A stretch of DNA of 47,447 nt from positions 1 through 47,447 of the IMG/VR virus record IMGVR_UViG_3300042922_000315. The stretch is one strand, 5' to 3'. This document shows, piece after piece, positions 1 through 47,447 of this stretch; position 1 is the first letter of the stretch, and the number at the start of each line of letters is the position of its first letter. The position numbers were made by a program, and so were the translations under genes. The notes below the pieces were generated by a model. The model saw nothing but the letters and a program-made list of their open reading frames with translations, searched no databases and was not told the DNA's origin. This DNA is from a virus.

Positions 1-1011
1 AAGAGGGATTCCTGGTACCGTGAAAAGGAAACTGTTAAATCCAAGAAAGTGGACAATACCCCCGCTTCTGCGAACACTGATCCTGAAAAGGTGGATAACC
101 AGCTTGAAACTGTGAACGAAAATCCTCAAAAGCCGGAAAATGAAGATGATCCTGAGGAAGAGACTCTTATATTCGATTTCTGGGATGGGAAGCCGGTAGT
201 AAAGCGATGCTCAGACTGTGAATATTACGATATGGAGTTGGATCACTATCGGGTACTCCATCCAGATACAGAGTTTCCCTGTAATGACTGTGACGACAGG
301 TTGTGTAATTGGATTCCGAAAGCTGGTTCAAAATACAAGGAATCTGTTAGCAAACCTGCTGAAACCGTTATTGAATCAACAGAATCCGTTATCGAGGAGG
401 AATCTCTAGATAGTCCGGTTGAAACCGTAGAAGCCGAGATCATTCAGACGGTACCGGAATATCCGGAAGTAGAGGATTATGAGCGGTACACCTTCCAGGA
501 CGTGCGAGATGAATACGACAAACTGGATGAGTATGTGTCCCACTACCGCAAGAATAATGACACCATGCCCGGACGGCGCAAAGCTAAGATGCGCTTGGAT
601 GCAATAACCCTCCTGAGGAAGGATATGCAGAAACCAAAAGAAACTGAACCTCCTAAGCAAGTACAACCGGAGCTGCCGCTCCTGAAGAATAATGACCAGC
701 GGAAAGAATGGATTGAGAATTATTCCTCCTGGCCAATATGGATTGACCTGGAGCAAACTGGAGAACGGTATTACCGGTATGATTTCGTAAATGGGGTAAG
801 CTTTGTAGTGAGAGTGAGCCTAAGTCATGAATTTCTTGGCTGGCAGAACGGTGGAGGATATTCAAAAACAAATATGGTATATGATCACGAAGAATACTTT
901 CTACTAGGCGGTGCAAGTGGCAAGTATGATCCTGAGAATAAGACTTTCTATGAGAGCAAAACGAATATGTCAACCATGGTTGAGTATCTGAAAGACATGC
1001 AGAAGAAGTGA
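1..1011 (+). CDS. Large Cys-rich phage protein, C-terminal part (5' end cut by window edge)
   Basis: The reading frame is open to base 1, so the true start lies upstream; the GTG at 49 is internal. The product aligns along its length with the C-terminal half of the 796-aa protein at 43380-45770, including an acidic stretch and a Cys cluster (CSDC, then CNDC and a further C) that looks like a zinc site. Relative to that copy it lacks two internal blocks, one after the shared VPEY motif and one before the shared QPELP motif, so the two are indel-rich homologues. No enzymatic motif is recognised. It is followed by the zinc-finger gene at 1019, as in block B. Function unknown. Confidence 0.75.
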   Translation, partial: KRDSWYREKETVKSKKVDNTPASANTDPEKVDNQLETVNENPQKPENEDDPEEETLIFDFWDGKPVVKRCSDCEYYDMELDHYRVLHPDTEFPCNDCDDRLCNWIPKAGSKYKESVSKPAETVIESTESVIEEESLDSPVETVEAEIIQTVPEYPEVEDYERYTFQDVRDEYDKLDEYVSHYRKNNDTMPGRRKAKMRLDAITLLRKDMQKPKETEPPKQVQPELPLLKNNDQRKEWIENYSSWPIWIDLEQTGERYYRYDFVNGVSFVVRVSLSHEFLGWQNGGGYSKTNMVYDHEEYFLLGGASGKYDPENKTFYESKTNMSTMVEYLKDMQKK

Positions 1012-1018
1012 GGCGCCT

Positions 1019-1207
1019 ATGGAATACAACAAGAAGTTGATCGAGAAGGCCAAAGGATCCCGCTGCAAGATTTGTTGGGAGTACATAACCGAGTCCGAGG
1101 TAGACGGATGTGAGTTCCAAGCTTCAAAGACTAGCCGAGGGAATTTTGCTTTTATACATAACAAGTGTTGCTATGGAGTGCCCGGGAAGAAGGTGCAAGG
1201 TGTATGA
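1019..1207 (+). CDS. Small zinc-finger phage protein (block A copy)
   Basis: A 62-aa protein with CKIC near residue 16 and an HNKC motif near residue 48, a probable treble-clef-like zinc site. It starts 7 bases after the preceding stop, in the same arrangement as its homologue at 45778-45963. The two proteins agree up to HNKC and then diverge, marking the point where the downstream gene differs between blocks A and B. Role unknown; nucleic-acid binding is plausible but inferred. Confidence 0.7.
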   Translation: MEYNKKLIEKAKGSRCKICWEYITESEVDGCEFQASKTSRGNFAFIHNKCCYGVPGKKVQGV

Positions 1208-1460
1208 AAGAGATTATTACGCATTACTGATCTGCATCCTCCGGCCAGTTACTCCGGAACAGAGCTTTGACATGATAAACGGCAAGGTAGCTCAGATTCA
1301 GAACGTTACGATAACGTCAGCTGACATTGAGGATATGATTCGGATGAAGGAACAGGGTATGACTCACCGAGAGATCGGAGAATGCTACGGTATTAGTGAG
1401 GAAGCAACATATAGGAGAATTAAGAGGTATAAGGAGAAAAAGGAGGTAGAGCCAGTATGA
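1200..1460 (+). CDS. Helix-turn-helix protein
   Basis: The C-terminal 50 residues form a homeodomain-like helix-turn-helix (MKEQGMTHREIGECYGIS, then a basic YRRIKRYK helix), typical of small phage DNA-binding proteins. The start is uncertain. GTG 1200 has an AAGG-like ribosome site and overlaps the previous gene; ATG 1173 and ATG 1272 are alternatives. The stop overlaps the next start (ATGA), implying translational coupling. Block B has a Dam methylase at this position. About 86 aa with the chosen start. Confidence 0.6.
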   Translation: MYERDYYALLICILRPVTPEQSFDMINGKVAQIQNVTITSADIEDMIRMKEQGMTHREIGECYGISEEATYRRIKRYKEKKEVEPV

Positions 1461-1693
1461 AAAATACATTAGGAGATCTGAATAATCATTTATTTGCGCA
1501 GCTGGAGAGATTGAGCGATGAAGATCTTAAGGGTGATGCCCTGCACGAAGAAATCTCAAGAGCTAAGGCAGTCAATGCAGTAGCTTCACAGATTATAGCA
1601 AATGGTTCCTTGGTACTCGAGGCGGAACGTCTGAATGATGAGCGGTTGAATGCTGATGGTAAGCTGCCTAAAATGCTGGAGGGGAATTCATGA
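1457..1693 (+). CDS. Conserved small phage protein (78 aa)
   Basis: A helical, acidic 78-aa protein with no catalytic motif. It is coupled to both neighbours by ATGA overlaps at 1457 and 1690. Proteins opening with a similar MKNTLGDLNNHLF sequence occur in many temperate phages of Bacillota, usually beside HNH endonuclease or packaging genes, but I know of no established function. It is absent from block B. Confidence 0.7.
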   Translation: MKNTLGDLNNHLFAQLERLSDEDLKGDALHEEISRAKAVNAVASQIIANGSLVLEAERLNDERLNADGKLPKMLEGNS

Positions 1694-2358
1694 ATCGGAT
1701 ATACAGCGAAGAGCACAAGCAGTATATCCGAGATAATATAGTCGGCAGACGGTTCCCAGAGCTTACCAAAATGCTAAATAATCATTTTGGAACCAATTTT
1801 GAAGAGTCAGCAATAAAAAGCTTGGTGTATAGACTTGAACTGGGGAATGGATTAAATGGTGTAGGCCTTAGCGATAAAGGGATAGCTCACAGATTTCAAA
1901 AAGGTCATGTTCCTGCCAATAAAGGCAAAAAAGGTACTGGTGGTTGGGAACCCACTCAGTTTAAGAAAGGCCAGGTTCCGGTGAATTACCGTCCTGTCGG
2001 CTCTGAAAGAGTGAATGTAGATGGATACATAGAAGTTAAGGTTGCTGATCCGAACAAATGGAGAAGTAAACATGTGGTAACCTGGGAGGAGCAATACGGA
2101 TCGGTACCGAATGGACATGTCTTAATTTTCGGAAATGGCAACAAGCTCGACATTAGTCTCGATAATCTATTGTTGGTATCTAGGGCTCAGCTGGCGGTAT
2201 TAAACAAGCATAAGCTGATTCAGAATGAGGTAGAGCTGACGCGAACAGCGATTGCGATAGCGGATGTTAAGATTAAGATTGGACAGAAGCAGAAACAGGC
2301 TAAGGAAAGCAGGAAGAGAGAAAGACGAGCGAAAGGAGCGATTAGATGCAGAGATTAG
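1690..2358 (+). CDS. HNH endonuclease
   Basis: A 222-aa protein. Residues about 120-165 hold an HNH_3-type core (KHVVTWEEQYG, NGHVLIFGNGN, then LDISLDNLLLVSR), where the first H, the central N and the DN pair are the expected metal and catalytic positions. The N-terminus is a basic DNA-binding region with FKKG/FQKGH repeats. It may be a free-standing homing endonuclease or a host-acquired nicking enzyme. It is present only in block A, so it fits a mobile gene that distinguishes the two alleles. The basic C-terminal tail overlaps the next gene. Confidence 0.88.
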   Translation: MNRIYSEEHKQYIRDNIVGRRFPELTKMLNNHFGTNFEESAIKSLVYRLELGNGLNGVGLSDKGIAHRFQKGHVPANKGKKGTGGWEPTQFKKGQVPVNYRPVGSERVNVDGYIEVKVADPNKWRSKHVVTWEEQYGSVPNGHVLIFGNGNKLDISLDNLLLVSRAQLAVLNKHKLIQNEVELTRTAIAIADVKIKIGQKQKQAKESRKRERRAKGAIRCRD

Positions 2359-2519
2359 TTTATACAGTTGACATCGACGAGGAGTTTTCGGATCTTACGG
2401 GATTCTTTGAATTATTGGAGGCTATCGTCGAGGATGAATTAGACTGCAACGTAATTCGGAGTAGTCTGGAGACTGAGGAAGAGACAATTTCTAAAGGTAA
2501 CTGGGAGGATGAGGAATGA
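2346..2519 (+). CDS. Conserved 57-aa phage protein (block A copy)
   Basis: A 57-aa acidic protein starting MQRLVYTVDIDEEF. It overlaps the HNH gene end by 13 bases and the next gene by an ATGA. Its homologue is at 46870-47043; most residues match and both end in a WEDE motif. The conserved small gene sits directly before the 131-aa gene in block A and two genes before it in block B. Function unknown. Confidence 0.75.
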   Translation: MQRLVYTVDIDEEFSDLTGFFELLEAIVEDELDCNVIRSSLETEEETISKGNWEDEE

Positions 2520-2911
2520 GCAAGAGCGCAAAAGAAGCCATGTTTTACCGCAACCAGGGAATCTTATCTGCCCTCGATACAGTTAAGGCCGGAGGGATCG
2601 AAGCCCTGGAGCGCAAGGTGGAATTCTATAACATCACAGGTGTTTCCATGAAGCCGGCGAAGCACGAAGGGGAATATACTCTCTACAAGCTTACTGAATA
2701 TGCTACCGAGACAGCTATTGTCTTCGCGCTAACAGCGCTGATGGAAGAGTTCAGCTTTAGCAGGTATCAGTTGGAGAAGTTCAAAAAGGCATTTGATACC
2801 AGGGTATTTGCAGCGCTGAACGGTGGGGATATGGATCAGTCAATGGCCGATCAGGTTGATAGGTTGGCCAGGGAAGCGGGGATTGAGATTGTGATTCCGG
2901 ATGCGAAATAG
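2516..2911 (+). CDS. Conserved phage protein, 131 aa
   Basis: A helical protein beginning MSKSAKEAMFYRNQG. No motif identifies a function. It is homologous to the truncated gene at 47237-47447: the first 84 bases of the two are diverged, then 127 bases from 2600 are identical. This gene is therefore where the two ends of the window meet. It closes the plus-strand accessory block; the next two genes run on the minus strand. Confidence 0.75.
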   Translation: MSKSAKEAMFYRNQGILSALDTVKAGGIEALERKVEFYNITGVSMKPAKHEGEYTLYKLTEYATETAIVFALTALMEEFSFSRYQLEKFKKAFDTRVFAALNGGDMDQSMADQVDRLAREAGIEIVIPDAK

Positions 2912-2923
2912 CTAAAAGAGGAT

Positions 2924-3124
2924 TTAGAATAATATCCAAAGAGATACCAAGATAAATACGGTAATTAATATTGAGCAAATAATAATTCCCTCTTTTAGAG
3001 TTTTCTTGTCATTTGTATGAGGCAGTGGATGGCCGCAATGAGCGCAACATCCTGACCTAACCCATAAATACTCACCACAAAAAGTGCATTTGGTATTTTG
3101 TTGATTGATAAAATTGATCGACAT
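2924..3124 (-). CDS. Zinc-ribbon single-pass membrane protein (copy 1)
   Basis: A 66-aa protein with a zinc ribbon at the N-terminus (CTFCGEY then CAHCGHPLP) followed by one hydrophobic helix at residues 46-65, predicting a cytosolic zinc ribbon tethered to the membrane. A GGAGGC ribosome site precedes the ATG. It is a paralogue of 3229-3435 on the same strand. Both run against the surrounding late-early operon, as phage cargo (moron) genes often do. Function unknown. Confidence 0.75.
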   Translation of the reverse strand: MSINFINQQNTKCTFCGEYLWVRSGCCAHCGHPLPHTNDKKTLKEGIIICSILITVFILVSLWILF

Positions 3125-3228
3125 AACTTGCCTCCGTTTGGTGAAGTTAATATTATCATTATAAATTAAGCTAGTATCTTATTCAAGTCAGATTAGCTAA
3201 ACTAAAGATCTAGACGGGTATCCAAAAC

Positions 3229-3435
3229 TCAATGGGTATACAAGTACAACATAATAATAACTATTATCAAAATATATATGGCACCAATTACTAAGGAAAT
3301 TTTAGTGCCTTCTTTCATAGCTTTTCTGTCGAAAGTTTGAGGCACTGGACGGCCACAATAAGGGCAGTATTCTGGCCTAAGATCTATATATTCGCCACAA
3401 AACTCGCATTTTGGGCGATGAGGAATAATTACCAT
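3229..3435 (-). CDS. Zinc-ribbon single-pass membrane protein (copy 2)
   Basis: A 68-aa protein with the same layout as 2924-3124: a ribbon CEFCGEY then CPYCGRPVP, a conserved D-(R/K)-K-(A/T)-(M/L)-KEG linker, then a hydrophobic helix at residues 46-65. The start is supported by GGAGGT. The AT-rich 104-base gap between the copies may hold a promoter for copy 1. The pair looks like an old tandem duplication. Possible roles include a membrane sensor or superinfection factor, but this is speculation. Confidence 0.75.
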   Translation of the reverse strand: MVIIPHRPKCEFCGEYIDLRPEYCPYCGRPVPQTFDRKAMKEGTKISLVIGAIYILIIVIIMLYLYTH

Positions 3436-3540
3436 GACTTACCTCCAGAGTTAATTTTAATACCATCATATGACAAGAGATAAAAATACACAAGTTAAAA
3501 GAGGATTAAAAATGTAGGATAAATAAATCAAATATTTTAT

Positions 3541-3556
3541 GTCCAAAATATTGGAC
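3541..3556. promoter_or_regulatory. Palindrome before the 3571 gene
   Basis: GTCCAAAATATTGGAC is an inverted repeat with 6-base arms and an AATA centre. It ends two bases before the ribosome site AGGAAGGAG of the gene at 3571. It could be a repressor operator or an mRNA hairpin that hides the ribosome site. No partner protein can be named. Confidence 0.4.
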
Positions 3557-3570
3557 AGGAAGGAGATAAT

Positions 3571-4278
3571 ATGAGTAATTTAATCAGGGAATGGGACGAG
3601 CATGTAATCGCAGGCAACCGGATCAGCCGTGACCTGGAGAGTTTTGACAGGGTGATGAAGATTGCGGAGCTGCCGGATAGTAAGGTGGCGCTGTATGTAA
3701 ACGGAGGTACAACCTACATAGATTCAGTTCTTCCGGAAGAGGTCATGGGAGTACTGAAGACCATAGTTACTAATCAGCTGGTGGATATCCGAACCAGGAA
3801 GGAAACCGAGCTTAAGAAACATATGAATACTTGGAAGCCGGCAACGGTCAATACAGTGTTTAACGCAGATTTTTTGGAGTCAGCAGAACCGCTGATAATA
3901 CCGAAGAAAAAGCCGGCAACCATGAATCCGGAATTCGAACAGGCTGTCCAGGAGATGGAGCAACAGGGGAAGACTAGGCCAGATCCGATTGAGGAAAAGC
4001 TGGTCGATAGCCTGAAAAAGAGAGGGGATCGGTTGGGACAGCAGGAAGTAGAGGCAAAGATGAAGCAGCAGCCTCCATTGTCAGCTGACGAGATTCTGAG
4101 ACAAGACATTGATAAGGTTCGAGAGCTATATGAGGATGATACAGTCACTGTCAGTGTCATCGCTGCCAGGTACGGAGTTAAGAAGACGGACGTATACACT
4201 TTTGCATCTAAGAATCGTTTCGCACGGATGAAAAAGCCTTCCGGATTTTTAGATTCTCCGAAAAAGGAGCGTCCCTGA
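3571..4278 (+). CDS. Phage protein with C-terminal HTH-like segment
   Basis: A 235-aa protein. Residues 1-75 form a folded domain (DSKVALYVNGG), the middle is Lys/Glu/Gln-rich and probably disordered or helical, and residues 175-220 resemble a helix-turn-helix (VRELYEDDTVTVSVIAARYGVKK). A strong AAGGAGA site precedes the ATG. It is the first plus-strand gene after the zinc-ribbon pair and sits just upstream of the late regulator. Likely DNA-binding, but the family is not recognised. Confidence 0.7.
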   Translation: MSNLIREWDEHVIAGNRISRDLESFDRVMKIAELPDSKVALYVNGGTTYIDSVLPEEVMGVLKTIVTNQLVDIRTRKETELKKHMNTWKPATVNTVFNADFLESAEPLIIPKKKPATMNPEFEQAVQEMEQQGKTRPDPIEEKLVDSLKKRGDRLGQQEVEAKMKQQPPLSADEILRQDIDKVRELYEDDTVTVSVIAARYGVKKTDVYTFASKNRFARMKKPSGFLDSPKKERP

Positions 4279-4346
4279 AAAGCCTAACAGAGTAAAAATG
4301 ACAAAGGCTGAATTCATGGAAGCTTGGGTGGGAGGACGGTGATGGA

Positions 4347-4775
4347 TTGACAGACGAAATCAGGGAAGAAAATGAAAAGAAAAAAGAATATCTTAACGGC
4401 TATAAGAATTTATGCTGGAAAGTTAGATCCCTTGAGGAGCAGTTATCTTCTCTCCGCGAAGTAGAGCAATCGCCTAAGATACAACAGATGTCTGATATGC
4501 CTAAGGGAAGTAAGCAAACGGATTTGTCCGACCTTATGGTGCGTGAGGAAGCGTTATTCGCGAAGATTAAGGAGAAACGGGTTGAATGCCTAGAAAAGAA
4601 GCTGGAGATAGAGGGAAGGATCGCGGATATGACTGATGGGATACAAAGCTCGGTATTACATAGCAGGTATATTTGCTGTAGAACATGGGATCAGATTGCT
4701 TATGATCTAGGTTATAGTAGTAGACAGATAATTAACATACACGGTAAAGCTTTGATACATTTTAACATTTCGTAG
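4347..4775 (+). CDS. Late-gene activator, sigma-70 region 4-like (DUF1492/ArpU type)
   Basis: A 142-aa protein from a TTG start with GGAGGA 11 bases upstream; the nearby ATG at 4342 reads only two codons. Residues 1-100 are coiled-coil. Residues 103-135 (LHSRYICCRTWDQIAYDLGYSSRQI) match the sigma region 4-like HTH of ArpU/DUF1492/RinA-type phage late transcription activators. Its place just before the non-coding stretch and packaging genes fits control of the late operon. The target promoter cannot be identified from sequence alone. Confidence 0.8.
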   Translation: MTDEIREENEKKKEYLNGYKNLCWKVRSLEEQLSSLREVEQSPKIQQMSDMPKGSKQTDLSDLMVREEALFAKIKEKRVECLEKKLEIEGRIADMTDGIQSSVLHSRYICCRTWDQIAYDLGYSSRQIINIHGKALIHFNIS

Positions 4776-4980
4776 TATTTCATACTGGGTCTGTGATATT
4801 ATCAAACTGCCAAGGAAATGAAAGTACATTCGATTGTACGACCTCCTGACGGTTGCCAGGTTGATAAGGCCTGGTGGCTGTTTAGGCAATATGTTGACTT
4901 ACTATTTCAAACGAAGCCTACAAATCGGCAGCAAATGGCGTTCAGGCAGATAACACTCGTACGATAACGAGTTAATCCGT
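4776..4980. other. Gene-free stretch before tRNA-like RNA
   Basis: No convincing reading frame is present. A short inverted repeat, CTCGT-ACGATA-ACGAG (about 4956-4971), lies ten bases before the tRNA-like element. The region lies downstream of the putative late activator and may hold its target promoter, but no consensus can be claimed. Confidence 0.4.
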
Positions 4981-5052
4981 GGAGCCGTAGCTCAATAGGG
5001 CAGAGCATAGACCGTATGCTAACGGATGCAGGTTCGAAGCCTGCCGGCTTCC
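4981..5052 (+). ncRNA. tRNA-like element with aberrant anticodon arm
   Basis: A 7-bp acceptor stem (GGAGCCG with CGGCTTC), a D-arm (GCTC/GAGC) and a perfect T-arm (GCAGG TTCGAAG CCTGC) are clear. The anticodon arm is not canonical. The best 5-bp stem, AGCAT/ATGCT, encloses loop AGACCGT without U33 and shares bases with the D-stem. No CCA is encoded. It may be a decayed tRNA or a tRNA mimic. A GNRA-capped hairpin and a terminator follow directly. Confidence 0.55.
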
Positions 5053-5070
5053 TTCCCTCGCAAGAGGGAA
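5053..5070 (+). ncRNA. GNRA-capped hairpin downstream of tRNA-like element
   Basis: TTCCCTC-GCAA-GAGGGAA is a perfect 7-bp stem with a GCAA tetraloop, starting one base after the tRNA-like fold. With the terminator at 5094 it suggests a structured transcript of about 150 nt. Confidence 0.5.
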
Positions 5071-5093
5071 CTCCCCCTCATATATCCCTTGAT

Positions 5094-5131
5094 AAAGGCA
5101 CCGGAGGCTTGATCTCGTAACGGTGCCTTTT
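5094..5131 (+). terminator. Rho-independent terminator
   Basis: AAAGGCACCG pairs with CGGTGCCTTT across a 17-nt loop and ends in T residues. It closes the transcript carrying the tRNA-like element. Confidence 0.8.
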
Positions 5132-5143
5132 AGACAAGAAAAG

Positions 5144-5164
5144 AGCCGGTTCATGACGCCGGCT
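5144..5164 (-). terminator. Terminator of the 66-aa membrane protein gene
   Basis: AGCCGG pairs with CCGGCT. Read on the minus strand the hairpin is followed by CTTTTCTT, placing it 16 bases beyond the end of the gene at 5180-5380. Confidence 0.65.
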
Positions 5165-5179
5165 ACAATTTCTTTTGGA

Positions 5180-5380
5180 TTAATGCCTGTGCTTTGTTTC
5201 AATTATTATCCTGATTGCTAAGATGATTATGTAGGTGAATGTGAATCCGACCATACAGAATATCATAGTGTCACAGGATGCAATAAACGCTTGTATCTTT
5301 GTGTAAATTGGAACCACGAAGGTACTAAGAAAAAGCGGGCAGAAATCCCATAGAGCAGTAGTCGTCTTTTTACGCTTCAT
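5180..5380 (-). CDS. Small membrane protein, two hydrophobic segments
   Basis: A 66-aa protein with a basic N-terminus (MKRKKTT), hydrophobic segments at about residues 14-34 and 38-60, and a basic tail. AAAGGAGA precedes the ATG and a terminator follows the stop. It is transcribed against its neighbours with its own signals, as expected for a cargo gene expressed in the prophage. Function unknown; superinfection exclusion is one guess. Confidence 0.65.
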   Translation of the reverse strand: MKRKKTTTALWDFCPLFLSTFVVPIYTKIQAFIASCDTMIFCMVGFTFTYIIILAIRIIIETKHRH

Positions 5381-5555
5381 AAAATTTCTCCTTTGATTTT
5401 GTATGTAGGACTTACATTGCTAACAGATGTAATTAACAAATGCCATTAGAGATTTTATGAAGCGAACAAACTACTGAACTATGATGTTACAATAAGGATA
5501 ATCGAAGAAGGTAAATCGACGACTACTTTGCATTTTCGTAATGTTTTGAAATTAA

Positions 5556-5612
5556 TTATGTAATTGTTTCGGATCGCGCTAATATAGCGCTAAAATCATT
5601 CGATAGTTGCAT
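5556..5612 (-). CDS. Candidate 18-aa peptide
   Basis: On the minus strand AAAGGAGGT lies eight bases before an ATG opening an 18-codon frame (MQLSNDFSAILARSETIT). A second ribosome site, GGAGG, precedes an overlapping 18-codon frame starting at 5635. Both follow the promoter at 5663-5691. Coding status is unproven; it could equally be a small RNA. Confidence 0.25.
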   Translation of the reverse strand: MQLSNDFSAILARSETIT

Positions 5613-5662
5613 TGTACATGACCTCCTTTTGACATGCGTCCTCCTAAATTTGTAACATACTA

Positions 5663-5691
5663 ATCCTAGCATAATTTTAATAAAATGTCAA
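5663..5691 (-). promoter_or_regulatory. Sigma-A-type promoter, minus strand
   Basis: TTGACA, a 17-base spacer, then TAGGAT when read on the minus strand. It would drive a leftward transcript through the tiny frames at 5635-5556. Confidence 0.6.
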
Positions 5692-5710
5692 ATTATACTA
5701 AATTAGTCAG

Positions 5711-5730
5711 GCATCTTCGGGGTGCTTTTT
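5711..5730 (+). terminator. Rho-independent terminator
   Basis: GCATC-TTCGG-GGTGC followed by TTTTT. No plus-strand gene ends nearby, so it may end a small plus-strand RNA running antisense to the tiny minus-strand frames. Confidence 0.6.
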
Positions 5731-5798
5731 AACATATTATATATAAAACTATTGGAATATATTAGAAGTAAACGCATATGATTATATAGAAACGTAAT

Positions 5799-5807
5799 TG
5801 GTATAAT
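5799..5807 (+). promoter_or_regulatory. Extended -10 promoter
   Basis: TGGTATAAT lies 53 bases before the ATG of the 32-aa peptide. No good -35 is seen, as is usual for extended -10 promoters. Confidence 0.45.
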
Positions 5808-5859
5808 TATAATCCTTCGAACATATCATTAAGTGTGATGAAAAAGGAGGGTTTATTTT

Positions 5860-5958
5860 ATGTCCAATTTTATTAGTGATATCCCCTTTATAGTGGTATG
5901 TATTAGCTATACTATAGTAGTCTGGCGAATCACCGGGATTAGTAAGAAAGAAAAATAA
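5860..5958 (+). CDS. 32-aa membrane peptide
   Basis: ATG is preceded by a near-perfect AAAAAGGAGGG site. The peptide has a hydrophobic stretch at residues 4-22 and a basic tail (GISKKEK), the layout of type I toxin peptides and other single-pass phage microproteins. It has its own extended -10 upstream and a terminator downstream (6042-6069). A toxin role is inference; no antisense antitoxin is proven. Confidence 0.55.
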   Translation: MSNFISDIPFIVVCISYTIVVWRITGISKKEK

Positions 5959-6041
5959 TGAGTAATAACCTACCCTTAGTATTGTGCATAGCATGATACG
6001 CAGGGAAGGTTTTAAATAAACAACATATAAAACTATAATGC

Positions 6042-6069
6042 AAGGGGACTGTTAACGCAGTTCCTTTTT
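6042..6069 (+). terminator. Rho-independent terminator
   Basis: GGGACTG pairs with CAGTTCC around TTAACG and is followed by TTTTT. It ends the 32-aa peptide transcript and separates it from the packaging operon. Confidence 0.8.
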
Positions 6070-6102
6070 GATACCCAGAACTACGAATGTGAGGTGGTGC
6101 TT

Positions 6103-6672
6103 GTGAATGAGTTATGCCGTAAATGTCTATTTGCAAAGGAATGTGAAATATCATGTCCAGCCTTTATTGAACTGTATAAGATCTGCGATGAGCAGGACGC
6201 CAAGGATAAGACAATACTTATTCGTAATCTTAAAAAACTGATTGGTATACGAGATGCTGAGCCAAGTATGCAACTAAAGCACCTGGGTAATAAGATAATT
6301 AATCACTTCGCTGAGTTAAGTTTCATCAAAGAATGGAATATTAAAATAGGCTATGTGATTAGTCAGGAAAAGAAATCGGGAAAAAGAATTGTATATGCAG
6401 ATTGTAGGAAGGTGCAGGAAGTCTTTAGAGCTTACCTGCCTTTTGATTTTATAATAACGTTTTATGAGCAGAATACCGGAATACTGAATGAGAATCAATT
6501 GAAAATTCTTATGCTGCATGAACTGAAGCACATAGGCATGGGTGAAAGAGGTTTAATGATTGTACCGCATGATATAGAGGATTTCAGCAGCATTCTGAGT
6601 AAGTACGGGCTTGATTGGGATACTTACGGAAAGGAGCTACCGGACTTGTTTGGAGGTGAGCAGCCTGAGTGA
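6103..6672 (+). CDS. Putative phage metallopeptidase (zincin)
   Basis: A 189-aa protein from GTG 6103, chosen because GAGGTGG lies six bases upstream; GTG 6094 sits inside that site. Residues 145-149 (HELKH) are an HExxH zinc motif, followed by VPHDIEDF, the pattern of the putative phage metallopeptidase family found beside terminase genes. The N-terminus adds a Cys cluster (CRKCLF, CEISCP) that may bind a second zinc. It is the first gene of the packaging operon. The substrate is unknown. Confidence 0.75.
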   Translation: MNELCRKCLFAKECEISCPAFIELYKICDEQDAKDKTILIRNLKKLIGIRDAEPSMQLKHLGNKIINHFAELSFIKEWNIKIGYVISQEKKSGKRIVYADCRKVQEVFRAYLPFDFIITFYEQNTGILNENQLKILMLHELKHIGMGERGLMIVPHDIEDFSSILSKYGLDWDTYGKELPDLFGGEQPE

Positions 6673-7066
6673 ACAAAACTTAACAAAATACGAGCCAACA
6701 GAGAAAGAGAAAAACCTGCTTGAAGTCTTGATAAACCCAGAAAATAGGATGAAATCAATTACGGATATCTGTAAACTTGCAAAATGTTCACGGACGATAT
6801 ACTATGAGGCATTTGATAAGCCCGAGTTTATTGAGATTTATAAGCAGCAGTCAACCGACCTGGTTAGGCAAAATATTGCTCCCATTCTTAATGCATTCAT
6901 TAAACAGGCGCAGCGTGGTAGCTTTCAACATGGCAAGATACTTCTTGAAATGGCAGGGATGTATACAGAAAAATCGGATGTTAAATTATCTGGGACCATG
7001 GATATTAATAATCCATACGCCGGATTAACTACTGAGGAGCTGAAGAAGTTGATAACAGATGAATAG
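6665..7066 (+). CDS. terS: Terminase small subunit
   Basis: A 133-aa protein. Residues about 30-55 (ITDICKLAKCSRTIYYEAF) form the N-terminal HTH used for packaging-site recognition, and the following helices form the oligomerisation core. The C-terminus (NPYAGLTTEELKKL) resembles TerS tails. The likely start is CTG 6665, eight bases after GGAGGTGAG; no ATG, GTG or TTG in frame has this spacing. It overlaps the preceding stop and, by 8 bases, the large subunit. Confidence 0.82.
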   Translation: MSEQNLTKYEPTEKEKNLLEVLINPENRMKSITDICKLAKCSRTIYYEAFDKPEFIEIYKQQSTDLVRQNIAPILNAFIKQAQRGSFQHGKILLEMAGMYTEKSDVKLSGTMDINNPYAGLTTEELKKLITDE

Positions 7067-8474
7067 AAATAGAGATCTACTTATACTCGGGGCAAAAATA
7101 GAGCTCGCAAAGCGTGAGTTCTTTTTTTATTGTCAGTTGAAAGCCCCAGATTTCTATAAAAATGATAGGGAATACCTTAAGCAGCTGTGTCATGAATTCC
7201 AAAAATTTCTTGAATCAGAAGAAAAGGTAATGGTGGTTAATGAGCCTCCTAGACATGGTAAGAGTCGTACCGTGGGTCTTTTGGTAGAGTGGGTACTTGG
7301 TAAGGATAAGACGAAGAAAGTCATGACCGGATCTTATAACGAGACGCTCTCAACCATGTTTTCTAAGAATGTGCGCAATAGCATTATGGAGGTAAAGGCA
7401 GATCGATATAAGCCGGTTTTCTCGGATGTTTTCCCTGGGGTAGTTATCAAGCGTGGTGACGGTGCTATGAATCTCTGGAGCCTAGAAGGGGGATACAATA
7501 ATTACCTTGCTACATCCCCCGGTGGAACCGCAACGGGCTTTGGTGCTGACTTAATGATCATCGACGACCTGATCAAGTTGGCTATTGAGGCCAGCAACGA
7601 GAATGTCAAGGAAGGACACTGGGAATGGTTCACGAACACCATGTTATCTCGTCTTGAAGAGGGCGGCAAGATCATAATCATTATGACCCGTTGGGCGAGT
7701 GACGACCTGGCAGGTAAGATATTGGAATACTACAACGACCAGGGCATAAAAGTACGGCACGTCTGCATGAAAGCTCTAATTAATAAAGACACAAAAGAGA
7801 TGTTGTGCAGTGAGATCTTGTCCTATGAATCGTACATGGAAAAGACAAGGCTCATGGGGGAGGACATCGCAAGCGCGAACTACCAACAGGAGCCGATTGA
7901 CCTTAAAGGCAGGCTGTATTCTAGCTTCAAGACTTACATGGAACTCCCGAAGGATACTAGTGGTAATCTGCTATTCACGGCTATCAAAGCATACTGTGAT
8001 ACTGCAGACGAGGGCACGGACTACCTGTGCCTCATCATTTACGGAGTATACAATGGAGAGGCTTATATCCTTGATATTTACTATACCGATAAGCCAATGG
8101 AAGAGACTGAGCCAGAGACAGCCAGAAGGCTCTATGAGCTGAAGGTGAGTCTTGCCGACATCGAGAGTAACAACGGAGGGCGTGGATTCGCACGGTCGGT
8201 AGGAAGGATCCTGAAGGAAGTACACCGTAGTAACAGGACAAGGATACACTGGTTCCACCAAAGCAAGAACAAGATAGCGCGCATCCTCTCAAACGCAACG
8301 TGGGTCATGGATCATATTTACTATCCAGCAAATTGGCGCGATCGATGGCCGGAATATTATCAGGCAATGGTCAAGTACCAGCGGAAAGGCAAGAATGCAC
8401 ATGATGATGCTCCTGACTGTACAACCGGTGTTGCTGAAACTATAGATAAGAACGGTATTTCCGTACTCAAATAA
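7059..8474 (+). CDS. terL: Terminase large subunit
   Basis: A 471-aa packaging motor. The ATPase Walker A is NEPPRHGKSR (residues 61-70) and Walker B is LMIIDDL (about 164-170), followed by the TRW coupling motif (MTRWAS). The C-terminal RNase H-like nuclease begins with AYCDTADEGTD and ends near HDDAPDC. It cuts and pumps the concatemer into proheads with TerS and the portal. Full length for the family. It overlaps TerS by 8 bases. Confidence 0.95.
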   Translation: MNRNRDLLILGAKIELAKREFFFYCQLKAPDFYKNDREYLKQLCHEFQKFLESEEKVMVVNEPPRHGKSRTVGLLVEWVLGKDKTKKVMTGSYNETLSTMFSKNVRNSIMEVKADRYKPVFSDVFPGVVIKRGDGAMNLWSLEGGYNNYLATSPGGTATGFGADLMIIDDLIKLAIEASNENVKEGHWEWFTNTMLSRLEEGGKIIIIMTRWASDDLAGKILEYYNDQGIKVRHVCMKALINKDTKEMLCSEILSYESYMEKTRLMGEDIASANYQQEPIDLKGRLYSSFKTYMELPKDTSGNLLFTAIKAYCDTADEGTDYLCLIIYGVYNGEAYILDIYYTDKPMEETEPETARRLYELKVSLADIESNNGGRGFARSVGRILKEVHRSNRTRIHWFHQSKNKIARILSNATWVMDHIYYPANWRDRWPEYYQAMVKYQRKGKNAHDDAPDCTTGVAETIDKNGISVLK

Positions 8475-8489
8475 AAGGCAGGTGATAAT

Positions 8490-9884
8490 TTGGAATTAGA
8501 TGCAATTAAGAAAATAATAAAGAAATATGCTCCGTATCATGCGGATCTGAATGTAAAATCAGAGATCGCGGAGAGATACTACCAGAATAAGAATGATATT
8601 CTCTTTCCAGATAAGTCTAAAGTGAAGGACGAATCCGAGAGTCCGTTAAGAAATGCAGATAACCGGATCCCGTCAAACTTCCATGGCTTACTGGTTAATC
8701 AGAAGGCTTCCTATATGTTCACCGCGCCGCCGTTGTTCGATATTGGGAACGATGCAGCTAATAAGCGAATCACAGAGGTGCTGGGAGATGAGTATGCCAA
8801 GACTTGCAAGGATCTCTGTATTAACGCTTCGAACAGCTCCGTAGCGTGGCTGCATTATTGGAAGAACGAGAAGGATGAATTTGAATATGGGGTAGTTGAT
8901 TCGAAGCAGGTTATTCCGGTATGGTCAAAGAGTCTGAAAAAGAAGCTCTTTGGGGTGTTGAGAATATATTCGGATATCGACGATGACGGAGAAAGCTATA
9001 CCGTGTATGAATATTGGACTGAGATCGAATGCCAGGCGTTTCGCCGGAAGGATTCTGATTCACTTGATGATGCTTTAGAAGAATACATGATGTTTACAAC
9101 CTTCATTGAGGATACGCAGAACAGTGAAATTTCTAGTATATTTAGACATGAGTATGAGTCGGTTCCGTTTATACCTTTCTTCAACAATAATATTAATACA
9201 GATGATCTGGTTAATATAAAAAGGCTGATAGATACATATGACAAGGTATTCAGTGGTTTTGTCAATGATCTCGAGGATATCCAGGAGATCATTTTTATTT
9301 TATCCGGATACGGTGGCACAGATCTGAAGGAGTTCGTCCAAGATCTGAAGGAATATAAAGCTATCAAGGTAGATGCGGATGAAGGCTCCGGTGTTTCCGC
9401 CCTTACTATTAACATTCCGGTGGAAGCCAGGGAGAAGCTGCTGACCATAACTAGAAAAGCTATCTTTGAACAAGGACAGGGTGTTGACACCCAGCCTGAT
9501 AGTTATGGTGATAAGTCGGGAGAGGCTTTAAAATTCATGTATTCCGTATTAGAACTAAAAGCCGGCCTGATGCAAACGGAATTTGAACTTGCCTTTGGTA
9601 CCTTTGTAAAAGCCATCTGCAGGTATCTTGGAGCTGAAGGAAAATCAATCACACAGACCTGGACGCGTACGGCCATTAAGAGCGATACCGAATTAGCTGA
9701 TATTGCTCAGAAGAGCTCCGGTATTATCTCGCGCAAGACCATTATTAAGCACCATCCGTGGGTTGAAGATCCCGAACAGGAAGAAAAGCAGATTAAAAAA
9801 GAGCAGCAAGCAGCCGTTGATGAAGCAGATCAGTACAAGAATACATTTGGACAGGATGTGAGTAACGATGGCAAAGAAGAGTGA
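8490..9884 (+). CDS. Portal protein (SPP1 gp6-like)
   Basis: A 464-aa protein from TTG 8490 with AGGTGAT upstream. It has the SPP1-type portal features: NRIPSNFHGLLVNQKASYMF near residue 55, VVDSKQVIPVW, and a helical YDKVFSGFVNDLEDIQE segment ahead of the tunnel-helix region. The C-terminus is rich in acidic and Gln residues. It forms the dodecameric DNA gate at one prohead vertex and docks terminase. It overlaps the MuF gene by 17 bases. Confidence 0.9.
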   Translation: MELDAIKKIIKKYAPYHADLNVKSEIAERYYQNKNDILFPDKSKVKDESESPLRNADNRIPSNFHGLLVNQKASYMFTAPPLFDIGNDAANKRITEVLGDEYAKTCKDLCINASNSSVAWLHYWKNEKDEFEYGVVDSKQVIPVWSKSLKKKLFGVLRIYSDIDDDGESYTVYEYWTEIECQAFRRKDSDSLDDALEEYMMFTTFIEDTQNSEISSIFRHEYESVPFIPFFNNNINTDDLVNIKRLIDTYDKVFSGFVNDLEDIQEIIFILSGYGGTDLKEFVQDLKEYKAIKVDADEGSGVSALTINIPVEAREKLLTITRKAIFEQGQGVDTQPDSYGDKSGEALKFMYSVLELKAGLMQTEFELAFGTFVKAICRYLGAEGKSITQTWTRTAIKSDTELADIAQKSSGIISRKTIIKHHPWVEDPEQEEKQIKKEQQAAVDEADQYKNTFGQDVSNDGKEE

Positions 9885-11637
9885 TGAATATTGGCAGAAA
9901 CGCTTTGAGATCCTTCAGGAGGCATTGCTTAATAAGGGTGATAAATATTACCTTGAACTGATTAAACAATATGAGAAGGCTTCTAGGAATATCCAGGATA
10001 AGATATTAGTCTGGTATATCCGTCTAGCGGAGAATAACGAGGTGTCACTTGCCCGAGCCAAACAGCTACTTACTAATCAGGAACTTAAGGAATTCAAGTG
10101 GACTGTTGACGAGTATATCAAATACGGCCAGGAGAATGCGATTAACCAACAATGGGTAAAGGAGCTGGAAAATGCATCTGCCAGGGTACATATATCAAAG
10201 CTGGAAGCAATGCAAATTGAAATACAGCAGCAAGTAGAAGCACTGGGCGGTAGTATGGATGTTAAATTGCCCGAGCTACTACAGGAAATTTACACCGAAG
10301 GGTATTATCAGACTGCTTACGAAATACAAAAAGGTCTTAATGCTGGACGGGACATTCAAAAGCTTGATACATCCGCAATCGAAAAGGTTATGTCAAAGCC
10401 ATGGACGGTAGATAACAAGACTTTTTCTGACCGGATATGGTCTAATAAAGAGAAGTTGCTTGATACTCTTAATAAAGACCTTACGCAAAGTATTATTAGA
10501 GGTGATGCGCCGGATAAACTGATAAAGACTATAGCAGATAGGTTTGATGTCAGTAGAAAGCAGGCTGGCAGGCTTGCCATGACTGAATCGGCATATTTTA
10601 GCTCTTTATCTCGATTAGATAGTTATAAGGATTTGGGAGTCGATAAGTACAAGATAGTTGCTACATTAGATTTAAAGACCTCTCAGATATGTAGGAGCCT
10701 TGACGGAAAAGTTTTTGCCGTTAGTGAGTATGAAGTAAGCGTTACAGCTCCTCCATTCCATGTTTATTGCAGGAGTACAACAGCACCTTATGTTGAGGAT
10801 TTAGAAGACCTATTAAGTGGTCAGAGGGCTGCAAGGGATCCTGTAACTGGCAAAACAGTTTATGTTGACAATATGACCTATCCGGAATGGTATGAAAAAT
10901 ATGTTAAAGATAACCCGGAAGCTCTGCTGAACGAGAAGAAAATTAAGAACGTTAGCGCTGATCAGAAACAATATGATGAATACAAACAGAGACTTGGTGC
11001 TGAGAACCTTCCTAAAACCTTTGATAAGTTTCAAGATATGAAATATGCCACTGATACAACAGAGTATGGCGTATTAAAAGCTCAGGTAAAAGGGATGTCA
11101 TATTATGATAAAGCAATTACTAATGAGCCTGAGATCACTGATCATGTTAAGAAGGTAGCTGAAGCTACCGAAATGGATATGGGTGGGCTTGATAAAAGAA
11201 TCAAAAGCAAGGATACCTATCTTGAGAAAATCCAGAGAAAGTACAAACCAAATGGTAATGAGTACGAAGTGAAAGATATTATTAGATACACATACACTTC
11301 CAATCCTCTTGACTTATCTAAGAAGACCTTAAATGCTATTGATACACATAGAAACATGGGTTATAATACAATTGAGATTGACAATAGCTGGCTTAATGAT
11401 AAAAACCCTTACAAGGGAATCAATACAACCGTTCAAGCTCCCAATGGGCAGAAGTTTGAAATACAATATCATACTCCTGAAAGTTTTGAGCTTAAAAACG
11501 GTGAGATGCATAATCTATATGAAAAGCAAAGACTTATCAAAGATGAGGAGTCAGAGGAATTCATTGCTTTGCGCAACCAAATGTATGATTTATCAGATAG
11601 GCTTATAGTTCCATTTGAGATAGAAAGGGTGAAATGA
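9868..11637 (+). CDS. MuF-type minor head protein with RelA/SpoT-like C-terminal domain
   Basis: A 589-aa protein. Residues 1-170 are helical. Residues 225-310 are the SPP1 gp7/MuF domain (RLAMTESAY, CRSLDGKVF, PPFHVYCRSTTAPY). Residues 440-560 carry an extra domain whose motifs follow the RelA/SpoT synthetase fold in order: RIKSKDTYLEKI, VKDIIR (D470, R473), YKGINTTV, then FEIQYHT (E531, Q533). In alarmone synthetases the equivalent D and E bind metal and catalyse pyrophosphate transfer. The usual His after the Tyr motif is Asn here. MuF proteins with C-terminal toxin domains are known from temperate phages; activity here is inferred. Confidence 0.85.
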   Translation: MAKKSDEYWQKRFEILQEALLNKGDKYYLELIKQYEKASRNIQDKILVWYIRLAENNEVSLARAKQLLTNQELKEFKWTVDEYIKYGQENAINQQWVKELENASARVHISKLEAMQIEIQQQVEALGGSMDVKLPELLQEIYTEGYYQTAYEIQKGLNAGRDIQKLDTSAIEKVMSKPWTVDNKTFSDRIWSNKEKLLDTLNKDLTQSIIRGDAPDKLIKTIADRFDVSRKQAGRLAMTESAYFSSLSRLDSYKDLGVDKYKIVATLDLKTSQICRSLDGKVFAVSEYEVSVTAPPFHVYCRSTTAPYVEDLEDLLSGQRAARDPVTGKTVYVDNMTYPEWYEKYVKDNPEALLNEKKIKNVSADQKQYDEYKQRLGAENLPKTFDKFQDMKYATDTTEYGVLKAQVKGMSYYDKAITNEPEITDHVKKVAEATEMDMGGLDKRIKSKDTYLEKIQRKYKPNGNEYEVKDIIRYTYTSNPLDLSKKTLNAIDTHRNMGYNTIEIDNSWLNDKNPYKGINTTVQAPNGQKFEIQYHTPESFELKNGEMHNLYEKQRLIKDEESEEFIALRNQMYDLSDRLIVPFEIERVK

Positions 11638-11638
11638 C

Positions 11639-11842
11639 GTGACGTATTATAAATTAACCGATTTAGAAAACGAAGGTACCGTAGTAAGAGCCCGGGGAAG
11701 AAGCCAACAGAAATATATAAAGGATAAAGGATGGATTGAGAGCGGTGTCATGATAAAGTATTTCAATACAGATAGTCCATATTACGATTCCTATACCGAA
11801 ATCTCTGAGGAAGAAGCAAATAATATAATAGCAGCTATGTGA
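11639..11842 (+). CDS. Small protein after MuF, candidate immunity protein
   Basis: A 67-aa protein from GTG 11639, one base after the MuF stop, ended by its own terminator. It has a beta-rich N-terminus (YYKLTDLENEGTVVRARG), an aromatic centre and an EISEEEANNIIAAM helix. Tight coupling to the gene with the RelA-like domain makes it the natural candidate to neutralise that activity in the lysogen. It could instead be a minor structural or chaperone protein; nothing in the sequence decides. Confidence 0.6.
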   Translation: MTYYKLTDLENEGTVVRARGRSQQKYIKDKGWIESGVMIKYFNTDSPYYDSYTEISEEEANNIIAAM

Positions 11843-11844
11843 AG

Positions 11845-11870
11845 CCATCTATCATATGATAGGTGGTTTT
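11845..11870 (+). terminator. Terminator after the MuF cassette
   Basis: CCATCTATCA pairs with TGATAGGTGG around TA, followed by TTTT. It sets the MuF gene and its partner apart from the rest of the head operon. Confidence 0.8.
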
Positions 11871-11891
11871 ATTATGCTCAAAAGGAGGGTT

Positions 11892-12245
11892 ATGAAGGTA
11901 AACGTATTAGGGACTGAATATGAAATTCAAAGGAAGGACTACGCAGAGGATCCCGATTTTAAAAAGCGCGAGAGCGTTGGATATTGCGATTCGTTATTAA
12001 AGATAATTGTTGTTTGTAATATGCTGACTTACCCCGGATATGAGGATGAACCGGCTGAGGCAATTACCTTAGCTGAAAAAGAAATTCTTAGACATGAGAT
12101 CATTCATGCATTTTTCAGGGAGAGCGGTCTCTGGAATAACAGCGGAACCGTAGATGCATGGGCGACGAATGAGGAAATGGTTGACTGGATAGCCTTACAG
12201 TTCCCAAAAATTCTCAAGGCTTTTCAGGAAACAGATTGTTTATAG
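11892..12245 (+). CDS. Zincin-like phage protein (HEIIH)
   Basis: A 117-aa protein from ATG 11892 with GGAGGG just upstream; ATG 11874 would add six basic residues. An HExxH motif (RHEIIHAFF) at about residues 69-73 and a later NEEMVDW give the zinc and third-ligand pattern of gluzincin-like phage peptidases. Such genes recur in head modules of Bacillota phages. Head maturation or capsid-associated proteolysis is possible but unproven. Confidence 0.7.
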   Translation: MKVNVLGTEYEIQRKDYAEDPDFKKRESVGYCDSLLKIIVVCNMLTYPGYEDEPAEAITLAEKEILRHEIIHAFFRESGLWNNSGTVDAWATNEEMVDWIALQFPKILKAFQETDCL

Positions 12246-12259
12246 AGGAGGTGTGTAAA

Positions 12260-12460
12260 TTGGAAGTGTTTAAGGATATGAATGTGCTTAATGGACAGGA
12301 AATGGTATGTATGACTAATGAAGAATTTAATGGTCGCATTGCCGAGGCAACCGAGCGTGGATACCGGCAGGCAGAGAAAAATAAGAAAGTGCAGAACAAT
12401 GAAATTGTAACTGAACTTGTTAAGTCCTTAGCAAGAGCTATCTTGCTGATAGCAGATTAG
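12260..12460 (+). CDS. Small phage protein, 66 aa
   Basis: TTG start with GAGGAGG upstream. A helical, charged protein with MTNEEFNGRIAEATERGYRQAEK in the first half. No family is recognised. A terminator follows at 12487, so it ends a short sub-operon between the MuF cassette and the scaffold gene. Confidence 0.6.
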   Translation: MEVFKDMNVLNGQEMVCMTNEEFNGRIAEATERGYRQAEKNKKVQNNEIVTELVKSLARAILLIAD

Positions 12461-12486
12461 AGAGGCGGTGATCCTGCATCTCCCGC

Positions 12487-12512
12487 AAGGCCTGGGTTAA
12501 GGTCTTATTTTT
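12487..12512 (+). terminator. Rho-independent terminator
   Basis: AAGGCCT pairs with AGGTCTT around GGGTTA, followed by a T-rich tail. Confidence 0.65.
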
Positions 12513-12543
12513 ATGACTAAAAATAGATAATGGAGGTTTTATA

Positions 12544-12987
12544 ATGAAAACGTATGTAGGTACAAAAATACTTGAAGCAAAACCAATGAACCGTGGAGAT
12601 TATAATAATTACAGAGGATGGCCTATTCCTTCGGATGAGAATCCTGCTGATGAAGGATATCTTGTTAGATATCAGGATGGCTATGAATCATGGTCTCCCA
12701 AAACAATCTTTGATGAGAGCTACAGCGAATACAATGAGACAAAATTGCCTTTTACGGCCATAGGAATGCAAAGCAAAGACTACAAAGAAAGATTTAGAGC
12801 GGAGTATATGCAGCTTGTAATCAGATATGAAGGGCTTAGAACTATGCTTGAAAAATGGGACAAAGGCGAATTAACTTTCTCCCCAACATGTCCAAGAAGT
12901 ACTTATAATATTCAAATCAAGGCAATGGTAGATTATATTGCGATTCTTGAAGCAAGGGCAGTTATGGAAAATATTAACCTGGAATAA
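12544..12987 (+). CDS. Two-domain phage protein (crAss001_48-related C-terminus)
   Basis: A 147-aa protein. Residues 1-60 match a common phage domain of unknown role (YVGTKI, GYLVRYQDGYESWSPK), and residues 80-147 are helical with CPRSTYNIQIKAMVDYIAILEARA, resembling the crAss001_48-related family. The family assignment is from memory of the pattern. Its place between head genes is unusual because these domains more often sit in early or accessory regions, so it may be an inserted cargo gene. Confidence 0.65.
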   Translation: MKTYVGTKILEAKPMNRGDYNNYRGWPIPSDENPADEGYLVRYQDGYESWSPKTIFDESYSEYNETKLPFTAIGMQSKDYKERFRAEYMQLVIRYEGLRTMLEKWDKGELTFSPTCPRSTYNIQIKAMVDYIAILEARAVMENINLE

Positions 12988-13112
12988 GCGTATTGCTACG
13001 ACTTATTTTATGTCCGGAACGACCCTAAACTATCACTACTCTGCCGGAGAATAAACGGCTGAATCCCAATACCCGGAGAGCGGGAATAAAAATCTATGGA
13101 GGAATTAAAATT

Positions 13113-13721
13113 ATGCAATGGTTATTAGATTTAATCGCAAAGCACACGAAGGACGGTGTTCTTGATACAGAAGCCCTGACAAAGGAAGTCAATACGGAGT
13201 TTCCTAAGCATGCGGTACCGAAAGCCGACTTTAATACTCTCAATGAGCAACTAAAGACGGCGAATGGCACAATAGCAGATCTGAAAAAGAACAACACTGA
13301 CAATGAGACTCTTCAGGTGACTATTAAGGAACACGAAAAGACTATAGCCGGACTGAAGACTGAGGGTGAGAAGACACGGAAGGAATATGCTCTGAAGGAT
13401 AAGCTCAGGGAACAGAATGTTACTGATCCGGACTACCTCATCTACAAACATGGTGGAATTGATAAATTCAACTACGATAAGGACGGCAATCCGATAGGCC
13501 TTGAGGATACTGTGAAGCCTTACAAAGAGTCGATTCCTCAAATCTTTAAGACGACAGGTAATACACAGACAAATTACAACCCTGCAGGAGGCGGTGGAGG
13601 AAGTGCTGGGAAGAATCCTTTTGCGAAAGATTCCTTCAACTTGACTGAACAGGGCAAATTATTAAGAGAGAATCCGGCACAGGCCAAAGAACTAGCTTCA
13701 GCTGCCGGAATAATAATTTAA
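13113..13721 (+). CDS. Capsid scaffolding protein (GP20-like)
   Basis: A 202-aa protein. Residues 1-30 hold MQWLLDLIAKHTKDG and residues 40-110 a long charged coiled coil. A Gly-rich linker precedes the capsid-binding C-terminus (FNLTEQGKLLRENPAQAKELA). This is the standard layout of minor structural GP20/scaffold proteins, placed immediately before the major capsid gene. It directs prohead assembly and is then released or cleaved. Confidence 0.85.
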   Translation: MQWLLDLIAKHTKDGVLDTEALTKEVNTEFPKHAVPKADFNTLNEQLKTANGTIADLKKNNTDNETLQVTIKEHEKTIAGLKTEGEKTRKEYALKDKLREQNVTDPDYLIYKHGGIDKFNYDKDGNPIGLEDTVKPYKESIPQIFKTTGNTQTNYNPAGGGGGSAGKNPFAKDSFNLTEQGKLLRENPAQAKELASAAGIII

Positions 13722-13742
13722 GAAAGGTAAAGGTGAAAAAAT

Positions 13743-14744
13743 ATGCCAGGAACAAGAATTTCAGATGTAATTGTACCGGAACTATTTAACAGATATGTTA
13801 TTAATAGAACAATGGAATTATCTGCTTTATTTCAAAGTGGTATAGTGGTAAATAGTGAGACGTTTGACGCATTAGCAAGTGAAGCAGCGAGAACGCACAA
13901 CATGCCATTTTTCGAAGATCTACAAGGAGAATCCGAAGCGATTATAGAGGATGTAGGAACCGCAAAAAATAAGATTACATCCAACAAGGATGTTTCCACT
14001 ACTATTTTCAGAAAAATGTCATGGGAAGCTTCCAACCTGTCGGCAGCATTAGCAGGCTCGGATCCAATGAAAGCAATTGGAGACTTAGTTGCAGGCTTTT
14101 GGGCAAGAGATATGCAAAAGGAGTTAATTACTATTCTTAAAGGTGTATTCGGGACATTTACACCAGAAGGTGGCGCTGCTACAACAAGAATGGCCGACCA
14201 TATTCTTGATTTAAATGCGCTTTCTACTGCAGGCGCCAAGATTATATCTGCCAATGCTTTTATTGATGCGTGTCAGTTGTTAGGTGACGCACAAGCGCAG
14301 TTATCGGGTGTAGCAATGCATAGCGCGACGAAGTCTTATCTTAAGAAACAGAATTTAATTGCTACAGAAAGAGATTCGACAGGTGTTGAGTTTGAAACGT
14401 ATCAGGATCGTAAGGTAACCGTTGATGATGGTTGCCCTGTTGCAAGTGGCGGAGTATATACCACATTCCTTTTCGGTAATGGAGCAATAGCGTTAGGCAA
14501 TGGTAACCCTGTTGGATTTGTTGCAACCGAAGTGGATAGAGATCCAGATTCCGGCGCAGGTGTGGATAAGTTGTACAATCGTAAAGCATTTATTTTACAC
14601 CCTAGAGGAATTGCGTACACAGGAGCGACACGTGCGAATGTAGAAACACCTACAAGAGCAGAGTTAGAACTTGCGGAAAACTGGAATCCGGTATACGAAC
14701 CGAAGCAGCTGAGAATTGTAGCAATTAAACATAAGATTGGTTAA
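13743..14744 (+). CDS. Major capsid protein
   Basis: A 333-aa coat protein placed between scaffold and head-tail connector genes. It starts with GTRISDVIVPELFNRYVINRTMELSALFQSG in sense, typical of HK97-fold coat proteins in SPP1-like head modules, and continues with a GAALAGSDP-like spine helix region and a C-terminal P-domain (HPRGIAYTG). It builds the icosahedral shell. Codon use is AT-richer than in the neighbouring genes, consistent with high expression. Confidence 0.88.
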   Translation: MPGTRISDVIVPELFNRYVINRTMELSALFQSGIVVNSETFDALASEAARTHNMPFFEDLQGESEAIIEDVGTAKNKITSNKDVSTTIFRKMSWEASNLSAALAGSDPMKAIGDLVAGFWARDMQKELITILKGVFGTFTPEGGAATTRMADHILDLNALSTAGAKIISANAFIDACQLLGDAQAQLSGVAMHSATKSYLKKQNLIATERDSTGVEFETYQDRKVTVDDGCPVASGGVYTTFLFGNGAIALGNGNPVGFVATEVDRDPDSGAGVDKLYNRKAFILHPRGIAYTGATRANVETPTRAELELAENWNPVYEPKQLRIVAIKHKIG

Positions 14745-14749
14745 TTCAT

Positions 14750-14774
14750 GGGCGCTGAGTAATCGGCGCCTTTA
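14750..14774 (+). terminator. Weak terminator after the capsid gene
   Basis: GGCGC pairs with GCGCC, followed by TTTATT. It is probably leaky, giving more capsid transcript than connector transcript. Confidence 0.55.
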
Positions 14775-14790
14775 TTAAGGAGCTGATATC

Positions 14791-15138
14791 ATGATTGAGC
14801 TAATGAAATTTAAGAAGCTTCTGGGATTAGAAGCCTCTGATGCATCGAAAGATTTACCTTTGCAATTTGCCCTAGATGATACTCAGGATATCATATTAAA
14901 CTACTGTAATCTGTCTGAACTGCCTAAGGCACTTGAAACAACTGCATACCGCATGGCCATTGACTTGTACCGGAATGAAGCCCCGGGGGAGGAATCAACT
15001 CCCTTAGGGGTAGTATCCTCTATCAGTGTGGGTGATACATCAACAAGTTTTAAAAGTACAACGACTGAGTTTAAGGATCATCTACTAAAGGATTATAAGT
15101 CACAGCTAAAACGGTTTAGGAAGGTGACATTTACATGA
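14791..15138 (+). CDS. Head-tail connector (gp6-like)
   Basis: A 115-aa protein. The helical N-terminal half (LKFKKLLGL-type opening, LDDTQDIILNYCN) and the loop GVVSSISVGDTSTSF fit the Phage_connect_1/gp6-like adaptor family that forms the ring under the portal. It overlaps the next gene by ATGA. Confidence 0.82.
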   Translation: MIELMKFKKLLGLEASDASKDLPLQFALDDTQDIILNYCNLSELPKALETTAYRMAIDLYRNEAPGEESTPLGVVSSISVGDTSTSFKSTTTEFKDHLLKDYKSQLKRFRKVTFT

Positions 15139-15509
15139 TTAATATAGTAATCAAGCAAGCCAGGAAAGCCATAGAAAGCCTTTATGACTCCACTTGTACA
15201 GTAATTGAATATCCGCAGTTAAAAGACCCTGTAACAAAGAAAACGGCTAATCAGGAAGTTACAGTCCATCAGGATAAAGCCTGCAGGTTGTCATACTCCG
15301 GTAATAAGAGCACAGACCAGACGGAATCAGCAAACTCTCTTACACAGGTAATTAAGGTTTTCATTGCTCCGGAACTTGATGTCAAAGCCGGCTCCAAGTT
15401 TGTTATTACCGGCAGAGGGCAATCGGTGGAGTATAAAAATAGCGGCGTCCCTGCTGTATATGATACACACCAGGAAATTGTACTGGAATTGTTTAAGGGG
15501 TGGGCGTAA
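15135..15509 (+). CDS. Head closure/stopper protein
   Basis: A 124-aa beta-rich protein in the canonical position between adaptor and tail-completion genes. VTVHQDKACRLSYS and the VIKVFIAPELDVKAGSKFVITGRG region fit the SPP1 gp16/XkdH-type closure fold. It probably plugs the connector after packaging. Its stop overlaps the next ATG. Confidence 0.75.
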   Translation: MINIVIKQARKAIESLYDSTCTVIEYPQLKDPVTKKTANQEVTVHQDKACRLSYSGNKSTDQTESANSLTQVIKVFIAPELDVKAGSKFVITGRGQSVEYKNSGVPAVYDTHQEIVLELFKGWA

Positions 15510-15946
15510 TGGCTACACGATTAAAAGTTGATGCATCCGGCCTGAAGGATTTCGAACAGCAGCTTAAGCAGCTGACTGAAGGTGACATGCAGCGTTTCAC
15601 CGAGCAGATGGTTAAAGAATTGGCTGAAATTGCGTTCGCTAAGATTGTTGAGCGGACTCCGGTAGGCGATTACCCGGCTAGTAGTGGGAAACAGGGTGGA
15701 GAACTTAAACGGGATTGGAAAATAGGTACAGTTGTTAAGAAGAGAAATCTATATGAGGTTGAGATAATTAATGACAAAGACTACGCTTCTTACGTGGAGT
15801 ACGGGCACAGGACAGTTAATCACTCTGGCTGGGTGCCTGGCCGTTTCATGATGACGATATCTGAGCGGGAACTAGAATCAATTGGACCAACAATAATCGA
15901 CAGAAGGCTGACTGTTTTCCTGAAGGAGGTGCTAGGTGGTAAATGA
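15509..15946 (+). CDS. Tail completion protein (HK97 gp10/XkdI-like)
   Basis: A 145-aa protein from ATG 15509, supported by AAGGGG; GTG 15500 is an upstream alternative. FEQQLKQL, AEIAFAKIVERTPVGDYPASSG and YASYVEYGHRT are signature segments of the HK97 gp10 family. It links the connector to the tail tube. Confidence 0.85.
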   Translation: MATRLKVDASGLKDFEQQLKQLTEGDMQRFTEQMVKELAEIAFAKIVERTPVGDYPASSGKQGGELKRDWKIGTVVKKRNLYEVEIINDKDYASYVEYGHRTVNHSGWVPGRFMMTISERELESIGPTIIDRRLTVFLKEVLGGK

Positions 15947-16358
15947 TATAATTGGTGGTATTGTTATCAAGATTGATTCGCTCTTTGGTGATGATGCTGT
16001 TATCTATACCGAAGGAGTAGAACAGGATTTTACAGAACCCTGTTTTTTTGTAAAGCTCTTAAGGGCAAACCATAAGCAAATTCTAAGCAACCGGTATTAC
16101 CTAGAGCACTCCTTTGATGTTCATTATTTTCCCGGTATCATAGATAAAAATGCAGATATATATGATGCAGCATCTAAACTGGCCGGATTAGAATATATAA
16201 CTTCTGGTGGAAGCTTAATCCGTGGCACTAAAATGAACTATGAAACCGTTGACGAGGTGCTGCACTTCTATGTGCAATACAATTACTTTGCATATCTAAC
16301 CAAGGAAGAGGTTGATAAGATGCAAACATTATCAGTACGGAATGGAATAGGAGGATAA
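15936..16358 (+). CDS. Tail terminator-like protein (XkdJ position, DUF6838-like)
   Basis: A 140-aa protein from GTG 15936 with AAGGAGGTG upstream, overlapping the previous gene by 11 bases. Its order before the sheath and the FFVKLLRANHKQILSNRYY motif match the minor tail proteins that cap contractile tails in PBSX-type phages. The family name is a tentative recognition. Confidence 0.75.
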   Translation: MVNDIIGGIVIKIDSLFGDDAVIYTEGVEQDFTEPCFFVKLLRANHKQILSNRYYLEHSFDVHYFPGIIDKNADIYDAASKLAGLEYITSGGSLIRGTKMNYETVDEVLHFYVQYNYFAYLTKEEVDKMQTLSVRNGIGG

Positions 16359-16359
16359 T

Positions 16360-16551
16360 ATGGCGAAAGTGAAACCCATCGTGAATGAGAGGGAAAAACC
16401 TGCTGCATTCACGAAGCAGCAATTAGTAACAAGTAAAAAATATGCCGAAAGAAAAGACCTGATCAATGCCCTACTGGTAGATGACAGGTCTTATTCTATG
16501 GCAGAGGTTGAGGAAATCCTAGGAGGTTTCCTGAAAGGTAAGGTGATCTAA
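16360..16551 (+). CDS. Small tail-module protein, 63 aa
   Basis: A basic N-terminus and a helical C-terminus with a predicted hairpin (ALLVDDRSYSMAEVEEILGGFL). Such short frames lie directly before the sheath gene in many PBSX-like phages, with a product of unknown role. The stop codon overlaps the sheath ATG. Confidence 0.7.
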   Translation: MAKVKPIVNEREKPAAFTKQQLVTSKKYAERKDLINALLVDDRSYSMAEVEEILGGFLKGKVI

Positions 16552-17861
16552 TGATAGGTGGTGGAAGTTTCACATCACAGAATAAGGTACTGCCTGGTGC
16601 TTATATCAATTTTGTAAGTGCTGCCAGTGCATCGGCTTCCCTGTCTGATAGAGGGTTTGTAGCATTCCCTCTGATATTAGACTGGGGAAAAGACGGGGAA
16701 GTATTTACGGTAACTCAGGAGGACTTCCAGAAGAATTCTCTTAAGATATTCGGATATTCTTACACAAGCGAGAAGCTGAAAGGCCTAAGAGATTTATTTA
16801 AGTACGCCAAGACCTGCTATTTCTACAGGCTTAATGGCGGCACTAAGGCGGCAAATGCTTTTGTAACGTCTAAATATAAAGGGGTTCGCGGAAACAGCTT
16901 AAAAACGGTTATTGCAGTTAATGCCGATGATACAGCAAAGTTTGATGTAGCTATATATCTGGATACCGTTTTAGTGGATGCCCAGACAGTAGCAACAGCG
17001 GCAGATCTTGTTTCCAATGATTATGTGGATCCTATCAAGACGGCCACTCTTGCTGTCACTGCAGGAACTCCTCTTACTGGCGGTGCGGACGGTGAGGCTG
17101 TAACCGGAACAGATTATCAGACATTCCTGACTAAGATTGAAAGCTATTCCTTCAATATCCTGGCATGTACTTCTGATACATCGGCGGTCATTGCCCTGTT
17201 TGTGGCATTTACTAAGCGCATGAGGGAAGAAGTAGGGGTTAAGTTCCAGACAATTGTTTATCGGACTGCAGCCGATCACGAGGGAGTTATAAACCTTAAG
17301 AATGCAATTACCGATGTTACGGCGGACTTCCCTGCACAATCGTTGGTATATTGGCTGGCCGGAAGAGAAGCTGCCTGTGCTGTCAACAGAGATCTGACTA
17401 ATAAGGTTTATGATGGGGAGTTTACCGTAGACACCAATTACAGTCAGTTATCCTTGGTTGCTGGTATTAATGCCGGTGAATTGATTTTCCATAAGGTTGG
17501 AGACACGATCCGGATACTGAATGATATTAATTCCTTTACGACTATTACGGAAGAGAAGAATAAAGACTTTTCCAGCAATCAGGTTGTAAGGGTTCTGGAT
17601 CAGGTCGGTAACGATATTGCAGCGGTGTTTAATGTAAAATACCTTGGAAACGTCCAGAATAATAAAACTGGTAGATTATCGCTCTGGAACGACATTGTAA
17701 CTTATTTAAATGAATTGGTTACTCTGGGAGCTATAGAGGAATACGACAAAGCAGATATTGTTGTGACTGCCGGAAACACAAAAGATAGTGTTGTAGTAGA
17801 TTGCCCAATAACTCCCGTATCTGCTATGAAGAAACTTTATATGGTAATAACGGTTAACTAA
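16551..17861 (+). CDS. xkdK: Tail sheath protein (XkdK)
   Basis: A 436-aa contractile sheath subunit. The opening (GGGSFTSQNKVLPGAYINFVS) is the conserved N-terminus of XkdK-type sheaths, and the C-terminal domain (DIAAVFNVKYLGNVQNNKTGR, then VDCPITPVSAMKKLYMVI) forms the interlocking handshake strands. Its presence identifies the phage as a myophage. Full length for the family. Confidence 0.95.
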   Translation: MIGGGSFTSQNKVLPGAYINFVSAASASASLSDRGFVAFPLILDWGKDGEVFTVTQEDFQKNSLKIFGYSYTSEKLKGLRDLFKYAKTCYFYRLNGGTKAANAFVTSKYKGVRGNSLKTVIAVNADDTAKFDVAIYLDTVLVDAQTVATAADLVSNDYVDPIKTATLAVTAGTPLTGGADGEAVTGTDYQTFLTKIESYSFNILACTSDTSAVIALFVAFTKRMREEVGVKFQTIVYRTAADHEGVINLKNAITDVTADFPAQSLVYWLAGREAACAVNRDLTNKVYDGEFTVDTNYSQLSLVAGINAGELIFHKVGDTIRILNDINSFTTITEEKNKDFSSNQVVRVLDQVGNDIAAVFNVKYLGNVQNNKTGRLSLWNDIVTYLNELVTLGAIEEYDKADIVVTAGNTKDSVVVDCPITPVSAMKKLYMVITVN

Positions 17862-17880
17862 GAAAGGAGGCTAATAGAAT

Positions 17881-18351
17881 ATGGGATTTATGGATGCAAA
17901 GGACGCGGTAAGCGCGGCTCTGGCTGAATGCTTTGTGACAATTCAGGATAATCGTTATAGCTTTATGCAGGCCATCAACCTTGAAGCTAAAATGGAAAAA
18001 ACAAAGTCTGAAATACCTATCCTTGGCAAGACAGGAAAGGGAAATAAGACTACCGGATGGAAAGGCACTGGATCAGCTACATTTCACTATAATACATCGA
18101 TGTTTCGGGAATTGCTGTATCTTTATAAATCAACCGGACAGGATGTTTACTTTGACATCATGATTACAAATGAAGATCCTACAAGTACGGTAGGCAGCCA
18201 GACAATAATATTAAAGGGTTGTAATATTGATGGTGGTATTTTAGCGAAATTTGATGCAGATGCTGAATATCTGGATGAGGATTTAGACTTTACGTTTGAG
18301 GACTGGGAGATGCCAACGAAGTTCAATTTACTTCCGGGAATGCTACAGTAA
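17881..18351 (+). CDS. xkdM: Tail tube protein (XkdM)
   Basis: A 156-aa tube subunit directly after the sheath, preceded by AAAGGAGG. The sequence MDAKDAVSAALAECFVT and KTTGWKGTGSATFHYNTSMFRE is characteristic of XkdM tube proteins. A strong terminator follows, separating sheath and tube expression from the chaperone. Confidence 0.93.
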   Translation: MGFMDAKDAVSAALAECFVTIQDNRYSFMQAINLEAKMEKTKSEIPILGKTGKGNKTTGWKGTGSATFHYNTSMFRELLYLYKSTGQDVYFDIMITNEDPTSTVGSQTIILKGCNIDGGILAKFDADAEYLDEDLDFTFEDWEMPTKFNLLPGMLQ

Positions 18352-18354
18352 ATC

Positions 18355-18394
18355 AAAGGCTTACTGCTAAATAGGTGGTAAGCCTTACTTTTTA
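18355..18394 (+). terminator. Terminator after the tail tube gene
   Basis: AAGGCTTAC pairs with GTAAGCCTT (18356-18386), followed by ACTTTTTATT. Confidence 0.85.
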
Positions 18395-18412
18395 TTAAAT
18401 GGAGGAATTATC

Positions 18413-18841
18413 ATGAGTGAATTGAGTATGTTTTTTGCGGAGAATGCGGTTAAAGAAGAAAATGTGAAGTATGTTGCATCGAAAAGGTTTTTAACCAAAG
18501 ACAGTAAACCGGTGGAGTGGGAACTGTGTTGTATCTCCAGTAAGGAAGATGAAGAAATCCGCAGATCCTGTACCAAGAGAGTGCCGATACCGGGACAAAA
18601 GGGGAGATTCACAGCTGAAACAGATGGTAATCAATATCTCGGAAAGCTTGCTGCAAGATGTGTCGTATTCCCTAATCTGAATGATGCAGCTCTGCAAAAT
18701 TCATATGCGGTAATGGGCGCTGATAACTTACTTAAAATTATGCTTAAGAGTGGTGAATATACCGATCTAATTGTGAGGGTGCAAGAAATTAACGGATTTA
18801 ATGCCGACACGGAAGAGTTGGTAGAAGAAGCAAAAAACTAA
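18413..18841 (+). CDS. Tail assembly chaperone, short form (XkdN-like)
   Basis: A 142-aa protein matching XkdN-type chaperones, with ELCCISSKEDEEIRRSC and YLGKLAARCVVFPNLNDAALQNSYAVMG. It sits between the tube and tape measure genes like lambda G. The last three codons before the stop are GCA AAA AAC, giving a perfect A AAA AAC slip site that leads into 18838-19011 in the -1 frame. The short form is made by normal termination at 18841. Confidence 0.92.
   Translation: MSELSMFFAENAVKEENVKYVASKRFLTKDSKPVEWELCCISSKEDEEIRRSCTKRVPIPGQKGRFTAETDGNQYLGKLAARCVVFPNLNDAALQNSYAVMGADNLLKIMLKSGEYTDLIVRVQEINGFNADTEELVEEAKN
18832..18838 (+). promoter_or_regulatory. Programmed -1 frameshift site (A AAA AAC)
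   Basis: The heptamer is in the correct zero-frame phase (gcA AAA AAC) directly before the TAA stop of the short chaperone. Slippage by -1 continues at CTA 18838 without a stop for 57 codons. Confidence 0.88.
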
Positions 18842-19011
18842 TTGAGACCGACGGAGAGGCAAGCATCCTTTATTATTGTATCCTGAAACTCCACTGGAAA
18901 CCGTGTGAGTATATGGAATTGAGTGATAAAGAAAAAGCGTTCGTCATTGCGTCGGTTGAGAAGAAGATAAAAGCAGATCGAGAAGCCGAGAGAAAGGCTA
19001 AGAGAAAGTAG
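18838..19011 (+). CDS. Tail assembly chaperone, frameshift extension (GT-like)
   Basis: A 57-codon -1-frame extension with no start signal of its own, read only after slippage at 18832-18838. It gives a 199-aa fusion. It contains LHWKPCEYMELSDKEKAFVIASVEKKI and a Lys/Arg/Glu-rich tail, the expected composition of the T part that binds the tape measure. It ends seven bases before the tape measure ATG. The arrangement parallels lambda G/GT. Confidence 0.88.
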   Translation, partial: LIETDGEASILYYCILKLHWKPCEYMELSDKEKAFVIASVEKKIKADREAERKAKRK

Positions 19012-19018
19012 GTGAGAT

Positions 19019-21241
19019 ATGAGCTCAATAGGAACTTCCATCCAGTTATATGATGGAGCATCGGGGACATTGCAGAAAATAACGAATGCAGTATCCAGAA
19101 CCGTTCAGCGCTTCGACGACATGAATGATCACTTTGAGGGTGCTTTCGATGAAGGTGCTTTCAATTCTGCAAAGAATGGTTTTAATACTATCAATATTTT
19201 AATTAACAAGATTGAGAATAATATCGACCGCAGCACCACTACTCAACAGGCTTTTACTCAGCAGGTCAATAAAAGTACTGCAGCTGAAAATGAAATGCTA
19301 AAAAAGATGCAGTCTATTGAACAGAAGGTTCAAGGGCTTGATGACGGTATCAAGCAGGCTAATGCACAACAAGAAAAGTTTAATGCTTCCCTTAATACGG
19401 GTAATGCTGCTAGCGGAAATTTACTTAATAGGATAAAATCCATAGTTGCCACATATCTAGGATTTCAAGCTATAAAAGGTGTATTCAATGCCTCGGATGA
19501 ATTATCCCAAACCTCTGCTAGGTTGAATCTGATCAGAGAAGAAACTCAGTCTATTGCTGACCTTCAAAATGATATTTTTAACTCTGCCGAAAGGTCCAGG
19601 GGGAGTTATACGGATACAGCTGCTGTAGTTTCTAAACTAGGAATTATGGCCGGTAAGGCATTCCAGAATAATGATGAGATAATTGCCTTCACCGAGTTAA
19701 TGAATAAGAATTTCAAGGTCGGTGGAGCAAGTGCCACGGAGCAAGCTTCGGCGATGTATCAGCTTACCCAGGCTATGGCGTCTGGTAAGCTCCAGGGAGA
19801 TGAGTATCGGAGCATTATTGAAAATGCTCCTTTATTAGCGAGTTCTATTGAGGATTATATGGTTAATGTCCGGGAGGCGAAAGGCAGTATGAAGGATTGG
19901 GCTTCAGATGGTCTATTGACTGCAGACGTCATTAAGGCAGCTATGTTCCGATCATCGGATGAAGTGGAGGAACGATTTAAGACCATTCCTATGACCTGGG
20001 CAGATATCGGAACCAGTATAAAAAATAATGCCTTAATGGCTTTTCAGCCAGTACTGGAGCGTATCAATGAGATTGCCAATAGTGAAAAATTCCAAGTCTT
20101 TAAAAATAATATGATAACAGGCTTCCAGACTCTTTCTTTAGTTGCAATGGATTTATTTAATATCATGGTTAATATTGTTAACTTCTTTGCAGATAATTGG
20201 GGAATCATAGCCCCGATAGTTCTTGGGGTAGCGGCTGCATTTGCTGTTTACCATGGATGGTTGATTGCAACTACTGCAGCTCAGGGTGCATTGACTCTTG
20301 CAAAAATGCTAGCTGTTCCGGTTTATGCTCTTTTAACAGGAGCTACTATGGCGGATACTGCGGCACAATGGGGATTGAATGCAGCCCTTTACGCATGTCC
20401 GCTTGTTTGGATTATTATATTAATAATTGCTTTGATAGCTATATTTTATGCGATCATCGGGGTAATAAATCATTTTGCAGGCACTTCCCTAAGCGCTACG
20501 GGGATAATAGCAGGTGCTTTCATGTGGTTGGTAGCGCTTATCGGTAATATAGTTATAGGTTTACTAAATGGTCTTATACAAGCTGTTTGGACAATATTTG
20601 TAGAGCCCTGGATAGGAATTATTGAATGGGTGCTAAATGCATTCAATGGCGGCTTTGATAGTTTTGGTGATGCGGTTAAGAATCTTCTTGGACAAATCAT
20701 TTCATGGTTTTTATCACTAGGCAAAGTGGTAACAAAAATAATAGATTCTATATTTGGTACCAATTGGACTTCAGGCTTAGAATCTATGCAGGACAAAGTG
20801 CTTGAATGGGGGAAAAATGAAAATGCGATTACGCTTGAAAGAGATGCGCCTGGAATAGATCATCGTTTTGATATGACAGATGCCTATGACAAAGGATATG
20901 AGTGGGGCGCAAAATTATTCGACGATGAGAGTAACAAGGAAAAAGATAAAAGTAAGGATGAAAATCTTTATGATTATAGCAGCATGTATGATAATATTGC
21001 GGCAACTGCTGATAATACAGGGAAGATGTCAAAGGAAGTGAATATTAGTGATGAAGATCTCAAGTATCTACATGATGTCGCAGAGAGAGATGCCGTCAAC
21101 CGATTTACTACCGCTGAAATAAAAGTGGAAATGACTAATCATAATAACGTTAGCGGTACCAGGGATATCGACGGAATGGTGGATTATTTAAGAAATGTAG
21201 TAGAAGAGGAAATGAGTCGATCAGCAGAGGGGGATTTCTAA
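19019..21241 (+). CDS. Tail tape measure protein
   Basis: A 740-aa protein. Coiled coil covers residues about 30-130. Residues 140-330 hold the conserved tape-measure N-terminal domain (FNASDELSQTSARLNLI, GGASATEQASAMYQLTQAMASGKLQGDEYRSI). Hydrophobic segments lie near residues 393-425, 459-487 and 493-540. It sets tail length and may aid DNA passage through the membrane. At 740 residues it predicts a tail of roughly 110 nm at 1.5 angstrom per residue. Confidence 0.95.
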   Translation: MSSIGTSIQLYDGASGTLQKITNAVSRTVQRFDDMNDHFEGAFDEGAFNSAKNGFNTINILINKIENNIDRSTTTQQAFTQQVNKSTAAENEMLKKMQSIEQKVQGLDDGIKQANAQQEKFNASLNTGNAASGNLLNRIKSIVATYLGFQAIKGVFNASDELSQTSARLNLIREETQSIADLQNDIFNSAERSRGSYTDTAAVVSKLGIMAGKAFQNNDEIIAFTELMNKNFKVGGASATEQASAMYQLTQAMASGKLQGDEYRSIIENAPLLASSIEDYMVNVREAKGSMKDWASDGLLTADVIKAAMFRSSDEVEERFKTIPMTWADIGTSIKNNALMAFQPVLERINEIANSEKFQVFKNNMITGFQTLSLVAMDLFNIMVNIVNFFADNWGIIAPIVLGVAAAFAVYHGWLIATTAAQGALTLAKMLAVPVYALLTGATMADTAAQWGLNAALYACPLVWIIILIIALIAIFYAIIGVINHFAGTSLSATGIIAGAFMWLVALIGNIVIGLLNGLIQAVWTIFVEPWIGIIEWVLNAFNGGFDSFGDAVKNLLGQIISWFLSLGKVVTKIIDSIFGTNWTSGLESMQDKVLEWGKNENAITLERDAPGIDHRFDMTDAYDKGYEWGAKLFDDESNKEKDKSKDENLYDYSSMYDNIAATADNTGKMSKEVNISDEDLKYLHDVAERDAVNRFTTAEIKVEMTNHNNVSGTRDIDGMVDYLRNVVEEEMSRSAEGDF

Positions 21242-22095
21242 TGTATTATTTTTATATGGATAAGCTTTTATTGCCAGTACCTCCTTCAAAAATTCAGACC
21301 TCGATCGGAAATCGGAATGAAACAGTAAATCTTATGAATGAAGGCGAAGTAAATATTATAAAAAGTCCTGGCTTGACTACCTTTAAATTTGATATTCTTC
21401 TACCACTATATACAGTTTATCCATTTGCTATGTACAAAGACGGAGTGTTCCAGAACGCCGGATATTATCTGGATTATTTAAAGGGAATGAAAGATAGTGG
21501 AAATCCATTCTTTTTTGTAATTAACAGATATAAATACGTTCCGGAATTCAAGGCTAAGAAAAACATTATGAGAACCCGGATTGAGGTTGTATTAGAAAAT
21601 TACACCATTACCGAGGCTGCAGATATGGCGCCGGATTTGACGGTATCTATTGAACTGAAAGAATATGTAAAATATGGCACTATAGTGAAAGGTATTGATC
21701 TCTTGTCTAATACAGTAACGGTCAGTGATGTAAAAGGTGCTGCTTACAAAAAAGATATTCCTAATACGTATACTGTAAAATCAGGGGATACTATGTGGGT
21801 AATTGCAAAGAAGCTCCTTGGCGATGGATCAAAATGTTGGAATCTTGCAAAGTTAAATAATATTAGCAACCCAAATAAGATTTCTGTGGGTCAGGTGCTG
21901 AAAATACAGGATGTAAAAGCAGCAACTGCTTCGTCGGTCATTACGAAATCATCTGTAACAGTAAAAACAGTAGCTCCTTCGGCAGTCAGGAGTAAGGCTT
22001 CAATACAGAAGAGTTCAATGCTTTATAATAGTGCGCAGAAAGAAAGTAAACCATCTTATACGAGACCAACTCTCTTTCCAAATATGTTGCAATAG
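21241..22095 (+). CDS. xkdP: LysM tail protein (XkdP-like)
   Basis: A 284-aa protein. Residues 1-175 are the XkdP N-terminal domain (PVPPSKIQTSIGNRNETVNLMNEGEVN), residues 178-227 are a LysM peptidoglycan-binding motif (YTVKSGDTMWVIAKKLLGDG, INPNKISVGQVLKI-like end) and the tail is Ser/Lys-rich. It probably joins tube to hub and contacts cell wall during injection. The start overlaps the tape measure stop. Confidence 0.9.
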   Translation: MYYFYMDKLLLPVPPSKIQTSIGNRNETVNLMNEGEVNIIKSPGLTTFKFDILLPLYTVYPFAMYKDGVFQNAGYYLDYLKGMKDSGNPFFFVINRYKYVPEFKAKKNIMRTRIEVVLENYTITEAADMAPDLTVSIELKEYVKYGTIVKGIDLLSNTVTVSDVKGAAYKKDIPNTYTVKSGDTMWVIAKKLLGDGSKCWNLAKLNNISNPNKISVGQVLKIQDVKAATASSVITKSSVTVKTVAPSAVRSKASIQKSSMLYNSAQKESKPSYTRPTLFPNMLQ

Positions 22096-22111
22096 CTTAA
22101 GGAGGCAATGG

Positions 22112-23095
22112 ATGAATCTTTTTATAGAGCATGAAGGTAAATTATACTTTCCGTCTGTATTGGATGGAGTTAAGTGGACAACAGAAAGGAAGAGCACTCC
22201 TGGTGTTCTGAGTTTTACAGTCGTTAAGGATGAGGCTCTTATATTTTCTGAGGGCGATAAAGTGGCTTTCCAGTATGATAATGAGAATGTCTTTTTCGGC
22301 TATATATTTACCAGGAAACGAAACAAAGAAAATCTTATTCAGATAACAGCATATGACCAGCTAAGGTATCTTAAGAATAAAGACACCTATATGTATGAGA
22401 ATAAGAAGGCCAGTGATGTTGTAAAGATGCTTGCTGATGATTTTCGCCTAAATACGGGTTCTATTGAGGATACTGGATATGTCATCCCTTCAAGAGATGA
22501 AGACAACCAGACTTTGTTTGATATCATAAATACAGCACTTACCTTGACTACAACGGCAAAGGGTACAATATATACCCTGTATGATGAATACGGTAAAATG
22601 GCACTTAAGAGCATGAAAAACATGAGGTTGGATCTTCTGATCTGTGATGAGAGCGGAGAAGATTTTGATTACACCTCCAGTATCGATACGAGTACCTACA
22701 ATAAAATTAAGGTAACATATGACAATGAAACATCCGGAAAGAGAGAGGTTTTTATTGCGCAGAGTGGCGAAAATATCAACAAGTGGGGGATTTTACAGTA
22801 TTATGAGTCGATAAGTGGAGATTCGAAAACCGATGTGAATGCAATCCGTACAGCAGCCAAGATAAAGGCAGATACACTGTTAACCCTTTATAATGCAAAG
22901 ACTAGAAGCATGTCTTTTAAAAATCTATTCGGTGATACCCGGGCAAGGGCAGGATCCAGTGTATACGTACATATTAACCTAGGAGACATCCTCTTAAAGA
23001 ATTATATGCTGGTTAATAAGGCAACACACGTATATAGTAAAGATACTCATTTCATGGATTTGGAATTGATAGGAGGTGGTATTTATGGCAACTGA
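22112..23095 (+). CDS. xkdQ: Baseplate hub protein (XkdQ-like)
   Basis: A 327-aa protein from ATG 22112 with AAGGAGG upstream. It follows the gp27/XkdQ hub layout, with KWTTERKSTPGVLSFTVVKD and FFGYIFTRKRNKENLIQITAYDQLRYL, plus SMSFKNLFGDTRARAGSSVYV. It forms the ring between tube and spike. It overlaps the next gene by 11 bases. Confidence 0.9.
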   Translation: MNLFIEHEGKLYFPSVLDGVKWTTERKSTPGVLSFTVVKDEALIFSEGDKVAFQYDNENVFFGYIFTRKRNKENLIQITAYDQLRYLKNKDTYMYENKKASDVVKMLADDFRLNTGSIEDTGYVIPSRDEDNQTLFDIINTALTLTTTAKGTIYTLYDEYGKMALKSMKNMRLDLLICDESGEDFDYTSSIDTSTYNKIKVTYDNETSGKREVFIAQSGENINKWGILQYYESISGDSKTDVNAIRTAAKIKADTLLTLYNAKTRSMSFKNLFGDTRARAGSSVYVHINLGDILLKNYMLVNKATHVYSKDTHFMDLELIGGGIYGN

Positions 23096-23351
23096 AGGAT
23101 TAATACCGTTGCTTAAGAGGGTAGCATTGGAAGCTGTGGAAGCAAGTAAGCCGACAGTGGTTTTATTTGGTACTGTAAGTAGCATCAACCCTCTGACTAT
23201 TTATCTGGAACAAAAGCGAACCATAACAAAAGGCTTCCTGGTTGTTACAGATAAAGCTAAAAACCTTACTGAAGGAGACGTGGTCGTCCTGATCCGGATG
23301 CAGGGCGGGCAAAAGTATATAGTATTGGATAAGGTGGTGTCGGATGGCTGA
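23085..23351 (+). CDS. Baseplate protein (DUF2577, XkdR position)
   Basis: An 88-aa beta-barrel-like protein from ATG 23085 with AGGAGGTGG upstream. VVLFGTVSSINPLTIYLEQ and GDVVVLIRMQGGQKYIVLDKV match DUF2577 proteins, which follow the hub in PBSX-like baseplates and may act as a spike or OB-fold adaptor. Confidence 0.82.
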   Translation: MATEGLIPLLKRVALEAVEASKPTVVLFGTVSSINPLTIYLEQKRTITKGFLVVTDKAKNLTEGDVVVLIRMQGGQKYIVLDKVVSDG

Positions 23352-23733
23352 TTTGGAATATACAGAAGCCGAAGTGGTTGAGCGGCCCAGTAAGACCTAT
23401 AGACTGGATACAGCTAGTAATAAAATGCTTGGGAAGATAGATAAATTGGAAGCTATCAAACAAGCTATTTTTTTACGGCTAAGCATAGAAAAAGGAATGC
23501 ACCTGATATATGGGGATGATTATGGAATTCAGCTGGAGGATCTTATTGGAGAAACGGATACCTATGTGCTACCTACTCTGCAGGGGAGAATTACGGAAGC
23601 ACTACTGCAGGATGAAAGGATACTGAGTGTAGATAATTTTTACTTTACGGATGAAAAGGGAAACATAACAGCATCCTTTACGGTACATACCGTGCTGGGA
23701 GATATTGAGGATGAATTGGAGGTGAATATCTGA
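23344..23733 (+). CDS. xkdS: Baseplate wedge protein (XkdS, DUF2634)
   Basis: A 129-aa gp25-like protein. The segments SKTYRLD, EAIKQAIFLRLSIEKGMHLIY and DYGIQLEDLIG are the DUF2634/gp25 signature. It nucleates the sheath at the baseplate. It overlaps both neighbours. Confidence 0.9.
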   Translation: MADLEYTEAEVVERPSKTYRLDTASNKMLGKIDKLEAIKQAIFLRLSIEKGMHLIYGDDYGIQLEDLIGETDTYVLPTLQGRITEALLQDERILSVDNFYFTDEKGNITASFTVHTVLGDIEDELEVNI

Positions 23734-24788
23734 TGTACGAAGCCCAAACATATGATGCCATTCTTGCCCGTATGCTGGCCGCAGTACCTGATACGTTTGA
23801 CAAAAGGGAAGGCAGCATTATTTACGATGCATTAGCACCGATGGCTGCTGAGCTGGCGCAGGCATATATAGAAATGGATGTAATACTAAATGAATCCTTT
23901 GCCGATACAGCGTCTCGGGAATATTTGATCAAGCGAGCAGCTGAAAGAGGGTTGTCCCCGGATGCCGCTACATATGCGATTGCCCAGGGTGAATTTAATA
24001 TCGACATATCTGTCGGGGACAGGTTTAATTGCGGAGATTATAATTATATCGCCACCGAGAAGAAGTCGTCCGGTATCTGGGAGCTGATATGTGAAACTGC
24101 TGGCAGCGCTCCTAACGGGAACATCGGGACACTGATACCAATTGATTATATCAATGGGTTGGAGACCGCACAATTAACAGAAATACTCATTCCGGGTGAG
24201 GACGAAGAAGAAACGGAGAATTTCCGGTCCAGGTATTATGCAACTTTATCGACCAAGAGCTTTGGAGGAAATAAAGCCGACTATATCGAAAAGGTAAATG
24301 ATATATCCGGTGTAGGAGGGGTAAAGGTATATCCGATCTGGAACGGTGGAGGTACCGTGAAGCTGGTCATTATCAACTCAGAGTATGCGAAAGCCTCAAA
24401 TACCCTGATTAATATAGTACAGACAACTATGGACCCAGTTGTTAACCAAGGATCCGGGGACGGGTTTGCGCCTATAGGACATGTTGTAACGGTTGATACT
24501 GTGACGGAATCCATCATTGCCGTATCCTTTAATGTAACTTATCAGGATGGCTATGTTTTTGAGGATGTGGAGAGTTATATCACGACCATGATAGACAACT
24601 ACTTCTCAGAATTATGCAGATCCTGGTCGGACAATGATAGCTTAATTATTCGTGTCTCGCAATTGGAATCCAGATTGCTGAATGTACCGGGAATATTGGA
24701 TGTATCCGGCACAACTATTAACGGAGCTGCAGCCAACCTATCATTAGGTGCAGATGCAATACCGATAAGGGGGACTGTAATTGGATAG
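23733..24788 (+). CDS. xkdT: Baseplate J-like protein (XkdT)
   Basis: A 351-aa wedge protein. The motifs FDKREGSIIYDALAPMAAELAQAYI at the N-terminus and GEDEEETENFRSRYYA / GGNKADYIEKVNDISGVGGVKVYP in the middle are diagnostic of gpJ/XkdT. It connects hub, wedge and fibres. It overlaps the next gene by 8 bases. Confidence 0.93.
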   Translation: MYEAQTYDAILARMLAAVPDTFDKREGSIIYDALAPMAAELAQAYIEMDVILNESFADTASREYLIKRAAERGLSPDAATYAIAQGEFNIDISVGDRFNCGDYNYIATEKKSSGIWELICETAGSAPNGNIGTLIPIDYINGLETAQLTEILIPGEDEEETENFRSRYYATLSTKSFGGNKADYIEKVNDISGVGGVKVYPIWNGGGTVKLVIINSEYAKASNTLINIVQTTMDPVVNQGSGDGFAPIGHVVTVDTVTESIIAVSFNVTYQDGYVFEDVESYITTMIDNYFSELCRSWSDNDSLIIRVSQLESRLLNVPGILDVSGTTINGAAANLSLGADAIPIRGTVIG

Positions 24789-25329
24789 AGAGATTAATCT
24801 TATTGAGTACCTTCCGGGAGTGCTCAGAGAAGTTAAAGAGTTTAAATCTCTGTCTGCTGCAGAGAATCCGGAAGCAATAACATTATGGGAAGAACTTGAA
24901 AACGTGCTAGATGACCAATTTGTGAATGAATCTACCCTTAATGGGGTGAAACGGTGGGAAAGTATGCTAGGCGTAAAAGCGTTGGATACGGATGTTCTGA
25001 GTGATAGAAGATTCAGGATACTCTCTCGGTTGAATGAGCAACTACCATATACCTATAAAAATTTGGATGCTCAGCTTGCTTTGTTATGCGGAGTCAATGG
25101 GTATAAGCTTATTTTGGACAACAGCGCCTATGCTCTGACGGTGAAAGTTGCCCTTACTGCAAAAAAGAAGTTTACAGAGGTGGGGAACCTGCTTGACCGA
25201 GTAGTTCCCTGTAATATTATTATTTCGCTGTTACTGCTTTACAACCAATGGCAGACTTTAGAACAATATACTTGGCAGCACTTAGAACAGTATACGTGGG
25301 AGCAACTACGGGAGGAGGTATTAAGTTAA
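24781..25329 (+). CDS. xkdU: Tail protein (YmfQ/XkdU-like, DUF2313)
   Basis: A 182-aa protein from TTG 24781. The opening (INLIEYLPGVLREVKEFKSL) and YTYKNLDAQLALLCG match DUF2313 proteins, which link baseplate to tail fibres. The end has a WQTLEQYTWQHLEQYTWEQL repeat, a short degenerate heptad-like array also seen in relatives. Stop and fibre start overlap by one base. Confidence 0.87.
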   Translation: MDREINLIEYLPGVLREVKEFKSLSAAENPEAITLWEELENVLDDQFVNESTLNGVKRWESMLGVKALDTDVLSDRRFRILSRLNEQLPYTYKNLDAQLALLCGVNGYKLILDNSAYALTVKVALTAKKKFTEVGNLLDRVVPCNIIISLLLLYNQWQTLEQYTWQHLEQYTWEQLREEVLS

Positions 25330-26765
25330 TGGCAACAGAAACAACGAATTATAAGCTTATAAAGTCTGATAGAACAGATTTTGTAAATGTTGAGGAACAG
25401 ATTAATGGAAACATGGATCTGATCGATGCAGCCTTAAAAGAAAATGAGGAGATCATAGGCGCAGTTAGTTCGCAGTTGGCTACAACAGCGAAAGCAGAAA
25501 AAGCCGGAGGAACTGCAACAGCTATCACACTAGCCAATGTATCCTTGATTGATGGCAGTATAAAGACTTTTATTGTTACTGCTAATAATAACGCGGCAAC
25601 TACTACGATTAACGGAAAACCTTTGTATAAGCCTGGTACTACAACAGTACCTGATCTTGTATCTGGTAAGGCGGTAACGATCTGGTTTGATGCAACTGGT
25701 AACTGTTTTTTTATCAAGGCTAGTGCGGAGGGAACTGCAATTGCTGCACACGTACTAGCAGGTGATACATTCAGCAATGATAATGATACTGGACTAATGG
25801 GTACTATGGTAGATAGGTCTGGATCAGGGTATGTTACACCGACAGCTATTACCTCAACATCTGGACAAGTTATTGCAGACATATTAAGCGGAGCATATCT
25901 TGTTAATACCGCGGCAGGAGCAGTACAAGTCGTTTTGGACGACCCGGACTTTGTAGCCTCTACCTTCCTAGCCACTAAAGTTGTGTTTGGGTTACAGGGC
26001 AGTATACCAGTTAGAACCCCGGATGTGTCTGATCAATATCCTGCAACCACAATTTCTGGTACAGGTGGTGGTGGCAACTTATTCTTTGGTATAAACCCGA
26101 ATTCATACTTTGGGGCTGTAAACTGGATAAGAGGAAATGATCCAGATTTTATTGGGCCTAATATTCTAGCGACAGCTAATATATTTGGATTACAGGGTGA
26201 TATACCAAATAGAGATTATGCATGGCATAGCCCAGTACTTAGGGTCGCGGGTAATGGATTACTTCGTGTAATACCACCAAGGGGTTATTTCTCGGGGAAT
26301 GAGGATTATTACAACCATGGTGGATTAGAATTATCAGAACCAGATTTTAATAGTGCATACATACTAGCAGGCAAGGCACCATTCGGCTTAGGCGGTACAC
26401 TAGTGCCAGGTAAGAAAGTTGTAAGTGGTACTGCATCTATAAATGGCGCGGAATTTTTTAAGTATGCTGACGGTAGTACTACAAGTTCTCTTTATAGCAT
26501 TACTGTAAGTGGGCTTACCTTTACACCAAGCATGATAATAATTTACCGAAATGATGTTGGAGACGGCTACGAGTATAACACTGTGTATCGTGCTACTGGT
26601 AGGAGCTATGCCAAAATAGCTATGCTATCTATAAACAGTCCTAGTTTGGCAACACTAAATGCATACAACGTAAGAGCTGATGTTGCGCCTGCTTATATTA
26701 ATGCAACTGGATTTAAACTACCAGTGCCAACTAATGGTACATTTAACTGGACAGCAATTGAATAG
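25329..26765 (+). CDS. Tail fibre protein
   Basis: A 478-aa protein from ATG 25329 with GGAGGAGG upstream. Residues 1-135 are the baseplate-binding region (ATETTNYKLIKSD, TANNNAATTTINGKPLY). Residues 200-360 hold three repeats about 66 residues apart, each built on DPDF, an LA motif and FGL-GG/QG (at 205, 271 and 338). The C-terminal 110 residues are Tyr/Ser-rich and probably form the receptor-binding tip. Confidence 0.85.
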   Translation: MATETTNYKLIKSDRTDFVNVEEQINGNMDLIDAALKENEEIIGAVSSQLATTAKAEKAGGTATAITLANVSLIDGSIKTFIVTANNNAATTTINGKPLYKPGTTTVPDLVSGKAVTIWFDATGNCFFIKASAEGTAIAAHVLAGDTFSNDNDTGLMGTMVDRSGSGYVTPTAITSTSGQVIADILSGAYLVNTAAGAVQVVLDDPDFVASTFLATKVVFGLQGSIPVRTPDVSDQYPATTISGTGGGGNLFFGINPNSYFGAVNWIRGNDPDFIGPNILATANIFGLQGDIPNRDYAWHSPVLRVAGNGLLRVIPPRGYFSGNEDYYNHGGLELSEPDFNSAYILAGKAPFGLGGTLVPGKKVVSGTASINGAEFFKYADGSTTSSLYSITVSGLTFTPSMIIIYRNDVGDGYEYNTVYRATGRSYAKIAMLSINSPSLATLNAYNVRADVAPAYINATGFKLPVPTNGTFNWTAIE

Positions 26766-26775
26766 GAGGATAAAA

Positions 26776-27024
26776 ATGAAAACTTTAATTATATATGATG
26801 ACAGCGGAAAGATATGGGTACAGATGAGCGGTAACTACACAATACCAGTAGGGTTAAATTATATTGAAGTGGAGATACCAGAGGGCAAATATCCGGTATC
26901 CGTGGATGTATCTGGCGAGGAACCGTCGATAGTATATGGAGAGTATCCGAAGTCGGAAACAGCGTTACTTAAGGAACAAGTAGACTCGTTAACTCTTGCG
27001 TTAGCGGAAATGATGGGGGTGTAA
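26776..27024 (+). CDS. Tail fibre-associated protein, XkdW-like
   Basis: An 82-aa protein from ATG 26776 with GGAGG upstream. KTLIIYDDSGKIWVQMSG is followed by a beta-rich stretch, then a short helix (LLKEQVDSLTLALAEMMGV). This family follows fibre genes in many Clostridia phages, ahead of an XkdX-like microprotein. Possibly a fibre chaperone. Confidence 0.75.
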   Translation: MKTLIIYDDSGKIWVQMSGNYTIPVGLNYIEVEIPEGKYPVSVDVSGEEPSIVYGEYPKSETALLKEQVDSLTLALAEMMGV

Positions 27025-27027
27025 ATT

Positions 27028-27174
27028 ATGCCAGTATGGAAATTAAATATTTTTGTTAGTGCGGTCAAAATCCGGTATGCTGCCGGAGAAGGTACCTATG
27101 AGGAAATCTTAGCTACATATCCGAAGTTAAGTGAACAGGAAAAGGCTGAGATAATGACGGTACTTACTACGTAG
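27028..27174 (+). CDS. XkdX-like 48-aa protein
   Basis: ATG 27028 opens a 48-codon frame (PVWKLNIFVSAVKIRYAAGEG) that ends in KAEIMTVLTT. Its size, position after the fibre-associated gene and Tyr-rich YEEILATYPKLSEQEK pattern match the short XkdX family. It ends the tail operon before a strong terminator. Confidence 0.72.
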   Translation: MPVWKLNIFVSAVKIRYAAGEGTYEEILATYPKLSEQEKAEIMTVLTT

Positions 27175-27207
27175 TCGGTCACAATTGCGAACTAAATAAT
27201 TTAACCA

Positions 27208-27228
27208 GGGAGCCTTTGGGCTCCTTTT
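27208..27228 (+). terminator. Terminator ending the tail operon
   Basis: GGAGCC pairs with GGCTCC around TTTG, followed by TTTT. Confidence 0.85.
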
Positions 27229-27255
27229 ATATTGCGAGGAAGGGTGGTTACATGC

Positions 27256-27546
27256 ATGACAATTGAGATAGCTTTATTAATATCCGTTATATCTGCGTCC
27301 TGTGCGCTTTATTTCGGAGCATCAAGTAAAAAGAGAGGAGATACCACTGATATCGAAAGAAAAGCAGCTGAGTCAGCCACAATCAACGTCAAACTTGATC
27401 AGATTGGCGGAGATGTGCGCGATATCAAATATGATATGACAGCGGTTAAAAAGGATGTGCAGGCGCTTACCGAGAGAATGATTACGGTGGAACAATCAAC
27501 AAAATCAGCCCATCACAGGATTGATGGTATAGAAGGGAAGGAATAA
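27256..27546 (+). CDS. Membrane-anchored coiled-coil protein of the lysis module
   Basis: A 96-aa protein from ATG 27256. One N-terminal membrane helix (residues 4-21) is followed by a charged coiled coil (AAESATINVKLDQIGGDV, VKKDVQALTERM). It lies just before the holin and resembles holin-accessory or spanin-like XhlA-type proteins, although in XhlA the membrane helix is at the C-terminus. Likely tunes lysis timing. Confidence 0.7.
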   Translation: MTIEIALLISVISASCALYFGASSKKRGDTTDIERKAAESATINVKLDQIGGDVRDIKYDMTAVKKDVQALTERMITVEQSTKSAHHRIDGIEGKE

Positions 27547-27550
27547 TATT

Positions 27551-27745
27551 ATGAATAATAAGAAATGGTTAAAAGCAGCTGGAACAAGAGCATTAAAGAC
27601 GGTGGCGCAGACTGCAGTCGCTACGATCGGCACGGCAATGGTTGTGGATGAGGTTAATTGGATTATGGTTGCATCAGCTTCAGCTCTGGCCGGAGTGTTG
27701 TCGATACTGACCTCAGTTGCAGGTCTTCCGGAAGTGGAGGGATAA
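27551..27745 (+). CDS. Holin (r1t-like family)
   Basis: A 64-aa protein with a basic N-terminus (NNKKWLKAAGTRALKT) and two hydrophobic stretches at about residues 17-32 and 37-58 (INWIMVASASALAGVLSILTS-type). The pattern and length fit r1t-type holins. It is placed directly before the endolysin and opens the membrane at the end of the lytic cycle. Confidence 0.87.
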   Translation: MNNKKWLKAAGTRALKTVAQTAVATIGTAMVVDEVNWIMVASASALAGVLSILTSVAGLPEVEG

Positions 27746-27747
27746 AG

Positions 27748-28479
27748 ATGAGTAATTTAACAGGTAACGGACTTGTGGAATTTTGCAAGACGAAACTGGG
27801 AACCGCTTACGTTTACGGGGCAAAAGGCAGCTATGGTGTTCTGACACAGTCGCAGCTAAACGGCCTTATCCAGGCTTATCAGGATGTATTTTCGAACATG
27901 TACATAACCAAGGCTCGAAGGTTGGTCGGCAAGATCTGTACAGACTGCTCCGGTCTGCCGGCATGGTACACCGGTAAGATGCTTGGATCCTATCAGCTGT
28001 ATTCCACGGCTTACACCAGGATACCGGTGGCAAACTACAAGGATTTTGCAAATGGAGTTATTGTATGGCGCAGCGGCCATGTAGGTGTGTTCTGCTGGAT
28101 CGGCGGTAAGCCTTATGTGATTGAAGCGAAGGGAATTGACTACGGAACGGTACTGTCCGAATTTGTCCAGTCGAAATGGAAGTATGGCCTGACCTTTAAG
28201 CACCTGGACTATATCTACAGTAAGAACCTTTCTTCCCAAGCTACCTGGAAGGGCAGTAACCCGTATAAGGAGCCGACAGAGACCATTTATAAGGGTTGTA
28301 CTGGAAACGGCGTTAAATGGGTGCAATGGGAGCTTGTAGAAGCCGGATTTGATATTAAGATTGACGGAGATTTCGGGCCGGTAACCGAGAAGGCGGTAAA
28401 GGCTTACCAGCCGAGCTGTAAGATAAAAGTGGATGGTAAGGTTGGAGCAGTTACCAGGGAGGCATTCAAGGCTGATTAA
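27748..28479 (+). CDS. Endolysin: NlpC/P60-like amidase/peptidase with PG-binding domain
   Basis: A 243-aa protein from ATG 27748. Residues 1-180 are a papain-like NlpC/P60-type domain with DCSG (Cys67) and GHVGVF (His111). Residues 185-243 hold a peptidoglycan-binding domain (IDGDFGPVTEKAVKAYQ, VDGKVGAVTREAF). No signal peptide, so it depends on the holin. Cleaves peptide stems or cross-links; exact bond not decided by sequence. Confidence 0.88.
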   Translation: MSNLTGNGLVEFCKTKLGTAYVYGAKGSYGVLTQSQLNGLIQAYQDVFSNMYITKARRLVGKICTDCSGLPAWYTGKMLGSYQLYSTAYTRIPVANYKDFANGVIVWRSGHVGVFCWIGGKPYVIEAKGIDYGTVLSEFVQSKWKYGLTFKHLDYIYSKNLSSQATWKGSNPYKEPTETIYKGCTGNGVKWVQWELVEAGFDIKIDGDFGPVTEKAVKAYQPSCKIKVDGKVGAVTREAFKAD

Positions 28480-28491
28480 ATTATAAAGATA

Positions 28492-28515
28492 CCCCGGTCA
28501 TTACTGGCCGGGGTT
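28492..28515. terminator. Bidirectional terminator between convergent genes
   Basis: CCCCGGTC pairs with GGCCGGGG. It lies between the endolysin stop (plus) and the end of the minus-strand gene at 28525 and has A/T tracts on both sides. Confidence 0.8.
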
Positions 28516-28524
28516 AAAATTATA

Positions 28525-29277
28525 TTATTTGATTTTTATAATGCCTGCGGTATTTAAATCAGCGGCATTTATTAAGATTTCATCCTCATATTTGAACCGT
28601 ATAGTATGTCCATTATATTTCCCCTCATATATCTTGCCTGCTTCAAATTTGCCTGAAGGAGTTCCAGTCACAATATAACTTTCTCCAATTCCATATATTA
28701 AGTACGTTTTTGTACCAGACCAATTAATAGTAATATCATAAACATCTGAAAGATATTTATTTCCAATCCATTCAGGTGTTTTTCCATATTCAGAAGATTC
28801 GTCTTCTGTAGTCGAGGGAGTCTCTATTCCATCTAAGTTTCTATCAGTAGGACTGATTGTTGGTGTTATGATTGAAGAGGAATCATCAAGTGAATCGGTA
28901 GAAGTCCATTTATCAATAGCATCACGCTCAGCTATTGCATTTTCTAAATCAGTATCGGTCATATAATCAGGATCTATCTTGGGTATTACAGTAACCTTGC
29001 AGCTGTATTTTATCCCTTTGATCTTAGCTGTTATAGTTGCTTTTCCGGTACCATTGGTAGTAACTTTACCGGTCTTAGATACAGTAGCTACGTATTTATT
29101 ATTACTTGACCAAGTTGCTTTTGTGGTAGTTCCCTTAATACTCAGATAAAGATAATCACCTTTGACAACTAACGCTGTTTTTTGACTTATTTTAATGGTA
29201 GCCGCACCCACTGAATCCGGAGCTAAAACCAATAGGCACAATACAAATGTTAATAATAACGATAAAAGCTTCTTCAT
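28525..29277 (-). CDS. Secreted protein with bacterial Ig-like (BIG2) domain
   Basis: A 250-aa protein. It has a signal peptide (MKKLLSLLLTFVLCLLVLAP, cleavage near VGA-A at about 26) and a BIG2 domain at residues 30-100 (ALVVKGDYLYLSIKGTT, NNKYVATVSKTGKVTTNGTG). A Ser/Thr-rich linker leads to a C-terminal beta domain. It has AAGGAGG and its own consensus promoter (29306-29334). The site beside attP and opposite strand mark a lysogenic-conversion gene, expressed from the prophage and exported to the cell surface. Ligand unknown. Confidence 0.85.
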   Translation of the reverse strand: MKKLLSLLLTFVLCLLVLAPDSVGAATIKISQKTALVVKGDYLYLSIKGTTTKATWSSNNKYVATVSKTGKVTTNGTGKATITAKIKGIKYSCKVTVIPKIDPDYMTDTDLENAIAERDAIDKWTSTDSLDDSSSIITPTISPTDRNLDGIETPSTTEDESSEYGKTPEWIGNKYLSDVYDITINWSGTKTYLIYGIGESYIVTGTPSGKFEAGKIYEGKYNGHTIRFKYEDEILINAADLNTAGIIKIK

Positions 29278-29522
29278 TTCCCAACCTCCTTAGTGTTATA
29301 TTGGAATTATACCCCATATAACATAATTTGGCAACAAGAAAACCCCATGCAACTGCACAGGGTTCCCGTCCGTTCTTTTATTTTATTACCCTAACGAAAT
29401 TTCCAAATGTCCCATAACAACCCTATAATATCATTAATTACATTATTTGCATAGTGGGCATAGTGGAGATAATAAAGAGTTTTCATGTACAAAATACATA
29501 AATTCAAGGGTCTAATTAATAT
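29278..29522. other. Non-coding stretch left of attP
   Basis: It holds the promoter above and a hairpin with AACCC/GGGTT arms near 29341-29365 that is followed by TTTTCTT on the minus strand, a possible second terminator for leftward transcription. No gene is seen. Confidence 0.5.
29306..29334 (-). promoter_or_regulatory. Promoter of the secreted Ig-like protein
   Basis: TTGCCA, a 17-base spacer and TATAAT on the minus strand. The ATG follows 29 bases downstream of the -10. No operator-like repeats overlap it, so expression in the lysogen is expected. Confidence 0.8.
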
Positions 29523-29523
29523 C

Positions 29524-29544
29524 ATGCAACACGGAATGCAACAC
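29524..29544 (+). repeat. Integrase arm site pair (left arm)
   Basis: Two direct copies of ATGCAACAC start at 29524 and 29536, 12 bases apart. The same pair with the same spacing lies at 29730-29750 on the other side of the att core. Confidence 0.75.
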
Positions 29545-29552
29545 GAAAATAA

Positions 29553-29578
29553 AAGACCCTAGTAAACACTAGAGTCTT
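29553..29578. terminator. Inverted repeat beside the att core
   Basis: AAGACCCTAGT and ACTAGAGTCTT are near-perfect arms around AAAC, flanked by A and T residues. It could terminate int transcription from the right. Confidence 0.6.
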
Positions 29579-29581
29579 GCT

Positions 29582-29610
29582 AAGCGGATAACGGGAATCG
29601 AACCCGTCAA
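29582..29610 (-). other. attP core: 3' part of a tRNA gene
   Basis: On the minus strand the sequence reads ACGGG TTCGATT CCCGT TATCCGC: a complete T-arm plus the 3' acceptor strand of a tRNA. No anticodon or D-arm precedes it, so it is a phage-borne fragment that restores the host tRNA on integration. The host tRNA should begin GCGGATA. The exact crossover is not visible. Confidence 0.8.
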
Positions 29611-29708
29611 GTAAAAATGGTTAAATATCAGTAAATAGTGGGGTTCCCTTTAAACCATGGTAATTCAGACGTTTTTATATTTCTCGAATTGCCTTTGTTT
29701 TACCTCTC

Positions 29709-29750
29709 GTGTTGCACTTTTTCAGTACTATGCAACACGAAATGCAACAC
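29709..29750 (+). repeat. Integrase arm sites (right arm)
   Basis: Copies of ATGCAACAC start at 29730 and 29742 (12 bases apart) and an inverted copy GTGTTGCA is at 29709-29716. They end six bases before the integrase stop codon. Confidence 0.72.
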
Positions 29751-29755
29751 AAAAT

Positions 29756-30913
29756 TTATTCTTCCGAGGGAATTTCATTAAATCGGATAGCTTCTTCAAA
29801 ATATCCGTCCATCATGTCGTCTACTTTCACTCGCTCCTCTGAAAATGTCTGCATATATATCTTTTTCATTACCTGGTCGCTCTTCCAGCCGCCGCGATCC
29901 TGAGCGTATCTGTCCGGGATGCGGAGGAGCGCCATAATAGAGGCATTGAGGTGCCTCAGATCATGAAAGGTGATATGATCCATGTTATTATCATTTTGTA
30001 GTTTAACCCAATGCTTATACAAGGTCTGTCCACTAATCGGTACAATGATATCTCCCTCAACCTGATCTATCAATTCCTTAATATATGGAGGTATTCGATG
30101 GCGACGATTACGGGTGGGGTTTTTGGCCATTTCTTTGCGATATGGCTTATTATCTACGGTAACCACGACTTCATTTATTGTTATATAATCTCCCTGTATG
30201 GATTTTGATTTTGTCAGGCCACGGACTTCACTCATGGAAAATGACAACCATGAGGCCAAGAGGACAGGAAGTTCTATGTCGGTTCCTTTTACGATTCGGA
30301 GGACTTCCCGCGCTGGTGGCAGTTCTACGACCCTTTGCGTTGTAGTTGGAAGCTCAATCTCGCTAAAATCAAAACCCTTGCAGTATTTGTGCAATATAGC
30401 ACTTACAAGACCCCATTCATTTTTTAATCTCTTTGCTGATATTGGCTTGGGATCTTTTTTATTTTTATTTGATGGTCGCTTGGCTTCTACATTGATTGCC
30501 TCTTGCATAATTTCTTCATCAATATCTTCAATCAAAGTGTCCATTAGATCTTGGAATCCATTTTTCTGAATACATTTATAATCTTGTATGGTAGTAGGAG
30601 AGCGGTTAAGTGATTTTCGTGATTCTATATACTCATCAATAGCCTCTGTAAGTTTTAATTTCCCGTAGTCTTTCTTATTTTTCTTCTTTTTAACTTTACC
30701 TTTATTCAACATGAATTCTGCTGCAGCAAACTCGGCTTCTCGCTTCCCGGCCGATGATGGATCATCACTTGTAAATGATTCGTAGATTCTTTTTTGCTTT
30801 TGTTTTCCCCCTTCGTCCAGTACAGGTTTACCGTCTTTGTCAAATTCGGATTCGGTATGACTGTAGGCCAGGCAGCGCCATGATCCGGAAGGGAGTTTTT
30901 TAGCTTTTGCCAT
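29756..30913 (-). CDS. int: Tyrosine-family integrase
   Basis: A 385-aa recombinase. Residues 1-75 are an arm-binding-type N-terminus, 85-180 the SAM-like core-binding domain and 190-365 the catalytic domain. Catalytic residues seen: Arg231 (SMSEVRGL), His317-x-x-Arg320 (HDLRH), Trp343 (GGWKS) in the last-His position and Tyr353 (KKIYMQ). AAGGAGG precedes ATG. It integrates at the tRNA-type att core lying just beyond its 3' end. Confidence 0.93.
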   Translation of the reverse strand: MAKAKKLPSGSWRCLAYSHTESEFDKDGKPVLDEGGKQKQKRIYESFTSDDPSSAGKREAEFAAAEFMLNKGKVKKKKNKKDYGKLKLTEAIDEYIESRKSLNRSPTTIQDYKCIQKNGFQDLMDTLIEDIDEEIMQEAINVEAKRPSNKNKKDPKPISAKRLKNEWGLVSAILHKYCKGFDFSEIELPTTTQRVVELPPAREVLRIVKGTDIELPVLLASWLSFSMSEVRGLTKSKSIQGDYITINEVVVTVDNKPYRKEMAKNPTRNRRHRIPPYIKELIDQVEGDIIVPISGQTLYKHWVKLQNDNNMDHITFHDLRHLNASIMALLRIPDRYAQDRGGWKSDQVMKKIYMQTFSEERVKVDDMMDGYFEEAIRFNEIPSEE

Positions 30914-30954
30914 TGTATAATCCTCCTTATTTTTAGGTATAAAAAATACGCCTA

Positions 30955-30983
30955 TTGCGGCGCAGGAGTTTAGATGATATAAT
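30955..30983 (+). promoter_or_regulatory. Plus-strand promoter in the int-immA gap
   Basis: TTGCGG, a 17-base spacer and a perfect TATAAT. The next downstream signal is the terminator at 31035, with no gene between. Confidence 0.6.
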
Positions 30984-30989
30984 TAACCT

Positions 30990-31070
30990 GACTACGAGGT
31001 ATTATATCGGCTCCGTGCCGAATAGTATCTATTGAAACCGTTCCTGTTGGTAGCAGGGGCGGTTTTCTTT
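30990..31070 (+). ncRNA. Candidate small RNA, about 80 nt
   Basis: Predicted between the promoter at 30955 and a strong terminator. It contains one hairpin, TCGGC-TCCGT-GCCGA (31007-31021), then the terminator stem. It is on the strand opposite both flanking genes. Existence as a transcript is inference. Confidence 0.5.
31035..31070 (+). terminator. Rho-independent terminator
   Basis: AAACCG-TTCCTG pairs with CAGGGG-CGGTTT, followed by TCTTTT on the plus strand. Confidence 0.8.
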
Positions 31071-31097
31071 TAATTTTGCAATACCTTTTCAATTATA

Positions 31098-31844
31098 CTA
31101 AAATGCAGTCTCAAAGTTAATGAACTTTGTTTCCTGTAGATAGACCTGTTTTTGGGTTTGTCTTACGTCATGCCATTGTTCCACCAAAGAATTAAAATAT
31201 TCATTTTCAATGTCATTCAGTGATCTAATGTCTATCTTGTTTCTTTTTTGTTGAGCCAATGACATTATTTTAACATCTTGTAAAGATGCACCATTTAAAT
31301 ACTGATGAACTTCATATTTTAAACTTTCCAATCTGTAGGTTATTACTTTAGTAGTCACATTAAATATATCAGCGAGATAATCTTTTAAACTGATTATTTC
31401 AACCGGATTGTCACTAGTAGGATATTCATTTTTAACCAATGGTAAAAAGGCTTTATATGGTACAAGAAGTTCCGCAGCGCCTTCATTAGCCTGCCATTCA
31501 ATAGTGGAATCTTGTTTAGCATAAATGGCATCTATGCAGTTAAAAATTTTCTTATCGAGGTTTCTATGTATACATAAATGAACATATTCGTGACTACAAT
31601 CAAAGTTTTGTTCTTTATCATCTCTATCGGCATTCAATAAAATAACATCATCACTAGGTGAGATTCCTATAGAAGCCATACCCCTTAGTGCCTTTGTTTT
31701 AAATGGAAGTTTTTCAAGCTTTACACCATCTTCTTTGCATAAACTTATCATGTCGAATCCGTAATCATTTACGTCCAGGCCTAATCCACCCTTATATGTA
31801 TGGATCTTATCATATAATTGCTTTTTAGTAAGGTATTCCACCAT
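31098..31844 (-). CDS. ImmA/IrrE-type metallopeptidase
   Basis: A 248-aa protein with HEYVH (HExxH) in the CSHEYVHLCIHR segment and an acidic helix downstream (EWQANEGAAELLVPY) that provides the third zinc ligand. It lies three bases after the repressor gene on the same strand. ImmA-type proteases cleave the paired repressor to induce the prophage, so this pair probably forms the induction switch. Confidence 0.9.
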   Translation of the reverse strand: MVEYLTKKQLYDKIHTYKGGLGLDVNDYGFDMISLCKEDGVKLEKLPFKTKALRGMASIGISPSDDVILLNADRDDKEQNFDCSHEYVHLCIHRNLDKKIFNCIDAIYAKQDSTIEWQANEGAAELLVPYKAFLPLVKNEYPTSDNPVEIISLKDYLADIFNVTTKVITYRLESLKYEVHQYLNGASLQDVKIMSLAQQKRNKIDIRSLNDIENEYFNSLVEQWHDVRQTQKQVYLQETKFINFETAF

Positions 31845-31847
31845 CCA

Positions 31848-32156
31848 CTACTTGCCTCCTCTTAGTCTTTTAATTGTATCAAGTGCGAGTCTTATGTCAT
31901 CCGGATGAATTCCATTTTGTTCTGCCTCTTTTGCAAGACTTAAATAAATGTTTCCTAATTCATCGGCGCCAAGAATGTGGTCGGTTGTAACATTGTAAAA
32001 TTTCGCTAATTTAAGTAATACATCAGAATCCGGTTTTCTCAGATCTCTTTCGTATCCACTTAAGGTATTAGGTGCAATGCCTAACTTTTCAGCCACATCA
32101 CGTTGCATATAACCTCTTTCCTCACGCAGTTTCGTTAGTACTTCTCCTATGCTCAT
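31848..32156 (-). CDS. CI-like repressor (XRE-family HTH)
   Basis: A 102-aa protein. Residues 5-60 are an XRE HTH (LREERGYMQRDVAEKLGIAPNTLSGYERDLRKP), and the short C-terminus (YLSLAKEAEQNGIHPDDIRLALD) fits ImmR-type repressors. GGGAGG precedes the ATG. It is driven by the promoter at 32329-32357 and should bind the operators inside both control promoters to keep early genes off. Confidence 0.9.
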   Translation of the reverse strand: MSIGEVLTKLREERGYMQRDVAEKLGIAPNTLSGYERDLRKPDSDVLLKLAKFYNVTTDHILGADELGNIYLSLAKEAEQNGIHPDDIRLALDTIKRLRGGK

Positions 32157-32198
32157 ATAGCCTCCCTAGAATTTTTTTAAAAATTCGCAAAAATAATA

Positions 32199-32227
32199 TT
32201 GACAAATCGCATAGTGAGATTTATAAT
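32199..32227 (+). promoter_or_regulatory. Rightward early promoter with operator
   Basis: A perfect TTGACA-17-TATAAT. The spacer carries TCGCATAGTGAGA, an imperfect palindrome related to the site at 32337. It points toward the early genes from 32413. Confidence 0.85.
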
Positions 32228-32328
32228 CTGATTATACCACTAACCGAGACGCATCTTACTAACACCGATTTGTATAACTAGTGCCTTCATAATACCATAA
32301 TTATTATGATTGGCAACCTATGTTATAT

Positions 32329-32357
32329 ATTATAATTCGCATAACGCGATGTGTCAA
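32329..32357 (-). promoter_or_regulatory. Leftward repressor promoter with operator
   Basis: A perfect TTGACA-17-TATAAT on the minus strand. The spacer contains the palindrome TCGC-ATAAC-GCGA (32337-32349). It points at the rightward promoter 100 bases away, so the two transcripts overlap. Confidence 0.85.
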
Positions 32358-32412
32358 CAAAAATATTGTGATTTTTATGGGTATATTATACTATTATGGA
32401 AGGAGGATACAA

Positions 32413-32691
32413 TTGAGACAAAAAAATGATGATATTTGGAAAAAACGCGGCGAGTTAATCCGCTCTGCCAGAGCATCAAAAGGGCTACTCCAAAAGGATG
32501 TAGCTAATATGCTGGGGGTAAAAAATAATACAATCGCAGGATATGAAGCAGGGACTCGCAAAGCGGATATAGATACGGCAGTGTCTATCTGTATATATCT
32601 AGGTATTGACCTTGCATTATTTTGCGGTTTAAATCGCAATTTTAAGTTTGTGAAAGTAAACAACGAGAATGCAACACAAAAATTAGAGTAG
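32413..32691 (+). CDS. Cro-like HTH regulator
   Basis: A 92-aa protein from TTG 32413 with AAGGAGG upstream. Residues 12-65 are an XRE HTH (LIRSARASKGLLQKDVANMLGVKNNTIAGYEAG). First gene of the early operon, in the position of Cro. Its coding region near 32669 also contains ATGCAACAC, the sequence of the integrase arm repeats. Confidence 0.85.
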   Translation: MRQKNDDIWKKRGELIRSARASKGLLQKDVANMLGVKNNTIAGYEAGTRKADIDTAVSICIYLGIDLALFCGLNRNFKFVKVNNENATQKLE

Positions 32692-32722
32692 AACCAAGTT
32701 GATTTTAGAGGGGGTGATATAT

Positions 32723-32959
32723 GTGCCGAAGCTGAAAGAATCTGAAGAACTACAGAAAGACCGACTCGCCCGGGCTTATATAGCAAAAAACATGGAATTA
32801 TACGGCCTGAGCGAAGAGCAGATCGCTTTGAAGCTAAGATGCACCAAGAGGACGTTCCAGAATAAAAGGAAGCGTCCTGAGACCTTCACGTTGAAGGAGT
32901 TCCGGAAGCTGTGCGCTGTGATCAAACTGAGCGATGAAGAGAAGTCACTTATTATGTGA
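32723..32959 (+). CDS. Small HTH regulator
   Basis: A 78-aa protein from GTG 32723 with AGAGGGGGTG upstream. The segment GLSEEQIALKLRCTKRTFQNKRKRPETF is a compact phage HTH; the basic recognition helix is clear. Probably an early transcription regulator acting after the Cro-like protein. Confidence 0.75.
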   Translation: MPKLKESEELQKDRLARAYIAKNMELYGLSEEQIALKLRCTKRTFQNKRKRPETFTLKEFRKLCAVIKLSDEEKSLIM

Positions 32960-32979
32960 AGTTAGAAAGGAGAATGTGA

Positions 32980-33669
32980 TTGAATCAATTAGAACAAAAA
33001 TCAATTACCTCGGTAGAGGTAGCCGAAATGATCGGCAAGGAACACAAGAACGTCCTGAGGGATATCAGAAGATATACTTCGGAATTGAACCAGCTCAATA
33101 TTGAGCCCGTTAATTTCTTCTCTGAGATTAAGTACAGGGATGGTAAAGGAGAGGATAGACCTTGCTATCTAGTAACAAAGAAAGGCTGTGAATTCATAGC
33201 TCACAAGCTTACTGGGGTCAAGGGTACGGAATTCACCGCTAAGTATATCAACCGTTTTCACGATATGGAGTCGCAGTTACAAGCGCCGGTATCGTATTTG
33301 GAAATATTAAAAAATGCAACATTGGAAGTAAGCCAGAGGGTTGACTCCGTTGACAATGACCTGCAGAACTTCAAAAAGGACATGCCCCTCCTCGGTATTG
33401 AGGAAAGCAAAGTCACCGCAGCCGTAAGAAAGAAGGGTGTCCACTGCCTGGGTGGTAAAGACTCCGAAGCTTATCAGGATAAATCAGTCCGTCAAAAGGT
33501 ATATTCAGATATTTACGGACAGCTCAAGCGAGAGTTTGGGGTGGATACCTACAAGGCAATTAAACGCAGCCAGGTTGGACTGGCAATCAGTATTATCGAA
33601 GCTTATGAGCTGCCTATCGTGCTTGAAGAGGAAATTACGGATATGAATGCACAGATGGTATTGCAGTAA
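32980..33669 (+). CDS. Rha/ORF6C antirepressor-type protein
   Basis: A 229-aa protein from TTG 32980. Residues 5-95 are a Rha domain (SVEVAEMIGKEHKNVLRDIRRY, FAKYINRFHDME-type end) and residues 145-220 an ORF6C domain (LGGKDSEAYQDKSVRQKVYSDIYGQLKREFGV). Such proteins modulate early expression and often act as antirepressors. Confidence 0.9.
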   Translation: MNQLEQKSITSVEVAEMIGKEHKNVLRDIRRYTSELNQLNIEPVNFFSEIKYRDGKGEDRPCYLVTKKGCEFIAHKLTGVKGTEFTAKYINRFHDMESQLQAPVSYLEILKNATLEVSQRVDSVDNDLQNFKKDMPLLGIEESKVTAAVRKKGVHCLGGKDSEAYQDKSVRQKVYSDIYGQLKREFGVDTYKAIKRSQVGLAISIIEAYELPIVLEEEITDMNAQMVLQ

Positions 33670-33694
33670 GCGGCAGCCTGAGAGGAGAAAACCA

Positions 33695-33919
33695 ATGATA
33701 ATCGAAATCACAGTAAGTATTAACGGAGTCGAACTTAAAGGGGATCTGCTGCAGATCATTGATATCCTGCATATCGTTTACAAGGTTCCGTCCCCTGTGA
33801 TCTACCAGCTGATGGGCGAGGTTGGGGTATTTGTCATTAATAAGGAAAGTTTATCATTCACTCGGCCGTATGGGGGTGAAGGGAAAGTATGGTTTCATGC
33901 GTCGGTTAAGAAGCTGTAG
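33695..33919 (+). CDS. Small early protein, 74 aa
   Basis: From ATG 33695 with GAGGAGA upstream. A beta-rich start (IIEITVSINGVELKGDL) is followed by amphipathic and aromatic segments (RPYGGEGKVWFHASVKKL). No family is recognised. Confidence 0.65.
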   Translation: MIIEITVSINGVELKGDLLQIIDILHIVYKVPSPVIYQLMGEVGVFVINKESLSFTRPYGGEGKVWFHASVKKL

Positions 33920-33949
33920 AAATTTTAGGAGAAAGGAGGACAAGCCAGG

Positions 33950-34273
33950 ATGCCAGAAGAATTAAACGAATTCGCAGAACTGTGTAAGCCATTGGTGGAG
34001 TATCTGACGAAACGTAATGTTCCATATGAATCAATTGTGGTTACACAAGAAAAAGCAGAGTTGCTGGAAGTGAAAATGGGGATTCCGGTCAATAGACCTG
34101 GGTCTGCAGAAGATAAAAAGATGTCTATCAGCGAGATGACATCGGATGGAATACTCCGCCAACAGCTAGAACTATTAGCGGAGTGGTCAACAAAATGTGA
34201 TGATATGCATGGGTTAAATGAACTTACACAAGCAATGGTTAGCATTTATAGAGCTACGGGAGTCGGATTCTAG
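33950..34273 (+). CDS. Early phage protein, 107 aa
   Basis: A strong GAAAGGAGG site precedes the ATG. An acidic helical protein with a first half LNEFAELCKPLVEYLTKRNVPYESIVV, resembling small conserved early proteins of Clostridia phages whose role is unknown. Its end abuts the minus-strand gene at 34270, overlapping it by 4 bases. Confidence 0.65.
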   Translation: MPEELNEFAELCKPLVEYLTKRNVPYESIVVTQEKAELLEVKMGIPVNRPGSAEDKKMSISEMTSDGILRQQLELLAEWSTKCDDMHGLNELTQAMVSIYRATGVGF

Positions 34274-34458
34274 CTATTAAACTGGTCTTCATCTGCATTG
34301 CGGATAGCATCAATTTCTAGCTTCGCGAGGATGAAGTTGTATACTTCCAAATATTTATCGATAGAGCGTCCTAAATCCGGAGCGACATTGTTTTGCATGT
34401 ATTTCATCGTCAAATCGTGAGCACGTTGTGAAATAGAGTATTTGAACAAATCAAACAT
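34270..34458 (-). CDS. Small minus-strand protein, 62 aa
   Basis: ATG 34458 is chosen because AAAGGAGA lies eight bases upstream; the frame is open further but without a start signal. A helical protein (SISQRAHDLTMKYMQNNVAP, EVYNFILAKLEIDAIRN). It runs against the early operon and diverges from the SSB-like gene at 34556, with a TATAAT and paired direct repeats between them. Possibly expressed in the lysogen. Confidence 0.6.
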   Translation of the reverse strand: MFDLFKYSISQRAHDLTMKYMQNNVAPDLGRSIDKYLEVYNFILAKLEIDAIRNADEDQFNS

Positions 34459-34510
34459 AAGTATTTTCTCCTTTCCTATGTATTTCAGTCCGACAGCTGA
34501 TAAGGAGATT

Positions 34511-34540
34511 ATACCATAAAACACCAAAATATACCATAAA
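34511..34540 (+). repeat. Operator-like direct repeats
   Basis: Two exact copies of ATACCATAAA start exactly 20 bases apart (34511 and 34531), two helical turns. They lie between divergent genes, and the minus-strand -10 TATAAT overlaps the left copy. Confidence 0.6.
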
Positions 34541-34555
34541 GAAAGGAAGTAACAA

Positions 34556-35095
34556 ATGGACAAAATCTTTGAAAACAACCAAGTAACAATCACCGGAGAG
34601 ATCACTTCTCCCTTCACCTTCAGTCATGAAGTATTTGGCGAAGGCTTCTATGTAGCCAATCTATCGGTAGCGCGTCTCAGCGGATCAGCTGACATCATCC
34701 CGATCATGGTATCGGAAAGACTCTTCGAAATCCATAGCCTTACCGGAGCTTTTGTTAAGGTAACAGGCCAGTTCAGATCGTACAACCGGCATGAGGGAGG
34801 AAAGAATAATTTAATCCTCTCCGTGTTCGCAAGGGAGATCCAGATCCCGTATATAGCATCAGATGGTGTAGTTAACAATATCGCCCTGGACGGATACCTC
34901 TGTAAGCCACCGATCTACCGCCAGACTCCACTCGGCAGAGAGATAGCAGATCTGGTGATCGCAGTTAACCGCCCATACGGCAAATCAGACTACATACCCT
35001 GCATCTGCTGGGGACGCAATGCCAGATTTGCTGAGACTTTAGAGGTTGGCGGTCGTGTGCAGGTTTGGGGACGCGTACAAAGCCGTGATATCTGA
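34556..35095 (+). CDS. SSB-like OB-fold protein, C-terminus lost by frameshift
   Basis: A 179-aa protein with two OB-like parts: residues 1-95 (NNQVTITGEITSPFTFSHE, VKVTGQFRSYN) and 105-179 (ALDGYLCKPPIYRQTPLGREIADL, CICWGRNARFAE). It resembles short SSB-like proteins of Lachnospiraceae. The frame stops at QSRDI, but the -1 frame continues KKLSETEAETRVAYEVSVSRLEYLG-like residues expected at the end of the family. One missing base near 35088 explains this. A second, intact SSB is at 38794. Confidence 0.82.
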   Translation: MDKIFENNQVTITGEITSPFTFSHEVFGEGFYVANLSVARLSGSADIIPIMVSERLFEIHSLTGAFVKVTGQFRSYNRHEGGKNNLILSVFAREIQIPYIASDGVVNNIALDGYLCKPPIYRQTPLGREIADLVIAVNRPYGKSDYIPCICWGRNARFAETLEVGGRVQVWGRVQSRDI

Positions 35096-35181
35096 AGAAA
35101 CTGAGCGAGACGGAAGCTGAAACCAGGGTGGCTTATGAAGTGTCTGTGAGCCGGTTGGAGTATTTAGGACTGGAGGAGTGA
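35089..35181 (+). pseudogene. Detached C-terminal segment of the SSB-like gene
   Basis: In the -1 frame this segment encodes YLKKLSETEAETRVAYEV then a short end at TGA 35181, three bases before the next ATG. A stop in that frame directly precedes it, and there is no slip site, so it is not independently translated. Confidence 0.65.
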
Positions 35182-35183
35182 GT

Positions 35184-35339
35184 ATGACAACGAATGAGAA
35201 AGCTCAGATCATGCTTGATGTGCTTGATCGGATAGCTCCTACGAGCATTAACTGGATTCATCAGAAAGAATGGATTGCATCAATAGAGCTGGGCTTCAAA
35301 GAGATAGAAAGGAGGGAGGAGAAGTCGAATGAACTTTGA
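35184..35339 (+). CDS. Small early protein, 51 aa
   Basis: ATG follows GGAGGAG. A helical protein with MLDVLDRIAPTSINWIHQKEW and a basic/acidic tail. It overlaps the next gene by 11 bases. No family recognised. Confidence 0.6.
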   Translation: MTTNEKAQIMLDVLDRIAPTSINWIHQKEWIASIELGFKEIERREEKSNEL

Positions 35340-35442
35340 TATTATCACCATTCAGGATTGCATTGAAGCTTTTGAGAGAAGAGGCTGGGGCGTAATTCTT
35401 GAAGATGGACATGTTACCGGATTCGAAAGAGATTTGAAGTAA
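35329..35442 (+). CDS. Microprotein, 37 aa
   Basis: ATG follows AAGGAGGGAGGAG. It reads MNFDIITIQDCIEAFERR and ends in GFERDLK. The pattern (DCIE-FE-RG-GVILEDGHVTGF) resembles short conserved phage frames. Coupled to both neighbours. Confidence 0.6.
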   Translation: MNFDIITIQDCIEAFERRGWGVILEDGHVTGFERDLK

Positions 35443-35453
35443 GGAGACTAGCC

Positions 35454-35615
35454 ATGAAAGCACGGTGTACATACTGCGGATTGCCCTGGGGTATTAGCAT
35501 CCGGCAGAAGATCCCGCGGTCGGGGTATGAGTGCCCCTATTGTAAAAGCAAAAGAATAGCTCGAACGAAACCGCGAATTTCGAACGAGCCCAAACAAAAA
35601 CATCTAAGTGCATGA
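35454..35615 (+). CDS. Zinc-ribbon protein, 53 aa
   Basis: ATG 35454 with AAGGAG upstream. CTYCGLP and CPYCKSKR form a four-Cys zinc ribbon, followed by a basic tail. Probably a nucleic-acid-binding early protein. Confidence 0.68.
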   Translation: MKARCTYCGLPWGISIRQKIPRSGYECPYCKSKRIARTKPRISNEPKQKHLSA

Positions 35616-35641
35616 TAGCACGATACCTTAAGGAGGTCAAT

Positions 35642-36148
35642 ATGGAAAAGAAAATTACAGAAGCATTAATGGAACTTGGTATCCCCATGGGAAATCTCGG
35701 ATTTAAGTACATAAAAAGTGCGTTACTTATCTTGGAAGAAGATCCATCTGCTATTGATGGAATCACGAAGCCAGGAGGGATTTATCACAAGGTTGCAAAG
35801 CAATTCGGAACCATGCCAAGCCGAGTGGAGCGCGCTATCAGACATGCGATCGAGCAATGCTTCTCTCATTGTGGTATCGATGTCATGCAGAAATATTTCG
35901 GTAATACAGCGGATCTCGATAGCGGCAAGCTTACTAACCGTAACTTCCTGGCGGCTTTAACGTATGCTGTCAGTGATGAAAAACCAGTTAAATACGAGAA
36001 TCAGAAAGTGGCTGATAACTCCACTGGATCTTGTTCAATCTGCCACGATTACAAAAATCGCTTGATTAAGTTGGAGGGCGGTTGCCTTTGTATTGCTTGC
36101 CTGCATAGAGCCAACTTGAGTTTATCAGCGGAGGAATATTATCAATGA
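35642..36148 (+). CDS. Spo0A C-terminal-like DNA-binding protein with zinc finger
   Basis: A 168-aa protein from ATG 35642 with AAGGAGG upstream. Residues 1-115 match the Spo0A effector domain: ITEALMELGIP, a helical GFKYIKSALL region and PSRVERAIRHAIEQ, the Spo0A recognition helix. Residues 131-153 add a Cys cluster (CSIC, CLCIAC) that looks like a zinc site. No receiver domain is present, so it would not need phosphorylation. It could bind 0A-box-like DNA, linking phage and sporulation control. Overlaps the next gene. Confidence 0.82.
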   Translation: MEKKITEALMELGIPMGNLGFKYIKSALLILEEDPSAIDGITKPGGIYHKVAKQFGTMPSRVERAIRHAIEQCFSHCGIDVMQKYFGNTADLDSGKLTNRNFLAALTYAVSDEKPVKYENQKVADNSTGSCSICHDYKNRLIKLEGGCLCIACLHRANLSLSAEEYYQ

Positions 36149-36429
36149 TTATTCTTAAAAACTGGTTTGTCAAAACCATTACGAGAAATGTGTTTCAAGC
36201 TCCAGAGTTAGGTGTCAGTGTCCTTAATGGAGACGTATACGGTCACCCTACTTTTCCGGATGGTGCATTTATACATACCTCTCCCATAGTCCAGATCGAG
36301 GATATGGGAGATCATAAAGATGTTATTACAAAAAGCGGATCCAGATATTCCTTGTTTCCGGAGGATGTACTGCTGGATGCCGAAAGAGAGTATCCGGGTT
36401 ATTATCAGAGATTAAGGATGGAGGGATAG
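36145..36429 (+). CDS. Conserved phage protein, 94 aa
   Basis: A beta-rich protein (KNWFVKTITRNVFQAPELG, GDVYGHPTFPDGAFIHTSPI) ending in RYSLFPEDVLLDAEREYPGYY. Similar short proteins occur in early operons of Clostridia phages; function unknown. Coupled to the previous gene by ATGA. Confidence 0.7.
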   Translation: MIILKNWFVKTITRNVFQAPELGVSVLNGDVYGHPTFPDGAFIHTSPIVQIEDMGDHKDVITKSGSRYSLFPEDVLLDAEREYPGYYQRLRMEG

Positions 36430-36433
36430 GCCT

Positions 36434-36589
36434 GTGAGGTGCAGTAGCTGTGGAAGAGATATAGATGCGATCGGCCAGGATAACTGTAGCAGTGTGCCAG
36501 GACAGCCATTGTGCGAGGATTGCGCTGGAGTATCCGGAAATAATGAATATATGAGAGGTTATGAAGAGGAGGATTCAGAATGGATGTAA
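36434..36589 (+). CDS. Zinc-binding small protein, 51 aa
   Basis: GTG 36434; the only nearby purine-rich site is GGAGGGATAGG. It contains CSSCGRDI and CEDCAG, two CxxC pairs of a LIM/treble-clef-like site, then an acidic tail. It overlaps the next ATG by 10 bases. Confidence 0.6.
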   Translation: MRCSSCGRDIDAIGQDNCSSVPGQPLCEDCAGVSGNNEYMRGYEEEDSEWM

Positions 36590-36774
36590 ATAATACGAGC
36601 CAGATGGTTGAAGTTCCGGTTGACTTATACGCCGAACTGATAGAAGCAAGAACAATGGTGGAGATCATCAAGAGAAAGGCTGCAGCAACAAAATATTCCA
36701 TTGAACGTCAGTTTATTGCAGACATAACTGGAATAGAGCTGCCTGACATCAAGAATGAAGGAGGCGAATTTTAA
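36580..36774 (+). CDS. Small early protein, 64 aa
   Basis: ATG follows GAAGAGGAGG. The segment VEVPVDLYAELIEARTMVEIIKRKA is common in small phage proteins ahead of recombination genes. It may be a partner of the DUF1351 protein; function unknown. The stop overlaps the next ATG. Confidence 0.7.
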   Translation: MDVNNTSQMVEVPVDLYAELIEARTMVEIIKRKAAATKYSIERQFIADITGIELPDIKNEGGEF

Positions 36775-37790
36775 TGAATGAATTGCAAATCTTGGTACAG
36801 CAGAATCCAGGAGTTATCTCCACAAATTTTGATGATATCAAAACTAAGTTATCTGCTCAGATGCAAATTTATAAAGAGCTGGAGGTTACCGAAGAAAACA
36901 AGCCAGAGCGTAAAAAGGATATTGCTACCCTTCGTAAGATGACAAAGGCGGTTAACGATAAGAAGGTTGAGATTAAAAACGAGTTCATGAAACCGTATAC
37001 CGTATTCGAAGAGAATGTCAAAGCGCTCATTGAGATTATTAATGAGCCGATCGGGATCCTAGATAACCAAGTTAAGGAGTTTGAAGAAAAGCAGCGCCTT
37101 CAGAAGCAGACAGACATCAAAGCAGCCTTTGACGTGATCATTGCCGGCTATACTGACCTGATTGACGAGATCGGACTTATTACCATCTACGATAACCGGT
37201 GGGAGAATGCTACGGCTTCCATGAAGTCTGTTAAAGAGGACATTACTGCCAAACTAGAAAAGATACATAACGATGTCACATTGATAAAATCCATGGTATC
37301 TGAAAAAGCCGAGGAAGCTCTGTCTCTCTTCTGGGGTGATCTGGACGTTACAAAGGCTGTTACCATGATCAATCGATATAAAGCTCAGAAACATGAGATC
37401 GAAAAGAAGATGCAGGAACAGCAGCGCCTTGAAAAGGAGCGTGAACTTGAACGTGAGCGAGAGCGTGTCAGAGAGGAAGAACGTGCTAGGATCCGTGAAG
37501 AAGAGAAGATTCGAGAGGAAGAACGCCGTAAAGTTGCCGAAGCTGAGGAGCGGATCCGTGAAGAGGAACGGCTTGCCACGGAAAAGCGGCTGATGGGTAT
37601 CAAGGCACCAGCTGATCCCGTAGACCTTGAAGCTCCATTTGATGCTGACGAATCGCCGTTTGTGGTTCCGGGTGATCTCCATCTTAAGATGGCTTTTACC
37701 GTCATAGGTACGCCATTCGAGCTACAGCAAGTAGAAATGTACATGAACAGTATCGGTCTATTATTTGAGAGGAGGGATATTGATGGGTGA
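36774..37790 (+). CDS. DUF1351 phage protein with long charged helix
   Basis: A 338-aa protein. Residues 1-205 are the DUF1351 domain (KTKLSAQMQIYKELEVTEEN, ERKKDIATLRKMTKAVNDKK). Residues about 212-275 are an almost uninterrupted Glu/Arg/Lys helix, and the C-terminus is a small beta domain (FVVPGDLHLKMAFTVIGTP). DUF1351 genes regularly precede ERF or RecT annealing proteins and are thought to aid recombination. Confidence 0.88.
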   Translation: MNELQILVQQNPGVISTNFDDIKTKLSAQMQIYKELEVTEENKPERKKDIATLRKMTKAVNDKKVEIKNEFMKPYTVFEENVKALIEIINEPIGILDNQVKEFEEKQRLQKQTDIKAAFDVIIAGYTDLIDEIGLITIYDNRWENATASMKSVKEDITAKLEKIHNDVTLIKSMVSEKAEEALSLFWGDLDVTKAVTMINRYKAQKHEIEKKMQEQQRLEKERELERERERVREEERARIREEEKIREEERRKVAEAEERIREEERLATEKRLMGIKAPADPVDLEAPFDADESPFVVPGDLHLKMAFTVIGTPFELQQVEMYMNSIGLLFERRDIDG

Positions 37791-38529
37791 TAGCGGAAAA
37801 ATTTATGAAGCGATTAGTAATGTCATGGCTGAAATTGGAGCTATAGGCAAAGAAAAGAAAAACCTGCAGCAGGGATTTATGTACAGAGGAATAGACGATG
37901 TTATGAATGCCCTGCAGCCATCCCTGGTGAAACATAAAGTATTCATTGTTCCTGAGGTGACTTCTGAGACCAGGGAGGAAAAGACAAACAAAAATGGGAC
38001 ACTGCTTTTTTACGTTCGGCTTGGGATCACCTATCGCTTTTTTACCACGGATGGCAGCTCAATTGAAACCAAGGTAATCGGGGAAGCTATGGACAGTGGG
38101 GATAAGGCAACTAATAAAGCCATGTCAATTGCATATAAATATGCTTGTTTCCAGGTTTTCTGTATTCCCACGGAGGAAATGCGAGATCCCGACGCAGAAA
38201 CTCATGAGCCAGTTCAGAAGGCAGGGAACCAGAAAGATAAATCAACCAAGGAGAAGGCAGACAACAAAAAGACTGGGGAAGCCAATGCGAAAATTCAACC
38301 ATCGAAAGCTCCTCCGATTCCAACAGAAGAGCAGATGGCAAATGTAGCAAATCAAGTTATTAATGCCACGAAGGTTTCCGTAATCAGGAAGGAGCTTGAA
38401 CGTACCGGCGTATCTGAGGCAGCAATTTGCAAGCGCTACGAGATTGAAAAACTTGAGGATTGCACGGAGGATATATTCATCAAAGCTATGAATGCATTAA
38501 AAAAGACCAAGGACAAGGGGGCTGCATAA
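37783..38529 (+). CDS. ERF family single-strand annealing protein
   Basis: A 248-aa protein from ATG 37783 with GAGGAGGG upstream. Residues 5-150 are the ERF domain (KIYEAISNVMAEIGAIGKE, YRGIDDVMNALQPSLVKHKVF, AMDSGDKATNKAMSIAYKYA). The middle is Lys-rich and the end helical. It anneals ssDNA during phage recombination with the SSB at 38794. Confidence 0.93.
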   Translation: MGDSGKIYEAISNVMAEIGAIGKEKKNLQQGFMYRGIDDVMNALQPSLVKHKVFIVPEVTSETREEKTNKNGTLLFYVRLGITYRFFTTDGSSIETKVIGEAMDSGDKATNKAMSIAYKYACFQVFCIPTEEMRDPDAETHEPVQKAGNQKDKSTKEKADNKKTGEANAKIQPSKAPPIPTEEQMANVANQVINATKVSVIRKELERTGVSEAAICKRYEIEKLEDCTEDIFIKAMNALKKTKDKGAA

Positions 38530-38801
38530 TGAATTTAATCAAGGTTAAGTTTTTAAAGTTTGGAATACCATCTGGAAGGGAATATACATACAAATCAGAG
38601 TTAGATGTAAAGGTCGGTGATATCGTCGAGCTGCCGCATCCGGTACCGCAGCCAGAAGGAATCCCTTATAACAAAGGCATTGTTACTCATATTGATGTGC
38701 CAGAATCAGAAATTGAAGCATTTAAGGATAAGGTAAAGACTATTATTGGAATTGCACCTATGCCAGAAGATGCAGAGAGTGAGGAGTTACCATATGAATA
38801 A
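38529..38801 (+). CDS. Small protein between ERF and SSB, 90 aa
   Basis: From ATG 38529, overlapping the ERF stop by one base. A compact beta protein (VKFLKFGIPSGREYTYKSEL, VGDIVELPHPVPQPEG) with an acidic tail (EDAESEELPYE) that resembles the SSB C-terminal tip. The fold may be SH3-like. Function unknown. Confidence 0.68.
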   Translation: MNLIKVKFLKFGIPSGREYTYKSELDVKVGDIVELPHPVPQPEGIPYNKGIVTHIDVPESEIEAFKDKVKTIIGIAPMPEDAESEELPYE

Positions 38802-39213
38802 AACAATACAGATAGGAAGACTCACTAGGGATCCAGAAGTACGTTATACGGATGGCGGTACCTCCATAGCACGTTTTACAGTGGCTGTTGACAGGAGATT
38901 TAAGAGGGAAGGGGATCAGCAAGCGGATTTTATTGGCTGCATCGCCTTCGGAAAGACGGCAGAGTTTATAGAAAAGTATTTTAATCAGGGATCCAAAATT
39001 GTTGTTGAAGGCAGGATCCAGACTGGTTCCTATACCAATAAAGATGGGCAGAAGGTATATACAACAGATGTTGTGGCAGAAAACGTGGAATTTGCAGAGA
39101 GTAAATCTTCCGGTAGCAATTCGCATCCAGAACCGAGTTGGTCGCCAGCGGATGCTGGTAACGGATTCATGAATATCCCTGATGGTATAGATGAAGAACT
39201 GCCATTCAATTAG
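38794..39213 (+). CDS. ssb: Single-stranded DNA-binding protein
   Basis: A 139-aa bacterial-type SSB from ATG 38794. The OB fold covers residues 1-105 (KTIQIGRLTRDPEVRYTDGG, ARFTVAVDRR, KIVVEGRIQTGSYTNKDG). The C-terminal tip DEELPFN matches the acidic protein-docking tail (DDxPF). Overlaps the previous gene by 8 bases. It protects ssDNA at replication forks. Confidence 0.94.
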   Translation: MNKTIQIGRLTRDPEVRYTDGGTSIARFTVAVDRRFKREGDQQADFIGCIAFGKTAEFIEKYFNQGSKIVVEGRIQTGSYTNKDGQKVYTTDVVAENVEFAESKSSGSNSHPEPSWSPADAGNGFMNIPDGIDEELPFN

Positions 39214-39223
39214 GTGATTGCCT

Positions 39224-39778
39224 ATGGGATTAACAATACAGATCGACTCCCGGGAGAAATCCCGGGCGATCCAAAAGATAATTGAAGAGTTTGACAAGCA
39301 AGGGGTTAAACATTACATAAGTAAGCTCTGGACCGGTGATTATATGTCCCTGGATAACCCTCGTCTGATTATTGACCGGAAACAGAATCTTTCTGAATTC
39401 TGCGCTAATGTATGCCAGAATCATGTACGATTCCGAAATGAATTAATCCGCGCCCAGGAGAATGGAATCAAGCTTATTATCCTGATCGAACATAGTAATC
39501 GTATCGGCTCCATCGATGATGTTGAGACCTGGGATAATCCGAGACGTAAGGTAAGGAAAAAGGTATGGGTTGAGGATGAGCTTAAAGAGGATGAATCTGG
39601 AGAAGAGTACTGGGTTGCTGCTCACTGGGGAATTGAAGAATACGAAACCAAAGCTATGACAGGAAAAACCCTTGCCGGTGTAATGCGAACCCAGGAACGG
39701 AAGTATGGGTGTGAATTTCACTTCTGTGACAAACTTCATACTGGCAAGAAAATTATTGAATTACTAGGTGGTGTTTGA
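39224..39778 (+). CDS. ERCC4-type nuclease
   Basis: A 184-aa protein; ATG 39224 is chosen, with TTG 39218 an alternative. It has the ERCC4 core with DSREK near residue 7 and DRK (residues 47-49) in LIIDRKQNLSEF, the XPF catalytic pattern GDxxxxxxxRK. The C-terminus includes YGCEFHFCDKLHTG. Likely a structure-specific endonuclease that processes branched recombination or replication intermediates. Confidence 0.87.
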   Translation: MGLTIQIDSREKSRAIQKIIEEFDKQGVKHYISKLWTGDYMSLDNPRLIIDRKQNLSEFCANVCQNHVRFRNELIRAQENGIKLIILIEHSNRIGSIDDVETWDNPRRKVRKKVWVEDELKEDESGEEYWVAAHWGIEEYETKAMTGKTLAGVMRTQERKYGCEFHFCDKLHTGKKIIELLGGV

Positions 39779-39779
39779 G

Positions 39780-40280
39780 TTGACTAAGGAAGAGATAGAA
39801 GAAAGAAAGCAATATCTTCTGGCCACCATAACAGTAACAGAGGTTCTGTCCCGTTATGGGATCCAGGTTAAGCACAAGCGATGTCGAGGATGGTGCCACG
39901 ATGGTAAAGATTTCAACATGAAGGTGTTCCGATCCGGTTGCCATTGCTTCGTATGTGGTCGAAGCTACGACATATTTGATATCACTATGCATTTTAACGG
40001 CTGCGATTTCTGGACAGCCTTTGAGCTCCTGGGCGGCACTGAAAAGCAGTCATTTGCTACCCAGAGAAAAGCTAAATCAGCACTTAGGAGGCACCAGGAA
40101 GAGCTGCTTAGGGTGAAGAGGCATAAAGCAGAGCTGAGGCGTATTAATATTTACATTACCGCATACAGAAGACTTATCGAGTCGGAAGAACCATTTACGG
40201 ATGCCTGGTGTTATGCTCAGAACCAGCTGCAGCTCGAATTATATCACTTAGAATATATGACGCAACTAGAAGAGAGGTGA
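39780..40280 (+). CDS. CHC2 zinc-finger primase-like protein
   Basis: A 166-aa protein; TTG 39780 is preferred because AGGTGG lies eight bases upstream. Residues 35-59 form a CHC2-type zinc finger (CRGWCH, CHCFVCG) followed by YDIFDITMHFNGCDFWTAFELLGG, as in the N-terminus of DnaG primases. The TOPRIM domain is absent, so it would work with the DUF927 ATPase next to it. Confidence 0.85.
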   Translation: MTKEEIEERKQYLLATITVTEVLSRYGIQVKHKRCRGWCHDGKDFNMKVFRSGCHCFVCGRSYDIFDITMHFNGCDFWTAFELLGGTEKQSFATQRKAKSALRRHQEELLRVKRHKAELRRINIYITAYRRLIESEEPFTDAWCYAQNQLQLELYHLEYMTQLEER

Positions 40281-40285
40281 CCATC

Positions 40286-42208
40286 ATGCAACCATTAAAT
40301 GACTTAACAGCCGAAACAATACTAAGTGATGAAGTGCTCTGTGAAGTTATGGAAGAATCAGATGAGATTTTTAAAGCTCGCTTACTTTTATCACTTACGG
40401 ATAGAGCTGATGAGCTTAAAGTAAAGGCTAAATTTACAAAGCTCGTGGCAGCATATAAAAAAGAAAAGGCTAAATTTGATAAACAGGGAATCCAGAAGAA
40501 TTTAAATCGAGCTGACCAGGATGGATTAACGCACTTCAATGGTGATTACCCACAGCTTTATACCGGTGGTTGGGTGGCCGGCGAGGATGGCATATGGATA
40601 CTAACCCAGTTCGGAGAGAAGACAGCCTGCAGTCATCCAATCATGCCTGTCAAATCCCTCATTAATGCAGAAACAGGATATGTCAAGACAATACTAGCAT
40701 TCAAGGTTAGAAACCGCTGGAAAGAGATCGTTATCGATAAAGAAGTCATGTCCTCAAGTAACCGGATCACCGGATTATCCAAATACGGCGTCAGAGTAAC
40801 ATCGGAGAATGCCAGGGCTCTTGTTCAGTACCTGGCGGATATTGAGAGCATGAATGATTTACAGATTCCAGAGCAGCTCTCTACATCAAAGCTTGGATGG
40901 ATCAGTAATGGATTTGTACCTTATGATGACAGTGTAATATTTGATAACGATGATAATTTATCCGGTGCATTTAAAAGCATTCATTCATCAGGCTCCTATG
41001 TAAAATGGTTGGAACTTATGAAGGCAATAAGAAAAAATGGCAGAATCGAACCTAAAATCTTTCTTGCTGGATCGTTTGCGAGCCCTTTGCTTTATAAATT
41101 AGATGCCCTTCCGTTTATAATCAATAATTACGGCAAGACAGGAAAGGGAAAGACGATCACGTTGATGGTTGCAGCCTCGGTATGGGCGGATCCATCAGAA
41201 GGAAAGTACTGGATTAAATCAAAGGCGAACGAAATTGCACTTGAATCAAGACTGGATTTCTTGAACCATCTGCCACTGGCTATTGATGATTTTTCCGAGA
41301 TTCAGAAAAAGATGAAAGACGATTTCTCTGGATATGTATACAGCCTATGCTCCGGTGGAGGAAAAGAACGGTCAAATACTAATATAGGCCTGCAGCGTCA
41401 AAGACATTGGAAAAATATCATTCTTACAAACTCCGAACGGTCGCTAATTTCAGATACTATGCAAGGCGGAGCTATTAACCGAATTGTCGAATTCGAGAGT
41501 GCTGATGGAAGTATTTACGGTGATATAACTGAATCACAGGCGGTGCTGAGATGTGTGAAGGAGCATTATGGGTATGCCGGCAAGGAGTTTATTGAAATTA
41601 TTAATGATATGGATATTAAGGACTTAAAGGCAATTCAGAAAAGTTTTCAGGATAGGATCTATGACAAGGCGAATCAGCTGGGAATCGAGAAGGAAGATAA
41701 GCAGATCCTTCCCATGTCGATCCTGCTCACAGCGGATCAGATAGTTACGGATCATATTTTCGAGGATGGTGAATATCTGGACTTTGATGCCTGTTTCGAT
41801 ATGTTGAAAAACAAGGAGGAAGTGTCCGAAGATGAACGAGCCTATAACTTTATTATGTCCGATATCGCTATTCATCGTAATAATTTTGTACCGGATATCT
41901 ACGGAGGCTACAAGGGTGAGATATGGGGCATGATTGAAGATGGGTATGCAGTCATACATAACAATATTTTCAAGGGGATGTGTGAACGTGGTAATTTCTC
42001 CGGAAAGACATTCCTGAGCTGGGCTGACCGAAACGGGCTTCTAAAATTCGGCATCGATGCCAAAGTGAAGAAACTGGCCGGAAAATCTGCAAGGTGCATA
42101 TTCCTGAAGATGGACGACTCGGAGGCCGATGAAGAGAGTCCCGAACCGGAAACAGACGAGCATGGTTTTTACCGAATGCCACACCAGGAAGAGCTGCCAT
42201 TTGATTAG
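40286..42208 (+). CDS. DUF927 replicative ATPase/helicase-like protein
   Basis: A 640-aa protein from ATG 40286 with GAGGTGACC upstream. Residues about 100-480 are DUF927; Walker A is YGKTGKGKT (near 281) and a Walker B-like LAIDDFSE is near residue 330. The C-terminus has a winged-helix-like region and an acidic tail ending EELPFD, similar to an SSB tip. With the primase it forms the phage replication module. The candidate origin begins right after its stop. Confidence 0.9.
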   Translation: MQPLNDLTAETILSDEVLCEVMEESDEIFKARLLLSLTDRADELKVKAKFTKLVAAYKKEKAKFDKQGIQKNLNRADQDGLTHFNGDYPQLYTGGWVAGEDGIWILTQFGEKTACSHPIMPVKSLINAETGYVKTILAFKVRNRWKEIVIDKEVMSSSNRITGLSKYGVRVTSENARALVQYLADIESMNDLQIPEQLSTSKLGWISNGFVPYDDSVIFDNDDNLSGAFKSIHSSGSYVKWLELMKAIRKNGRIEPKIFLAGSFASPLLYKLDALPFIINNYGKTGKGKTITLMVAASVWADPSEGKYWIKSKANEIALESRLDFLNHLPLAIDDFSEIQKKMKDDFSGYVYSLCSGGGKERSNTNIGLQRQRHWKNIILTNSERSLISDTMQGGAINRIVEFESADGSIYGDITESQAVLRCVKEHYGYAGKEFIEIINDMDIKDLKAIQKSFQDRIYDKANQLGIEKEDKQILPMSILLTADQIVTDHIFEDGEYLDFDACFDMLKNKEEVSEDERAYNFIMSDIAIHRNNFVPDIYGGYKGEIWGMIEDGYAVIHNNIFKGMCERGNFSGKTFLSWADRNGLLKFGIDAKVKKLAGKSARCIFLKMDDSEADEESPEPETDEHGFYRMPHQEELPFD

Positions 42209-42209
42209 G

Positions 42210-42516
42210 GTTACGCAAAGTTACATTTTTAAACGACTCGGTTACAAAATTATAATCTGTTGAAATACCCTATTTTCAATGGATGTAGCGATTTTTCGGA
42301 GTAAGGTTACAAAGTTACACCAAAAAATAGACTTTTATTATAAGAGTAATAAAATATTTAAATTTTATTATTTATATTTCCTACGTATAGGAAGGTGCGA
42401 AAATGTTGTAACTTTGTAACCGTGACAGCAAAGCATTGAAAACACTGGGTTTTATGGTTACAAACGGCTGTAACTTTTATATGAAAAGTGTAACTTCGAG
42501 ATAAGAAAAGTGTAAC
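42210..42516. other. Candidate replication origin with GTTAC repeats
   Basis: This non-coding stretch carries eleven GTTAC/GTAAC copies: GTTAC at 42210, 42220, 42241, 42306, 42314 and 42457; GTAAC at 42408, 42416, 42470, 42490 and 42512. GGTTACAAAGTTACA (42305-42319) recurs as an exact inverted 15-mer at 42407-42421 on either side of an 87-base AT-rich core. It follows the replication ATPase gene directly, the usual site of phage origins. Confidence 0.6.
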
Positions 42517-42540
42517 CAGACAATAAATGAGGTATTTATT

Positions 42541-42780
42541 ATGTCAGAAAATAACAACAGAATGCCAACTCCTTCAGAGGTAAGAGAGATTTTTCATGTA
42601 ACTTACAATGTATTTTATAAAAAATGGATCAGTCCCGATATCGCATATGATGCAGATGTCATGTGGCAGGAGGTTTACGAAATTGACCGGAAGTATGATT
42701 GCAAGATGTGTCATGAGATGCTGATGGGGTTGGTGGAGAGTATAGACCAGGAGATAGTGAGGAGGAATCAAAGTGAGTAA
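42541..42780 (+). CDS. Phage protein, 79 aa
   Basis: An acidic helical protein (TPSEVREIFHVTYNVFYKKW) with a KYDCKMCHEM segment holding a CxxCH motif. First gene after the origin candidate; no clear ribosome site precedes the ATG. It overlaps the next GTG start. Function unknown. Confidence 0.65.
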   Translation: MSENNNRMPTPSEVREIFHVTYNVFYKKWISPDIAYDADVMWQEVYEIDRKYDCKMCHEMLMGLVESIDQEIVRRNQSE

Positions 42781-43378
42781 TTTAAAAGTAGTGAAAAGTG
42801 ATGATTATAGCCTTGCGGAGATCAAAGGGCTGATCAAGGACAATATCAACAAAACTGCTCAGGCATTTATTGCTATCGGATATTACCTGAAATGCGCAAG
42901 AGATAGCCAATTGTATCTTGAAGATGGGTATAAAAACATTTGGGAGTTTGCACAGGATGAGTTTAATTTTAGTCAATCCTGGGCTAGTCGGTGTATAGCA
43001 GTGAACAACAAATTCAGTGTCAACGGAAATTCTCCAATTATTCAAGAGAAATATAAAGATTTTTCGAAATGCCTCCTATCGGAGATGCTTAATATTGATG
43101 ATGAATTAATGGAGAAGGTTAAGCCTACGACAACAAGGGATGAAATCAGAGATTTAAAGATAAATCATGTTGATTATACAAAAGCCGACATAGACAGGGA
43201 ATTAGAGCGCAGAGAGGCAAAACTGGAAGCCCTACAGGATGATGGATTTATAGAGGATCTGAGAAAGAGGGCACAGATTAAGCTTGACGCCGTAGCGCTC
43301 TTGAAGGACAGTGTTTCCACAGAAAGACAGCCGCATTATTGTCCTCATTGCCACATGCTGATAGAGGAGGGTGATTGA
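42773..43378 (+). CDS. DNA-binding-like phage protein, paralogue of the next gene's N-terminus
   Basis: A 201-aa protein from GTG 42773. Residues 12-115 (LIKDNINKTAQAFIAIGYYL, GYKNIWEFAQDEFNFSQSW) match residues about 15-120 of the 796-aa neighbour, including the IGYYL and EDGY motifs. This resembles DUF3102-like domains with an HTH-type helix. The end adds a CPHCHM zinc motif. Probably binds DNA; exact family uncertain. Confidence 0.7.
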   Translation: MSNLKVVKSDDYSLAEIKGLIKDNINKTAQAFIAIGYYLKCARDSQLYLEDGYKNIWEFAQDEFNFSQSWASRCIAVNNKFSVNGNSPIIQEKYKDFSKCLLSEMLNIDDELMEKVKPTTTRDEIRDLKINHVDYTKADIDRELERREAKLEALQDDGFIEDLRKRAQIKLDAVALLKDSVSTERQPHYCPHCHMLIEEGD

Positions 43379-43379
43379 T

Positions 43380-45770
43380 ATGAGCGAGGAAATATTAGAA
43401 AGAAGCGCATCCGATTGGAGTACATACAGTCCCGGTAATCATAAAGACATCAAGAAAATCATTCAGGATAACATTAATTCTGTTTGCGCTAATTACGTGG
43501 CTATTGGATATTATCTAAATGTTATTAATGATCGGAGACTGTATGAAGAGGATGGTTATTCCGGCATCGGGGAGTATGCAGCAGCTGAGTATGGAATACA
43601 GAAGGATAGATGTTCCTGGTTGATGAAGATTGCAAAAAGATTCTGTATTGAAAATTCACCGGCATTATTGCCTCAGTATAGAGATTTCTCTATCAGTAAG
43701 CTTCGTGAAATGGTTTACTTGGATGATGAGCAGTTAGACCAGGTTTCGATTGGCATGACAAAAGTGGAAATTAAAGAAATGAGAAAACCTGAAAAAGTAA
43801 AAGTTGCTCCGGAGCAACTCGAACCAGAACAACATAAGTCAGAGATTGAGCCAAGGATCAGAAACATGATCATCCGTGAATACATAAATAGTCTCCCGGA
43901 ATGGAAAAGGGACAATATTCGGAAAGTATTTATGGGATCCGCTAGCTTAGAGGAACGTGTCAATTACCTTAAGTCATGTATTTCCTTTGGTGAAGTTAAG
44001 CTGAATCTCGAGAAAGATATTAAGAAGCTGTATCTTCGTAAAGCAAGCGAAAATGATCTTGAGATATCAGATTGGTACAATGACTATGCTGAGTTTGCGC
44101 ATGGTGTAAAGATATTTATGTTTACATTCAGTGAAATGGCTGGTATAGCAGATGGAATGCTTTATGGGTTGAATTCAGAGGTTAAACTACCGTCCGTGGA
44201 GGATAAGGATAAGCCTGAGATAAATCCTTATGATGCTAAAAAGCCGGAGCCTGGGATAGTTATTTACGATGTAGGAGGAAGTGGAGATATTGAAAAGTAT
44301 GGAGTTATCTCAAAGAATAGTTCTTTCTCTCCAAAGTATTTCACCGTGAAAGATAAATCAGGAGCCATACATAACATTTCGGTTGAGAGTGAGCATTGGC
44401 ATTATACCAGGGATGAGGCTAAGAGGGATACATGGTATCACGAAAAGGAAACTGTTAAGTCCAAGGAAGTGAACGACACCCCAGTTTTCGAGAACACTGA
44501 TCCCGGAATTATGGATAACCAGCCTGAAACCGTGAACGAAGATCCTCAAAAGCCGGAGAATGAAGATGATCCTGAGGAAGAGACTCTCATATTCGATTTC
44601 TGGGATGGGAAGCCAGTAGTAAAAAGATGCTCAGAATGTGAATATTACGACATGGAGTTAGATAACTACCGGGTACTCCATCCAGATACAGAGTTTCCCT
44701 GTAATGACTGTGACGACAGGTTGTGTAATTGGATCCCCAGAACTGCATCAGAATACAAGGAATCTGTTAGCAAACAGGCTCAAACCGTTATTGAATCAAC
44801 AAAATCCGTTATCAATGAAGAGAAAGTTGTTACTGAACAGGTTGAAACCGTGGAGGCCGAGATCGTTCAGATGGTACCGGAATATGATTTTGACAGGATA
44901 TCCCGGTATGGCTTACTGGATATAGGATCCCTTGTCTATGATTACAATAAGAGCCTTGAAGCGTACAAAGAGTGTCAGCTGGATGCGCCGGTAGTTCGCA
45001 AGGATAAAATATTGCTGGATGCATTGGAATGCCTGAAGACAGTCCTATCGGCTCCCGATCTCATGGAAGATATGGATGAGAATGAGCGGTATACACTGGA
45101 GGATGTGATAGACGAATGTGCCAAGTTGGGTGAATACGTATCTACATACAGCCGGAATAATGACACCATGCCCGGACGGCGCAAAGCCAAGATGCGTTTG
45201 GATGCAATAACCCTCCTGAGGAGTGAGCTGCAAAGACAACCGGAAGCTGATGAGAATATGGTCAGGAAAATGGCCAGATTCGCTATGGAGTGGTTCGATA
45301 AAGAAGATTATGATAGTGCTGACTTTTATCTGTTCCAGGCAAGGAAGCAATTAGTTGATAATTACAAATACGAGCGAGACTTTTATCCAGACTATTACAA
45401 TGATAATCGATTAAAACAGCCGGAGCTTCCGATCCTGAAAAACAATGATCAGAGAAAAGCTTTTATTGATAACTATGAATCATGGCCAGTTTGGATCGAC
45501 ATTCCTCATACAGGAGAAAAATATTATCGATATGATTTATCCCGTGAGGTTGCCATGGTTGTCAAGGTCAATAAGAAGCATGCATGGAAGGGCTACAAGG
45601 AGACCAAGGATTATGAATATGGTGCAGAACAGTATTATCTTCTTGGCGTAAAGGCTGAATGGTCACAGAAAGGCTCTAAGTTTATTGAGGATCCGGAAAG
45701 GACGTTTCATGAGTGCAATACTAACAAATCTGCGCTGATTGAATACCTGAAGGATTACCAGAAGAAGTGA
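43380..45770 (+). CDS. Large multidomain Cys-rich phage protein (block B copy)
   Basis: A 796-aa protein from ATG 43380 with GGAGGG upstream. Residues 15-125 are the DNA-binding-like domain shared with the previous gene. A helical section follows, then a small beta domain near residue 300 (GVISKNSSFSPKYFTVKDK). Next come an acidic linker, a Cys cluster (CSECEYYD, CNDCDDRLC) and the C-terminal domain shared with 1-1011. No catalytic motif found. Two internal blocks absent from the block A copy show modular evolution. Confidence 0.8.
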   Translation: MSEEILERSASDWSTYSPGNHKDIKKIIQDNINSVCANYVAIGYYLNVINDRRLYEEDGYSGIGEYAAAEYGIQKDRCSWLMKIAKRFCIENSPALLPQYRDFSISKLREMVYLDDEQLDQVSIGMTKVEIKEMRKPEKVKVAPEQLEPEQHKSEIEPRIRNMIIREYINSLPEWKRDNIRKVFMGSASLEERVNYLKSCISFGEVKLNLEKDIKKLYLRKASENDLEISDWYNDYAEFAHGVKIFMFTFSEMAGIADGMLYGLNSEVKLPSVEDKDKPEINPYDAKKPEPGIVIYDVGGSGDIEKYGVISKNSSFSPKYFTVKDKSGAIHNISVESEHWHYTRDEAKRDTWYHEKETVKSKEVNDTPVFENTDPGIMDNQPETVNEDPQKPENEDDPEEETLIFDFWDGKPVVKRCSECEYYDMELDNYRVLHPDTEFPCNDCDDRLCNWIPRTASEYKESVSKQAQTVIESTKSVINEEKVVTEQVETVEAEIVQMVPEYDFDRISRYGLLDIGSLVYDYNKSLEAYKECQLDAPVVRKDKILLDALECLKTVLSAPDLMEDMDENERYTLEDVIDECAKLGEYVSTYSRNNDTMPGRRKAKMRLDAITLLRSELQRQPEADENMVRKMARFAMEWFDKEDYDSADFYLFQARKQLVDNYKYERDFYPDYYNDNRLKQPELPILKNNDQRKAFIDNYESWPVWIDIPHTGEKYYRYDLSREVAMVVKVNKKHAWKGYKETKDYEYGAEQYYLLGVKAEWSQKGSKFIEDPERTFHECNTNKSALIEYLKDYQKK

Positions 45771-45777
45771 GGCGCCT

Positions 45778-45963
45778 ATGGAATACAGCAAAAAACTGAT
45801 AGCAAAGGCTAAAGTATCCCGTTGTAAGGTATGTTGGGAATACATAAGCGAGTCGGAAGCTGACAGTTGTGAATTCCAGGCAACCGAGACCAGTAAGGGG
45901 AATTTCGCTTTTATGCATAACAAGTGTATATCGGCTTTTGTAGGAAAAAAGGAGGCAACATGA
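45778..45963 (+). CDS. Small zinc-finger phage protein (block B copy)
   Basis: A 61-aa homologue of 1019-1207 with CKVC and HNKC motifs. It starts 7 bases after the large gene, as in block A. Its last codons overlap the Dam start, while in block A the same point leads to the HTH gene. Confidence 0.7.
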   Translation: MEYSKKLIAKAKVSRCKVCWEYISESEADSCEFQATETSKGNFAFMHNKCISAFVGKKEAT

Positions 45964-46724
45964 GGACAGTTTTAAAATATCCGGGTGCCAAGAACCGTCT
46001 GGCTAAATGGATATGTGAATACATACCTGATCACGACGTTTATCTCGAACCATTTTTCGGAAGCGGAGCAGTACTTTTTAATAAGACTCCGGCCAAAATT
46101 GAAACCATAAACGATCTTGACTGTAATGTTGTTAATTACTTTAAGGTGATAAGAAATAATGGATCAGAGTTCATGAGGCGGTTAGAGCTTACGCCATACG
46201 GCCGAGATGAGTACAAATCTTGTTTTGCAGAGGATCCACAAGATGATGATATCGAGAAGGCTAGAAAATTCGCAGTCAGATGTTGGCAGGGATTTGGATG
46301 CTCGAATCGGTATATGAACGGGTTTAGGAGTTCACAACAAAGAAATAGTCCAATGACCACTAAGGCGTGGGATGAGTTTCCGGAAACAATCAGAATTTCC
46401 ATCGAACGGCTTAAGCAGGTGCAGATAGAAAACCTGGATGCTAGAGAACTTATACGGAGATACGATACCGGCGACGTATTTATCTATGCGGATCCTCCAT
46501 ATTTGCATGGTACCAGAAAGAATTATCTGTATAACCACGAGATGTCAAATGAGCAGCATATAGAATTATTGACGTTACTTGTTAATCATCCGGGAAAAGT
46601 CCTTCTTTCAGGATACGAAAACGATCTTTATAACAGTGTTTTGACTGGATGGAGAAAGGTTATGAAGAACACGCAGGCAGAATTCGGACTTAAGAGAACC
46701 GAAGTGTTATGGATGAATTATTAA
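45960..46724 (+). CDS. D12-class N6-adenine DNA methyltransferase (Dam-like)
   Basis: A 254-aa protein from ATG 45960 with AAGGAGG upstream. It begins RTVLKYPGAKNRLAKWI and has the SAM-binding FFGSGAV (residues 32-38) and the catalytic DPPY (178-181). The target-recognition region lies between them, as in alpha-type D12 enzymes. No restriction enzyme is adjacent, so it is an orphan methylase that could protect phage DNA from host cleavage. Target sequence unknown. Confidence 0.92.
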   Translation: MRTVLKYPGAKNRLAKWICEYIPDHDVYLEPFFGSGAVLFNKTPAKIETINDLDCNVVNYFKVIRNNGSEFMRRLELTPYGRDEYKSCFAEDPQDDDIEKARKFAVRCWQGFGCSNRYMNGFRSSQQRNSPMTTKAWDEFPETIRISIERLKQVQIENLDARELIRRYDTGDVFIYADPPYLHGTRKNYLYNHEMSNEQHIELLTLLVNHPGKVLLSGYENDLYNSVLTGWRKVMKNTQAEFGLKRTEVLWMNY

Positions 46725-46728
46725 TGTA

Positions 46729-46801
46729 TGGAGATAATGGGACTCGAACCCACGGCCTCCTGCATGCCATGCAGGCGCTCTCCCATCTGAGCTATATCCC
46801 C
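46729..46801 (-). tRNA. tRNA-Ala (GGC)
   Basis: Read on the minus strand, it has the 7-bp acceptor GGGGATA/TATCTCC, D-arm GCTC/GAGC, anticodon arm CCTGC-ATGGCAT-GCAGG (anticodon GGC, U33 present) and T-arm GTGGG-TTCGAGT-CCCAT. Discriminator A, CCA not encoded. The full cloverleaf predicts function. It is on the strand opposite its neighbours, in the segment exchanged between blocks A and B. Confidence 0.93.
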
Positions 46802-46869
46802 GGATAACATGGATTATAGCATGGATTGGGGAGTAAAACAAGAAACAGATGAGCGAAAGGAGTAAGTAT

Positions 46870-47043
46870 ATGCAGAGATTAATATACACGATTGACATCG
46901 ATGAGGAGTTCGTTGGGATGGACGGTATCCTGGGGCTGCTTGATGCAGAAGTTGAATCAAGACTTGATTGCATTGTGATCCGGAGTAAGTTGGAGAGCCC
47001 GGATGAAATAGCCTATGAAGGTGACTGGGAGGACGAGATATGA
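46870..47043 (+). CDS. Conserved 57-aa phage protein (block B copy)
   Basis: A homologue of 2346-2519 with the same start (MQRLIYTIDIDEEF) and same end (WEDE). ATG 46849 is in frame upstream, but GCGAAAGGAG lies 10 bases before ATG 46870 and the paralogue fixes this start. It overlaps the next gene by ATGA. Confidence 0.75.
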   Translation: MQRLIYTIDIDEEFVGMDGILGLLDAEVESRLDCIVIRSKLESPDEIAYEGDWEDEI

Positions 47044-47240
47044 CGAATGCAGAAAAGATAGCAGCTGACATTGATGGACTTGCAGATCTGATTTACCGTG
47101 CGGATGATATAAACCCGGAAATATGTAATGCGGAGTATGGCGAAGGTGATGATTTAGTCAATTGCAAGTATCCCGATGAGGACAAAGGATGCGTAAAATG
47201 TATCAAAGAGTGGCTGATGGAGGAGGTATCTAAAGAATGA
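47040..47240 (+). CDS. Small Cys-containing phage protein, 66 aa
   Basis: An acidic protein with NCKYPDEDKGCVKCIKEWLMEE, a possible zinc or iron site of three Cys. It is present only in block B, between two genes that are adjacent in block A. Coupled to both neighbours. Confidence 0.68.
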   Translation: MTNAEKIAADIDGLADLIYRADDINPEICNAEYGEGDDLVNCKYPDEDKGCVKCIKEWLMEEVSKE

Positions 47241-47447
47241 GCAAGAGTGCAAAAGAAGCAATGTTCTACCGCAACCAGGGAATTTTATCTGCCTTAGATA
47301 CAGTTAAGGCCGGAGGCGTTGAAGCCCTGGAGCGCAAGGTGGAATTCTATAACATCACAGGTGTTTCCATGAAGCCGGCGAAGCACGAAGGGGAATATAC
47401 TCTCTACAAGCTTACTGAATATGCTACCGAGACAGCTATTGTCTTCG
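47237..47447 (+). CDS. Conserved phage protein, 3' end cut by window edge
   Basis: The first 70 codons of a homologue of 2516-2911. Codons before 47321 differ by several mainly silent changes; from 47321 to the last base the DNA is identical to 2600-2726. If the sequence circularises there, the protein ends as in the gene at 2516. Confidence 0.78.
   Translation, partial: MSKSAKEAMFYRNQGILSALDTVKAGGVEALERKVEFYNITGVSMKPAKHEGEYTLYKLTEYATETAIVF

Follow-up and report, generated by a model that had tools for sequence, protein, structure and literature searches.

The 47,447-nt stretch of DNA analysed here (the window) is the whole of an IMG/VR entry classed as linear, and we consider it about 87% probable that it represents two related phages from one sample, stitched by the assembler onto one circular genome. 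Although listed as linear, the record probably consists of one complete circular phage genome of 44.7 kb to which 2.6 kb from a second phage is attached. The swappable block of genes that distinguishes its two ends is real and of an ordinary kind, i.e., phage mosaicism exposed by an assembly artefact. The involvement of two related phages, proposed in an initial annotation of this sequence, is thereby supported.

Self-BLAST of the window confirmed the earlier observation that diverged versions of one module occupy both ends. The region 44421-47447 is a diverged counterpart of 1-2726, in which blocks of 73-96% identity are separated by unrelated DNA:

1-462 vs 44421-44885, homologous block, 86.7% identity, E 1e-145
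479-619 vs 45082-45222, homologous block, 82%
663-785 vs 45416-45538, homologous block, 73%
1000-1168 vs 45759-45927, homologous block, 80%
2317-2386 vs 46841-46910, homologous block, 81%
2514-2726 vs 47235-47447, homologous block, 95.8%

The coordinates first given for this duplication were off by no more than a few bases, but the homology on the right extends further, to 2726 and 47447, the latter being the physical end of the window. The offset between copies grows from 44,420 at the left edge to 44,721 at the right edge, and the proposal that it equals the phage genome length holds for the right edge, which would give an implied length of 44,721. The outer genes match in the two arms (arm A at the start of the window, arm B at its end), and the cargo between these anchors is unrelated DNA. 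Because differences between the arms in the aligned parts of the 799-aa anchor gene are mainly silent (dN/dS about 0.2), both arms look like real, functioning genes. Phage terminal redundancy was rejected as an explanation, since copied terminal repeats would be identical, not diverged as these are.

The end of the window carries a more specific signature. Its final 127 bases are identical to positions 2600-2726, in a run of exactly 127 that stops at base 47447, and this pair is the sole repeated 127-mer in the window, which contains no repeated 128-mer:

2600..2726, no strand, 127-bp putative de Bruijn node, first copy, identical to 47321-47447
47321..47447, no strand, 127-bp putative de Bruijn node, second copy, reaching the last base of the contig

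Mismatches cluster directly before the node (9 of 86 bases differ, then 0 of 127; Fisher p 2e-4), and none of 40 complete IMG/VR control contigs had a terminal repeat longer than 12 bp. A JGI metagenome assembly has been described using metaSPAdes with k = 33,55,77,99,127 (PMC10434106), and metaSPAdes contigs that break at repeats keep end overlaps of exactly maxK (COBRA, PMC10914622). Taking a maxK of 127 for this record over from that documented JGI pipeline, the 127 identical bases would constitute an end repeat of exactly maxK length, which is the defining property of a metaSPAdes k-mer fork overlap. Mosaic phage variants are likewise known to yield some unitigs in common and others that differ (Phables, PMC10563150). 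Because the terminal identity is exactly the size of a metaSPAdes fork overlap, co-resident variants are favoured among the two origins initially suggested, the other, tandem prophages, being less likely and not needed. Both modules need not share one molecule, and the window ends themselves are most likely an assembly feature. When IMG/VR was searched for exact matches to the node and to the beginning of arm A, no second contig carrying the continuation of variant A came up, although records very similar to the window may be missing from the searched set.

The preferred reading implies a simple course of assembly. A temperate tailed phage (B), whose genome would close into a 44,721-bp circle, would have been present in the same sample as at least one related phage (A). 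Within the 131-aa gene the two would share an identical stretch of at least 127 bases and would differ upstream of it, so that the de Bruijn graph would contain a single node with two incoming paths. The assembler would then have started in arm A, entered the node, gone once round the B circle and halted on reaching the node again:

1..2599, no strand, arm A, second related phage variant, putatively attached to the circle through the k-mer node; diverged homologue of 44421-47320
2727..47447, no strand, predicted complete circular genome of variant B, 44,721 bp; supported by the 127-bp identity and the unbroken 131-aa frame

Arm A meets the shared sequence at position 2600. The frame of the 131-aa gene must stay open across the closed joint, because the 127 bases would be one place, and it does read unbroken from 47447 into 2727. 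From these sequence features we infer one circle and one foreign arm. The stretch 2727-44420 could be variant A's, variant B's or mixed sequence, and its assignment to B is provisional. A relative of its terL gene is annotated as circularly permuted.

Arm A and the gene containing the node encode the following:

1..1011, + strand, variant A version of the 799-aa early protein, C-terminal 336 aa, truncated at the contig end; phrog_15077, E 4e-27; 86.7% DNA identity to 44421-44885
1019..1207, + strand, 62-aa protein, anchor, CxxC...HxxxC; 80% DNA identity to 45778-45927
1110..1460, + strand, HTH protein, arm A cargo; PF13384, E 4e-6; phrog_11376, E 2e-18
1457..1693, + strand, 78-aa protein, arm A cargo; phrog_2044, E 3e-33
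1690..2358, + strand, HNH endonuclease, arm A cargo; PF13392, E 6e-13; phrog_1891, E 3e-67
2346..2519, + strand, 57-aa protein, anchor, counterpart of 46849-47043; homologous start, 2317-2386 vs 46841-46910
2516..2911, + strand, 131-aa conserved gene, right anchor, containing the 127-bp node; phrog_17690, profile match

The cysteine/histidine pattern of the 62-aa protein is zinc-ribbon-like. The HTH protein probably starts near 1200, because its homologues in two related loci (L003 and L017) begin around there. The HNH protein scored 48.7 bits against PF13392 (curated cut-off 24.8), which places it in this family, and its cargo role would, going by the family, be that of an endonuclease. The PHROG label of the 78-aa family, "RNA polymerase beta subunit", looks doubtful. 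Relatives of the 131-aa gene in L003, L017, L098 and L214 adjoin the same next gene. In related phages the 131-aa gene sits next to the 235-aa gene; in the window, two similar small ORFs, apparent paralogues, are inserted between them (2924-3124 and 3229-3435, both - strand).

Arm B offers a different set of genes between the same anchors:

43371..45770, + strand, 799-aa early protein, variant B, left anchor; phrog_15077, E 1e-54
45778..45963, + strand, 61-aa zinc-ribbon-like protein, left anchor of arm B; self-BLAST homology
45924..46724, + strand, D12-class N6-adenine DNA methyltransferase (Dam-type), arm B cargo; PF02086, E 4e-28; phrog_56, E 4.5e-72
46729..46801, - strand, tRNA-Ala (GGC), complete, opposite to the early operon; ARAGORN; Rfam 65.7 bits
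46849..47043, + strand, 64-aa protein, counterpart of 2346-2519; self-BLAST; L017 gene match
47040..47240, + strand, 66-aa protein, arm B only; no family match

The methyltransferase scored 99 bits against PF02086 (cut-off 22) and carries the DPPY motif within VFIYADPPYL, as is characteristic of the D12 class. Searches with it returned distant relatives only (26-36% identity), and its family membership suggests a role in restriction protection. The tRNA-Ala(GGC), located between the methylase and the next gene, is at most 89% identical to sequences in Lachnospiraceae genomes. The idea that such a tRNA is a general part of Dam cassettes was rejected: none of the 16 related loci scanned contained a tRNA, including the 8 with a Dam-like gene. 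A single L017 gene is matched, at about 50%, by the 64-aa protein as well as by its 57-aa counterpart in arm A.

Related loci, including those of other Lachnospiraceae prophages, point to a variable accessory locus between the early 799-aa and zinc-ribbon genes and the 131-aa gene. The phrog_15077 gene is immediately followed by a Dam-type methylase in L159 and L222 and by the 78-aa and HNH pair in L228, and other genes come after this anchor in L223, L225, L226, L229 and L230. L098 lacks cargo, its zinc-ribbon gene, 131-aa gene and next gene coming straight after the early gene. The arm A cargo adjoins the 131-aa gene in L003 and L017, and in L217 and L216 a methylase and the 78-aa and HNH pair are found on the opposite side of a 131-aa homologue. 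Other prophages carry an HTH protein, a PAPS-reductase-like protein, a DnaD-like loader, a kinase-like protein or ParA near this place. The comparison suggested earlier, whether these anchors flank other cargo in related prophages, gave a positive answer: they flank Dam, the 78-aa and HNH pair, other genes or nothing. The locus had also been described as a recombination hot spot flanked by conserved genes; a variable locus with conserved flanks is what we observe, and it does not demonstrate a hot spot in the mechanistic sense, as most relatives are distant. A small set of cargo genes turns up repeatedly around these anchors, a pattern that fits ordinary phage mosaicism, and ordinary homologous or illegitimate exchange within the conserved flanks would be the likely origin of the variation. 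Methylase and nuclease are not exclusive alternatives, a possibility rejected because both are present in L040 and L044. Neither the 799-aa nor the 131-aa protein had relatives when searched against IMG/VR, and a plasmid search gave no match. In L003, tandem paralogous proteins with signal-peptide-like starts are encoded between the HNH and 131-aa genes (8729-9205 and 9291-9749, both - strand).

The remaining genes (terminase, portal, capsid, tail, endolysin, integrase, regulatory, recombination and replication) are those of a typical temperate tailed phage. A tRNA-Gly with the unusual anticodon ACC (4981-5052, + strand, Rfam 40 bits) lies in a gene-poor region that precedes the terminase genes. 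Two features bear on the state of the template:

29582..29606, no strand, attP-like core next to the integrase; its 25 bp match the 3' end of host tRNA-Gly(CCC) exactly
29756..30913, - strand, integrase; phrog_1, E 3e-31

The 25-bp core matches tRNA-Gly(CCC) of Lachnospiraceae genomes and sits between the lysis genes and the integrase. It is likely the attP core, which suggests the 3' end of tRNA-Gly(CCC) as the integration site. The core is undivided, the contig passing from the lysis genes through the intact core into the integrase, and both record ends fall inside phage genes. Since a lone integrated prophage would be cut at att, the template would be an excised or packaged phage, or else a tandem array.

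The last of these corresponds to two related prophages side by side in a chromosome, with the window running from one module through the middle att to the second. Such an arrangement would account for homologous and diverged modules, for a compatible gene order and for a single undivided att core beside the integrase. However, a circular phage shows an undivided core too, so the core cannot separate the two situations, and no host DNA was recognised around the core or elsewhere in the contig. Tandem prophages would moreover require the late genes of both to have been collapsed or resolved without a break, and they do not by themselves predict an exact k = 127 identity at the last base of the contig; we therefore regard them as quite unlikely. 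Taking the contig literally, one phage genome would truly bear both modules 44 kb apart. This is extremely improbable, as the homology reaches exactly both contig ends, arm A starts mid-gene and the overlap at the right end has the size of a k-mer.

A further possibility concerns the biology behind the fork: co-infecting phages of one population might now be swapping the methylase and nuclease modules, with a fixed crossover in the 131-aa gene near 2600. This is compatible with an assembly fork and adds a further claim to it. Relatives do bear other cargo at this spot, and the sharp edge described above, where 9 mismatches in 86 bp give way to 127 matching bases, may mark a crossover at 2600. 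Nodes nevertheless need identity of at least k, so that the edge is partly a selection effect, and the left flanks are 13-27% diverged, so on that side A and B have not recombined recently. We consider ongoing exchange unlikely, and retain the reading of two co-resident variants joined at a shared k-mer.

For the record itself, the consequence of this preferred reading is that gene counts, length and completeness are off, and tests based on end repeats overlook such circles. Such cases would be detected across virus databases by screening contig ends for an internal match of exactly maxK length. For phage biology, the locus is one clear case in which phages of Lachnospiraceae-like Clostridia carry methylase or nuclease as alternative cargo at a shared anchor. 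To our knowledge, this cargo pair at the phrog_15077 / 131-aa anchor has not been described before.

Several known systems resemble what is seen here. Temperate siphophages of Lachnospiraceae and other Clostridia have mosaic accessory loci in which conserved flanks enclose alternative cargo, including orphan Dam-type methylases and HNH nucleases, as in this locus. The pairing of the 78-aa (phrog_2044) and HNH (phrog_1891) genes is also shared, with the 78-aa gene just upstream of HNH here as in 40 of the 42 other viral HNH loci with enough upstream DNA (L003-L048), i.e., with no difference in order. On the assembly side, graph components of variant phages of the type resolved by Phables consist of shared sequence on a circular path together with alternative branches the size of a module, and overlaps of the type described by COBRA have exactly maxK length at the break, both as in the reading adopted here. 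Unlike in those cases, the contig runs 2.6 kb into the other branch, such that simple end-repeat tests call it linear.

Follow-up and report, generated by a model that had tools for sequence, protein, structure and literature searches.

Analysed here is a stretch of viral DNA of 47,447 nucleotides (the window), which is a complete IMG/VR record whose ends are classed as linear. Its last bases recur inside the record, and this raises the question of whether the repeat is a real feature of the viral genome or a trace of the assembly, and which form the genome takes. The features discussed below are summarized in Table 1.

Table 1. Features of the window, with positions, strand and evidence
Feature	Position	Strand	Evidence
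Side branch (head arm)	1–2599	+	arm alignment, ORFs, domain matches
Head arm: C-terminal part of long ORF	within 1–2599	+	
Head arm: 62-aa Cys-rich ORF	1019–1207	+	
Head arm: HTH gene	1110–1460	+	
Head arm: 78-aa ORF	1457–1693	+	
Head arm: HNH endonuclease (HNH_3)	1690–2358	+	
Head arm: 57-aa ORF	2346–2519	+	
Junction gene, 131 aa, PHROG 17690 (function not known)	2516–2911	+	PHROG match, translation
Internal copy of the putative k = 127 vertex, inside the junction gene	2600–2726	+	sequence comparison, k-mer count
Closed 44,721-bp phage map (predicted)	2600–47320	+	PHROG matches, gene content
attP-like core, identical to the tRNA-Gly(CCC) 3' end of the putative host family	29584–29605	-	genome matches, ARAGORN
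Tyrosine integrase adjoining attP	29756–30913	-	
Tail arm, homologous alternative to head arm	44421–47320	+	arm alignment, ORFs, domain matches
Tail arm: C-terminal part of 799-aa ORF	from 44421 (whole ORF 43371–45770)	+	
Tail arm: 61-aa Cys-rich ORF	45778–45963	+	
Tail arm: D12 adenine methyltransferase	45924–46724	+	
Tail arm: tRNA-Ala	46729–46801	-	
Tail arm: 64-aa and 66-aa ORFs; the additional 66-aa ORF lies before the junction gene			
Terminal 127-bp copy, putative k = 127 graph vertex where the contig path re-enters itself	47321–47447	+	sequence comparison, k-mer count

The exact repeat at the end of the record

A sequence-only reading of the window had reported that the last 127 bases exactly repeat an internal stretch, that the bases preceding the two copies differ (GATC vs. 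CGTT) and that 127 is a de Bruijn k-mer size, which pointed to a place where the assembly re-enters itself. Sequence comparison bore out the first two statements. The two copies are identical at 127/127 bases, the right copy stops on the last base of the record and the identity does not extend leftward at all. When k-mers were counted over the whole record, exactly one repeated 127-mer was found, none on the opposite strand and no repeated 128-mer (0), and this count agrees with the proposed re-entry. The length of the repeat is a usual maximum k of such assemblers (127), its end is the last base of the contig and no (k+1)-mer is used twice, as expected of a k-mer artefact. A direct terminal repeat would place the same sequence at both record ends, but here the other copy is internal.

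From the start of the junction gene up to the repeat there are 84 coding bases, and 9 of these sites differ between the two places (10.7%). At this divergence the probability of an identical run of 127 bases is about 6e-7, and at 5% divergence it is about 1.5e-3. Because the bases immediately upstream are diverged to this degree, chance or descent alone was rejected as source of the identity. The 127-bp repeat is an assembly artefact and does not stand as a real feature.

Proposed path of the assembly

De Bruijn assemblers (metaSPAdes, MEGAHIT) break contigs at points where paths converge, the broken ends overlap by exactly maxK, and for metaSPAdes k values of up to 127 are in use (PMC10914622). 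metaSPAdes is also the assembler of the JGI metagenome workflow (PMC9302107). For the present record the assembler was not stated, and we infer one of the metaSPAdes type.

The contig is very probably a lasso, that is, one walk round a closed phage map that stopped on meeting its own path. The sample would have contained a temperate, contractile-tailed phage of ~44.7 kb with a Lachnospiraceae-type host, its DNA being circular, concatemeric or permuted. At least two versions of this phage would have been present, which differ in the region that separates the junction gene from the replication genes. The assembly path would start on one version (the head arm) and pass the shared 127-mer, then round the genome once through attP, enter the other version (from about 44421) and return to the same 127-mer, where it would stop since the next edge had already been used. 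The repeat would be the overlap left by a k = 127 assembler of this kind. If two edges (head arm, tail arm) enter the vertex and one edge (body) leaves it, this would explain together the length of the repeat, its end on the last base, the lack of any 128-mer used twice and why the arms are homologous. Base 1 itself shows no sign of a vertex, and the model does not account for the head arm starting at this position.

Two homologous arms

The homology is wider than the repeat that had been noticed before. All of 1–2726 is a diverged homologue of 44421–47447; the two stretches are collinear, with patches of 73–96% identity and insertions between them, and share further exact blocks at 250/44670 (65 bp) and 552/45155 (33 bp). 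The earlier proposal that 1–2599 is a side branch fits this homology with 44421–47320. The gene order is the same in both arms: the C-terminal part of a long ORF is followed by a Cys-rich ORF of 61/62 aa, a variable cassette, an ORF of 57/64 aa and the start of the junction gene. The cassette of the head arm consists of the HNH endonuclease, the HTH gene and the 78-aa ORF, whereas that of the tail arm involves the D12 methyltransferase and an antisense tRNA-Ala. We infer that the two arms stem from two co-existing genomes. With the head arm in place of its tail counterpart, the map would measure 44,420 bp vs. 44,721 bp.

The tail arm holds the first 70 codons of the junction gene (47237–47446, one residue different), which read on in frame at 2727, so that joining 47320 to 2600 yields an intact 131-aa gene. 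In the part before the repeat, the nine base differences change a single residue (I to V). The long ORF was compared between the arms over its first 132 codons; 15 of the 38 differing codons were synonymous, and this ratio indicates that it is less constrained than the junction gene. Neither the junction protein nor an exact 39-bp pattern taken from the repeat found a match in viral_contigs.

Alternatively, the tail arm might derive from a different phage and be joined via shared stretches only; the 44,721-bp circle would then mix two phages, and the circular map would still be right. Cassettes are swapped at this locus among the relatives, and where strains share sequence over more than k bases, a de Bruijn assembler cannot tell which upstream part belongs to which downstream part (PMC11443906). 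However, the 799-aa ORF runs unbroken from the body into the tail arm, and in L062 b42773 and the N-terminal part of the 799-aa ORF are neighbours in the same order (69–83% identity). Thus, we regard such a mixture as rather unlikely. It is similarly doubtful that the arms represent a cassette locus (HNH endonuclease vs. adenine methyltransferase) that is actively exchanged within one phage population via its conserved flanks, with both forms co-existing in one sample.

Two further observations concern this region. The tRNA-Ala(GGC) of the tail arm, which has no equivalent in the head arm, is complete (65.7 bits), lacks an encoded CCA and lies antisense between the methyltransferase and the small phage ORFs. 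Next to the tail arm, the neighbouring genes at 42773–43378 and 43371–44420 are 37–38% identical in their N-terminal parts, as after a tandem duplication, and the pair is also present in L062.

Gene order in related phages

If the map is circular, the genes at 40–47 kb must precede those from 2.6 kb on, and this order was seen in independent DNA. In an IMG/VR record (L054) and in a MAG contig (L063), the order DUF1351-Erf-primase-arm genes-junction gene-3571 gene-4347 gene is found on one contig, and in L054 it continues as far as the portal; the two are near-identical at the protein level and may represent one lineage. A prophage on a 1.77-Mb chromosomal contig (G146, contig 3) has integrase-Erf-primase-junction gene-3571 gene-portal-capsid-sheath-tape measure-baseplate in one piece. 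The order of the window is a circular permutation of this prophage, the outer ends of which are joined in the window. Across the closure, the sequence thus corresponds to one molecule in each of these relatives, which share roughly 30–80% protein identity with the window. These data indicate a closed map of 2600–47320, the physical form of which may be a covalent circle, a concatemer or permuted linear DNA. The 44,721-bp circle that had been proposed is supported by this gene order and by the mid-contig attP. It had been offered as an alternative to a graph branch; each of the two stands, but not as alternatives, since both hold together.

The same relatives bear on the possibility of a real duplication, in which the arms would be diverged direct repeats in one genome, one on either side of 42 kb. 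The two arms do occur together in one record, with open and similar genes. However, the identity is limited to exactly 127 bases, with its end on the last base, and the relatives (G146 prophage, L054, L063) have one junction gene each rather than both copies on one molecule. Moreover, the record has just one copy of each of the other phage core genes; duplicates are confined to the arm genes and the start of the junction gene. A genuine duplication is very improbable and was rejected. Fixed terminal repeats of a linear phage, 127 bp of which would have been recovered, were rejected as hardly credible at all, since the exact direct repeat involves one record end but the other end has no copy, and the two copies are located within a gene that is continuous there in relatives.

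Phage type and attachment site

PHROG matches on the map included structural and lysis genes (terS, terL, portal, minor head, scaffold, major head, sheath, tape measure, baseplate, endolysin), and, beyond attP, an integrase, a CI-like repressor, a metalloprotease-type regulator, an Erf-like annealing protein and primase/helicase. Judged from this gene content, it is an ordinary temperate, contractile-tailed phage, and its host is probably a Lachnospiraceae-type bacterium. Relatives of its primase were found in Anaerocolumna, Clostridium sp. KNHs205 and Lachnospiraceae MAGs. A Megablast search of phage records yielded no real relative, and no independent record of the same phage was found among the records searched.

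The 3' end of a tRNA is a usual attachment choice of tyrosine integrases. The 22-bp core of the attP-like site is located between endolysin and integrase with phage DNA on both sides, as expected of a circular map, and this means that the assembled DNA was an excised, replicating or packaged form. Identity to the tRNA-Gly(CCC) of several Lachnospiraceae spans about 24–26 bp and ends at the tRNA end. Allowing at most 1 mismatch, the 22-mer was found in 17 of 100 Lachnospiraceae genomes, and ARAGORN called a tRNA-Gly(CCC) at the match in all loci scanned (8/8). A longer exact query, a 27-mer of the attP region, had no match in 60 Lachnospiraceae genomes. With Rfam, attP matched a tRNA only partially and weakly (12.5 bits), as would be the case for a fragment. 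The match of the core suggests both the host family and the integration site.

Between endolysin and attP, a gene on the minus strand (28525–29277) with weak Ig-like and tail-fibre matches occupies the usual place of a moron gene. A tRNA-Gly(ACC) (4981–5052, plus strand, 40.2 bits) is located upstream of the terminase small subunit, and in the related G146 prophage a tRNA-Leu(TAA) occupies a comparable position (contig 3, 37384–37477).

Comparison with known systems and other records

The exact overlap of maxK = 127 at the contig end resembles the k-mer end overlaps on which COBRA is based, and breaks at multi-path points, one cause of which is within-population variation, are described there as well (PMC10914622). 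In contrast to the usual end overlaps (PMC10914622), the present one is with the inside of its own contig and not with its other end. For this reason a direct-terminal-repeat test misses the closure and the record is classed as linear. A circular phage genome with one diverged region and a small graph tangle is also reminiscent of the multi-edge components of strain mixtures in viralFlye, but here the situation is known from a single contig without a graph (PMC8862349). In its order integrase-Erf-primase-junction gene-head-tail, the phage resembles temperate contractile-tailed prophages of Lachnospiraceae (G146 contig 3, L054, L063; the integrase was seen in G146 only). It differs from them between primase and junction gene, a region that is different in each and spans only about 0.7 kb in G146.

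When 29 other records were surveyed for end repeats, no further 127-bp case was detected; tandem-like repeats near one end were seen in two of them (G003, G013). In IMGVR_UViG_3300029893_000021 (G004, L072–L074), the first 72 bases (1–72) recur at 41998–42069, 322 bases before the 3' end, and this record is possibly another closed map missed by the terminal-repeat test.

For users of the record, the genome is 44,721 bp long and apparently complete, about 2.6 kb of the record should be left out of gene counts and the class 'linear' is misleading. If contig ends were checked for recurrence inside their own contig, and not just at its other end, closed phage genomes of this kind would be retrieved from public collections. 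The repeat is useful as annotation advice, and the biology behind it is ordinary phage mosaicism.
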